Assembly (NCBI RefSeq): GCF_000003605.2
Contig: NW_003151753.1
Span: forward strand, 648,231-712,230
Source: Saccoglossus kowalevskii
Taxonomy: Eukaryota; Hemichordata; Enteropneusta; Harrimaniidae
DNA length: 64,000 nucleotides
Direction of reading: 5' to 3'
Part shown: in pieces, positions 1 through 64,000 of the stretch
Layout of the letters: every line of letters begins with the position of its first letter
Position numbering within the stretch: the first letter of the stretch is position 1
Notes under the pieces: model-generated
The model's database searches: none
What the model was told of the DNA's origin: nothing
Seen by the model: the letters and a program-made list of their open reading frames with translations, nothing else
Program-made: the position numbers and the translations under genes

Positions 1-3000
1 TTTAAAACGTGCTATGCACTTTTCTACCCATTACATTTTGTACGATAGGCTGAGGCCCTGTACAGAAATAAAATTACATAATACAAAATTGACCAATACT
101 AAAATGAATAATTGTAGACAGATTTCGACATGAAATCGTGTCACTTTTATGTGCGCTAACATCTGCGAAGAGCAAAAACTCGTAAGTAGCCTTCTACCTT
201 AAAATACTTAAACAATAATGCTAAGATACGTACAGTCTTGTCTTTTTTGTGTACAACATTTTGCCATAGTGGATCAATGGTGTGGATGTGTTTGTCTGTA
301 GGTGAGGAATGGCTCAGGACCCCTTCTCTAAAATGGTAAAATAGTTCAAAGATGTTATGTGAAATATCTTACCAATAAAATTTAATTTAAAACCGATAAT
401 ATAAAAATGTCTGTAACAGAGCTCAAAAACACTTTTTGAATATTATAAAATTCACACATTTCACATCATATATATAATTGTTGTTTTCGAACCCCCTATT
501 CAAAAGTGCTGGCTACGGGCCTGTAACCTATATACATAGATTACGCTGAAGTTTGGCCATGTTGGTAATGGACTCTCGGTTTGTCAACACATCTCCAATT
601 TGTATATGTTTTTCACCTTTATAACTAAAACATGGTATCAAGTTAAAAGTATATTATCGCAAATGTAATAAGGTGATATAGTACAACTATTCAGTCATTT
701 TTTTCACTGTATGTAAGCAGTAATTATGATAAATGCAATTTGCTTTTTAAATATCTAATTATTTTATCCTCTTAGAAAATACATTTTCTTGGTACTTCTT
801 GTTCGACCACATTCGTTGTTACCAGTACCTCGATTATGTTTGCCCAGTTCAATTCTTCAAAAGGAACTAAAACAAAACAAACTACAAGAGATTCGACTAT
901 CCGCATGTCATAACTTATTATGTATTTCATGATTATAGAACATCATTATGTTAATTGTCATTATATTAATGCATTGTCGATTTCAATGTAACTTTATATG
1001 ATTGAAGTAAAATGCTCATAAGAGGGGCACTTTTGACTTGAAAGTCGATTTGGAATTATTCTGTGTTCGTAGTTTTTAAGATGATGGTTGGAATATCCGA
1101 AGTTGGTGAACAGTGGGAAGTCGATGAGAACGAGTACACGTCATATGAGTTTAGACATTGCTTCTGGTGTTATCAAGTTATTTATTTATGTATAACGAGA
1201 TAATGACAATAATAGTAAACATGAACTTCACTTTGAATGATCAATATATTTCCGGTGTAAATAAAAATATGTTTCATACTAGAAATATTAAGTTTGAACT
1301 AAATTTGTGTTTGTTCAAATTCAATTGATTCTGAGGATATAGCTTACAGGAGAGATGTTTGCTGATGGACAAATATTTATATTGTTATCGCCATTGTTTT
1401 TAAAGATTCCTATACAAACAACTTAATATTCGGTTTTGTTAATTTTGCGATATAAATGAAACGCATATAGTCCCAGCATTCTAACCATCATAGATAATCA
1501 AAATCACTTCTACGTTTGATATTCATGAAACGAAGATTTAAAACGACAGGATGAATGTGCGCTTGCAAGGAACCGTACCGGCTATGGCCGGACCACTTCT
1601 GCACGTCCCCCCTGACAGACATGGTCCTTCGGCCCACGTCATCGTACGCCTCGGGCCTACGGCTCTCGATGGATGGCCGGACCAACTAATTTTTGCTTTC
1701 TACTGCCTTGCCGAGTGATGGTATTCAAGTCCCTATATTCCCAGGTCAATTGCTTCATTAAATATAAATCCACACACAACTAGATTATATCAAGAAATCA
1801 GACTATTTCCATGTGCTCTCACTGGGATTCAATCTTTCAAATACATCAACAAATTTTGCAATGGCCCATGAGTCACCCGTGTCTATTATCTCAATATACA
1901 CAGGTAACAAATGCTATAAATGCCGTTGCTAAGGCATTATTTTGTAGTGTTGTTAGTTACATCTTGTTATAGTGTAATATGATGAGGATATAATGATTTA
2001 CCACACGTGTCACATACAGTATCACTAACTTAAAACCAGGTCACTGTTTTCCTTATTACATCCACTTGATCGGCTTGTCTATTGGACATGCAGATAAATC
2101 GGAGATATTGTTGCCATGGGTGTGTTAAATATGTGTTTACTATCCCCAAAATAATCACATTTCTATATGTACTTTAATTTATTAAATTAAAGAATATTTT
2201 TATTTAACATTTTGTCTTTGTTCAAAACATTTGATGTTCGTTTTCGGCCACATTACTGTATTTGCAACGTCGTGCAAATACATGTAATCTTACGCAACCC
2301 TCAAATTATATGTATAAACAAAATTTGAACAAATATGTAGCAATAAAGCTACAAATTGCGGCGCATTTCTAAAAACAACCGTCGTATTGAATATAATATG
2401 AAGTCGAGGCTTTCATTGCTAAGGCTCGTGTGCACATTTAGCAGACTCTATGTTAGTGAGGTAAGAGAAGTAGTCTTCAATGTGACGTCATCCTATACTG
2501 TCGATCCAGAGAGAGGAAAAGTCGAGTTCAACAATGCTTACTGAGTGTCGACAAATCTGTTTACTAGTATTGAGCGAGGCTGGGTTCAATATTTGTATTA
2601 TTATACCCAATAAAACAAACAGCAAATAGGCTGAATTGCAAGATCCTCCCGACCGAGTTTGTTATGACAACATTTAGAATGTTATCCGTTCACAAGTAGC
2701 TGTTTCATCACACTTTCAATGGTTCGTATGTATTTATATTCCATAATATCCTCCAACATTTCTGTCACTTTTAATATTTTTATATATATCAACTAGCTAC
2801 GGACAACTGTGTGACATTTCAGAAGCGCGCGCGCACACACAAAAACAACACCCAAATAAAACGCAATATAACAACACATTTCCGATTAAATGAGCAATTT
2901 AATGAAACCCACATTTTTTTTTTCAATTCCATGTTGATACAATATGAGAGGGTATTATGATTTGTCAGTCATGAACTGAAAAAAAACGTCGTCTTCACAG

Positions 3001-4300
3001 CACAGAATGCGTGGATGATCAATATTCGGTGTACACATTGACAACCGACACGCATGCGTAGTGTCATGTTTTAAATCAAATATGTCTATGAACGAGCAAA
3101 CAAAAACATCTTATATTACACCATTCAGTGAAATTCATAATGTCATCATTGTCAATTTTTCACCATAAATGTTTCTCATGAACTGCACTAAGACCCCACA
3201 CCGTGCAAATGAATGCAATGTTGTATTACTGAAGGGGGGGGGGGTCATTTAAAAAAGAAAAATATGGTATAAGAAGTTTTTAATAATAAACGTGGCATCT
3301 TGTAAAAAAAAAAAAGATTCATTATCAGTAACAACGAATTTCGGTATTGAAATAAGACAATTCTTTTGCGAAACGAAGTCTGACGTGACTTTTATTTTCC
3401 CCATCGGTTACATCACCGTTGAACGTCATAGTTTTGCATAACCAAAGACTGAATGTATCCCTGTTCTCAGGTGCGTTTTATTTATACAGTCAGTCACATT
3501 AAAATCACTGTTGTTTTTTACTTCTATGATGGCTTACATTCCTGCCATATTACCATACGATAATTTGAAAACCAGTCTTAATTTAAGTTCTGTAATTCCC
3601 TAGTGATTACAAATAAATCTGTTTTTTCGACAGAAAACTTGAATTACTTTATTTGTTATCTTACATGCGTGAATTGTGTACAATAGTAAAATGATTTCAA
3701 AGCATCTCATATTGCATGTGTAGTGTTCAGAGTTTTCAAATACTAAAGGCAAATTTGAAAAAATAATAATAATAATATTACAATAAACTTTATACAAGAA
3801 AACGACAGACATGACTTGAATTTTTCAATTATAGTACATTGCCGATAGAGGGCGTGTCTGTCCATCAAGACTTCCCACATCATCATAGATTAAATGGTCC
3901 TCGTGAAAGTATACTATTGTGATGACTACACCAGTAGTGCGTGGCAAGTGTTTCTACCTTTCAATGAAATACCGCACTATGTATCACACATGAACCCATC
4001 CTTTGTCAATGTATTCCAATGGCAAAATGGAAACAAAAAATTGACGGAATCATGAGAATCTCTCAAAATGACTGCTTTGGCATAAAACATTTACAATTTA
4101 CATTAGTCACGTGATTTTAGTGAGCCAAGCTACAATTACATATTTATATATTACTAAGAAATATATTAACTAGTCACAACGAAAATGAGTCAGCCAGTAG
4201 CACGACAATCCCGACACGCTCCCTGTGACCTGGCGTCATGACATATAGTCTAACACGTCTTGCGCTCAACATGAAAATGTCCTGCTTCGAAATTTCCACG
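1..4300. other. AT-rich intergenic spacer, no supported gene
   Basis: I see no splice-bounded coding exon or RNA gene here. The only compositional outlier is a GC-rich patch at about 1560-1690. It contains two direct copies of the motif ATGGCCGGACCA, near 1583 and 1672. I could not assign it to a gene or a repeat family. Short homopolymers (G-run near 3235, A-run near 3305) and scattered AT-rich sequence make up the rest. Confidence 0.5.
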
Positions 4301-4354
4301 AAAGGGCGAACCCAGCAAAGCTATTCTCCGGAATCTACGCGTGAAACGTCCACC

Positions 4355-4360
4355 TTTATT
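4355..4360 (-). terminator. Candidate polyadenylation signal AATAAA for the C13-like gene
   Basis: The minus strand reads AATAAA here, about 120 nt past the TGA stop at 4480-4482 of the minus-strand gene. The spacing suits a short 3' UTR. The hexamer is common in AT-rich DNA, so this is a positional inference only. Confidence 0.45.
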
Positions 4361-4479
4361 TCGGGATTATATGCCACGTATAATTCAACTTGCATTCTAT
4401 AGTAGAAGTACTATTTATATATTTATAAATTGGCAGATATATATATTTGTATATATAGGCTCTACAAAGGTCACTCGGC

Positions 4480-7400
4480 TCATCGACTATCTACTTGGGC
4501 AAATTTGATGAACCACATGGCCGTCGGCAGATTTTGGCAGCCCATGTACTCTCGCCGCAGTTCCCGCGTTGTGAAAAACCTCGCAAAGTGACAAGGTGCG
4601 CCATATATGGTAGTGTTGGCAGAATTCGGAGCACCTTCCCAGAATGCCGGTGATGACATCATAGATGGGCGAGAGTTGTCCTGCAATTGAAAACAAAAAA
4701 ACGTGCATTATTATTGAACCTATGAATATGTGAGATGGACCGGCGTGGGCGCAGTCTTTTAATTCACAGACTGAACTCGTCGATGTTTGATTATATCACC
4801 TTATTGCGGGTATAGTAATTGATTTTCGAACAAAATACACAACTTTTGAATCTGACAACTCCTCTATAAATACTAACCTTAACAATTTTACCCATGCATT
4901 GCCTGGTGTGGTCTAACCCTGTCAAGTAGTTGGTGTATTCTCCACTCCACGAATATTGATTGTTTTCGCTACTAACGTATACCGCTACGTTGCCGTGTTG
5001 TTGGGAATCTGACAACTCGTCGATGATGGCGCCAGCAAAGCTCATATCAGCTATTAAGTAAACGTGACTGGTTGCACAATCCTCCAAATCTGACATCAAT
5101 TCACGCACGGAATACGTCTCCGATTCATCTGCCTGTAAAAAATAATAGGGAAAAAAAGACACGTGTTTAAAATATTGGGAAGTAAGGTATGATCATGACT
5201 GTCTGGAAGTGGGCGCTTATAGTGCCAAATATTGGCTGAGAGCAGCGACGTTTCATTAAAACACCGTTACAGCAACCTTATATTCAGGAACAGCATACAG
5301 TCAGGTACCGAGCGAACTTTGACCTTGCATTGCTTCAGGGGAATTCTCATTAAAATTCAAAATGGCGGCCTAATTGTGAACTGGTTTTAATTGCTTGTGT
5401 TAATTGCCAGACGAACCAGCGGCGGATTAGCAGCAAATTTAGAAATGTCCCGTATATAGCGGTAACAAGTATCAGTTGTTTCAGTGTTACGTGATATTCG
5501 TCCGAGTATGTCGACAACCAAACCGTCATTTTCGGTTATCATAGTAGTAAGTCGTGAATAAACATTAAATACCCCGTGTCCAAACTGAAATTTATTCTGC
5601 AATATTCTGGTCCATTATAAATCGTTAGTCGACATGAATATGTGAATATAAAATTACGAATGATTATGATATGAACGATATTTAGTGGGTAGAGTCTATT
5701 CGAATGAACTTTTCATTGTATGTGATTATGAATACAATATGTAACGGTGATTCTACTAGAATAATTATATGATATTTTCGTATGTACATAATCAAATGAA
5801 CATGGAATTTGCAAAATGGTCAGACAAATACTAATGTTCATGATTATTCATAAGCTAGATGTGTTTTTTGCATTCAATATGGTGTGGTGTAGTAAACGCG
5901 TGCTGGGCTGTAAACAATAGAGTTGTTCCGTATTTGTTTTACAGCCACTTTATTGTCGATTTCGACACTGCATAATGTATACGATGTGAAATGGGCCATT
6001 ACAGCCGGGTAATGATGTGACAAGACAGGTGCGCGCGATTTTTAGTAGGAAATAAAAGAGTACGATTATGAGAGAAGTCAATCCCAGGAAAAAAAAAAAC
6101 TTCAAGTTGTTATATATGTATGTATGGACTCACCACTCCGTTGCCGTTGGTATCCCATAACAACATGTTACCGTCACTTGTCATTGGGTTGTTTAGGTAA
6201 ATAACCAATGTGTCGACGCATCGTGGGGATTTGCAAAATCCTGTTATCAAATTGCGTATGGGTATCTTCTGTGACGCCGGGTAGAAATTATTCGATGTCA
6301 GCTCGTCTGTGTCTTCAGGCTGGTGATCTGCTCAAAATATAATGTATTTTTGAACGTTACTTGCCTGTAGTAGTTTGTTAGGGGTGTCGCCCCCGTGACA
6401 CGGTCGTGGATGGGCGTATGCCGGCAAACGTACAGGTGGTCGAGAAAAGGGGCGATACCAGCACATTCGCGCGGAGTAACTGGAACGCGGGATATCGAAA
6501 TCATTTTGCTATCTCGCTGTCTCGCTGGATGGTATTGCGCTTTCAAAAACGCCACAATTCTGTTATTGTCTACTAGTACCCAGGTACTTGAAAGCACTTG
6601 TCAAACTGTCCCGAAGCTTCCAAAACAATGAAACGTACTGCCATCTATAGAAACCTAAGTCGTATTAATTTAATTAATATTGCCATACGAAGCGGTGTTT
6701 ATTTGTCTAACATTTCACAGTTAACCAACAGTTCAAATAGCGGTCTCTTTGATCATGCGGAGACAACCGCTGCTGCAGAATGCATGGCCCTGTTTACAAA
6801 ACAATAGCCTCGTCGAACTCACTGAATCTAATTGAACAGTTTCGCCACTAACGTAGAAATTGTCTCGCACGTCGACCACAATAGATTGTATTTTGTTTCT
6901 ACCACGTTGACTTTAAAACAAGCCGACATTAAAATATACGTTTGCGATTACTAATAGGGATTTTTTTTCAACAAATAAATGAAATGTCTTTATTAAATTT
7001 CAATCCCCGAAGTATAACACAACTTACCATCCATAATACCATCAGCATAGAAAGTTGTTATCCGTTGTTTCTTGAACCCTTCATTTCTCAACATATTGTA
7101 CATAAGACGTGTGTTGCCTTCGCTCCATGGTCGCATTGTCTGACTGCTCCAACCGCCACTAATAAGTATGGCCTGGTCACATATCTCCCATATTTTGCAG
7201 TGACTACGAACCTACATAATTCAAATAGACAAAAAGGCTTCAATCTCTGTACTAATTTACTTATTTACTCCAAAGCGCCGAAATCATCACGCAGCGCGGG
7301 TCCAAATTCTGTTTAGAACATATTACATGCGTCCGACATCACATGGGACTAGTATCGGGCTTGGTGCAAACGACACGGCGCGACGATCGAGCTTTAACAC

Positions 7401-10400
7401 GATTTATTTCCTCTCCTCTAAGCATTGGTGTCAATTCCAGCGCCATATTTATTTGTTTTATGCGAACACAATGATAAATTATACCTGTTGTAGGTTTCCA
7501 CCAATGCAACGTCTTGAATTACTTGTGAGCTCGCAGTCCATCAGGTCGTTCGTTTCTAGGTCAGTTCGGTGGATTGTGGGGCATGGTGCAAACCCAGTGA
7601 CGTCATTGCTGCATTCTAACTTTTGAACCTGTAATAACAATAAATGGTATCTTAGTAACTGTAAATAACATAGACTATAGTCAAAGCGATGCCTGAGATT
7701 GGCAAATAGAAATTTACATCATCTAAATCTATAATAATTGTAAACAAATATTCACACTCAGTTGAGTACGTTAGAGATGATACATTCAGACACTGGTCCA
7801 TTTAGGAAATATTTACCTTGGTGTCGTCATTTTTTAGATTAACTAACGGCAGGTAGTTAATTTCACATCTCTTTCGAAAGTTTACTCTCTCGATACTGCG
7901 ATGGAGGGCGTTGTGACAACGGTTTTTCAGAGCCAGTTGAAGACATTCCCCATCTCCTGCGAAATGACAGAGCACATGATATTTAACCTGTAGATCGTGA
8001 CGTAGAACTTAGTACATACACGTACTCAATTCATCATATCAAAAGACGAGAGAACAATATCATCATGACGTCACTTATTGGCTATTTGCGTCAGATCTAG
8101 GTGGCAATTTTCTTAATCAAATCAGGAATATTCGAGAGGCTAATCGCATTATGTACATAAACAATGAAGTTTTATTCTATTACACTGGTACTTGCAGTCT
8201 TTGAGAAAACATTGGTTACGGGGGAATACCGACTTCATTTGCAACTGGGCATGAACAAGTGCTAGAGTGTATTTTTTTATTGACATTGCCAAATGGATTC
8301 GTGATTGATCCAATTTATTTTTTGAATCGTGTTATCTTTTTAAGTGACGTCATTGGAATGGTCGTCGGAAGATGCGTGGGAATTTTTGTTACTACAATGG
8401 TGCCGCAAATAAAGAAGGTTGATCAGCCGCATAAACTAATATTACCTGCGTCGTGACTACGCCTAATGTAATTGGAGAAGGTGTATTATTTTGGCTACGA
8501 GACTTTGAGATAATATATAGTTTTAACTTTTGTTTGCGGCGCGCTGTGTGAAAAGTTAAACGCAGTCAAAGCCGCGAATGATTGCACCAAAAATATGAAT
8601 AAGATGATCGCCGACTGGTTAATTATAGTCTGGCACATTGACATGATGATCCTCGTATATACAATGTGCTCCCTGTCACTACATCAAAAGAAACATGTAA
8701 CTTGTATTTGGGGTATGTAGATTATTATATTTACATATAAGTTACTCCAAGCCGTGACGTCATTCTGCGCTGACGAGTTTCCACCTTGTCCGACAAGCCG
8801 AACTAGTACACACACAATTCCGAGATTATTTCAAAATAATGCAAGTACTAGTGTGAATTATCTAATAAATTGGCTACAATTTCATAGGAAATACAGTGTT
8901 CGTATTGCTATGGAAACTATACGAATGACGACAAAAACTGACGTTGTAGTCCTGGCACCCAGCGCACTGAACGTCACGTGGTACACCCAGGACGATTAAA
9001 CACTCTGTCCTTTTTACATACTGCTGATAAAGCGCATAAATGGAAGCCTAATAGTTTGGAACGACAGATAAAGACTCTTTCTGTGGTATAACCTTTGTAC
9101 GAATCGGACGTGCGCATGGCTTGCCCCGTTCCCTGTCACGTACTGTGCTCCCATGTATATTGCACAATCGTGACGTACTTGGGAAGGGATTTAAATAGAA
9201 ATGAAACAGGGTGGAAAATGTGCCTTGTAAGCAACCGGGCTCAGGACTATAAAGAGGAAGTGATCGCATTATACACCCTTTATGTTGTGGAGAATTCGAT
9301 AAAATAGGCAACAGCCTTGCGTGTAGAAAACATGGTGACCGTCACTGGTAGCATTTCCGCTCTGACGCCAGAAGGGGATGTGGCGTCTTCCCGCTTCGGA
9401 TCAATTTATCACGAAACAAAACTATGGCTGAACGGTGTGCGCGTTATTTACCCTTTCTCTGTCCCCCTAAAACATTCGCGATACTAATTGATTTACGCAT
9501 TCTATCAGTGGATGCGTGTACATTGCACGCAGTTACATACCGACCATTTATAAATATTTACGCACTGACCCCCCTCTTTTTGTCGTAAAGCGGCACCGCC
9601 ACACAAGAAGCATTTCAGCTCGTTGTCACTTCATAAAAGAGATGGTCACGGTCGGCAAAGAGTCCGTCGCCTGTGCTGAGTCTCATTAATAGCGACAAAA
9701 ACAATAAAGAAACGTCTGAAAGACGGGTATCGATGGCAGAGCGTTAACAGCACTTTTTGTTGTCAAATTTATTATCATTTGATGATGGGAAAACATTGAC
9801 ACACGTGTTAATGGGAGGCATCGCGTCAGTGTTGAATGTCTGGAATGTCCGCTTAACACATCAAAATATCAGCTAAAAAGAGTAAGAGGTAGTACATTAC
9901 AGGAATACCAAAGTCATGGCGGGAAAAAAGAGTGTGTCGTTTAATTAAATGAACAATTTGGAAAGGCTAAACAATATTACACTTACACAGGTCTTGTATC
10001 TAAACGGAAATGTTGAGAACATGATACCATGGCCCTTAGCGAATTGTCAGATAGCAACACGTAGAAACATGGTATAAAACACGTGTTTTATGTGTACGGT
10101 CGTCCCAGTTAACACAGGGACGCCAAAACAAAACAGAAATGGATATAGTAATTTGTATAATTTGTTTTGAGTTTCTAGTTGTATAACCCAACACATGTTC
10201 GAAACACGTTCCGAAGGTGTACATTACCACGGGTATATTGGCCATGGACAATAGCGTACAATTCAGCTATTTTTGATTTTACAATTCTAATTGAATGGTA
10301 ACTTACCGAGATAAAATGAATCGAGACCCGAACATCTTGTCGGTGCTCGCTCCAAGTCCACGTAAAATACAACTACTAGGTGACCAAAATTTGCTCGAGG

Positions 10401-10721
10401 ATACGGATCCAATGCAAGAACAACGTCATGTTCACCACCACGACTCAATCCTTCATCGGGAAGCACACTTCTGTACTGCTCGGTGTTACCAAACGATGTG
10501 CTATAAAAATTCATCTGGGATGCAGGTATCTTCTTCAACTTCTCGCACTCACTTTCACTCGAAATAAGCATGTTTGTACAGTCTTGTTTCTGTATAAAGT
10601 CCATTGCAGCGTCACTCCATCGGACAAGTTTCATGTGATCAGCCTCGGTTGACGGCACCCAAACAGCACTGGAAGTAGCTAAAGCGATTATCACTACTGC
10701 GTATAACTGAAGAAATTCCAT
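4480..10721 (-). CDS. Secreted C13/legumain-fold-like protein lacking catalytic residues (7 exons, 510 aa)
   Basis: Coding exons on the minus strand are 10721-10307, 7956-7817, 7628-7485, 7211-7028, 6327-6134, 5132-4878 and 4680-4480. They total 1,533 nt, all with GT..AG borders and matching phases, and end in TGA. The start gives a clear signal peptide (MEFLQLYAVVIIALATSSA). Residues 1-185 are an N-terminal region I do not recognise. Residues 186-233 are Cys-rich. From about 246 to 440 the layout follows the C13 (legumain) caspase-like fold: a first beta strand QAILISGGW, a Tyr-Ala-Asp-Gly turn near 288, a strand VDTLVIYLNN near 332, then HVYLIADMSFAGAIIDEL near 382. The Asp-His-Gly and Glu-x-Cys-x-Ser-Gly catalytic motifs expected at the last two places are absent. 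Exon structure is firm; the family is inferred from motif order. The 3' splice site of the 6327 exon has an alternative AG 15 nt downstream that also stays in frame. Confidence 0.8.
4878..7211 (-). other. Pseudo-catalytic core of the C13-like protein (exons 4-6)
   Basis: Exon 4 (7211-7028) encodes residues 234-294 with the hydrophobic strand AILISGG. Exon 5 (6327-6134) encodes 296-359, including LVIYLNNPM (335-343), where an active C13 enzyme would have a Asp-His-Gly motif. It ends in DTNGNGV (353-359), which resembles an EF-hand or dockerin calcium loop. Exon 6 (5132-4878) encodes 360-444. Its LIADMSFAG (385-393) sits where the nucleophile Cys should be, and the following run through NVAVYVSSENN resembles the next strand and specificity loop. 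Family knowledge: legumain uses His in DHG and Cys in EACESG. Inference: the protein binds rather than cuts. A distant caspase-like fold of another clan is the main alternative. Confidence 0.6.
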
Positions 10722-10864
10722 GTTGATTTGTTAAAAAAAAAAAAATTAAAAAATAACGGATTGAAGAAAATAAATGTTTCTGTAATTCTGAGCACCGCGA
10801 ATACGCTTCTAGAGTGCAGCGTAAGAGAATGTCTTCCTCCTCGACTAAGACTGTCAACTCGACT

Positions 10865-11000
10865 GGAAACCGATTAGCATTGAATGAACTCGCTATTGTA
10901 GGAAGGTCTCCCAGAGGAATACTCTGTTTGTAATCGAAATTAACCCTAGCAGAAACTTCGCCTTTCTGCCGTCGATGTCTTCTACGGATGTCCTTTTATA
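10865..11000 (-). promoter_or_regulatory. Candidate promoter and 5' leader of the C13-like gene
   Basis: Read on the minus strand, 11000-10993 is TATAAAAG, a strong TATA-box match, about 280 nt upstream of the chosen ATG. A leader from about 10970 would carry one very short upstream ORF starting near 10890. A run of A/T (10731-10760) lies just before the start codon. The surrounding 10.9-11.7 kb is richer in CpG than the rest of the window. No transcript evidence is available, so the start site is inferred. Confidence 0.4.
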
Positions 11001-14000
11001 CGAATCGTGGTCGAATTAAGTTTACCAATAATATGCGGGCGACGGGAACGAAGTGTAACTCGCGGTTAATCGATGAATGACTAATGCGACGAGTGTGTGT
11101 TGTATGACGCGTAGAAGGGCTGCCGTAAACAAAGGTAACCCCACACAGAGGGGAGTCGGCAATGCCAGCCACTCGCACTAAAGATCATTTCGCACCAAAG
11201 ATGCGATTACAATCGTCCGAACACAAACAACAGAAAAAAGCCATTTAAACGAAACTGTTTGAAATTCGCCGTTGGCGGACCACTCAAAGAATTTCAGCGT
11301 TGGCCTTAAGGCAGTTAACTTCTAGGCTGTAATCGGTTTTGCTGGTAAATATGCAATTGCGGCAATAGACGCCGCGTTGACATGGGAGTGAAACATCGAG
11401 CAAAGCGTTCATGTGAATGCAATTTCTGTTGACACGGTGTTCAAACCGACGGGGAGAGGGAACGTGCGGGGTATACGTCACACCTCCGATGAATTTTTTG
11501 CATTAAAACAAATAAATAGATATTACAGAGAGAATTTGGGGTTATGAGATGATTACAGCGGCGCCTTTTATCGGGAGAAACGGCATGCTTTACGTTTGTG
11601 ACCAATCGCTTAAAAAACCATCAAGCAAAGACGGGGTTGGAATTCTTGAGTCGTCCGATGAGTCCACGCTCTGTGAATTCAAATATATGGCACACGTTGA
11701 CATGGGGGAGCTGAACGAGCAATAAATCAAACCGCTGACAACGCGAACGAACGTGTATGACAGTCAGTTTTACACCGACAGAGACGCCAGTTCTATTTTT
11801 ACCAAATCTTCGGATACAAAATTTGACCTCTTATTAAAAAAATCTGTTACTGCTACGTGCCACTGAATGGATGAGAAGACTGAATTAGCCGATGAAAACC
11901 GTTTATTCCAGCATTTACACAAACCTGATATCAAATTGGCTTTCTGTTACCACCGCGAGAATAATTACGAAACCAGTCAATTGCACCCTCTGGGACAGCA
12001 ATAATAACCCCAGCATCCTTTATAACTATTCAATTTATAAAGGTTATTATTATTTCACTTACTGTACTTTAAGAAAGTTTGTCGATATAAATAGATTTGG
12101 AACCTAATTATATCCCTTGTACATTTCATCACCGATTCTTAATCATTTTGTAAATTAAGTTTACAATATAAAGGACAATCTGTATTGAGCGGTAACCATC
12201 GTCAACATGCCGACAATTTCTATTATACATCCACGCATTCATCTACCATAATATTATTTCAATTCATACCTCGGACAAAGACACCGGACCTCCCATACTA
12301 CATCAACGCTAACCGCCATTTCCGACCATTTTATCAGCCAAATGACTTGAATAAACTCGGACCATATTACAACTTTTTTTTTCAATGTTGTACGAGCCCG
12401 TCCATTCAAACTAATTACTGAATGATTAGTTTTAATTAATAAAATTATATATTTTATTCTCAAGTAATAAGCGTGTTAAATTCTCTGTCATTTGTTTGAC
12501 AGACACTGCACTCCCGCTATTTGGAAACTTGCTACCAGAGTTTTTTTTTTTTTTTCATTTTAAAGTTATATAAAGTTGTATACCATAACCCGCGTTGAAG
12601 ACAATCACCATACTAACAGCGACAGAATCCTAAATTATTGAGATTTATCGGGATCTTATGTAATCCAGTATCATCTCATAAAAATCCACCCATGAAACTA
12701 GACCATCTGCGCCGAACTGCTTGTAAATATAGAACCCCCATTATCACCAAGCGCCATTCTTTCCACTCCTATCGACTTGGAGCTACAGAGCTGGTTTTAA
12801 ATCGAATAGTTGAACACAGCGAACCAGTATACGTACGATATACACAAAACACGATTAAAACGGGTTTACTCATTCAAAGCAACATTTTGTCATACTTTCA
12901 AGCAACGTTTCAACAATAGAGCGAATTCTATGTTCTATATCTTAAACCTCCCATTGGTACATTGTCCACTATGTACACTTTAATTCGGTCGAGATGAAGG
13001 CCATGTTTTTCGCACGGTATTCAAAATACTTAGCGGGGCTTATGTAGCTTATACTAATTGCTATATTAGGCCATGTATTGAGCGAACAGCGCAGTTATAA
13101 TAGAAACACCGTAGTGTGGAATGAAATCTCTGTGTTGCCTGCTCGAAGCAACCTGAATAGCCAGCAATAACAAGACGATTACGGCGGCTTTGGACAAAGA
13201 GCGTCCGTCCTTTGAAGGATCCCACAGGGATATGTATTGATGGCACTGTGGTTATGGGCTTCTCTCTGTGTTTAGATATACTCTTATTATTGAATCCACT
13301 GCCTTTTATGTCTAACTACACGATGATCGTGACTATAACGAGGACACATACACAACATACAAAGTAAACGACGCGCGCTGTGGTGTCAAGAGGAACGCGT
13401 TTTGCGAGAAGAATGCTGTCAAGTACGCGACAAATTCAAAATGAATAAATATATTCTGCCGTTATACATAAACTATGTGAAATGTCGAATAAAGACTAGT
13501 TTATGTGTGACTCAGTGTATGTATAACGTACATAACCATAATATGGACTTGAAATGCTTGTATTCCTTAGAGTTTTGCATTGCCGCAACTTTCATATAAT
13601 CCCGTCCAAATATAGTACTCGCCCTGTCTCCAGGCGCGATAATCCCCGTAATATCACAGAAGTCACGTGACGTTGAAAAAACGCGCGTTTTGTGAAATGT
13701 CTTTCGATCGAAAACTCAGCATTACCGACCGCTGAGTAAGAACAAGTCCGCGGCGTGGCCAGGTACATGTTAAGTACATTCAAGATGTAGTTCGAAGTCA
13801 CGTGATAAAACTTAAAAATGACCATTCGAGTATACGGTATTGAATAAAATGACACACCCGAGCGGTTTCAATACACTTAGTGACCATGACCGCTTGGTAT
13901 CTTGCTCTTGCGAAACGTAAAGAACTATAGTTACATATTCAATGAATAATAACGGTAACCATGGAAACCATTAGTAAATGTGCTTGTTAAATAAACATTT

Positions 14001-17000
14001 CCTCCATAGATAATACAGGGAGAGACTAATATTACGAACTGTCCCTTTCTTACAGTATGTATTCATCTCAGTCGACCCATACTAGTCGGGGTCAGAGAAA
14101 AGTGACAAGCACCCCGAAGTGATTTATTATGCGCGATCTACTCAGCGCCGTGCCGTACTGTTCTTAGTACAAATCATATGCCAAAATATCGCTATGTTTT
14201 TCTCTCTCTCTTCTTTAAAGACAGGGTTTAACCTCCCCGTTCAAGTGGTACAACCAGCGACGGTGTTGTATGCTTAAGACGTATACATATAGCTTCCTGG
14301 CCAGACGCTGCGATACCATCGGAGTAGGTCTACTGTCGCCTATACAGTGACACAGCCATTAGAACGTGCATACTGTGTTCGTACTGTGTATATACATAAA
14401 CCGAAGCTATCAACTGAAGTGGATATACCCCGGAGTCCGGGCACTCCCCTATATCAAAATGGAAGTTGGTTGGGTGTGTCGCCAGCCCTTTTAAAATCCC
14501 TACCCTTTTCCAGGCTGGCAAATTTCGAAAACGGATAGTCTTTTTACGCAACAAATTTACCAACAAATTTATCACAGTTTATGATTCTTTTGACAAGAGT
14601 TATGTAGGGTATAATCCAACCCACCAGAATTCCAAGTTCCTTAGGCTTGGGGAACAACAACGGTTTTTGATGATTTGTAAGGATTATTAATTTCTGCAAT
14701 ACACCTATTTTGACGATGAATACAAAAATTAAACCATTCCAGACACGTCTGCTGACAAATTAACCCTATTTGTCAACCGGGGTGGTGGTGGTGGTGGTGG
14801 TGGTGGGGGGGGGGAGTTATACAGGTTACTAGTATATGTAAGCGACAAGCGACATAAACGGTTCTGTGATGTACACACATACGTGAATACGTCGCATACA
14901 TGTATCAATATATGTGATGTATAGTTGTGTAATGTTTAAATAAATTAAGAAAAATGTTAATTTACATATGACACAAACGAAAGCTGCAAAAATCAAACAA
15001 TCTGAGAGACTGTCTTTTTCGTATTGGTCCATTCATTTTAAAGGTTACATCATGATAAATATTGTATCAATTGATAATCAAGTAGTTTTTTAACAGTCGG
15101 AAACATTAATAAACTCTGACGGATATGACTAAACAAACTAGCCCCATGTTTAACCTGTACGTTACGCGAATGATCAGAAACCACGCTCTATAATTCTATA
15201 TTTTTAAGATTTAATGTACAATTCATATATTGTTTCGAACAATGCAACTGTCAGCAATTTGGAATCAAATGATAATATTACGTTTTATTTCTAGATGTAA
15301 AACATGAAATGTTAGTATTTGGCCACGTAGCGCGCGCTCGAATTTCGCTGTAATGTTTGTTTGTATATTTTTACAAAATATTGAATACTAGAAAGATTTT
15401 CTATATTAAAAAAAGCAAAGAGTACAGTTTACACATCACGTTGTAAAATGACACGCGTATTAGAATATTTACAACACTTCAGTTTATGTGTGTAGGGGAA
15501 TTGTATCCTTAGTGTAATAAATGAATGAAAACTTGTATGTGGGTCTCACCCTAACGCCACAGAGTCATTTGAGCTGCATGAAATGATGGGTTGTTTGCTC
15601 CAACGCGGAGTTGCAGTCAGGTTCTGGTGATAAGGGCAAGGAATAAAATTTATGAGTTATATATCAATACGGTATCATGACCACTGAGTGCCAACTCAAA
15701 CTCTTGCTATTATTAATGGCAATCATCTTATAGTGGCGAATGATGTATTTTAAAACAATTTTGCCATTCGATTAAAGAAAAGTTTTGATCCATCGTTTTA
15801 ATGATAATAGTCTTACTTAGAATAATGCAATTAATTTTAATTTGTTTCAGTGTGCACACGCGCAAAACTGAAAATATACATAGCAGCGGTGACTTTCCAC
15901 AATGTGTCATATTTCCTTATTATTAGTGTAATTATAAACATGCAGAAAACGCTGGTGTTATTACCATGAGAGGTAATTAATGTTGTCTGTTATCTAAAAA
16001 TTAAGTGCATTGCGATATGGATGTTTAAACTGGAATTTTTTAGCGATACATTTTTAGTATACAACCGTAACAATACATTCAGTTACAGACGGGCCTGTAG
16101 TTGAATCGTTCACGAGTTCAGCAGCTGTTATTATTGGTGGAGTTATTCTGAAACTCATTAAATATAAATAACAGACGATAAATCGCTTACCGTATTTTGA
16201 ACCAAGCAGTTTCTTGAATTTCTGGGGATTGCTTGATCTCGCGACCCCGCAAAGGAAATAGTCAAGCCAATTATCACGTTTACATACCGTGGAATGGAGT
16301 GGGTCCCAAATTTGGAATTCACTCGAGTTATTTTAGTCGCCGTTAAAATTTACACTTCTCTGGCTTAAAGTTCCGCAAATATTCCGCTTGTTACTGCCAG
16401 CCAGTTCGTTCACCTCGAGCTTTTGTATCTAGCAATAAACAGATTTGAACGAAACCAGTGTCACACATTCCACTTAATGAGTATTGACAGTATATGGGTA
16501 TAATCGTTATTCCTTTGATCGTTTCAAAATATTCGGCAGTATTCTTTAAATTACATCTATCCATTAATTAACCAACCGACCAAACGAACGATCAATCGAT
16601 ACATGCCAAACGATAAAAAGATCATTGCTCAATGGAACGTTCCAGGGTATATGCGTGTTTAAATACACTTATTAATTATAATAAAAATAATTTATTAATT
16701 AATTAAAAAAACTCATACTTTAGCAACAAAATAGTAATAGATACTGTCATCATTTTAATAACGGGTTATTGATGTGTTGAAGTTCAACCTCTAACATCTT
16801 GAATGATTGCATTTCATAAAGCGCATATATTATTGAATGCGTAACTTCACCTGTTTAAAATCCAATCCCTCCAAAACTATTAAAAGAGACATTGCCAAAA
16901 AGGGTTACGGAATGAGTATCTGCAAGCATCGTTAAATAAATGTGTTTTCATTGTATCCTGACAAAAACGGTATCATTGATGACAATGGCGACTTTTGGGT

Positions 17001-17600
17001 TCATATGGTAAACAATTCTCATCATATCTCAAAATGTCGCGTGGCTTCACGAAAAAAAAAAAAAAAAAAACTAATGGCGAAAAAATAATATGTAGTTATT
17101 ATAAGATGTTACGAATTATTAGGAAATTCTGATAAATACTATTGATTTTTATGGAGTAATCTTTTAACATGGTTTCCTATGGAAGTCTTTCAATCAAAAT
17201 TATTAATTATGTGGAATTGTTAAAATTGCGATAAAATGTTTGCCCAACTTATTCGGTCGAATATCTGCGATATACCTAAAAGTGCCTGATGCAAATTTCA
17301 AGCTACGTAATATGGTGTGTAATGAATTGACACGCCAACGTCGACGGAGTTCAGCAATAGAATCATTCATCACTTTTAGCCCGGGGCTTTCAGTTGAATT
17401 ATGTTGTTTTCTACAATGTACATTGTTACGCAAGTTTATTAGTATATAATTTGGTAAAAACGTGTTCACAAAATACAGAGACGTATAATGTTTGAAATAA
17501 ACAGAAAAATTGTATTTTTATTTTCCTCAGCTTCAGGGTTAAACCCCCGGGGTTTTTAAACGATTCAATTTCCAAGATTGTGGATCTGTTTTGATTTCAA
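11001..17600. other. Intergenic spacer, mostly AT-rich; repeats only
   Basis: I find no coding exon with convincing borders in this stretch. It contains a (GGT)n/G-run microsatellite at 14779-14814. A segment at about 14400-14680 with the hairpin CCAGCC..GGCTGG looks repeat-derived; I could not classify it. An A-run lies near 17050. Around 17203-17449 both strands stay open for more than 65 codons, but no phase-compatible splice site joins it to the candidate exon at 17606. Confidence 0.4.
14779..14814. repeat. (GGT)n microsatellite grading into a G-run
   Basis: About eight GGT units are followed by an uninterrupted run of G. It lies in spacer DNA with no nearby gene. Confidence 0.9.
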
Positions 17601-17605
17601 CTTAC

Positions 17606-17905
17606 GCCCACACGTGAGATAGTCTCAATCAACGCGTCGATACATGCTCTATACTCATCAATGACATGCCAATTTATTATCGACAGGTGGCTCTTGCTTA
17701 TCACCCCGGTTACAGGTTCAGACACTTCACAATTTTTCTTAACGGAAACGCAGTATTGATTTTGTCCGTTTCCTTTTGCAACTGTTCTAATTTTAGAAAA
17801 AAACACACAACAACAATTGATGAGGCTGCCGACTGGTATGATGTAGTGGGTGGCGGGTGACAGGAAACATAAATTTAGGACTCGAATAACTGAATTACGA
17901 TGCAT
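17606..17905 (-). CDS. Doubtful first exon of an unrecognised minus-strand gene
   Basis: The minus strand has an ATG at 17905-17903 followed by 100 open codons that end exactly at a consensus donor (GGGC then GTAAGT, cut after 17606). The second half (CVSVKKNCEVSEPV and on to DEYRACIDALIETISRVG) has protein-like composition. The first part includes a T-rich tract followed by AG, which could instead be a 3' splice site, with the true first exon further upstream. An NRF1-like palindrome lies 90 nt upstream of the ATG. I found no downstream exon that keeps phase 0, and I recognise no family. This could be a chance ORF. Confidence 0.3.
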
Positions 17906-17993
17906 TACATCGTTCTTTTACGTGACATACCCAACGAACTCACGCTGATAACACAGACTGAAAGTACCACAATGAATGAACGATCGGTATATT

Positions 17994-18040
17994 TGCGCAT
18001 GCGCATACGCTCGTCCGTCACCATATTGTGGATGCGCGTA
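17994..18040. promoter_or_regulatory. NRF1-like palindrome with YY1-like site
   Basis: 17994-18005 is the perfect palindrome TGCGCATGCGCA, the NRF1 core. CCATATTG at 18021-18028 resembles a YY1 site, and a second GCGCGTACG-type GC element follows at about 18033. NRF1 and YY1 sites together mark many TATA-less animal promoters. It could serve the candidate exon at 17905 (minus) or an unseen plus-strand transcript. The same CGCATGCG core also occurs near 3050, 21228, 21433 and 40084, so it may partly reflect repeats. Confidence 0.35.
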
Positions 18041-18152
18041 CGTGCCATCATTTTGATATCCTAGGATATACATTTTTTTAAATTAAAAATTTCAATCTAA
18101 TAACTTGATTAAATATTATATAGTTCAAGAAATATGACATAAAATTGTCAAT

Positions 18153-18275
18153 GTCAGGATGGCCGAGCGGTCTAAGGCGCCAGACTCAAGGTTAACTCCT
18201 TACCAAGCAAAGCGTGGTGTTTATGGGCGTTCTGGTCTCCGAATGGAGGCGTGGGTTCGAATCCCACTTCTGACA
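18153..18275 (+). tRNA. trnL-CAA: tRNA-Leu(CAA) with a 39-nt intron
   Basis: The acceptor stem pairs GTCAGGA (18153-18159) with 18268-18274, followed by discriminator A. The D arm carries the A box (GGCCGAGCGGTC). The anticodon stem is CCAGA/TCTGG with loop bases CTCAAGT, so the anticodon CAA is at 18187-18189. The intron occupies 18191-18229, one base 3' of the anticodon, the canonical place for nuclear tRNA introns and usual for eukaryotic tRNA-Leu(CAA). The long variable arm (class II) and the B box GGTTCGAATCC (18254-18264) are intact. A T-run from 18279 is a Pol III terminator. The mature length is 84 nt. It looks fully functional. Confidence 0.96.
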
Positions 18276-18300
18276 TAATTTTTTTTTACACATCTTTTAT
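18276..18300 (+). terminator. Pol III T-run terminator of the tRNA-Leu gene
   Basis: A run of nine or so T residues begins 4 nt after the discriminator base. This is the standard Pol III stop signal. Confidence 0.85.
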
Positions 18301-19713
18301 GCTATTAGTTGCATTTGAGTAAATATTCAATCAATTGAATACGAGTTTCAATACACAATACTCTTTTTTTTTATTGGGATATAAGAAATACAAAACGGTT
18401 GGTATTTCCTTTGAGGTGACAAGTAGAAATCACAACATCACTAAAGACACTGTAAAGAGATGCGACACATCCCTTCCACGAACTTGAAATGAACACATCT
18501 CAAATAGACGAAACATTACGTATATTCCTGTTCCATACTCAAGTATTTTACGGTGTATTTTTGTCATATTAGTACGTACGTATATATTATTTCGTATTAT
18601 TTTAACTATCGCCACATATTGTGGATTTTCGCGATTACCAAAACTTTCAAAATAAAAATATATTATTAAATACATATTCAGCCCAAACTGGGATCTCATT
18701 TTAATCAGATAGACTCCTGTTCCTGTCGTAATATTAATATTTCCTGGCTATTTCCGTTTCACAAATATGTGCGTAAACGTCAATGTGTTGCTATAGTATG
18801 TTTCTGTCATGGTGGGTTATTACCGCAGTCGTCGACAACCCGTACCGCTGTACGAGTGCAATATATAGACGGTCGATGGTATATGAACGGGAATATTAGC
18901 TGGTCCATATATCTCGCAATGCACAAAGTTCGAACATGTGCTGTAGTAGTGTCCATCAAAGTCTTTATTCAAAAAAGAAAAGAAAAAAAATCAAAAAAAA
19001 AAAATCACAAAGAATGGCATCGACACGTATTGCCCGCGGCGCTCTGTCATTTTTATCAAATGGGTACAACTTAATACGCTTGACGCTTGTATTTGGAGAC
19101 ATTATTAACAATTTTAGTGTGACTGTAGGCGGTATTTGCCACACTCTCCAAGAACTGTTGCATTCGATGTAGGTGACTTTGCTCCTACAAGATTTTTCAA
19201 TATTTTAGGGTGATATTTTTTTACTACCTGTTATCCTAAAATCTTTGCCCCATAACTGAAAACGGTAATATCGTAACATCTAATTTTAATCATTGTATGG
19301 AAGAGTTCAAGTACAATGCATCGTGCAAAAAAGTGTCCCCCACCCCCATTGCTTGTCCTGTTAGAGATTAACTGCCATCAAGATTGGCCAGGAGTTTCTA
19401 CTGGAAATCAATAAACTCACTCGGCTTGCCCCTACAAACACAGTTTCCCGGTGTTTTTTAAAGAGTGCTCCCATGCCTAAATACCATGATTTCAGTTTTG
19501 CTTTAATATAATGACATTCAATATGTTTCGAAAATTGATCATAACAGCCTCTGCAACGCAACGGGCGAATCACACAACATGTGTATACAAAAGTGAAAAT
19601 AATTTAGAAGTTCGTGGAAGATTGGAAAACGTGTAAATGAATGAATGAATGAATGAATGAATGAATGAATGAATGAATGAATGAATGAATGAATGAATGA
19701 ATGAATGAATGAA

Positions 19714-19780
<67 letters not shown>

Positions 19781-22700
19781 ATTGAACAAACTGGTCAAAG
19801 TTGAGACACGAGACTACTACAGTATACTGTACTCTGCTACTGAAATGGTTTTATGTGTAATAGAGTGACATGAAATATGTTTCCGTTAAACACTAGTAGT
19901 ACCTCCTATAAGAATTTAGTGGTTCAACTTATGCCTAGCTGCGTTGGTGGCCACTTCACTTCCTCCCGGGCCAGTTAAAATATATTTTAAAAGAATCAAA
20001 CAAATTATCGGTGACATGTTGATAGTAAATCCCTAGTGGATACATCAATTACTGTACTAGACCCTGCATCATTATAAGAGTCGACATACCGTAGTTATTA
20101 TAATACTGACACGCAATGCGCACCCATTAGACGTCAAGGACATATACCTTTTTTAATATTTCTGTGTAGGAGAATTTCGTAATGGTAACAATGCCGGAAG
20201 TCAATAACCGCACGTAGTACAAGTATAATGTATTTGGGTACCCGGAGTTATTTGATGAGTTTACCAGCATTAGCGTACACAAGATAACACACAACTATAC
20301 TATTTACGTCGGGGCTCATGGGACTAAGCCCCTGATAGCATGGTTTTAAACGCATAAATAATCTTAAAGAAAACAATCTCTGAATACTAGTAAGCTAAAG
20401 TGCACTGATCAGCGACGGAATCTGACTTATGTACAACCACTTTGAATTTATCACGCTTATTTGTATTCGGCTATTTCAAGTATTATCCGTATTTTTTTTG
20501 GCGGTACAACGATATTTACTTTTCGTCACAGCACAGTTTCACTTATAAAGCGCTGCAGTCACGTTCGTCACGGGTCGCGGTGCGTGTAAACTCTATGTAC
20601 GCGTTGTATATACATCTCATAGAATCCATATTGATTACGACTCGGAACGGATGCGGCGACTGCGGCGCGGTTATATAAACTTCATGGTGAATTCTTTAGA
20701 TTAATGAAATTTAGATTTAAAGTTAAAAACAACACAGGCAATAGAAATCATTCTGTGATCATGGATATTTAACATCCCCTAGATTTAAACAGAAACGTCA
20801 AGTTGCAATGAAGTTGATTAGTGTCAGTTTAAAGAAAAACAATATTTGTTGCTCTTTTTACCCAATCCGTGCAACACGGCGGTGATACTCCCATGATGCA
20901 TCTCACCTATTACCACGATATGAACAACATCCTGTTATGAAAGACAACACGATCTTGGCATAGTAGTACATTTTTGAATTTTTCTATTAAGTTGCATCAA
21001 ATTAATCTCGAATTCTAAAACAAATGTGCGTTCACCGTGCCCATTCAATGCTGAAACATTACGCAAAATGCGCACTCTTGTGAAACTGTGTGTAAGTAAA
21101 TCTAGATGAGCGATTATTGTACTCGGTGTCAACGTACACGGGACGTAGTAACCATGGTTTCATAACTACTCATAATTTTTCAATATGTCGTTCTATTATA
21201 TTTTCAAGGTGGAATCATCTACAAAGTACGCATGCGCTAACTCCAACACAGGGTTGACTTCATTTTTTAGTCCGAGACGTGTACCACTGTCGTTAATGGT
21301 TATCCGAATTACACAATCCTTGCACATGGATTTAAAATACGTATTAAATAATCAACTTCGACTTCATATTAATATTCTTGAGCATGATTTTTCAGAAAGT
21401 ATACGCCCCATTTTTGCATTAGTACACTCAAGCGCATGCGTCCCCATTTTACATATCCGGACAGGGTACAAGTTCGAGTTTTCAGTGTTTTCATACACTA
21501 ATGTTTTTATCATAAAATACTCAGAGTTTTAACTGCAACTTGTATATGTTCATGCTGGTACACATTTGAAGTTCTCGAGAACTCCGACCCGTTCACTGGT
21601 TGTTAGCGGAGGTTGGGATATGAGCAGAAAACGTTCAAGGTTTTGGTAGGTTTCCCTCACAAAACAAAAACAAGCAAGAAAACTAGAGACTGGCGATAAC
21701 AATCTGAGAAACATTTTAAGTTTTACCATGATACGTGCAGATACCGGTACATATGTACAACCAAACTTAAATGATAAAAAAGAATAAAAAAACATCTCTA
21801 GAATCGTAATTTACTCTTCCTATTTATCGTCGTGACATGGAGTTGATCAATATTTACTAGTCTAAAAAAGCGGAGTGTATGCGTATATAGACTGGATTGA
21901 TTAATTGATTGATTAAATAATTAATTGATTGATGAATTAATTAACTGGCGGCGATACATGTGACCAATATGTATTTTTAATTATGCTATAAGCAAACACT
22001 CTACGCCCATGTACTAGACGGAACAACCAGTACGCGGCAGTACAAATGCTCACAGCGAGATACAGGTGTGAATTCTATAGTTTAATTCTACGTCATTGCC
22101 CACGTCATCGGCTTAATCAGCAGTTTTTCACGGCGCTTGGTAAATAAATCAGCAAAAAAGTAAAATTGATTTTTTGTTACAAAATATAGTAATGTGTACA
22201 TTTTGAAAGTGTCTTTTGTCGGCTAATATTTATTTAATAAATTCCGATGTGAATTAATGAACATGTTTTTGGTGTGCAACTTATTTCCAATCCGCTGGCG
22301 GGGCGGCTTCCTGAACCTATTAAAGTTGAATTGGATTGGTTGAATTTGTTCTTTTAATCTAGGAAACTACGTGCGTCGATCGGACAACTCTCGTGACTCG
22401 ACGGGCAATTACCCCTTTTTATCGATGTACACGTAGAACTCAAAAGTTATCGCACAGATTCTGTAGGCTAATTAACGATTCGTGTACAATTTCCCCATAT
22501 CTCGTTCCCGATGTACAGAACCGCGACTGCACATATATGATAAACTGTAGATTTATCAAAAACGTGTATTACATGGCAATACGCAATGTACAGATACGGA
22601 TGTCTCTATTTGAAATGTGTTCGCGTTTAAAAAAAAAGTTAAACGAAACTGAATCCCGCAATGTCTTTGATAAATTGTAAAATGGAATAATGTATACACG

Positions 22701-23560
22701 ATGTATAAGTTGTATACACGAAGACAATCTATATTACTAGATTTGTATTATCTTAAAATAAATAATATCTGGTTTTGCAGAAGTTTGAGGTACCTCTACT
22801 TCTTCTTAAAATTCGGTCTCCAATTATGAAAACAAACTTGCTGCATTGCGGGCTACGCGATTGTTCAAACATTCATAATACTGCATGCAATTGTAATGTT
22901 TTATTCGGACTGTTTTAAAAAGTCAAATAACATCAATACGCATAAACTACACTATATGCAGAGAAACAAACATAAAAACACCTTGATATCTCTCTGAAAA
23001 ACTTAAAATACTCCTTAGTACATTCTTGTCAATTTTGTCATAATTTTTAATCCAATTTAATATTTCACCAAAATGACGTTCGTAGTACCAAATGAACACA
23101 CACAGGGGATAGGTTGGGATGTTCATGTTTTATCCCTGGGTAGTTGGAAAGTGATTTTTCGGTTGACAAAAAGTTACAAGCCGCTATTTCATCCTCGTAC
23201 CATAAAATGGCCTGTTATATGACGTAACACTAACGACTGGTCACGTGACAATGGTTCTTCCCGACATGCAATCATCTAAAATGGTACGTTTTTTGTCTGT
23301 TTTCACTTTAAATAGATAAGAAAATATTGTCCCACAATCGAGTAACAACAAGAGCACAGACTAGCATGGATTGGTAATATCAACCAAAGCCACACAAAAC
23401 TTTTTTTTTTTAAACAGCGACACATTTTACCATGTGTTATATATAATATAGTATAAAACAATAAGAATATTTTACGCAGTATCAGTTGTTTTTTTACGCG
23501 TGTTATTTTAACAGAGTTGCCTAAATATCGATAATATGTTCAGAATCGGTCGATAAACGG
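18300..23560. other. Intergenic spacer between the tRNA and the mosaic gene
   Basis: No gene is supported. The stretch holds the tetranucleotide microsatellite at 19635-19781, an (ATTG)-rich patch at about 21893-21948, A-rich runs near 18970-19010 and AT-rich unique sequence. CGCATGCG motifs occur near 21228 and 21433. A TATAAA within a GC-richer patch near 20538 has no ORF or exon after it that I can support. Confidence 0.45.
19635..19781. repeat. Compound (AATG)n-(AATA)n microsatellite
   Basis: About nineteen perfect AATG units (to about 19713) switch abruptly to about seventeen perfect AATA units. The register is kept across the switch, so one G-to-A change spreading through half of an older array would explain it. 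The purity points to recent, active slippage. Confidence 0.95.
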
Positions 23561-23564
23561 GGTT

Positions 23565-23697
23565 TATAAAGTCTATGACCACCTGCAGAAATTCAGAACC
23601 CCAGTTCACCTGGTCGTTCGCTCTGTCGTTATTTTAAAGTTCGAGCAGGAAGAATTCAATCAGACGAAACGTCAACTAATTCGCAGGTTACGGCGTT
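23565..23697 (+). promoter_or_regulatory. Candidate TATA box, start site and 5' leader of the mosaic gene
   Basis: TATAAA lies at 23565-23570. An initiator-like TTCAGA follows about 28 nt later (start near 23595), and GGTCG/GTTCG elements near 23612-23620 resemble downstream core-promoter motifs. This gives a 5' leader of about 100 nt before the ATG at 23698, with no upstream ATG that I see. It is inferred from motif spacing only. Confidence 0.45.
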
Positions 23698-23783
23698 ATG
23701 ACAGCGAAAATGTCGGCCGTGTTACGGCTGGCGATTGTAGTTCTCTTCAGTTTCAACGCCATAGTGTATGCCCAGAGTGGCGG
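23698..23783 (+). CDS. Exon 1: signal peptide
   Basis: The ATG at 23698 opens a typical secretion signal: a charged start, the hydrophobic core [16 protein letters not shown], then Tyr-Ala before Gln-Ser-Gly. A second in-frame ATG sits at codon 5. The exon ends in phase 2 at a GTAAGT donor. The last 18 bp of this exon are the first part of the 43-bp unit that is then repeated down the intron. Confidence 0.88.
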
Positions 23784-26700
23784 GTAAGTGACATAACTCA
23801 GAACACAAGTATGCCCAGAGTGGCGGGTAAGTGACATAACTCAGAACACAAGTATGCCCAGAGTGGCGGGTAAGTGACATAACTCAGAACACAAGTATGC
23901 CCAGAGTGGCGGGTAAGTGACATAACTCAGAACACAAGTATGCCCAGAGTGGCGGGTAAGTGACATAACTCAGAACACAAGTATGCCCAGAGTGGCGGGT
24001 AAGTGACATAACTCAGAACACAAGTATGCCCAGAGTGGCGGGTAAGTGACATAACTCAGAACACAAGTATGCCCAGAGTGGCGGGTAAGTGACATAACTC
24101 AGAACACAAGTATGCCCAGAGTGGCGGGTAAGTGACATAACTCAGAACACAAGTATGCCCAGAGTGGCGGGTAAGTGACATAACTCAGAACACAAGTATG
24201 CCCAGAGTGGCGGGTAAGTGACATAACTCAGAACACAAGTATGTCCAGAGTGGCGGGTAAGTGACATAACTCAGAACACAAGTATGTCCAGAGTGGCGGG
24301 TAAGTGACATAACTCAGAACACAAGTATGCCCAGAGTGGCGGGTAAGTGACATAACTCAGAACACAAGTATGCCCAGAGTGGCGGGTAAGTGACATAACT
24401 CAGAACACAAGTATGCCCAGAGTGGCGGGTAAGTGACATAACTCAGAACACAAGTATGCCCAGAGTGGCGGGTAAGTGNNNNNNNNNNNNNNNNNNNNNN
24501 NNNNNNNNNNNNNNNNNNNNNNNNNNNNNNNNNNNNNNNNNNNNNNNNNNNNNNNNNNNNNNNNNNNNNNNNNNNNNNNNNNNNNNNNNNNNNNNNNNNN
24601 NNNNNNNNNNNNNNNNNNNNNNNNNNNNNNNNNNNNNNNNNNNNNNNNNNNNNNNNNNNNNNNNNNNNNNNNNNNNNNNNNNNNNNNNNNNNNNNNNNNN
24701 NNNNNNNNNNNNNNNNNNNNNNNNNNNNNNNNNNNNNNNNNNNNNNNNNNNNNNNNNNNNNNNNNNNNNNNNNNNNNNNNNNNNNNNNNNNNNNNNNNNN
24801 NNNNNNNNNNNNNNNNNNNNNNNNNNNNNNNNNNNNNNNNNNNNNNNNNNNNNNNNNNNNNNNNNNNNNNNNNNNNNNNNNNNNNNNNNNNNNNNNNNNN
24901 NNNNNNNNNNNNNNNNNNNNNNNNNNNNNNNNNNNNNNNNNNNNNNNNNNNNNNNNNNNNNNNNNNNNNNNNNNNNNNNNNNNNNNNNNNNNNNNNNNNN
25001 NNNNNNNNNNNNNNNNNNNNNNNNNNNNNNNNNNNNNNNNNNNNNNNNNNNNNNNNNNNNNNNNNNNNNNNNNNNNNNNNNNNNNNNNNNNNNNNNNNNN
25101 NNNNNNNNNNNNNNNNNNNNNNNNNNNNNNNNNNNNNNNNNNNNNNNNNNNNNNNNNNNNNNNNNNNNNNNNNNNNNNNNNNNNNNNNNNNNNNNNNNNN
25201 NNNNNNNNNNNNNNNNNNNNNNNNNNNNNNNNAAAATCCAGCGTTGAGATCGAAGGAAATCGATGCGAATACACTGAGATGATAACAGACTGTGACAGTA
25301 TATGAGGAACGACAGAGATAAACGTGAAACTGACTTGTGTTCCGTTGGCGATGGAAATGATGCGTACGTCAAAATCATGGAATTGGACATGAACAGCCAA
25401 GAGTACTGTGTCTTCAATGTGTAAGTAACACTCGATCTGATTTGCCACCAGTTCTTACTACGTGATTTTTAAACCAATCAAGTAACACCTTGCTTGACTA
25501 TTGGGTGACGATCAATCAAATTGTTGCTTTTTTATACTCCATGACTGCAAATGACCAAAGACACGATATTTGAAGTAATTATGTACATGTATTAGTAGAC
25601 AGCGATTAGTCATAAATATATACTGCTGTTCATACATAAAATGTGACTGAACAGGTAACATATACCACGGCTGTTTTGAATTGACCAATGGGCGTTCTAG
25701 AATTCTCGCGACTGTATACCGTAATTTGGTCGAGATCAAAGTACCGACAACGTCGATTACGCAACAAATTGGGTACAAGTTAGTTAATTAATGAATAGTT
25801 TCACTTGATGTGTCACATAAGCTATACGTATAATTCTTGACAAAAGTTTTAGTCTAAAACGACGAGTGGGTATGCTAAAAAAGTGCGTTTCAACAAGTGT
25901 GTATTACGAATAGTATCAATGCGCGACATGCAAAATAAACGAACTCTACCACCCGCACATCTTTTAGAAAGTTTGAAATATTCTATGGTCTAATAACAGG
26001 TGTTCGCTAACGTCATCTCCATACAGCAGTGACAGGCGTTGAGTATATCATTTTGTAACAGCCATTTAAGTAATAATACTAAAAAAAACGCAGGCTGACT
26101 TTACACACTAATACTTCACCGCCCGCTGTACCACTCGAAGCTGTCATTTGGAATTGCAGAGACGGTTGCACGAAATTTAGCATGGGTGGGGGGGGGGGGG
26201 CGAGATTTGCTCACCATTTTTTCGCCCCGGTGCCGCCGCCACTGAATTGGGTTAGCACACAACTGAAAAAGTAACCGCATCCAAGACAGAAAGCCAACTG
26301 AAATTGAATATATCAGCAAATTCAGTTAGAAACGAGTAGTTTACTTTCAGTGAATTCCAAACTTGTTATCAAAACTGAGATGTGGCTCTGGTATTAAAAC
26401 ATATGGATATTTGTTTCATTTCTATTTGAAAAACAAATCGATGTATTGAAATCACAGAAATGTAGTCCGGAACAATCTATATTTGCTATCGATTATTCTG
26501 TTTGTTCGAGTGAAGCATCGCCTTTCATAGTGATCAACACACACGACTATCCCATGGAATGCAGCATGTGGCTACGTGGCGGAGACACGATATCGCGTTA
26601 CTCGAAAGAGGGCGCTGTATTTACTAATGCACGTATTCTAGGCTATGGCCATGATTTGTCTTCGATGTTCACTGATGTTGTCGCATTGCTTACGTACGGG

Positions 26701-29700
26701 AAGTGACATGACATTTAAAATGAAGATGTGCCAGAGGCCTTCTCGCACTCTATGTGCTAGTTGATATTTATTTCATTGTTACATATGGCTGTCAAAAACA
26801 TTTTCAAAACATAAGGCTTGCGTACGATGACTCTTCTGAGATATATAAAGTTTGACTCAAGAACGTCCTGCAATGTAGCATTCTGATTGGCCGAGAAGCC
26901 CCGAGGCGGGGGTGGGGGTCAAACATCAACGATGTAAATAATGCGCAGCGCCCGCGCCGTTCACAGTGTATTATCAATATGCGAAACCAACGTTGAGGGC
27001 GATAACTTTACTTTGCTATTGTTATTATTACATAACATTTCATGGTTTTAGAGTTTCCATTCTCAACGCTGACTATATATCCAGAGTTATGGGAAACCAG
27101 GATTGCATTTTACAGCGTATGGAATGGTGGGACTGCGTACAAATCCTTTGCAATTTGTGCAGTCGGTGGGTCACGTTGGTGTGGCTTGTGGCTGCTACAT
27201 TCATTGCTGAAGTAAACGTATACTCTGTCTGCTAACTATAATTCATTGACAACTTATAAAACCATTTGGTGTATGACAATTTTTGTATTCGTTTGATTTA
27301 CAATATGATCACCGGAGTAATAATTAACCTATCAATTGCAGAACTGTTACCAATACCGTGCCTATAGAAATTATACAGGAATCAGAAGAACTTGTCACTC
27401 GCTGCTGCAATGGATGGTCAGACAAAGACTGTAACATTCGTAAGTAGTTACTTTCCTTTACTGGATATTGGAAACCAAAAAAAAAAAAAACAATTTGCAG
27501 TACTAAAGCGCGATGTCAAAACATTGAATGTTTTTAACTTTCTCAGGAAGCTATCTGGCAGGGATGTACCCCCAAAAAGTGGTTAAATACACGCGTGTCC
27601 TGAAATTGGGTTGATCGTATGGTCAAGTAACACATTTGGCACGTTAATAATTTGTTGGACGGTACTCGGAGTCGATTACTGACTTGTGAAAGAATGCCAG
27701 TAGAAATATTTTCAAAAGCGAAGTCAATTGCTAAGAACTGTCCAGGCCATGCGCCTCGCTTGTGAACGCTATAATAGGACTGGTCTAACCATTAACACAT
27801 TGCATATATTTGTTCGCAGCTGTCTGTAATCCTCTCTGTGCAAACGGCGGTGAATGTGTCGGTCCTAATCTATGCAGCTGTCCAGAAGGTTACGCAGGAA
27901 GCGATTGTAAAACAGGTACGTAACAACAAAGTTATTGATTTGCCCATAGTCAGCTTGCGTACAAGTGATAGAAAATGCGATTATTTTATACCTATATTTA
28001 CTATATGGGGGTAGCCATCTTGAATACGACTTGAAACTAAATAAAATATATAGTTAGAAGACCGTTGCTGATTGGCTCCTGAGTTGCATGACGATCCCGG
28101 TTTTCAAAAACCCGGGAAAGTGTTCCAAATTCATCGTGTAATGAGATGTTTGTATGCAAGGAATTTTCCATTCAAAAACAATGAATGCGGTCTAATTTTT
28201 TAAGCGGTTGGCCTAATGTTACCTCGACGAATCGTTTGGCTGTTATGTATTTTCGCCGGATTTGTAGAAAACTGAAAACTCCGTTTCTCAACTTCTCTCT
28301 ATATTTAGTTTCAAGCCGTATTCAATATGGCTTCGTGACCATATAGTTAACGTCGGTAAACTATTTTCTTTAAATCACTTGTAGCCAGCTGGCTGTAAGA
28401 ATATCACCCCAAAGACTGTGACTGACCTAATAGCTAATACTAATATTGTATTTCCCCGCGTTCGTTGAACACTGTGTTTGTATGATTACTCTATTCCTGT
28501 GACCATAATTGACGTATACTAGTATATTGTTATGAGAATGTTGACTTTTATTTGTTGTTAGCAATGTGTGTAAACGGCTGTATGCATGGTTTCTGTTCAT
28601 CGCCCGGTGTGTGTACGTGCATAACAGGATACGAAGGATCTATGTGTGACATCGGTAAGTTTTCAGATAACTCATCAACATACTCTATGAATATCAGTGC
28701 ACCATGACAACAATGGCTATGCTAGATTGCTTTAACATGTTATTTTCGAATTATACGTAAATATTACCACACCGTAATGCAAATATAACTGTTTTATTAT
28801 TGTTTTCGTAGATTTGATTGTTACAATGTTACAATCTAATACTGTGAACTAAATTTGTTTTAATCTCCGTATTTTGTAGCTAAATGCGACCCTCCATGTG
28901 TGCATGGTGACTGTTCTGATCCCGGAATATGTACATGTATGGACAAATGGAGCGGCGTTGATTGCAGTGAAGGTAAAACAAAGTTACATGACGTAATCAT
29001 GTTCACATCCAAGGTTGCAGAACGGTGATTTTCATTAAAAATCACGTTTTACAGATTTATTATAAAATTTGATTAACACATTAAAGCGGCAATAGCTGTA
29101 ACCATCGATCTTTTATCTCCGATTTTTATTTTTAATAAATCATTTTCTGTGTCATTAGTGCTAACTTTGTAACACTGAAAGTATAGCCTATACGCTATAT
29201 ATCGACGTTGTTCATTAAATCACTTGCAAGTGAAAACAAGATGGCGCGGGTTTATATCCAGGTCTCTAGATGGCGCCTTCTAATGAAATCCATTTTTGTC
29301 AAGCAAACCTTAGGAATTATGGTATAATTTGATAACTTACCGGGAGCCCTGGTCACAATGTCAAATATATTGCCATTGTGAGAGCCTATGTCTCTCTCTG
29401 ATTGTATGTGCCATTTTTCACAATAGTGTGTGTCGTGCGTTCTAATTTGTTATCACCCGCTTCTCGCAATGCCGGGAATGGGAGTGTCTGTCAAGGCAAA
29501 CAATTTGAGGAATTAGTTTCCGACTTGCAGTACTTTTGTTGGAGACAATGCGATTTAAACAGCACGCCAGTGTTGTTACACCGACCACATTTATAAAACT
29601 CGGGAGGCACTTTTAGTTCATTTGCCTACTCAAGCTTATAACCAATGTTAATTGTTTATTTCTGTTGTTCAATAGAAACTTACGTATGTGGCCAGTCTGG

Positions 29701-32700
29701 CTGCCACCATGGCGAATGTATTGGGGATAATCTTTGCGACTGCCAAGCAGGCTATACCGGCGACTACTGTGAAGACAGTGAGTACAACATTTGTGTGTTT
29801 AAATATAGTGTGGCCTTATGTGTTATACAGCATGCGTTTAAATTTAACACTTGGTACCATACTAAAATCGCTCCATTGGGATTAACAAACCGACCTATAA
29901 GTATTATAAAATATGCCAATGCTTATGTGATTTCCAACATTATCTACCCACCTAAAATTTCGGAAGTCCACAGATCGAGCTCCAAAGCGAGATTCGGTGT
30001 CAAAATACCAATAGACGTTGTCAACATAGTTCTTCCCCTGTGTGGGGGCTATGGATTCATTAACTAGTCACTGAGGTGCGAGAAACTAATCGATACGAAT
30101 TGAGTCAGTTTCAATTGCATTTCCCACGAACACTTTGGGCCAGCCCAAGTCCGCCCTCGAATCGAAGCATGTATACTAGGGAAACAAAACCTGTCAACAA
30201 ATGTTTGGGTTGGGAAGCCAGTCACATTCTTGTAAACAACTCCGCATTCACTCCCAGTCCGAGGCTAGAGTGTATGACTGTATCTCATTTTATGGATCAA
30301 ACTTCTCATGTTCGATGGGAAACACCGAGATATTAAAAAATATCGGTCTTGATATAATGATTTATTTTCTTGTAGCCGTGTGTGAACCATCCTGCTCACC
30401 TGGTGGAATGTGTGTTGCACCTGGTGTATGTGAATGCGACGCATACCACGAAGGAACGCACTGTCAAGTTCGTAAGTGGCAGTATCTATTCATAGTACAA
30501 TTTCAGTTTGATTAATATTTATACATATTATTGTTTCTACCATAACAATAGCTTCTATATAATCATCATCGTTACCTTGCAAATGAGTTGAACCCTAATC
30601 TTTTTTACATTATTTCTTCTAAATTAAATACGCAGAAATTATAAGCGTGGATGGATCACCAGTTGACAAACGTAAGTGTAGTTGTATGATTATTTTTTAA
30701 CATGATTTACCAATTATAACATACAACTCAGGTAGTTCAGTACATGGAAATCGCATTGTTCTATTATCCATTCAACCTGTTTTTTTTAGTATTTATGATT
30801 GCGGAACACAAATACATTTGATGAACATATGATAATTTGCCCAGGATTATGTTTGTAGCACAGCTATCAAATGTGGCAATTATTGATTACGTCATTTAGT
30901 GAGTTATATAACATACATTGTTTTTGTAACTATTTCCAGTTGAACAGAGCCTACTGGAGAATATGGGGCTTTGTACTATGAATGGTAAACACTTTCGCTC
31001 CTTTGATGGAACCCACTATACGTTCCCTGGTGAATGTACTTACGTGATGGCGAGTGACTGTTCTGAAATAGGCTCAACCTCGTTCCAAATATTAGTAAAC
31101 ACCGTGTATGACTGCAGTGGTTCGTTGTGTAGATGTGCCGTACATATAAGGTGAGTCGCATGTGATTCACCCAGGATTCAGATTCGCTATAGCGAATACA
31201 TTGAATGAAGATTCAGCATTTTAAGTTATTCCATATGATTTTTCTTCTCTCAGACTGTCCTGTCAAAATCACGCAACTGTCTCCTCATCTTACATAATTT
31301 TCCTGTAGGTCCGAACTTCTCAATATTGCCATTTTACCAGATGACATAGTGACTATCAACGATAGACCAATCGAAATACCGCACAGTATCAATGACGTCA
31401 TAATAACGCAAAGTGGAACATATACAATATTGGAAGGCCTAAACGGTACGTTACGTTTTTGTTTTAAGCACATACAACAGTTAAATTGCAGACAAATATT
31501 GGTAACACTAACCATATTTAGATATATACCCCAATATATACCATGCAACAACTTATCAGTGATCGGTTGAATATACTGTCATTGAAGAAAGAAATCAATT
31601 AATTAGGACTAGATTTGATATCATTACTTCACATGCTATGTCTTGTAGATATTAATTGTAAGTTATTTTGAAATGTTTTGTAGTATAACCCAATAAGTTG
31701 TGTAACTTTTTTTTTCATGACAATAATACGTGTTGTTCATTTTTTGCAATTCCATGGGGAATCGTGCCGGGCCGATAATGCTTAAAGTGGCCATGTGCCT
31801 ATAATCACCAGACAGAGAATAAAACGATGTTACTGTATGTACATCAGTTGCCAGTAGTAACAGACATACTCTTCATCTTTTCTGCACCAGGTGTAAAGAT
31901 CACCTACGATGGGATGGACAGTGTTGCCATAACCGTTGATAGCAGTTACATGGGCAACATGTGCGGTCTTTGTGGCGACTACAATGGCAACAAAACGGAC
32001 GACTTCTCAATGAGGCCATATAAATATCACGAAATAGCAAAGAGTGTCGAAGAATTTGGCAACGTGATGAAAGAGACCGGCGTTGCCTGTAACCCAGTGG
32101 AGCACATCTCATACCCGTGCATTTCGGTAGCCTTCGAAGATTTGGAATATATGAGAGGGTACTGTCACCAACTTGAAAACCTCGAGGCGTTTAAAGCTTG
32201 CAACGCGTATGTCAATCCAGCGCCCTATATGGATCGATGTCTGTATGATATGTGTGACTGTAATATTGCTGGCGGAGATCAAGTGCAATGCGCCTGCAAT
32301 GCGTTCACTGAGTATTCCAGAGTGTGCGCCCTCCACGGCATAGTACTGAGCTGGAGAAGCGACAAATTCTGTGGTAGGTGAAAAGAAGTTGCATTCATTT
32401 TCGTTAATAGCTGGTTGTAATTATTCATAATTGAGTTTTGTTGTTCGTCGAAAACGTGTACTAGGTATACTTCCCGTATCTATCTATAAAAATGGCAACC
32501 AATAATCATATGGATAGATCAGGCTATCTAGCAACGCATAATAAAGTGTTTCAGATTCCTCTGATGTGTTATTCAACAACTTAATATTCATAGAACACAA
32601 TAATGGGAAATGGTCAGAATTGCTATCTAGAAACGACACGTTTCTATGGCGTCCGCATTATGCAGATATAAGCGATGTCATTCAAGTAGAAGGGCAAATA

Positions 32701-35700
32701 TGTACCTTACTTATATGTGTGGATGTTTGTCGCTCATCAATGTCAAATAAGCGCGTCGTCACTAGAGGGCGTGACTTTAAAAGATACGAGTAGTGTATTG
32801 CGGAATTCGACATTGGTGACAGCGATAGAACCAACCACTTTACTGGGTCGCTTTCGCTGCTCCGCAGCTGATATACTTATTTTTCTGAAATGTAGATATT
32901 TTATCTTTACTGTAGCGAGAAGTTGTCCTGCAGGTGAAGTTTACTCCGAATGTGGATCCGTGTGCCCGAGAACCTGTTGGAACGTAGACTACGAACCGGA
33001 ATGTGCCGATTCGTGCATCGACGGATGCCACTGCCCCAGCGGTATGTTTAATATTACAGTGACATTATACCCCACGAATGAATTAAAACTTACCTATGAA
33101 ATATAACCCCCGTGTTCTATAACCTATATCATCGGCCGTGACTGTCCCTTGCTCCGGACCCACGAAATCTTAAGTTCAAACGCTTGAGGATGAACACTGA
33201 AAAGGGCGCCACATAATAAAAGGCCAGTGTTACTTGACGGAACTCATTCAGAAATAGATGTGACTTTCTTATAATCTCAAGGTCCGCAGATGTTTGTCAC
33301 AACCCTGTCACACATGCACAGTTTGTACGTGCACGTGACATGCAGTGTGTCGTGAAATATATTTTACGATTGGCAGCTGATCACCATTAATGGAAATAAC
33401 AACCAATGACTGAATGTTTTTTTTTTTCAGGAACACTGTGGGATGGTGAAAGATGCGTCCTTCGTGAAAACTGTCCGTGTGATCGAAGAGGTCAAAAGTA
33501 CCCTGTCGGAGCAATAATCCCAGATGCCTGTAACACATGGTGAGTTACCTCGTCCTTTATTACGGCTTTTAGCATATTTTATGCACTAATGGTCTCTACC
33601 ATCCAGTACATATCCCCATTAATGAACGTTGACATGCAAAAAATGATGATTTGGACTGCGTGGTCCAGCAAAAGTTGATTGCTTTCGTTTAAAAGATGAA
33701 ATGTGAACGAAGTTTTTAAATTGTCAGTCGATGAGCAATTTGCTTTGTGATTTTTCATGAACTAAAAAGTGATGCTCCAGTGGCACTCCTATAGTATTCG
33801 TTGGATGAAGAACTAAAATACAGTCATACACGTGCGGCTATGTTATTATATTGGTAATTTAGCCTATTTAATTGTATGGCCATTCAATTATTTCAGCACC
33901 TGTAATAATGGTAGATGGGTTTGTACCACTAACGCCTGTCCAGGATACTCTGCCATCTCTGGTGATCCACACTACAAAACATTCGATGACAAACATTACA
34001 TATTTCCCGGTTCATGTCGATATGTTCTGAGTCGTAGTACGAACGAAGAATTACCTTTTACTATCTGGGTAGAGAATTCGGAGTGTGGTATGAGCTCTTT
34101 GGCTGAGTGCACCAGATCGGTTTCATTCCAAGTGTCGGTAGATGGGCCTATGTACAGGTAAATATCTCTGACATAGCACAACGCAACACTACGCAGCACA
34201 ACACAACACTACGCTACACAGCGCAACACAACACAAGGCAAGGCAATGCAATGCAACGCCAATCATAAAACACATGTAGTTATATCTTAGCTGTAGGAAT
34301 TCGGTCGTTCCGAAAAATTACATTTACAAAAATACACAACTTTTACAAATAATAATTGGTTTGTTTAGGTGAGTGTTATAGCCATGTTAATTTAACCCGT
34401 TATAACTCGGTTAATGATTATCGAAATTATTCTTTGTTGGCGTGTTTCCGTGAAATCATCACGTCACAGGCGGTCACTGTTGTAGTCAGGATGTTTGCCA
34501 AGCGTTCAACCAAGTGTTCAAGAAATGTAACTTGTGGCGTTATTGTGTGAAAACAAGCACATTGTTCAGCTGAATGCTCCCTGTAGCTGTGAACACCATC
34601 TATATAGTGTCACAAGTTCAAAGAAAAATGACCAACATTCTAAGGTGTATTTAAGTTTGAAACATTATGACCAACCGAACGACGTAGATATGTCATGTCC
34701 ATGATTTTTTGGGTACTAAAAATACTCCTGAAACATGTTGACATTTGATACCTGTTAAAAGTTATTTATTTCTTGTAGATTGAAGGCAGGGCAGCGAGTG
34801 TCTGTTGACGAAGTGGATATCCACGTTCCGTATACATCCCTAGTAGATGGCCTCACCATTCGCCAAGTCTCCTCTGTATTTATAAGAGTAGAGACTCGTA
34901 TTGGAGTTGATATATTATGGGATGGCATTTCACGCGCCTATGTTAGATTGGACCCGTCATGGCATGGGAATGTATGTATACAGTGTGTTTTATTATGAAG
35001 CAATATGATTTACCTTTTTGATAAATTGCGCCCTCTAGTGGGGAAGCGCATGCATGTCCTCAAATGTGCGTTCAAATTGACAACCCCGTTCGGTTTTGCA
35101 ATAATTCGTCATTTAGAATATAGGAAATCTCTGCAAACCGGTGTTTGTTTTATTGACGAACAGCCCCTATGAAGAGGATACATACGACCATTACGTCACA
35201 TATTCACTTCGTCGCTACCAAGCGCAACTTATTCGACTTTATATGAATATATGATCTATTGTCTTCATAACAGGTGATTGGTCTGTACGGTAACTTCAAC
35301 AATAACCCGGAAGACGACTTCCTGACTTCTTCGGGTGATATAGAGATTTCAAGTACTCGATTCGCGAACCGTTGGAAGACCGACGGAGAATGCGCCGACG
35401 TTGACGAGGCACAAACCCGTAGCAACGCCTGTCAGTATGCTATCGACTTTGAATTATATGCTCAGGCAATATGTAGTAAACTCTGGAAAGGTGCCTTCAC
35501 AAAGTGCAACACTCATCTCGATCCACGAGAGTACATTGCCCAATGTGAACACGATATTTGCCAGTGTGCACTGAGATATGAAGTCTACCCCGGTAACTGC
35601 GAATGTACCGCGTTCGCATCTTACGCGAGGGAGTGCGCCCTCAGCGGTTATCCACTGGACTGGAGAGTTGACTCGTGCAGTAAGTAAAATAAATGTATTG

Positions 35701-38700
35701 AATTCTCTAATTTAACACGAATTTATTAATAGTTGTAATTTGAATAATATAACTAAACATGTAGAGATCACGTCGATGTAATGACAACCAGATTTGACTT
35801 TACAATCAAATTGCAGTCTTATTCTGTGCCCAGACAATACCACTAATTTTTATTTTACCAGCCGTGAGCTGTAGCAGTGGGAAGATTTGGTACGAATGCG
35901 GTCCGAATTGCCGACAGACGTGCCGAGATATCAGTAATAACCGAGAGTGCGTCGAAGAATGTGTGGAAGGATGCAACTGTCCAGTTGGTACGGCATGGGA
36001 CGAAGAAATCAGCCAGTGTGTGGCTATATCTGATTGCCCATGTTATTACAAGAGTGCGTCCAGTATGACGTCATTAATGTATGCACCGGGAACAACTCGA
36101 ATGGATAAGTGCAACCACTGGTATGCGTACACTAATTATCATGAATAAAAAATACACGATGTGTATTCATGAGTATAACTCAGTTGCAAAATATTGTTTT
36201 TATAAATAATGACTCACACATATGTTATATGTTTTCTCATAATAAAATAATATTATTAATACTAATATTTTTCTATTTTAGTGTTTGCCAAAATGGCCAG
36301 TGGGATTGTGAAACAAATATATGCGATGGTGAGAGGCCATTTTTTTTCAATATATAACACAATATTATCTTACGATACAATTTCCTCTTATAAACACAAT
36401 CACACCCACCAGTGTTATCCTCAAAAACAACCATTAAGATAAGTCAACGTTTTCTAAAAACATAATCAATTGATATCCGTCGCACTGATTTCAGTTAGCT
36501 AAACTAGTGTATATTAGAAGTCTTAACCATGTAATGATTGTATATACACACTGCGATTTAGTCATTCTTATTTCCTATACATCTAAATACTCACATGCTT
36601 TTCTTGATTACAGAAACGGCGTTGTGCACCAAAGGCAAAGTATGGAGTGCTTGCATAAATTGTGAAAGGACGTGCGCAACCTTGAGTGTGCCATGCGTGC
36701 AGCTTGACTGTGTTGAGGGGTGTGTCTGCCCAGAAGGAACGGCACTCGAAGGAGATGAATGTGTAGATATTAATAAATGTCCATGCTATCACCAAGGCAA
36801 CGCTTATCCGAAAAACAAAATCATAAAAGTGGATTGCAACTATTGGTAATTATTCTATGAACATTTATTGAATACGGGGTTCAATAAGTGAATTGCTATT
36901 GCAGTATTTCCGAGTGATTTTAATATGTTAGATGTTAGAATATGTTAAAAAAGCAGGGTTCAATATGTGTCTCGCAATATGGATATGTACTTCACGATAT
37001 GTTAGATGTATCTCAAGATATGCTCTTTGTATCTCACAATATGCTGTTTTTATCTCGTGATATGTTATATGTATCTCACGTTTTTAGATGCATCTCACGA
37101 TATGTTAGATGTATCTCACGATATGTTGGATGTATCTCACGATACGCTATATGTATCTCACGATATGCTATATGTATCTCACGATATGTTGGAGGTATCT
37201 CACCATATATAAGACGAACCTCATAGTATGCTGTTTGTATATCACGATATGTTAGATGTATCTCGCGATGTGTTAGATGTATCTCACGATATGCTATATG
37301 TATCTCACAATATGTTAGATGTATTTTACGATATGCTATATGTATCTCACGATATGCTATATGTATCTCACGATATGCTATATGTATCTCGCGATATGCT
37401 ATATGTATCTCACGATATGCTATATGTATCTCACGATATGCTATATGTATCTCACGATATCTTGGATGTATCTCACCATATATTAGACGAACCTCATAAT
37501 AAGCTGTTTGTATCTCACGATATGTTAGTTGTATCTCACGATATGGTATATGTATCTCACGATATGTTAGACGTATCGCACAATATGATAGGTGTATGTC
37601 ACGATATACTCTTTATTTTATTTATTTTTTAATTATATTGTATCTTTCTACAATTAGCAAATGTCTCGGTGGAACCAAAGAGTGGAGATGTACAAAGTAC
37701 CCATGTCCAGGTAAGTAAGTTCCCTGTAGCGTTAAGCCAATGTCAACATTTGACACACTAAATTCCTCGCAAATATACTGTGTTAATCTACACGTATATT
37801 CGTTTTTCGTCAACACGTGCAATATAACGTATATTTTATTTTGGTGCACAGGAACCTGCTCTGCTTTTGGAGACCCCCATTACGAGACATATGATCACAA
37901 GCAATATGAATTCCAAGGTGCGTATATTTGACAAAACACAAATTGCAAAGTAAGACAAATAAAAGTAATGGAAGTGTAAAATAATGCGGGTAGGCCCCCT
38001 GTTTTAATGAGAGTTCTGAATTCTACATTTTGGCGGAAACTGGGTGTCGTAATTTGACGTTCCGACTAAAATGTGTGTGAATGTGGAGGCGGGGAGGGGG
38101 ATTCTATATTTTGACAGACATTGGTTAAAGTTTTATACTTTGATGACAATGTAGGGTAAAACTCAACATTTTCATAGCAAGAAACGTCAAAGTTGTACAT
38201 GGCTCTGAAATGAGGGAGCTTGTACACGGTTGTAACAAATTACTAGTGTATTAAGTACGTTTGGGAGAGTGCAGTTCGCCATTTATTGTGAAGGTCTCAA
38301 TCGGTAGATACAGTACAATACATTAACATATGTTGGATGCTAGGTGACAACCTTACATCTACGACTAGTGGTAGGGACAACCAAATATCTGACATTAACA
38401 AAAAGGCGAACATCGCTGTCATCACATTGTATTTGTAGTTGTATTATACTGCCATTCTTACCCACGGTGTGAAAACAATTTAGTGAGTGTTGTAAAAACA
38501 GGAGATATTACGAACAAGAATTACACGCATAGAACTTGATGTTGATTACACGACTATAAAAACAGAAATGTTAAACATTTTAAAGTGAATGTTTTTTTTA
38601 AAGCATATACATTTTCTAAAATAAACAGCCAGATACTCTATGGTTTGATATCATTTTATTGGATTTCAGCCGATAACACAGTGTTAAATACACAAAACGA

Positions 38701-41700
38701 GGCATCCCAATCTTACAACATCTTGATTAAAAACAACGGCGGTTTACCGCAGAACCTACGTATATGTGAATCCCCCCGCGGCTGTGTGTTAATTAATTTT
38801 TACGTCATACTTCTTCGACTATCAGTCTGAGAATGCAATATGTATGCAAGTTTGTATGTATGTATGTATGTATATGGCAATGCACGTTCACGCCCTCTGG
38901 TGTTATGCAGGTGCATGTGGATACGTGTTAACGGAAAACTTCTGTGAAGGATCTACTCCTGGGTTCTTCAGGGTTACTGTCGAGAACGTAGCCTGTGGCG
39001 TTGAGGGCGTCACCTGCACCAAATCTATAAGGATTACTCTGTACAATACCAACATTCATCTTGTCAAGGGATCTGATCCAGTAATCACAAATAACACTGA
39101 AAGCAGCGTCCAAGCACAGTACAACATTTACAAGAACGGCGTGTTCCTTCAGATAAGTACTCCATATGGTAAGTAGTGAATAGTTTCAGAATTTAACTTG
39201 CGTATAAATTATATGTTTATTTTTCTGATAGGTTTAAAGTGCATCGAGCAGGTTATTGAATTGGCCACCACGAATGGCTGTTCACTCAGTAGTGTCATGA
39301 ATTTGTTTTTGCGTATCTGTTAACCGACTTAATTAACTGATCATTAGCTGAATTGCTGTGTTACGTCTGTCATCGTTTAGGTCTATTTGAAGTTTTGGAC
39401 GGAACTTGGCTCAGTGATTTGGAACTAATTACCAGATAACCACCGCTTTTTAGACTACTCATTCTGACAGTTTACATCCATAATTATTAATGTAGTGAAC
39501 GATTAATCAAAAGATATGACGTATTCAGTACTTAGTTTGATTGGCTTTATGATTGAAGTTTACGCCTTAGAGTCTTTTTACTGCTTTGTAATTGGTTAGA
39601 GTTTTGAAAATGAATAAAGAGAGTTTGAGTTGGTCTTGGCGAATACTCCACGATAGACGCAGTAGAGAGAGGCAGTCTGAGAGTCCGAGAGAGACTTGGG
39701 GCGAGCCTTGACGCAGTCCAGTCTTGGTTCAGCCTTGTGTGTGTCTTGGGGACTTTTCCCCAGGGCGCTGTGTCTTATAGAGTGCTCCAAAAGATCGACT
39801 AAGACGAGAGCTGAAACGTATTTCGTTGTGTGTGCCTTATTTGACTGTAAAGTTAAAGTGACTTTCCCGATCCCGTACCTCAAGGGGACGAGATAGAGAG
39901 ACGAGACGAGTTTCCCCCCTGACACGTGTGGAGAACCCAGAGAGAGAGTTTTTCCCCCTGATAGTAGTTTAAAGGGAGAGGGTCGTCACCTGCGCACGCG
40001 GGAATTGAGTTCCAAGCGACGATAACAACGCACGCTAAAAAGACGCTTGTTTGTAAACAATGTCACACTATGGCCATCTGACGCATGCGCAGGTGACGAC
40101 TCCCCCACTTTAAATACTAGTAGCATACACCCTGGTCAGACCACCAAACACGTGGTAATTTTGGATCATGTATGAATGGAAAGGTAACAAATGTCCCTGG
40201 CGATCGTTGTTGTTTCCTATGAAACATATGAAACGTATAATATTCGTAGGTCACGTGATAAGGTATAAGCAGAAGTGCCAGATGGACGTGATTAGATTTG
40301 TCAACTATCTCAACAGTGGCAGATCCAGCAAAATGTATGGGGGGGGGGGGTTCCAAGCTTCGCTTAAAATAAACGGAGCGTAAATCGCAGAGAAACTATG
40401 TGTAATCAAGTTGATATGAATCGTCATGCGTTGGGGGGGGGGCATGCCCCTTGCCCCCTCTGGATCCGCCACTGTATCTCAACGTGTTTCGTTCCAGACA
40501 TAACAATCAGATGGGACGTCGGTACCAGAGTTTATGTCGACTTGGGCGTATCCCATCAAGGCACAGTCTGTGGTCTCTGTGGTGATTTCAACGGCAATCC
40601 AAATGACGACTTTGTGACTAGAACTGGTCGTAAAGAAGAACTATCCCACCTGTTCGCTGATAGCTGGAAAGTGAAGGATTCCTGTCCAGGGGCCATATCT
40701 GACACGATAAGTCCCTGTGAAAGTCGTCCTGAAAGACATCGGTGGGCCCAGTCTGCGTGTGGTATCCTCCTGCAACCAATATTTCAACCCTGCAATGATT
40801 ATGTAAGTGTCGATTTATTGCATTTTTCATTTGATAACGATGATATGTTAATCATTGCATGAATTTGCGTCTTTCAAAATTTCCTGATTCCAATTTACAC
40901 ATGGAGTTCTCAATATTTCAATCAAAGCATTCACGATTGCATACCTATAGTAAACAACCTTAATTTATAGGGGCATTTGTAAAGAACTGAACAATAGCTA
41001 AAGTGGTTAACTCGCTTGCCTTGCATCATTCTGGGTTCTAAAAGCAATAATTGCGTCTTGATAGACTTCTAAAAACCGTAATCAGAGATCTCCTTAGATA
41101 ATCAACCCATACACCGTATATCGGCCTAAGTGTGTTTATCCACCAATCGAATGAAAGTTTGTTTCACAACATGTGTATATGTTTAACAGGTGGAGCCAAA
41201 TAAATATTACACGGATTGTGTATATGATGCATGTGGATGTGACAGAGGCGGTGATTGCGAGTGTTTATGTACTGCTGTTGCTGCCTATGCGAGAGCGTGT
41301 AACGCTGCTGGTGTGCATATTAGGTGGAGAGCTACCGGTGTGTGTGGTAAGTATTATCTAACGTTCTTGGGTTTCATTTGATTTGTGTGTGTAGAATAGC
41401 TGCATATATGTGTATGCAGAAATATTGACAACAAAGGCTGGGGGCAAAGAATAGGATGGACAAGACTTGTATTCAGGAGTTATCGCCGTGACATTACCAC
41501 AGAATGCCAGTGTTAACTCGATATGATACTATATATACTTGTTGTGGATGTCAATAGAGTGTTGGAGTTATGTAATAATTTACTTATATGACACAATAAT
41601 GAATATGTTGCGTAGTTAAATCTGGAATTCATAATATAATTTTAGTATTTGTTCGTGGAGGATATATCCACCAGCTGCTATAATATAGCTGTATATATCA

Positions 41701-44700
41701 ATAGGGCTGCAATGCGAGAATGGCATGGAGTATCAAGCATGCGGTGTCACGTGTCCAAGCAATTGCTACCAAGATAGAACCAATACATACCAAGGCTGCA
41801 CTGAAGAGTGCGTTGAAGGTTGCCATTGTCCAGATGGATTTGTCTTGTACAAGGGTAATTGTATTGCACGAGATTTATGCCCATGCACGGAGGATGGTGT
41901 TGAATATATGCCCAACCAACTGTTTGTCAAGGATTGTATGAAGTGGTAAGTATGCCGAGGAAATAAATAATATTTAAATGCATTTGTTAGAATGTAGTAA
42001 AAAGACAGTTGTATAGACAGACAGAATAATTCCAGTGATTGGCGCAAATTAATATTCACATAACTATTATTAAATCATTAACGTGTAATTTTATATCATA
42101 ATTATATAGATACATACTAATTACTGTAATCTATTGTGATATATCATGCCCACATTTTTTTATAATTTCAGCGTATGTATTGGCAACAACGAAATAACAT
42201 GTTCTGGTACCAGCTGCTCTACACCTCCAGGTAAAGTTCGTTATAAATGTATCCCCACTCATGTCATTACTTTAGAGCTGGTCAAGTCTCTAGGTTAAGC
42301 ACATACACACATAATGAACGGTAATAAGAACATACATATAGTGTCGTAATTTACTGTAACTATACACTCGTGAGGACATGTAATACAGTTTTTATTTCTA
42401 TACTGTTTCAGTGATTGAATGTGAACCCCACGAATACCAGTGTGAAGATGGTAGTTGCGCAATTCCATGCGATGGCGGAGTTGTCGATTGTGTCGATAAA
42501 GCGGATGAACTTTTAAATATGTGCACGACTCCGGCAACCACAAGTAAGATGCTGCTATTAACAATTTAATAAGACTCATGTTAGGTAATATGGCTTAAGG
42601 TATTTTGTTCTTAGAGTGATTACAGATATTTCTCTTATGCTCTGGCTATGGAACCCTATGCACGTAATGACATATATATATATTTTCTTGCATTTTACAG
42701 CACAGCCAATACCAACGACACCAAGTAAGTGGTATCTCTTTGTATTATTGTACGTAAAATACTAACGACCATTACCATGTTCTGATAATTAAATCTCACA
42801 CATATCTCCCCCATACGTGTATGCTCGTGCGTATTCTCAGATTAGTTATTTCATTATTGCTAGGATGCCCCGTGGGAATGGTTTACCGCCAGTGTGTCGA
42901 TGCCTGTCCGCTGCTGTGTCACGCCAATTTTGAAACTTGCGAGTACACAGGTCTTTGCGAACCTGGGTGTCAGTGTCTGGAAGGTAGAGCTATGGATATA
43001 AATGGTAACTGTATTAGCCCACTCAATTGCAACTGTACCTATGAGGGTGAACTTAAAAAGGTATGAATTATTTTGACTTGAATGCTGTTATTTCTCTATT
43101 CTTTGAAACTCACAATGTTGCACGAGTTTTGTGGTATAAATGATACTACTACTGTATTCTGTACATTACCTCTGTAGCCTGGTTCTTCATGGATGAATGG
43201 GAATTGCGAAGAGTGTAGATGCTATGATAACAGTGTACAGTGTGACCCAATCATTTGCGAACCTCTAAATTGTCCATCAGTAAGTTTACTCTTTGTAAAT
43301 TCAGCATTCAAAATATGTTATAATGCACCAGTCAGTGTAATAGATTAGTTGGTTTGCTACTATTTGTTCTTGTAACCAACAGGGCTTTGTTGAGGCTCAA
43401 GTCGGTAGCAAATGCTGCATGGAATGTGTACACGTATCAACCACTACACCCGAAGTTACTCCCACGTCACACGTGTGTCAGTACGGGGGAATGGAATGGC
43501 AGGCGTGCGCTGTTTGCCAGCTGACATGCCAACATCTCCGGGAAGGTATCACTACGTGTGAGAACATTCCTGTACGAACTGATGGCGAGGGAGATATGTG
43601 CTGTAGGTGTGCCGAGGACCAAGTTCTCGACGCGGAAAGCGGCAATTGTGTACTAAGAAGCGAATGTGAATGTGAATACCAAGGAATGACAGTCATGGTA
43701 ATGGAATATTAAACTATGAACAACTGCGTAAACGCTAACCATCAATTATTTCAAATATTTGTCGCAAGACTCCAATAAAGCCGTATCCATGCCCCGGAGT
43801 TCAATTTAAGTAATAGCACACTAATTGTTGACCCCATACCGTACACGTGTTTTACTGCGTTACATATTAAAATTATTGCATTTGCTATTCACCAATCAGT
43901 GTTGCTGTACTAGGATGTATTGTATCTCATTAATATTATTTATTACATGCTCTGCAGCCCGGTTCCCCTATCGTTGTCGATGAGTGTTACCAATGCTACT
44001 GCTTCGATGGACAAGTGACGCTTAACAATATATGTGAAATTGATTGTGCATTCGTGAGTACTTTTTAATATTTATCTGAAGCATTTAGAAAACGCTTTAC
44101 GCATTTATTCATTCAAATGATGTGCATTACGTAATTATTTATTCAGTACTAGACATGACATCATTTGTTTGCGTTTCTTCATTATTCATAATTTCTGTTG
44201 ATTAACAACGCAGCTCAAGCAAATTTGTTTATATAATGTAGGGTATGGAACTGGTACAACCAGATGATGGATGCTGCTATTGTGAATCACGTGAGTACAG
44301 ATAGTGGTAATAGTAATATATACCTTTGACTATAAATGGTGCCCTGTATTGACGAAGCGCTTCTATGACGTGATACAAAGTGTCAATTTTGTTTTGCAGG
44401 CGTACATCAAATTTAAGTTTTAGTTTCACTATTTTTTTTATGGCGAACGACTACACAGCCAAACATGCTTGTCGAGTTGAATGACAATGCCTTCACCCAT
44501 TTACGTCATTTGGACGTCACAGAATCGCCCCATCCATCACTAGAGGGCTCTATCTATAGCAAGGAATAGTGTATTATTAAGTATTAAGTGTAGTTTAAAA
44601 CCTGTACAAGTATGATAAAGAACTGGTGTAAACAATGTTAAATCATCACAAGGGCATAGCCCTTTAAATTTGACCATTAGTTAACGATTAGCGAGTTGTG

Positions 44701-47700
44701 CAGCAAAGCATTGGAACATAATATAACGTCACCATATAAGACACTAAACCAATAATTATGAAGCTGCAGAGAGTTGTGTCCAAGTTAGAAGGCTGAATAT
44801 GCCTTAATATGTGTGTTATTTTCCTCAGAAGATGCATTGGTCATACACGCTACATGCAAAATATCCAGTTGATCGGTTGAAGCATTCTTGAAAAACAAAT
44901 GCCCCGAATTGTGCCTATTTTTTTCAAAACCCAAAGATGGTAGCCAAGCTATGTGACTGAACATTTTCTTCTCTTAATATCTTTTCACCATACATGTTAC
45001 ATGCATGTCTAGTTGATCGTGCGCATGAGAAACAAATTGTGGCAAATCTAAGATGACGGCCAAAATATATATACAAAATATCAAATTGATAGATTGACGC
45101 ATTCACGAGAAACAGATATCCAAACGTTTTGTCACATTTGGATGGAGATGGAGACGAAATCACGCCGCTAACGTAAATTATTGTTTTTACTCAGTTGAGA
45201 GATGCAAAATAGGGTAAAAGAGACATAAATTAAAACTACTTCCTCTTTAGAACAAATCCATTATGCCGGCATAGTCACGTGACAAAATTCGCAAACTTTA
45301 ATGTGTTTTACACATAGAGGCAAAAACAACTTTTACATCAATATATCAATATAATCAACAATCGATCTGAAAGTGGAGTAAACCAAATCACATTATCATT
45401 ATTTTCATAAATTCTATCCTACAGTAACTACCACAGCCCTACCAACTACCGAATTTATGTGCAGTTGTCCACCAGACAGCATCCCATGCGATGACTGTAG
45501 TGCTTGTTACATCGATGACCTATGGTGCGACGACAGAAATGATTGTGATGATGGCAGTGACGAAAGAAATTGTCCATGTGAATATGACGGTAACACTTAT
45601 GAAGTAAGCTATCTCTAAAATATTTATGTCGATCCAACACAACATCGATAACTTTTATGATGGACATACATTTTAGCGTTCCTTAGTTTGTTTTCAATAT
45701 CACGTGCCGGTAGTGAATGTGCCCTTTATTGGGGCAAAGTTAATGAAGTTGATTTTTGCACATCAGAACTAAACTAACCTAATGAGCAAATTCAGATAAA
45801 TGTACCTCAAAGATAGACAACACACACACACATTACAATTATCTCACAACTAATTGGTATTCCGAAAAAAGTCAGTACATAACTGACATGCCTTCTACCT
45901 AAGAATACATTTTTGTAACCTGAACGTATTTATCAAATAAAAAATCAAACTATCCCTGATTACACGAAATAACAAGATTCAAAGGTAAACGAAACATTGA
46001 CACATGTGTAGCACCATTTTCTAGGCAGCTATTTTAAAAAGCCACAATCAAAAGTGAATAAAGTAGTTAAATACTCAATTTATTATATTATGAGGTTAAT
46101 TGTTTTCTTTTAGGACACAAATTAGAAAGATTAGGCTATACGTTAAATATTAGTCCTTACTTTTTGCTAACGCATGGTGGACACAGCACTATGGTCTTAG
46201 CTGAGGATATAACTTCTATTACATTACATTGTCAATAAAATATGTGAATATAGAGCTTTTGCAGTGCTTCACTGTTTTTCTACATTTTATACACCATGTA
46301 TTCCCTTACTATTGTTTGACCATGTTTGCTTCTTATTCCCAGAATGGAGAGAATTTTGTAGCCGAACTGCCGTGTATCCACTGTACTTGTACTGATGGCA
46401 GGACAATGTGTGAAAAACAATGCAACCTCGTATGTGAGCCCGTGAGTATGTCCATATATATTATTAGGCTAACTACTAATCATCGTAACCCGATTCTATA
46501 TTCTATATTTAGTGTGTCGTTGTAGAACTTATACTACACATTTACATATGAAGTATCTCATTGAAACCCAGTATAATACTATACAAATACGGCCATGAAT
46601 CGGTATCCAATATATATATAGTCTTTATCAATATATTAAATATATTAAGATCGCCTCCATAGCAAAAACCCATTACCATATGGTAGAATATACAATTGTC
46701 TTGAATCTATATTACAGGGTTATTACAAGAAATTGCATGACAATGACGACACGCAGTGCTGTGAATGCGTTCCACAAAGTGAGTATAAATTCTGTTTGAG
46801 TTTGATTATAAACTAAAGAATTAAACTCAAAGAATTAAATTAATACAAATGTTGCATTTATAATTTGACACATTTTGTTTTTGATTTTCTCCCACAGCCA
46901 CTACATTCTCAACTTCTACCCTACCACGTGAGTAAATATATATTATTGTAATTTCCAATTTGAAAGTGGAAATAACATAACAAACCATAGTTCAATATAT
47001 AAATATCACATAGGCATCAATATTTCTACGACTTTATCACATGGTTTAAACATGTTCGCAATTTATATTCCTACTAATAATACGTCTGTATTTTGTCTCT
47101 GAAAGTATGTCCATCATTCTGTGAGTGCTACCCTGGATGTAACGGAGATCTCACGCAGTGTCCATTCAACGATGACTGTCCATCTAATTGCATATGCCCA
47201 GTCGATGCAGCCAAATATAATGGTCGATGCGCCCATGTTCCCACGGAGGAACAATGCATGGGTACCACCACATCGCCCACAATAATGTCATCCATAACTT
47301 CTATATATGGTAGGTATAGTAGAATATGTTCTAAGTAAAGCTCTTTTCTCGGACATTTGTTTATTTGAATGAAAACCAATGACTGTGATCATTCTTATGT
47401 GCAAGGTGTTTGACACTTTGCCTCCTATCGTCTTACATCTCATTTTGTCTGCAGACGTTTGCAACTGGAGACTTGGCATGGAGCCTGGAAGGTCTATATT
47501 ACGCGTACAGATTCCAGATAGTGATATCCAAGCATCATCATCTGCACCAGGCCACCCTGCATATGCGGCCCGACTGAATGGAGACAATTACTGGATGCCC
47601 GAAGATTCATCATCGTCTTTAAATTACCTTCAAATAGAGCTATTAACTCGGAGCACAATTACAAGTATTGCCATGCAAGGTGATGGTGTCAGCAGCTACG

Positions 47701-50700
47701 TACCAAAATTTGTTGTTGATTTCAGTTTTGATGGAATGACCTACGAACCAGTAACCAATGTATTTGGTGTTGCAATGGTAAGTTTTTTTGGGCGCTTGAT
47801 TTCTGTTCGTAATAAGATTATCTGACCAGATCGTGAAATATTTGATTAACCATAGCCGAGTGAAGAATGACAAATATTACATATACCACAATATTAGGTT
47901 TAAGATCAATTTTATATGACGTATTTTATAACGCGATTGAGACGGACAAATCAGAACAGATCAGACAACGGAGTGCGTAACTGCATGTTTCCACAGTTTT
48001 GCATACACCCACATGAACTAATCAGGCTTCTGTTTGTGCGTGTTATACAGGAGTTTGAGGGAAGTGAAAACCCTTATGAACCAAATGAATTCAGACTGGA
48101 AAAAACAGATTGGTTTGAAGCTAAGTTCATCCGTATAAAACCTAGACTATTCGTTGGTGCCGTTGCTATTAGAATGGAAGTGATCGGATGTCCAAGTTGT
48201 AAGTTATATTTTCATAGTAATAATACAATTGCAATCCTATTGACGAGTGTAGCTGCAATGTCATATCATATGTTTTTTATCATACAGGGTGTCCAATGGA
48301 ATGTGCTTGTTTTAGGGATGACGAGTTAACTGAGGTAGAGATAATGTCCGGTGTTATGATAAGTTGTTCTGAAGCGCAGAACTGTCCACAAGACTGCGTA
48401 TGCCAGCCACCTAACTACGTCATGTCCGATGATGGAAAGTGTGTCTTCAATGCACCACCGGAAACAACGACACTGCCACCAACTACAACTGTTCGCCGTA
48501 AGTATTTCCATAGATATGTATACCATGATGTCATATCCGGTGTGTCGGAAAATAATAAATTTCTCTCTGATATCTAATATACTATTGGTTCAAAACATTG
48601 CACTCGAAGTTGTACATAAATATTATTCAATATATATTAAAAAAATCATCGAGCTTTTCCTGAATTTATCAAACTTCACAGTACACTATATCTAAGTGTC
48701 TAGTTTTCGCAAAGTTAAATTAGATGTTTTAACCCCAATACACAGATTGTCGATCTGAGTGTGACTGTCAATACGACTGCGATGCCGTCGGTGAATGTGG
48801 AGTGTCGTTGGAAGGTTGTGATTCAAGCTGCGTTTGTGACCCACGAGCTGACAGATTCCCAGCCTCTCGCTGTGGATACCACCCTGACGAAGCAGAATGT
48901 ATCTCAGGTATATTGTCACATCTTTTTGGTTTTGTAAAATAACTAATCATTGACAGACCCCAAAACGGAACAGCGATAGATTCCAATGAAGCATTATTTG
49001 CGCTGTTTATCTGGTGGGCATAATTTATCAGACCATAAGGTTACTTTTCCCGCATACCTGCCTGATTATAGCATACTATTACAACTGATTTTGTTGTGCC
49101 AGGCGACATTTCAAGACATTGAGTGTTACTGTTGTCTCTCCTGACTTTTGTTTTCTGTATGTGCAAATTGCAAGTGCTGATACATAGTGCATTTTTGCCA
49201 CAGAAGTCATATTCATGTTTAGGACTACATGACAGGGCTGTGTGGCTCTCTGTCAAATGGCAATTTGTAATGCGCTACCAGGCCCAGTCAACCACAAGCA
49301 CCTGCGGACCTTAACCAAGGTTCCCACAAAGTCGCATTCGTTAGTGAATGAATCTCGGCCAGTGGAATTGGCCTGCCCATTGTGTCTGTGGCATACTCAC
49401 CCAGGTTAGGGGTCGACCCTTTGATGTTCAGCCTAAGGTAGGATTTGAACTTGAGTCAACCGATCACGAGTCTGATGCAACAACCAATATGCTACCAGTG
49501 ACTAAACACTTGTTGCATAACTGTGTAATGCCCAAGGGTACTGAATAGTTAATCATAGGTTAGAAAAAATAGTCGGCTCAATTTACTTGAAATTTTGAGT
49601 TATACGCAGGAAGTCTTATTTTATTATATATATATATTAGTTATTATATTTTGCCATGTATTATTGTGACTTCATAAACATATAGTATAATATGAGGTAG
49701 TTGGTGACGAGGATGAAGAAATATTCTGGTATACTAGACCATCTGCAGACACCCCATTTATCTTCTTACTAACACGTCCTCTCTTTACTACACAGAGTGT
49801 CCTGATTATTGTCTCTGTCATAAAGAATGTGGGGCTACAGCGGGTGAAATCTTGCCAGGTACATGCGCCGATCCTTTAGAAGGTTGCGCCGACGGCTGTC
49901 AATGTCCCCTTGGCTTATTACCATATGGAAATGGAATGTGTTATAACCAGACAGTAATATGTGCTGACAACATAGGTATGTGTCGAAGGAATTTAGCTAT
50001 ACTTGATTGTTGAAATCCTTTTCCTCATTTGCATACTTGTACACAATAATGAACCCACCTATACTACAAGCTTTCCATGTGTTCGATGTCAGGTGTACTA
50101 AAATGCAGCTCAAGTGTCATAAAGGGGAGGATGAAACAGTGGACATATTTTTTTATGTTACCATTTACCATATTTGGTGATGTATTGTTTAATGTATAAC
50201 ACACATTCTACTCTATTGTGTAGTGAGGTGTACGATAACCGGTCAACCCCCTTCGCCACTTCCGACATCCTACGACTACAGCTCTGTTGATGATAATTTA
50301 CCTCAGGATAGTAGTGTTGGACAGTTAGATGGAGTCGCGTGGAGACCATTCGTAAATAACGTAGGCGAGTTCATTGATCTCGTGGATTTGCCAGACTTTG
50401 CATTCGTTACTCAGTTGGTTGTACAAGGTGATGATAATGGGAATTATGTCACTAAATTTTCCGTGGATAAATATGCTCAATCGGAGTGGACACCAGTTAT
50501 TGATCTGTCTGTTTCATCTTCACCTGTTGTAAGTATACGCACTACACCTATATAAACTCGGCAATACTATATATACTATATAGGTTCACGACTACATAGA
50601 CCATTTCATTTTGACATTACAACCATCTTTGTCACAACATTGCCGGCTATGATAGAGCTTTGCCATTAGTTTGAAATTGAAATGAAAATATTTTCGAATA

Positions 50701-53415
50701 AACTACCCTCAACATTATTAGTTGTGTACAGCACAGTTACCATGACGATTTAATTATTATCCTCACAATCTGCAGGAATTTGATGGGCCTAGTGATGGAA
50801 ACGCACAAGTCACTATTGATCTTCCTGGAATGGGACCAGGGCATATTGGTTTCGAAGCCTCAAAACTTAGAATAAGACCATTGGAATGGGTTGGAGCCAT
50901 CGGTATGAGAGTGGCTGCGTTAGGGTGCGGTAAGTGTCATTTGATTCCAGACAAAATCCCGATTGCATATCTTCTTTTCCTATAGAAAATAAACATCATA
51001 TTTTATATTTCTGTGTATATGATTTTCTTACAGCTCTTCCCCCTCTACCATCAACTACACTGAAATCAACCACACCTTGGGGTATGTTTACAATTCACTT
51101 CTACACTGTTGCAGACATGTACTAAACACCGTAGAAGCGTTTGTCTGTTTGACGTTGTTCAGATTACAAAATAGTTAGCCTCACAATAAAGAAGTGGAGG
51201 GATTTGATATGCATAAATGAAAAATGTAAAAATAAAGAATTGGGTATATTTATATGTTTATTATAAATTTGATTTACTTTTCTTATCTTCCAAACAGTAT
51301 CGACATCAACCCCAGAATGCACGGTAGGTTGATTTGTTATTTATTGTATATCTGGTAAGAACTAACATAATAGTAATGACTATAGCATCATAAGTGATAT
51401 ATGCTCAGAATTGGTGTGTGATTCTGATAGTGCCACTCTGCCTTGATGTGCATTAATTATTGTTTCTTGTGAATATACTGATAAATTACTGCGCATGATT
51501 GTAAATTACAGGAGGATGGCCAATGGACACATGGACCTTGTATGACTTGCAGTTGTGTAAATGGAAAGATAGATTGCTTCCCAGATTGTCACATCACCTG
51601 TCAGGAGGTAGAAATACTTTTCTATCGTGAAATCAATCTAACAAATGAGAGATTTAGTTATGCAAGCAACTAGAGGCGTACTAATCAACATTAACATGTT
51701 ATTCGAATACAATCTGATTTTAGATTTTCGTAGTAGTGTAGCAAACACATTGTGTTGTTTGATGCTGTTTGTTGATAACCAAATTAGATTACACATCAAA
51801 TGTGTTGGCTTTACAGCACACATCATAGTAAAATCACACTAAAATCACATCTATTATAATAATGTTTTTTGTACGTATCTAAACAATAAGTGCATATGCT
51901 TAATAGAAAATGTCATTGTTCCAACAAATGAATACGAATAGGTGTGTACTACATGTAAATTTTGTTTTAGTTCACGATGAAGAATATGCCATAGTAATCA
52001 TAAATATACAGTATCAATATTGCAAATTATACATTCGTATTACATTTTGAATGTGTTTTTTTTTATTCAGAAATGCATTTCTTCACGAATGACAATTACG
52101 TTGTTTATGGATGTTTTTTCGTAAATTGTATTGGGAATACTGAGATAATGCATTCATTCCGTGTTTAGGCTTTTAAAAAACTGCTGATCAACATTGTTTA
52201 AACATTGAAATACAAGAAAATCAACCTAATATGTGGTTTCATTAACAGGGCGAAGCATTGGTAGAACATGACGGTGCTTGTTGTGAATGTTTACCAATAA
52301 GTAAGTAACGCTGACATAATATCTTGTGATTGTCGTGTACAATATATTGAACTAATCAATGATAGTATGGGCATGACATCATCAGAAGCGAATCTAACAA
52401 ATTTGCCTTTTCGTTTCAGGTAGTACAACCTACACAACTCCAGTTACTACAACAAGTAAGATATTTTGGTTCATTTTTAAGGCTTTCTTAATGTTCGTAT
52501 TTAAATATATATATGTATTGGTCTGTTGTTGAGTATATTGTTACGGCATCGTAGTCTCATAACAAAAGAGCCGGTACTAAAAACCTATTTACCACTTTCC
52601 GTCTGCTGCGAGATCCCGCGTCACACAAAGGTCTCTGCGTCGTGGTGACGACAAAACATTGCGCGGAATTCGACAAATGTAATTTTTGGGGGTAATTTCC
52701 ACGCTTAATAATGTGCTATACACAATTAATGGGGGTAAATTGTGATGAAGCAAGGCTATCTCAACTGCATATTCGCTTCTGAAAGACCGGCATCTTGACA
52801 GTGAACTATATAACATATAAAATGAAGTTTCAAAACAAATCCTTCGATATTTTCGGCACTTGTTTGTCCTCGGCTTTCATGTATTACGCTGGATCTCGTA
52901 GTGGAGCCCACATTTTTGGGACAATTCAGTTTGTATCGAGTTAATTATATCTGCTCTTTTCAGTGTGTATTCCACCATTTGAAGTCGGTGAAGCAAGATG
53001 CTGCAATTTCATGGCGGAATGTGCAATGGATGCTCATTTCTCTGGACATACTGCATGTGCGTGTCCAGGACTTAGTGTTTTCAATGGAACCCATTGTATT
53101 TCACCAACAGAATGCTTGTGCCTGCATATGGGAAGCTACTATTTGGTAGGTATCTTTGTGTATGTAAAATGAACTTGGATAATGATAATGTCATTGGCTG
53201 TCAGGCTGTAATAACCTGAATGGTCGTACTTATTCTGTGTCAACTTGTAGCAGTTTTTTCTTATGTTTTAATTACTTTTACTGCAGCCTACAGCGACATG
53301 GACATCACCAGCAGATCCATGTGAGGATTGTGTATGTTTCAATAACGAACCCATATGTGAGAAACGACCATGTAGTCACGTTCCTGATTGCCCGGAGGTA
53401 GGTGAAACTGGTATA

Positions 53416-53478
<63 letters not shown>

Positions 53479-56400
53479 TGCTGCAGCTGGGCTGTGAGCT
53501 TTGCTTGTCAAGAAGTGGTAGGACAGAAGAGCGATATACTAAGCTCCAATTATTCCAGTTGTTGATGCATACGATCTAAAAAATACGCCCTTCCAGTCCA
53601 GTTCAGGGGATCTAGTACAGCTATGGATACGCGTTTATAATAATGTACTTGGTTATGATTTATAAAACACGGAATAGATATTATTGTATGGCCTTATAGC
53701 TGAACAAGGATTGTAGGAAGCGCACTTATTGACTACCTAAGGAGGTTTTTCAATGCGTTGTTTTTGGTTTTCTTTTGTAGGAAGAAAGGTACATACCGTT
53801 TGGTGAATGTTGTGCAGTGTGTCCAGGTACGAATATATTTCCATTAATATTAACACAGATTAAATATATTTACTAGGTGGCATTATTAAACTAAATTGAA
53901 TAGCATAATGCTCATTTCAGCGATTTCTACAAAACTAAATATGTGTTTTAGTTGACAAATATTCTCTATTTATTCATAGAAGTACCTACCACACCGTCTC
54001 AATCCACGATGCCAACAACCCTTCCAGGAAGTAAGTCTGCATATTCAATTCATAAATAGTTATAGATACACCGAGATGTTTATTAGCTTATTAATATACT
54101 GTGGTTTTGTTTCAGTTTGTAATCAAGCGTTGGGGATGGCCTCTCGCGGAATACTAGACACTCAGATTTCCGCCTCATCATATGAAGAAGGTAGTGAACC
54201 AGCAAATGGCAGGCTGTTCAACCAACAGTCATGGTCACCTAAGGAGAGTCAAGCTGGGCAGTGGTTGCAAATTGATTTTGAATCACCAATGAAACTGACG
54301 AAAGTTGTAACCCAAGGTAGCGGCAACGACAGAAGTCAGGTTGTAGATAAGTACGAAATGATGTACAGTATCGGTGGCGATGTCTGGGAAACTGTAAAGC
54401 AAATACCGCAACCAGTGTTTGGCGAAGAGTTACCTCCTATCGATGAGTGGAGTAATAAGGTGAATACACCTTTCGCGACCAATAGCGATAATGTAACGCA
54501 AATAACGCCAAAATGACGTAGATGACATATGCAATGTTGTTCAAACAGACAACTCTGTTTGGTTTTGTCGTCGGCCATCTTTTAGAATATAGCTAATCTC
54601 TATTAACGGATGACCATATCTCTATACAATTTCGACGCACTCAACAGCGTCCTTTTATTTTTATTAGACATATAAACTTATTATATAGGTATATTTTGAA
54701 TCTGGCGTAGTCCGCATACCCTGACAAGAATACAGTATAACATTGTGTACTATAGTCATGTGATGCCGTTGCCATGTGATTTTAGCAATGTCGTTTTATT
54801 GTTATTTTCAAAACTAATCATGCAACAAGCTATGGTACATAGCTGGTGAAATCTGTATGAACATAACATCGCATATAAATAGTGAAAATGCAAAGTATTA
54901 CATTATTGACAATTGGTTACGCTATTGCCAAATAATTTGTATATGCATTATCAATCAACATTGAGTCGAATATCAATGCTATTGGGATTTTCTGATTATT
55001 GTCCATTTCAATTTAAATAATTGTATGCATATTTTCTAAACAACGCCCCGTATATACACAATATTTATAAATGTAATGTAATATATAAACACAGGAGTTT
55101 GATGGCAACTTCGATGGTGATATACCCGTGGAGCAGGATATACCAGATTACGTACCAAGTATGGTGTCAGTCAGAATTGTGCCTGTCATATGGAAAACTA
55201 AGATTGCGCTAAGGGTCGAGTTCTTTGGATGCCCTTACGAAGGTGAGCGTCTATGAACACCGATTCAAATGTGTATTTTCACTTATGCAACTGCTGTGGT
55301 AGGTTCATGTAGAAATATTAATCCAAATATTTATATATCAAGAAAATATTATAAATATAATTAAATTAAGTTGCCATTATTTTTTATAGCCCTAGGTACT
55401 CCATCGGTAGCTACAACTACGTCAGGAACAACCTTGCCAATTTGTAAGTTGATAACATTAATTATTTTCACATATAACGTAATGGTTCCGTAGGAATATG
55501 TGCCTTTCCATTATCAATAAATCTCGCCGATATAGTAAACTAAAACCTTAAAACAATATAAGTGTAGATATTAACATGTCAAGACATTGTCAGTTGCGTG
55601 GGACGGCAATGCTTGACTAGACGAGTGTCACAGAGGTACACACAATTACATATTCGCAAATCACGAATCTGGTTCGAGAGTATACATTTCTTCTATATAT
55701 TTGATATGGTCACGTGTGAAATGTTTTCTATAAATTTATTGACGTTTCCGTTTTGGCACGTTATGGTGAGGCGGATGAGTCAAATATACGAAATGGGTAG
55801 AATATTACACCTGAAAAGAATATACACAAATACGAGTTCGTTAGGAGAAATGATGTGCAGCATTTTATGTAAGATAGTAATTGTGTGAACAAAACAAATC
55901 AAAACGTGATATGGGAATTATTTTAATCTTCGTGATAGGTTCTGGTGGCAAGGAATTCGTTGAGTGTCCATGCCATGCAACCTGTACTGACTTAGCGGAC
56001 AGTTCTTTCACATGTGATGGTAGCTGTGAAGTGGCTACTGGTTGTGATTGCCCAGTAGATATGGTTGAACACAATGGTGAATGCATCTCTCCATCCGAGT
56101 GTCCATGTTATTTTGAATACAATGATGTTAACGGCGAAAGCGTTTCTATTTGGATGGAAGTAAGTAACGTCGTTTTGTTACAAGATGCATACAAAATACA
56201 ACTGTTTTACTCATTTTTATGATTAGAATAGTTTTGTAAATAAATTAGTGTAATGTCTATTTATTCTTCTACTGGAATGATTTTGAGTATTTGTTTGATT
56301 ATCATTGATATGTGTTGTAGTAAATACAACAACAGATTTGTATATATTTCATTTTATGAAAAAACGTCTCTACAGCTTCACCAAAGCATACACAGTGGTG

Positions 56401-59400
56401 ACTGCGACCTGTGCCAATGTCTGATTTCAGGAATTCTATGTGTACCTGGTCCTTGCAATATTCTTTGCGAACCGGTGAGTGAAATGTAGTTTTACCAGAT
56501 ATTGGAAAATCAAAACACTTAGTAATGCTGGCATTTGTATTCACTACAGTGTGTAATTGTGTTTTTTTCAGGGATACGAATTGGTAGAACCAGTTGGTGG
56601 GTGTTGCTACTGTCTAGCTATCCCTACGACAACACAGTACCCAACAACATTACCGGGTAAGTTTCCAATCGGAATACTGTTCAACCGAGTTTAATTTAAA
56701 CCGGTAACAAATTAAAAATCAGACAAATGACTTTATTAATTACTTACTAATATAAACGCGTTATGCGAGAAAGCCTATAACAATATCAAAACAATTATTT
56801 AACAATTATAGCTTGTCAATACCCTTTGGTCTATGAGGAATGTTCTTGTAACAAGACCTGTGATGGAACAGAGTGTGAAAGCTGCGAGGCAGGATGCTTC
56901 TGCCCTGAAGGTTTGTTCATGGAAGGCAATAGATGCATTCAGGACAGTCACTGCAATTGCGTGTACGAAGGTATAACATATTTGGTACGTATATCTGTCA
57001 ATACTATTTGTTGGTTCGAGTTCGATTCAGTGGCGAAACTTTTATTTATTTATTCAACTGTTTTGCTCGCTTTTTGTTTTCATCACCGTACAGTATGGCG
57101 AAAGATGGAATATTCAAAACTATCCCTGTTGGGAGTGTACATGTCAAGAAAACAGCGAAGTTTTTTGCGATCATCTCTGTGAAATAACTTGTGAGGTAAG
57201 CTGTGTGATAGAGCCAATTTATATCATATTGCACTTCTGTATGCCAGAATACTCACCATCCTTATTGACGCATGTGTCATTGCAATATTTATGGTGTGCA
57301 TTACGGAAACTTTGTCATGAATACATAGTTACACACAGTTGCAATAATAAAAAAAAAGTTGTTTAAACACAGCTTGTGCGGAGAACACATTTGTCAGACA
57401 CACTAATATGACAACTAGCTAGTTTAATTACATTTATGTTCACATGTGTTTGGTGATTGAAATTCTAGATTTCACGTAAAACCGAAATACAAAATAATGA
57501 AAATGTATGTCAATGAAAGCGTTAATAGATGGATTAAACAGATCTGATTCCATTACATTATCAGTTGTAAACATCAGACGTATAAAAGCAGTGTAAACTT
57601 TCGTGTTTCTCAATATATTCTTAGGAAAACGAAGTTTTGATTCGTCCTGGTGGATTGCAATGTTGTTATTGCGAACCAAGTAAGTATTTCCGCTATTTTG
57701 TAATGTATATTTAGTATTATTATACATCAGTCACAGTAACGCCATAAGTTACAGCGTGCCATAATTTTGCTGGTATTTTATGGGATATTTCATCCTACCA
57801 TATAAGGGAATGCAAATTCCAAATATGGAATGATTACGCGCGAATGCATCCTCTAATAACAAAAACAAACATGGCTTCCACCAGAGTTTGATGATGTATT
57901 CTTGGAAGGGAACGATGTATAATAATAATAAGGTTATTACGAGAATACCTCAAAGTATGCACTCGATACTCCAGCTGTGCTGTCTTCGTGCATACGAAGT
58001 ATTCTCGTAATAACCTCATAGTATATGTATTCGATATGGAATAGTCTGCTCAATCATAATTTGTATATTTATTATTTTACACGTTTTTTATGTATTTCAG
58101 AACCAACAACAACTCCAATTATCTCAACAACTGCGCCTCTTGCATCCACGCCGATAAGTACCACGATTAGCCTGTGCTATAACGGTTGCTTTGATGTAGA
58201 TCTCCAAATATGTTTCCAGGTTTGTATACAAAATATGTAATACTGTTCAGAAAACTAATGTTGACATTTGAAATACAGTATCGATCTTTTTGTTATTTAC
58301 ATATAACTAAATCGAGTTCTCCACGATAAATCAAGTTAATCATTAGCGAATATCACTGTCAACATTTACTTTTGTGACCATTTTTGTTGACAACTGCACA
58401 TGTTACTGCTAAGACACATATGTTAGCATATATAAAAGCATGTGCTTATTGTGATTACACTATATGCCATCTTCAATGATAATATCTAAAATCTGTTGTG
58501 ATATTTATTCAACATGTTCAAGGTAAATTTGTTTATTATTATTAAAGGTTAATGAAACCTGGAAAGGACTGCATCATTGCGAGACTTGTGAATGTGTGCA
58601 ACCAGGTAAAGAACGTTGTATTGAAATCGAATGCAGTCATCCAGACGTGTGCCCCAAGGTAAGAGTACTGTTGTTTTCTATATGAATTTTTATTGCCGTT
58701 GACAATTTGCCTCTAGGTCTATCGTGGAGTATGTATTTGAATAAGATAAAAATAAAATAAAAAATAGTCAATAACAATGTTTAGAAATCATTATTGATTC
58801 AAATCTGTTGTGCTAAATCGTTGTGTAGAACCCATGATAATAGTATAATAGTATTAAACATGCCAAATAGCTTTCCGATCCGGGGAAAGACTGGGTAGCC
58901 AGACAAATTGTCATGGAATGTTCTTTTTATTAATTTGCCTTATATAGCGTTATGCTTTAGCAGATAAATTTTGAAAAAGGATTGTTTGAATAAAGTCAAA
59001 TGTCAGAAAACTTCTAGAACTACACTATCTTCAGTAAGAGCTTTCTTGATTCCAGGGATACGATAAAGTAAAAACGGTTGACGGTTGTTGTTTCGAATGT
59101 GTTCCCGATCCTTGTCCTAACGAGTTTACGTGCTCAGTTCATCCTGTAAAAGAATGTATGCCCAGTAAATGGGTATGTGACGGCACGATAGATTGCAGTA
59201 ATGGCGCCGACGAAGACCCTGAAATATGCGAACAATGTGAGTCATCCACTACACGACAGTGTTTGTATTGCTACTATCAATTAACTTCTTGTACTGCCTT
59301 ACAATTATATTATATTCGCCATCATATTGTAGTGTATGCTAAGTTTTTCAAAACTACTTATCACGACAATATGACAATACTACTAGATTTCAACTATGTT

Positions 59401-62400
59401 TATGTTTTTTGGCACTTGATATATATGCCTAATTGATATTTTGGCGTAACTGACACTTTAACAGAATATGTATATAAGGTTGGGGCTGAAAGCTTCACTA
59501 CTTTCTTAACTGAAATAACATTTTAATCATCAATTGTATTGAAACTTGGGACATATATATGCGTTTGATGTCTTTACGTTCCTTGATCACTGCTGACGAC
59601 GAATGAACGGGAAATTATGAACAACATATTGAGATCCATCTCTTATTGCCCTAGAAGGTACTCATTACAATATATTATTTGCCATAACAGGGACAACAAC
59701 TGTGAAAGGATCTACACTACCACCACCAGGTAAGTACAAGTGATAGCTTTTAAAAAAATGTCAATAAGCATTCAGTCAGTTATTTTACCGAATGAATGAC
59801 AATATGCAAATATCGATTTATGCAGTACTCTGTAGATATTATAGATCAAAGTCACGCATATTATCCGCTTGGTATTGGCATGCGATAATACAGTAATTAA
59901 GACAAATTGCGTTTTTTCAGACTGCGGATTGTACGAACAATCGTCAATTTGCGAAGATTGTCGATCCGACGTATGCAACAGCATGACAGAGTGTATACCA
60001 AATAACGAGGTCCCTTGTTGCACATGTGGTGCTGGGCTCCGGTTCGACGGTGTACGTTGTATACATGCGTACTTGTGTAATTGTGCGGACGAACAAGGAA
60101 ACATTAGAACGGTGAGCTAAAACATATAATCCCATAAGCGTTCAGAATTACAGTATAAGACTAGTGCATGATTGTTAACAATCACCAATGATGTATATCT
60201 GATAGTGTCATTGCTACGGCGATTTTCAAACATTTTCATTAGTTTTAAAATATGTGCTTTAATCTCATAAAATCTGATATACGTTACACGCAAAGGATAG
60301 AGTTAGAAATTTCAAATAGAAGACATACAATGTCCATTTTCCTGGACAAGTGGGGAGACTTTAATTGTTAATCGGTTCCCACACCTGGTATCGGGTATGC
60401 AGTGTTTATTTTGTATTGGTTATATTAGCTGTGACATTTGTTGTATCTTGACATTGTGCTGTAACTTAATTTCTATTGTATGCAATAAAAAAGGATGGGT
60501 GAAAAAATAAATACCAAGAAAGAACATTCGAGAAAATTCAAATTACTCAATCATACCATTTAAACCATTTAACAAGAATTATGGTGGGGGGGGGGCAAGT
60601 TGAAGTAATGCAACAAATGCAAGAAAACAACAAGAAAAATCTAGAAGGAAGTATTTTTAGCTCATTTGCATATCAGTTATATACAATACCAATATTACTC
60701 CTCACGTATGACTGTGTATTCTGCAGTACACATGTAATACTATTATTGTCATGTATTGACGCAATTATTCGAAATACGAACTTACATTTTTAGCCTGGAG
60801 AAACCTGGTCGGATCCACTCGATATATGCATAGAATACCAATGTGTTGACAATCACGTGATATCTTACCCTGTGCCATGTGCTCCGACAACAACTACTAA
60901 AGTGACAACCACGATAACGCCTTCCATATCAACAGGTATATTTTATTCAATATCAATCCGAAATCTTCGCGAATTAAATATCCATATGCTCGATAATGTA
61001 AATGCAACTAATTCGAATAGATTTTATAGAGCTTTCAAAACACATTATACCAGTTGTATATAGTTATCCGCATAATTATAAGACAAGATGAAGTAAAATA
61101 ATATTTATACGCAGTTATAGCGACAGAAATAGTGTAAACTGCATCACAAAATGTGCACAGTCAGTGATGTTGAATATACGCGTGGAGGTCGGATTTACCA
61201 GGTTCAATTTTAATCATCAAAGTTCCAAGGATGTATGTATTAACCTGTTATGCAACTCAGCAAAGTAGAACATTATTAACTGATCCAAAGAAGATATTGA
61301 ATTCCATGTGTCGCATGCATCAACGGTTGTGAAATGATACATATAGGATATGGCATGTCGGTTGTACGTCTAGACAACATGCACTAGAAGACTGACGACG
61401 ACTGAGTACTATATCGCTCAATCCATTTTAAATGCAGGGGTTCTATTGGATCACATGATAGTCGTACCACATTTAGCTTGGTTTAGCAGTCCATGTTATG
61501 AAAATATAATGATATTTTTTATAATATAGTGTAGTGGAATTTTGTACAAACTTAACTATCTGGTTTTCTCAAAACACCAGTTAACAAAACTGTTTACGTA
61601 ACTATACATTAAAGGACAGTAATCGTCGCGCCACGCCTGCAGCAAGATACGAACAAATCTGGCGGCTTTGAATGTTGCGAAAGATCAACTAGTTCAAAAC
61701 ATGACGTCACCAATGATTGATTAGGCCATTCCTGGGATGATATGAACACATTTGCGAATATTCTAATCAGTTAGAGGTCGGTGCTTGACACTGGAATAAC
61801 GCATTGGATTGTGGGAAAACCAATGTATTTGAACGCGAATTTCGCACATGGTTGGTGCGACAAACACTGTCTTTTAATACTCTTTTCACCCACATTATTT
61901 AATCCTTATATTAAACATTAAATATTTATATTTTTCAGTGTGTGATAAGACCGACTGTATCATCTCACTAACTTGTGATGATATAAGATTTGGTGCCAAA
62001 CCACCACCAGTCGATGATAAAGTAGCTTCTCATTGTGCATCTAAGGAATGTATATGTCCTGAAAACACTGTTGAATTCAACGGTTTATGCTACTCATCAC
62101 CCAGTGAACAATGTGTCTGTACATTACTGGATGGGGCTATCGACATGGAAGGCAATGCCATTGATGTAAGTTATTTAGTTCAGCTTATGTGTATACATGA
62201 ACTGACCAATTGCGCTGATGTGATATAGATATGTTATTAATTGTATATGGTTGAAGAGATGCAAGAATACATAAATATGCTTCATATGTATGTATGTATG
62301 TATGTGTAAACTAGTATGTAGCTATGTGTAACATGTATTATATTATTCACACCTTGTATGTGTAGCAAGCAGTAGAAGGTGATTACTATTGGATTGGAGA

Positions 62401-64000
62401 CTGCCAATTATGCAACTGTAAATACAATGAAGGACTGAAAGAATACTACGTCGAGTGTGAATCCGGATGTCGCTTACAAGAAAGTGACTGTGAAGTGAGT
62501 GAAATATTATCCGAGAGTGTTCATAAATATAATCTTGCTTATTGAAACATAAACATGAAGACATTATACAAAAGTAGAAAGTCGAAGTTTCATGATTGTT
62601 ATATTAGATTACCTGGACTTTGTGAATTTTAATCAGTGGCGGTGGCACAGGGGGGGGGGGGGCAAAACATGTTGGGTGGGGAGTCATCTCTAAAATCAAG
62701 CTGAAATCCTTTGTGTCAGCAAAATTTGCCCCTAAAAATGCTGGTAATAGCGTTTCAGAGGGTCTGGATCTTCAACATTTTTAAGAGGGAGCATGCCCCA
62801 GACTCCCCTGGTAAGGGATGGTGAGCAGATCTATCCCGTCCATACACAATTTCGTGTCGCCATCTTTGTTACGTATATAAGAGCATTTGCTTATTTCGGC
62901 TCATTCAATATTCAAACGCGGGATTGTCGTTTATACAATTAAGAAACAACAACCAAATTGAGTATTTTCCAACTACTTGTTTTTACGTATCATTGTAATA
63001 AATAACGCAATAACAGTTGTTTTATAAGATGTAATACAATTTGATATTTTCGCTATTCGGCGTTGAGGTTGTTTCAGTGTTTTTGATTAAAGAAGACAAT
63101 TTGTTTTTGTTGAAGGTGGGATATATGCTACTCGCCCCGCAGAATGGATGTTGTCAGTGCGTACCTATCACAACTACGACCATATCAACGGAAAAAGTTA
63201 CAAGTGAGTGTATGAATATGTGTTGTTTTTGCCACAAAATGAGTCAATACGCAATCTTACCGACTCGAAGAAAAAAGCAGTTGTGAAAATTTTTACTGAC
63301 AAAAGCATATTTCGCACGAAAGAATATATATCGGCCTATTGAATTATCACAATGTAGAATGCGTAGCCTTGTACACAAGTAACCGTCATGGATAGAAAAA
63401 AAGATAACCAATGTAATGTTCTGCCGAGTAAGCTCATTGTTACCAAGTAAGAAATACGGTTACCAGAAACAAAATGTAAAATAACGTGTTGACAATAACT
63501 TCACTGGTTTTTAATTTGTTATGTAACTCACTGCTTCTGATACATCATATATTAACTTCTGAATCTCAGAATATTACAATTTTTCTATTTATACAGTGCC
63601 AACATCATCAGAAACTAAAACTACCACAGAAGTTAGTACAACTGGAATTGAGACAACTTACTCTACGAAAATTGAAAGTACTAAAACGATGCCAGTATCA
63701 TCTTCGCGCCCAACGGCGAGTGCAACACCACAACATTCAACTACCTTCCCGTCAAATGCTACCATTTCTTCTACTGCATCTACTATTTTACCAACAACCA
63801 GAACAGTATCTCCTACAGTAACCCCATCGATACCATCAACCACTACAAAACGATTAACTACTTCGTTTCCAGTGTCATCGACCATAACTAAACCTTATAC
63901 AATTTCGTCAAAACCTCCAACTTTTACAAGACCATTAACAACCACAGCACCAATATCATCAACTGTTATTACACCTAGCCAATCTTTCACATCCACCCCA
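23698..64000 (+). CDS. Giant secreted EMI/EGF/VWD/VWC/FA58C mosaic mucin (74 exons seen, 3' end outside window)
   Basis: Seventy-four exons were traced by reading frame, splice sites and Cys patterns. Together they give 10,947 nt, an exact multiple of three (3,649 codons), and every junction keeps phase with GT..AG borders. Order: signal peptide, EMI-like, five EGF, VWD1-C8-TIL, VWD2-C8-TIL, TIL'-VWD3-C8-TIL, LDLa, repeated TIL and VWC cassettes with two more LDLa and three FA58C, then a Pro-Thr-Ser domain still open at the window edge. The three VWD assemblies recall the N-terminal D1-D2-D'D3 of von Willebrand factor and gel-forming mucins. EMI, LDLa and FA58C recall SCO-spondin, and FA58C also occurs in insect hemolectin/hemocytin. 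No thrombospondin type 1 repeat is seen, which argues against a plain SCO-spondin ortholog. The product should be a large exported glycoprotein. An exon could hide in the gap at 24479-25232. Confidence 0.93.
23766..24478 (+). repeat. 43-bp minisatellite repeating the exon 1 end and its splice donor
   Basis: The unit starts GTATGCCCAGAGTGGCGG, continues with the donor GTAAGTG, and ends in about 18 bp of intron. It is present about 16.6 times, nearly identical throughout. The only variants I see are C-to-T changes in two neighbouring copies near 24243 and 24286. The first copy is the real exon-intron border, so each unit carries an identical 5' splice site. The array runs into the assembly gap, so its true length is unknown. 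Using any donor after the first would bring the in-frame TAA of GTAAGT into the mRNA right after the signal peptide. Confidence 0.95.
24479..25232. other. Assembly gap (754 N)
   Basis: A run of 754 N starts inside the minisatellite. The odd length suggests an estimated rather than arbitrary gap size. The right flank does not continue the 43-bp unit, so the array ends somewhere inside the gap. Confidence 1.
25307..27439 (+). CDS. Exons 2-3: EMI-like domain
   Basis: Exon 2 (25307-25420) and exon 3 (27342-27439) join in phase 2. Together they read from [14 protein letters not shown] through EYCVFNVTVTNTVP to [11 protein letters not shown]. The closing Cys-Cys-x-Gly-Trp is the hallmark end of EMI domains, the Cys-rich modules near the N-terminus of emilins, multimerins and SCO-spondin that mediate protein contacts. 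The exon 2 acceptor is the weakest call in the gene: the AG at 25305-25306 fits phase, but its pyrimidine tract is poor, and a stop lies just upstream in frame. An extra phase 2-2 exon inside the gap is possible. The 1.9-kb intron between the exons holds an open run at 26446-26706 that I do not accept as an exon. Confidence 0.7.
26160..26244 (-). mobile_element. hAT-like transposon end fragment
   Basis: On the minus strand from 26244 the sequence begins CAGTGGCGGCGGCACCGGGG, then shows a run of C/G and AT-rich DNA. The same terminal pattern (CAGTGGCGG, then Y, then GGCAC) opens the element at 62634. CAGTG starts are typical of hAT inverted repeats. I do not find the opposite end, so this is a fragment or an end with a decayed partner. 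Confidence 0.5.
27820..30671 (+). CDS. Exons 4-9: five EGF-like domains plus a short linker
   Basis: Exons 27820-27915, 28562-28654, 28880-28972, 29676-29777 and 30376-30471 each encode one EGF-like module with six Cys in the pattern C-x3-C-x(4-6)-C-x5-C-x-C-x8-C, for example [15 protein letters not shown]. All are phase 1-1, the classic shuffling class. I see no calcium-binding Asp-x-Asp/Glu start or hydroxylation consensus, so they resemble the short EGF modules of tenascin-type proteins. Exon 9 (30636-30671) adds only a 12-residue linker ([11 protein letters not shown]). EGF modules between EMI and the first VWD are not part of vertebrate SCO-spondin or VWF as I know them. Confidence 0.9.
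28001..28346. mobile_element. MITE with about 43-bp inverted ends and TTA target duplication (PIF/Harbinger-like)
   Basis: 28001-28043 (beginning CTATATGGGGGTAGCCATCT) is the inverted partner of 28301-28346, with a small gap and a few mismatches. Both ends are flanked by TTA. A 3-bp TTA/TAA duplication is the mark of PIF/Harbinger elements. The 346-bp body has no coding capacity, so it is non-autonomous. It lies in the intron between the first and second EGF exons and does not touch splice sites. Confidence 0.65.
30940..33539 (+). CDS. Exons 10-14: VWD1, C8 and TIL1
   Basis: Exons are 30940-31150, 31309-31445, 31891-32373, 32916-33041 and 33431-33539. VWD1 opens with [20 protein letters not shown] and a Tyr-Val-Met-Ala-Ser-Asp-Cys strand. 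It contains the calcium-site and disulphide motif [16 protein letters not shown]. The C8 domain follows in the same exon ([18 protein letters not shown] to WRSDKFC), then a TIL domain ([19 protein letters not shown] to CPC). In VWF and mucins this unit folds as one D assembly, and its CGLC dithiol helps disulphide-linked multimerisation in the Golgi. VWD1 lacks the GDPH motif found in VWD2 and VWD3. Confidence 0.93.
33897..36120 (+). CDS. Exons 15-18: VWD2 lacking CGLC, with C8 and TIL2
   Basis: Exons are 33897-34157, 34779-34971, 35274-35679 and 35862-36120. Exon 15 starts with the small Cys motif that closes TIL1 ([17 protein letters not shown]), then [19 protein letters not shown] opens VWD2. 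At the exon 16/17 join, where VWD1 and VWD3 read CGLCG, this domain reads [18 protein letters not shown], so both Cys are replaced (Ile and Tyr) while the surrounding motif is intact. The C8 ([20 protein letters not shown] onward) and TIL2 ([19 protein letters not shown]) keep their Cys. GDPH at the start of a VWD is the known acid-labile Asp-Pro cleavage site in some mucins. Confidence 0.92.
34172..34258. repeat. Degenerate (ACACA/ACGCA) pentamer-like repeat
   Basis: A stretch of imperfect CAACA/CACTACG units begins about 15 nt after the exon 15 donor. It is simple-sequence DNA with no evident function. Confidence 0.75.
36282..37710 (+). CDS. Exons 19-21: TIL' and E-type segments before VWD3
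   Basis: Exons are 36282-36328, 36614-36845 and 37658-37710. Exon 19 is a 16-residue Cys motif ([15 protein letters not shown]). Exon 20 is a TIL domain ([19 protein letters not shown] to [14 protein letters not shown]). Exon 21 ([19 protein letters not shown]) is the E-type beta segment that follows a TIL in D assemblies. The arrangement TIL'-E' immediately before the third VWD matches the D'D3 region of VWF. Intron 20, between exons 20 and 21, is almost wholly a 21-bp minisatellite. Confidence 0.9.
36968..37610 (+). repeat. 21-bp intronic minisatellite, about 30 copies
   Basis: The unit is close to CACGATATGCTATATGTATC plus T. Copies differ mainly at ATATGYTAKAT, with more degenerate copies at the edges. 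It fills most of intron 20 (36846-37657). Because 21 is a multiple of three and the unit lacks stops in one frame, long runs read Met-Leu-Tyr-Val-Ser-His-Asp repeatedly. I treat this as chance openness: retention of this intron would meet TAA at the donor itself. Confidence 0.95.
37852..42230 (+). CDS. Exons 22-27: VWD3, C8, TIL and E segment
   Basis: Exons are 37852-37917, 38911-39168, 40498-40802, 41190-41346, 41705-41945 and 42172-42230. VWD3 opens with [20 protein letters not shown], has [20 protein letters not shown], and keeps [17 protein letters not shown]8 is split by an intron (exons 24 and 25, [18 protein letters not shown] to WRATGVCG). TIL ([20 protein letters not shown]) and an E segment ([16 protein letters not shown]) close the assembly. 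The order and Cys positions parallel VWF D3, the part that forms intermolecular disulphides. Intron 23 (39169-40497) holds an inverted repeat and a hAT MITE. Confidence 0.93.
39590..39960. other. Unclassified GC- and purine-rich intron segment
   Basis: This part of intron 23 is richer in G and GAGA-type runs than the rest of the intron and looks like dispersed-repeat DNA. It directly precedes the inverted repeat at 39961-40124 and may belong to the same element. I could not assign a family. Confidence 0.35.
39961..40124. repeat. Long inverted repeat (arms about 40 bp), probable MITE-like element
   Basis: 39961-40000 (with TTTAAAGGGAGAGGGTCGTC) is the reverse complement of 40082-40124, with a handful of differences. 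Both arms contain GTCGTCACCTGCGCA. The 80-bp centre is unique. I could not identify a target-site duplication. It sits in the intron before exon 24. Confidence 0.6.
40314..40474. mobile_element. hAT-family MITE with 8-bp target duplication TATCTCAA
   Basis: The 161-bp insertion starts CAGTGGCAGATCCAG and ends with its inverted partner CTGGATCCGCCACTG. It is bounded by direct copies of TATCTCAA (40306-40313 and 40475-40482). An 8-bp duplication and CAGTG ends are the hAT signature. The interior has two G-runs and no ORF of note. Its right end stops only 23 nt upstream of exon 24. Confidence 0.88.
42412..42724 (+). CDS. Exons 28-29: LDLa module 1 and Thr/Pro linker
   Basis: Exon 28 (42412-42543) encodes [14 protein letters not shown] to [14 protein letters not shown]. 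It has six Cys and the acidic Asp-x-x-Asp-x-x-Asp-Glu calcium cage of LDL-receptor class A repeats, with Ala in place of the usual Ser in Ser-Asp-Glu. It runs into CTTPATT. Exon 29 (42701-42724) adds eight residues, TQPIPTTP. LDLa repeats fold around calcium and bind basic ligands. Confidence 0.85.
42864..44290 (+). CDS. Exons 30-34: TIL and VWC cassettes
   Basis: Exon 30 (42864-43060) is a TIL ([18 protein letters not shown] to [12 protein letters not shown]). Exons 31 (43178-43279) and the start of 32 (43383-43697) form a VWC module: the first half ends CEPLNCPS and the second has KCCMECV. Exon 32 then fuses a linker ([11 protein letters not shown]) to another TIL-like run ([18 protein letters not shown]). 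Exons 33 (43958-44053) and 34 (44242-44290) make a second VWC ([12 protein letters not shown] to GCCYCES). Exon 32 carries the VWC end, linker and TIL that are on separate exons elsewhere in the gene, so an intron has been lost there. VWC modules commonly bind BMP-type ligands or mediate dimerisation. Confidence 0.9.
44840..45160. repeat. Divergent tandem repeat of roughly 110 bp
   Basis: Three degraded copies share a core like TTGATCG, then GCAT, then GAGAAACAAAT, then an AAGATGG-CGGCCAA tail. They begin near 44860, 44995 and 45080. They lie in the 1.1-kb intron before LDLa module 2. The divergence suggests an old satellite-like or transposon-internal repeat. Confidence 0.5.
45425..46927 (+). 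CDS. Exons 35-38: LDLa module 2, VWC and linker
   Basis: Exon 35 (45425-45603) has a linker ([10 protein letters not shown]), then a strong LDLa: [16 protein letters not shown] followed by [11 protein letters not shown]. It ends in [11 protein letters not shown], the start of a VWC-like segment. Exons 36 (46343-46441) and 37 (46718-46778) form a VWC ([17 protein letters not shown], then QCCECVPQ). Exon 38 (46898-46927) adds [10 protein letters not shown]. LDLa 2 keeps all six Cys and the full Ser-Asp-Glu calcium motif. Confidence 0.9.
47106..47309 (+). CDS. Exon 39: TIL-like Cys-rich module with Ser/Thr tail
   Basis: It encodes [20 protein letters not shown], then [15 protein letters not shown], and a tail ([16 protein letters not shown]). 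The Cys pairs CxC and NCICP match the second half of TIL domains, but the first half is shorter than usual. The exon is phase 1-1 and directly precedes the first FA58C domain. Confidence 0.82.
47455..48198 (+). CDS. Exons 40-41: FA58C (discoidin) domain 1
   Basis: Exons 47455-47777 and 48051-48198. The domain opens [10 protein letters not shown], has [43 protein letters not shown]-type and [13 protein letters not shown] strands, and closes FIRIKPRLF to IRMEVIGC. This is the full factor V/VIII C (discoidin) pattern, with the two bounding Cys. The internal intron is phase 0, just before Glu-Phe-Glu-Gly. Such domains bind membranes, glycans or collagen. It is the most canonical of the three copies together with the third. 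Confidence 0.92.
48288..49975 (+). CDS. Exons 42-44: three TIL-like Cys-rich modules
   Basis: Exons 48288-48497, 48746-48907 and 49796-49975 are all phase 1-1, each encoding one 50-60 residue module. Examples are [17 protein letters not shown] to [30 protein letters not shown] to [11 protein letters not shown], and [17 protein letters not shown] to [11 protein letters not shown]. They share CxxxCxC at the front and CxC near the middle. Exon 42 ends in a Thr/Pro linker ([14 protein letters not shown]). They resemble TIL domains with a shuffled first half. Their shared phase suggests tandem duplication. Confidence 0.85.
49040..49510 (-). mobile_element. tRNA-derived SINE-like element
   Basis: On the minus strand the element starts near 49505 with GGTAGCATATTGGTTG (an A-box match). 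About 40 nt later comes AGTTCAAATCC, a B-box match, so the head resembles a tRNA. A roughly 350-bp unique body follows toward 49040. It lies in the intron between exons 43 and 44. No poly-A or target duplication was confirmed. Confidence 0.5.
50224..50929 (+). CDS. Exons 45-46: divergent FA58C domain 2
   Basis: Exons 50224-50528 and 50776-50929. The strands [20 protein letters not shown] and [14 protein letters not shown] match the middle of a discoidin domain. The second exon opens EFDGPSDGN and closes [21 protein letters not shown]. The intron sits at the same place and phase as in copies 1 and 3. The start ([18 protein letters not shown]) lacks the Leu-Gly-Met and Ile-x-Ala-Ser motifs, so the loops that usually carry ligand contacts have changed. 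Confidence 0.85.
51034..52455 (+). CDS. Exons 47-51: linkers and a VWC module
   Basis: Exons 51034-51081 ([16 protein letters not shown]), 51298-51323 (VSTSTPECT), 51512-51607 ([18 protein letters not shown] to TCQE), 52249-52300 ([17 protein letters not shown]) and 52420-52455 ([12 protein letters not shown]). The middle two exons form one VWC with phases 0-0 and 0-1. The Thr/Pro linkers on both sides look like O-glycosylation segments. Exon 48 is only 26 nt, the second smallest in the gene, and takes the place of the TIL exon that normally precedes a VWC pair. Confidence 0.87.
52964..54030 (+). CDS. Exons 52-55: TIL-like, VWC and linker
   Basis: Exon 52 (52964-53145) is a TIL-like module ([20 protein letters not shown] to [27 protein letters not shown]). 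Exons 53 (53287-53397) and 54 (53781-53826) make a VWC ([13 protein letters not shown] to GECCAVCP). Exon 55 (53980-54030) is the linker [18 protein letters not shown] (TA)n microsatellite starts 20 nt after the exon 53 donor. Confidence 0.88.
53418..53472. repeat. (TA)n microsatellite
   Basis: About 27 TA units lie in the intron, starting 20 nt after the exon 53 splice donor. They are uninterrupted except at the right edge. Confidence 0.95.
54116..55443 (+). CDS. Exons 56-58: FA58C domain 3 and linker
   Basis: Exons 54116-54459 and 55095-55242 encode [20 protein letters not shown], a Phe-Asn-Gln-Gln-Ser-Trp-Ser-Pro turn, [35 protein letters not shown] and, after the shared phase-0 intron, [11 protein letters not shown] through [21 protein letters not shown]. 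It is a full discoidin domain with both bounding Cys. Exon 58 (55390-55443) is the linker [18 protein letters not shown]. Confidence 0.92.
55939..56656 (+). CDS. Exons 59-61: TIL-VWC cassette
   Basis: Exon 59 (55939-56159) is a TIL module ([18 protein letters not shown] to [28 protein letters not shown]). Exons 60 (56376-56474) and 61 (56572-56656) form a VWC ([15 protein letters not shown] to ILCEP, then [16 protein letters not shown]). The VWC end continues into the linker [12 protein letters not shown] without an intron. Phases run 1-0, 0-0 and 0-1, the standard cassette of this gene. Confidence 0.9.
56812..57679 (+). CDS. Exons 62-64: TIL-VWC cassette
   Basis: Exon 62 (56812-56984) is a short TIL ([18 protein letters not shown] to [26 protein letters not shown]). 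Exons 63 (57094-57195) and 64 (57625-57679) form the VWC ([16 protein letters not shown] to ITCE, then [10 protein letters not shown]). The cassette repeats the phase pattern 1-0, 0-0, 0-1 of the preceding one and is probably a duplicate of it. Confidence 0.9.
57931..58016. repeat. Intronic hairpin, arms about 29 bp
   Basis: AGGTTATTACGAGAATAC at 57931-57948 is the exact reverse complement of 57999-58016. After a small bulge, GTATGCAC (57955-57962) pairs with 57988-57995. The loop is about 25 nt. It is in the intron before exon 65. It could be a fold-back transposon relic or a structured RNA. Confidence 0.75.
58101..59236 (+). CDS. Exons 65-67: linker, VWC and LDLa module 3
   Basis: Exon 65 (58101-58219) is a long Thr/Pro/Ser linker ([20 protein letters not shown]) leading into [17 protein letters not shown]. 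Exon 66 (58548-58658) is the first half of a VWC ([16 protein letters not shown] to DVCPK). Exon 67 (59056-59236) closes the VWC ([11 protein letters not shown]) and fuses directly to an LDLa: [20 protein letters not shown], then [17 protein letters not shown]. All six LDLa Cys and the calcium-cage acids are present. Exon 65 replaces the usual TIL exon by a linker plus three Cys. Confidence 0.88.
59691..60935 (+). CDS. Exons 68-70: linker, TIL-like and partial VWC
   Basis: Exon 68 (59691-59729) is the linker [13 protein letters not shown]. Exon 69 (59921-60111) is a TIL-like module ([18 protein letters not shown] to [29 protein letters not shown]). Exon 70 (60794-60935) is [20 protein letters not shown] to [11 protein letters not shown]. 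This resembles only the front of a VWC with no Cys-Cys end, and the Thr-rich linker follows directly. The second VWC half exon appears to have been lost here. Confidence 0.83.
61939..63203 (+). CDS. Exons 71-73: TIL-like and VWC cassette
   Basis: Exon 71 (61939-62165) encodes [20 protein letters not shown] to [18 protein letters not shown] and [15 protein letters not shown], a TIL-like module with a spread-out front. Exons 72 (62366-62494) and 73 (63116-63203) form a VWC ([18 protein letters not shown] to DCE, then [13 protein letters not shown]), ending in [13 protein letters not shown]. The exon 73 acceptor (TTGTTGAAG) is weaker than average but fits phase. Phases are 1-0, 0-0 and 0-1. Confidence 0.85.
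62634..62830 (+). mobile_element. hAT-like transposon end fragment
   Basis: It begins CAGTGGCGGTGGCACAGGGG, the same end as the minus-strand fragment ending at 26244, followed by a G-run and a GGGAGCATGCCCCAGACTCC-type stretch near 62790. The far end was not found. It lies in the intron between exons 72 and 73. Confidence 0.5.
63597..64000 (+). CDS. Exon 74 (partial): Pro-Thr-Ser mucin domain
   Basis: From 63597 to the window edge the frame stays open for 134 codons with no Cys. It is dominated by Thr, Ser and Pro, for example [36 protein letters not shown] and [14 protein letters not shown] loose period of about 15-17 residues (Lys/Arg-x-Leu/Tyr-Thr then Ser-Ser) hints at decayed tandem repeats. 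Such domains carry dense O-glycans and define mucins. The exon continues beyond the window, so the length and any C-terminal modules are unknown. Confidence 0.92.

Follow-up and report, generated by a model that had tools for sequence, protein, structure and literature searches.

In intron gain by tandem genomic duplication, the duplicated piece lies inside an exon and gives rise to an additional intron. In the minisatellite of the human interferon-induced gene IFI6 (6-16), the repeat unit is 12 bp long and adds four codons in frame. The IFI6 minisatellite is reported to give several splice donors per transcript (Turri, Cuin and Porter, 1995), and the locus presented here is alike in this respect. 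Competition between donors for one intron, with productive or frame-shifted mRNA as the outcome, is described for intron 4 of DOK7 (PMC5585400); the two DOK7 donors are of unequal strength, whereas the present array holds at least 17 identical ones. Tandem duplication as a maker of splice signals is likewise a theme of the intron-gain literature (e.g. PMC4974935). A literature search on identical or competing donors gave, apart from DOK7, nothing on point.

The locus was analysed in a window of 64 kb (the whole stretch of 64,000 nucleotides from Saccoglossus kowalevskii, assembly GCF_000003605.2, contig NW_003151753.1, positions 648,231 to 712,230 of the forward strand), and all coordinates given below are positions in this window. 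We provisionally classify the array as a minisatellite supplying multiple splice donors, with IFI6 as the precedent and with the twist that every extra donor would be unproductive. It is unlike IFI6 in its 43-bp unit, in the frame shift and stop that the unit brings, and in its position at a putative signal-peptide exon. It is also unlike tandem-duplication intron gain, for here the duplicated piece spans an existing donor and merely multiplies it. The array presents a repeat expansion across an exon end with the first donor of the gene left intact: a neat testable case, for which no new principle is claimed.

Structure of the tandem array

A period-43 array was identified with TRF at 23766-24478 (99% matches, score 1412), the top score among the 16 rows returned for the window. 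The preliminary description, made from the sequence alone, had reported a 43-bp unit repeated about 17 times, containing the last 18 bp of the signal-peptide exon 1, the donor GTAAGT and further intron, and continuing into an assembly gap. This was borne out: TRF counted 16.6 copies, and 17 donors (GGCGGGTAAGT; border CGG|GTAAGT, + strand) were found, spaced exactly 43 bp apart. The span first given (23766-25232) was too long, because the sequenced part of the array ends at 24478 and the remainder is a run of 754 N. With head-to-tail copies well above chance (43 bp, 16.6 copies, 99%), the array is a minisatellite; as in IFI6, its first unit overlaps a probable exon end (18 bp of exon 1) and a donor is present in every unit.

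After a unit-by-unit split, 711 of the 713 bases were consensus bases and 15 of the 17 units were identical to the consensus, the 17th being a partial unit of 25 bp cut by the gap. Units 12 and 13 carry an identical C to T change at unit position 6. The earlier proposal of recent expansion or homogenisation is supported by this pattern (two deviations across 713 bp, identical and in adjacent copies), and two neighbouring copies with a shared variant fit spread by unequal exchange or slippage. The gap (24479-25232) is the sole N run of the window and directly abuts the array; any remaining array would lie in it, as would the greater part of the 3' end of intron 1.

No 13-mer of the 43-bp unit occurred in the window outside the array. 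Across the genome assembly (572,110,611 bases in 4830 contigs), an exact 25-mer of the unit gave 16 matches, all within the array, with zero matches on the other strand and zero for the reversed control. Sixteen is the maximum count possible in the array, because the pattern extends beyond the cut-off 17th copy. In the single assembly searched, no second contig with the unit 25-mer or with the probable exon 2 was found. A coding function of the array was rejected: its three frames contain 15, 17 and 17 stops, and it therefore cannot be coding sequence.

Reading frame and fate of later donors

A TATAAA motif (23565-23570, + strand), the putative core promoter, lies 30 bases upstream of the A (23595) in a TTCAGA, and on this basis the start site was provisionally placed near 23595. 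The first exon would then be about 190 nt long, with the array starting some 170 nt from the cap. The probable coding part of exon 1 (23698-23783, + strand) runs from the ATG at 23698 to the GG ending at 23783 and comprises 28 signal-peptide-like codons plus two bases left over. Its identity as exon 1 is suggested by the frame, by the signal-peptide-like sequence and by the phase shared with the probable exon 2.

Donor 1 (GTAAGT, 23784-23789, + strand) is the sole donor that keeps this frame. Because exon 1 leaves GG and the DNA continues GGG TAA, the use of any later donor adds the in-frame TAA at 23785-23787 (+ strand) to the mRNA, as had been pointed out in the preliminary description. With donor 2, this TAA would stand 39 nt ahead of the junction; with donors 3 to 17 the distance would be 82 to 684 nt, and more exons lie downstream, which places the premature stop upstream of exon junctions. 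Messages with a stop well upstream of exon junctions are NMD targets by the usual rule, and later-donor messages would be liable to NMD accordingly to that same rule.

The array is a natural experiment on the choice of the spliceosome among many identical 5' splice sites. Since every donor would leave a distinct 43-nt signature, and since productive and unproductive messages can be separated, position effects (cap-proximal or intron-proximal) would be readable from ordinary RNA-seq.

Origin of the array

The array is probably a recent minisatellite that started at the border between exon 1 and intron 1 and is largely tolerated, with donor 1 mostly used. The sequence of events may have been as follows: a 43-bp segment that chanced to bridge the first coding exon and the intron behind it, in a gene for a secreted VWD-domain protein, was duplicated in tandem and recently expanded to at least 17 copies, while copy 1 would still provide the exon's own donor. 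As the duplicated segment starts in the last bases of the exon and reaches into the intron, the later copies would become intron whenever donor 1 is used. Donor 1, aided by its closeness to the cap, may serve most transcripts, and for this reason the array would be largely tolerated and close to neutral. Leakage to the later donors would lengthen the message in 43-nt steps and introduce an immediate stop, yielding mRNAs liable to NMD.

DOK7 offers a counterpoint, because there the intron-proximal of two competing donors can be preferred (PMC5585400). At this array an intron-proximal preference would mean unproductive mRNA, and equal use of all 17 donors would leave 1/17 of the messages productive; either outcome would count against a tolerated minisatellite.

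The surrounding gene

Past the gap comes AAAATCCAG, and the sequence behind it is, in its first frame, in phase with exon 1. The probable exon 2 (25242-25420, + strand) begins after tccag with a start that fits this phase and is single copy in the assembly; the pyrimidine tract of its acceptor would sit in the gap. Ten further putative exons (27342-32373, + strand), with borders set by eye, have consistent phases and GT/AG borders and cover exon 3, EGF-like repeats and the first VWD and C8 domains. When exons 10-12 were joined, Pfam matches to VWD (4.7e-33) and C8 (1.2e-17) were obtained, together with PDB matches to IgG Fc binding protein, von Willebrand factor and mucins; the EGF-like repeats precede this piece.

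Further along the + strand, nine of the 12 single frames analysed were above the Pfam cut-off: VWD at 33817, 38793 and 40368, C8 at 35271, TIL at 35798 and 41689, F5/8C at 47373 and 53980, and LDLa at 59050. The frames at 43344, 55881 and 56781 (+ strand) gave no Pfam match. From this domain content, the gene product would be a large secreted animal protein of the VWD type. Exons 2-3 gave no Pfam match to an EMI domain, either as separate pieces or with the halves of exon 2 joined by X. A match to a Cas9 domain in the same region (E 0.019, below the curated cut-off) was taken as chance.

Other repeats and frames were recorded in the window. Another minisatellite lies within this gene (36963-37607; 21-bp unit, 30.9 copies, 78% matches) and has a 178-codon open frame on the minus strand. 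A 31-copy AT repeat (53399-53479) starts about 20 bases past a probable donor (GGAG|GTAGGT) and is the second repeat near a likely exon end of the gene. On the minus strand at 4487-10995, several protein-like open frames were seen, with a signal-peptide-like start in 10287-10730; two of these frames were compared with Pfam and gave no match.

Frame break in exon 2

The frame of exon 2 shifts by one base near 25304, at a TGA (25303-25305) about 70 bases from the gap. The break is most simply a sequence error, and a real frameshift is the alternative. If the shift were real, the allele would be broken, and the idea discussed below that copy number acts as a brake on expression would be moot. No full protein would then be made from the allele or gene, and the array could have expanded without cost. 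We regard such a loss as unlikely: exon 2 does open in one frame and close in another, and the assembly offers no second, intact copy, but the break lies close enough to the gap for sequence errors to be likely, the nine domain-bearing frames listed above are above the Pfam cut-off, and exons 3-12 keep phase.

The copy number of exon 2 was assessed by comparing 25233-25900 with the genome. The sole full-length match was the query itself; neither a second allele nor a close paralogue of exon 2 is thus seen in the assembly. Within this query, bases 424-539 (25656-25771, in intron 2) matched eight other places in the genome with 72-92% identity, and this stretch is probably a dispersed repeat.

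Donor strength and local RNA folding

Donors were scored against the 5' end of U1. Each array donor scored 8.5 of 9. On the + strand of the window, 20 of the 4212 GT sites scored at least 8.5, and 17 of these 20 fall in the 713 bp of the array; two of the three remaining sites scored 9, as did one site on the - strand. Of 12 exon ends compared within the gene, donor 1 gave the most stable predicted U1 duplex (-10.9 kcal/mol), and exon 10 came second (-10.2 kcal/mol). Donors 2-17 have the same nine bases as donor 1 and are of equal predicted strength, in agreement with the original view that the splicing machinery meets many equal 5' splice sites in a row.

For the prediction of RNA accessibility, copies 4-6 were used as baseline with two settings (window 80/span 40 and window 120/span 80), and 200 shuffled exons served as controls. 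In donor 1, the six bases on the intron side were 4.4 and 1.9 times as open as in copies 4-6, values reached by 10 and 25 of the 200 shuffles, respectively. Measured over nine bases, donor 1 was less open than the baseline (0.64 and 0.30), and 184 and 185 of the 200 shuffles were at or above these values. The predicted accessibility signs for donor 1 are thus contradictory, the six-base measure favouring it and the nine-base measure disfavouring it, and as a discriminator of donor 1 RNA structure gives no consistent answer. Three fragments folded in isolation (two units, plus 96 nt surrounding donor 1) showed no gain in stability over shuffled sequences (z 0.21, 1.08 and 0.64). In all folding settings reported, copies 12 and 13 (24239-24324) have the most accessible donors of the array, and the C to T change of these copies weakens a small predicted hairpin.

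Donor-bearing arrays in the genome

The genome was searched for three GGTAAGT motifs at a spacing of 16-46 bases, with the reversed pattern as control. The pattern gave 3511 matches (1560 + 1951 by strand) and the control 6452 (2925 + 3527); these figures refer to matches rather than loci, many of them sharing an array, and the array at 23766-24478 is among those counted. GGTAAGT minisatellites are plentiful in this genome and are not enriched over the reversed control. As such arrays are rarer than the control, a row of donors alone is no pointer to selection.

These counts bear on the suggestion, made in the preliminary description, that copy number tunes the amount of productive mRNA. With such a brake, later donors would compete with donor 1, the stop-bearing products would be degraded and copy number would set the output. 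The brake is conceivable as a mechanism: the 17 donors are equal and strong, every donor except the first would be unproductive, and a homogeneous array fits a fast-changing copy number. Nothing in support of tuning was found, however; donor-bearing arrays fell short of the reversed control (3511 against 6452 matches), and if all 17 donors competed on equal terms, the gene would be all but silenced. We consider the brake quite improbable. The same low probability is given to its more specific form, a copy-number-variable splicing rheostat, in which each 43-bp unit would add one more equal unproductive donor and the productive share of the message for the secreted VWD protein would fall in small steps with allele length. 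If this were true, the output of individuals would differ through repeat length alone.

The concentration of 17 of the 20 best + strand U1 matches in the 713-bp array, at the exon 1 end and beyond, could also be read as a promoter-proximal cluster of U1 sites, which would aid transcription or shield the nascent transcript from early polyadenylation. GGTAAGT arrays are common genome-wide and lack enrichment over the control, and we think a role of this kind very unlikely.

For comparison, eight other arrays were inspected (one for each of the first eight contigs, among about a hundred matches listed). Their TRF matches ranged from 84 to 96%, as against 99% in the 23766-24478 array. In the five arrays with a visible start, the open frame leading to the first donor was 12, 15, 24, 40 and 43 codons long; none of the five has a long coding-like lead, and an exon end is possible at the arrays with 40 and 43 codons. 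Among the arrays inspected, the 23766-24478 array would thus be distinctive in the convincing coding exon at its start and in its homogeneity. An N run was found at or within one base of the start of three of the eight arrays (L010, L025 and L026), and in one of the eight an N run lies about 420 bases downstream; a gap at an array is therefore not unusual in this assembly.

Copy number and the assembly gap

An inflation of the copy number by the assembly, to which the termination of the array in a gap might point, is extremely improbable: the variant common to adjacent copies 12 and 13 speaks against a plain assembly loop, and with three of the eight other arrays also adjoining a gap, under-assembly of long arrays fits better than inflation. 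Positions beyond 24478 are gap, and 17 copies are thus a lower bound. Should the stated gap length of 754 N be correct, there is room for about 10 to 17 extra units, according to the length allotted to the intron end.
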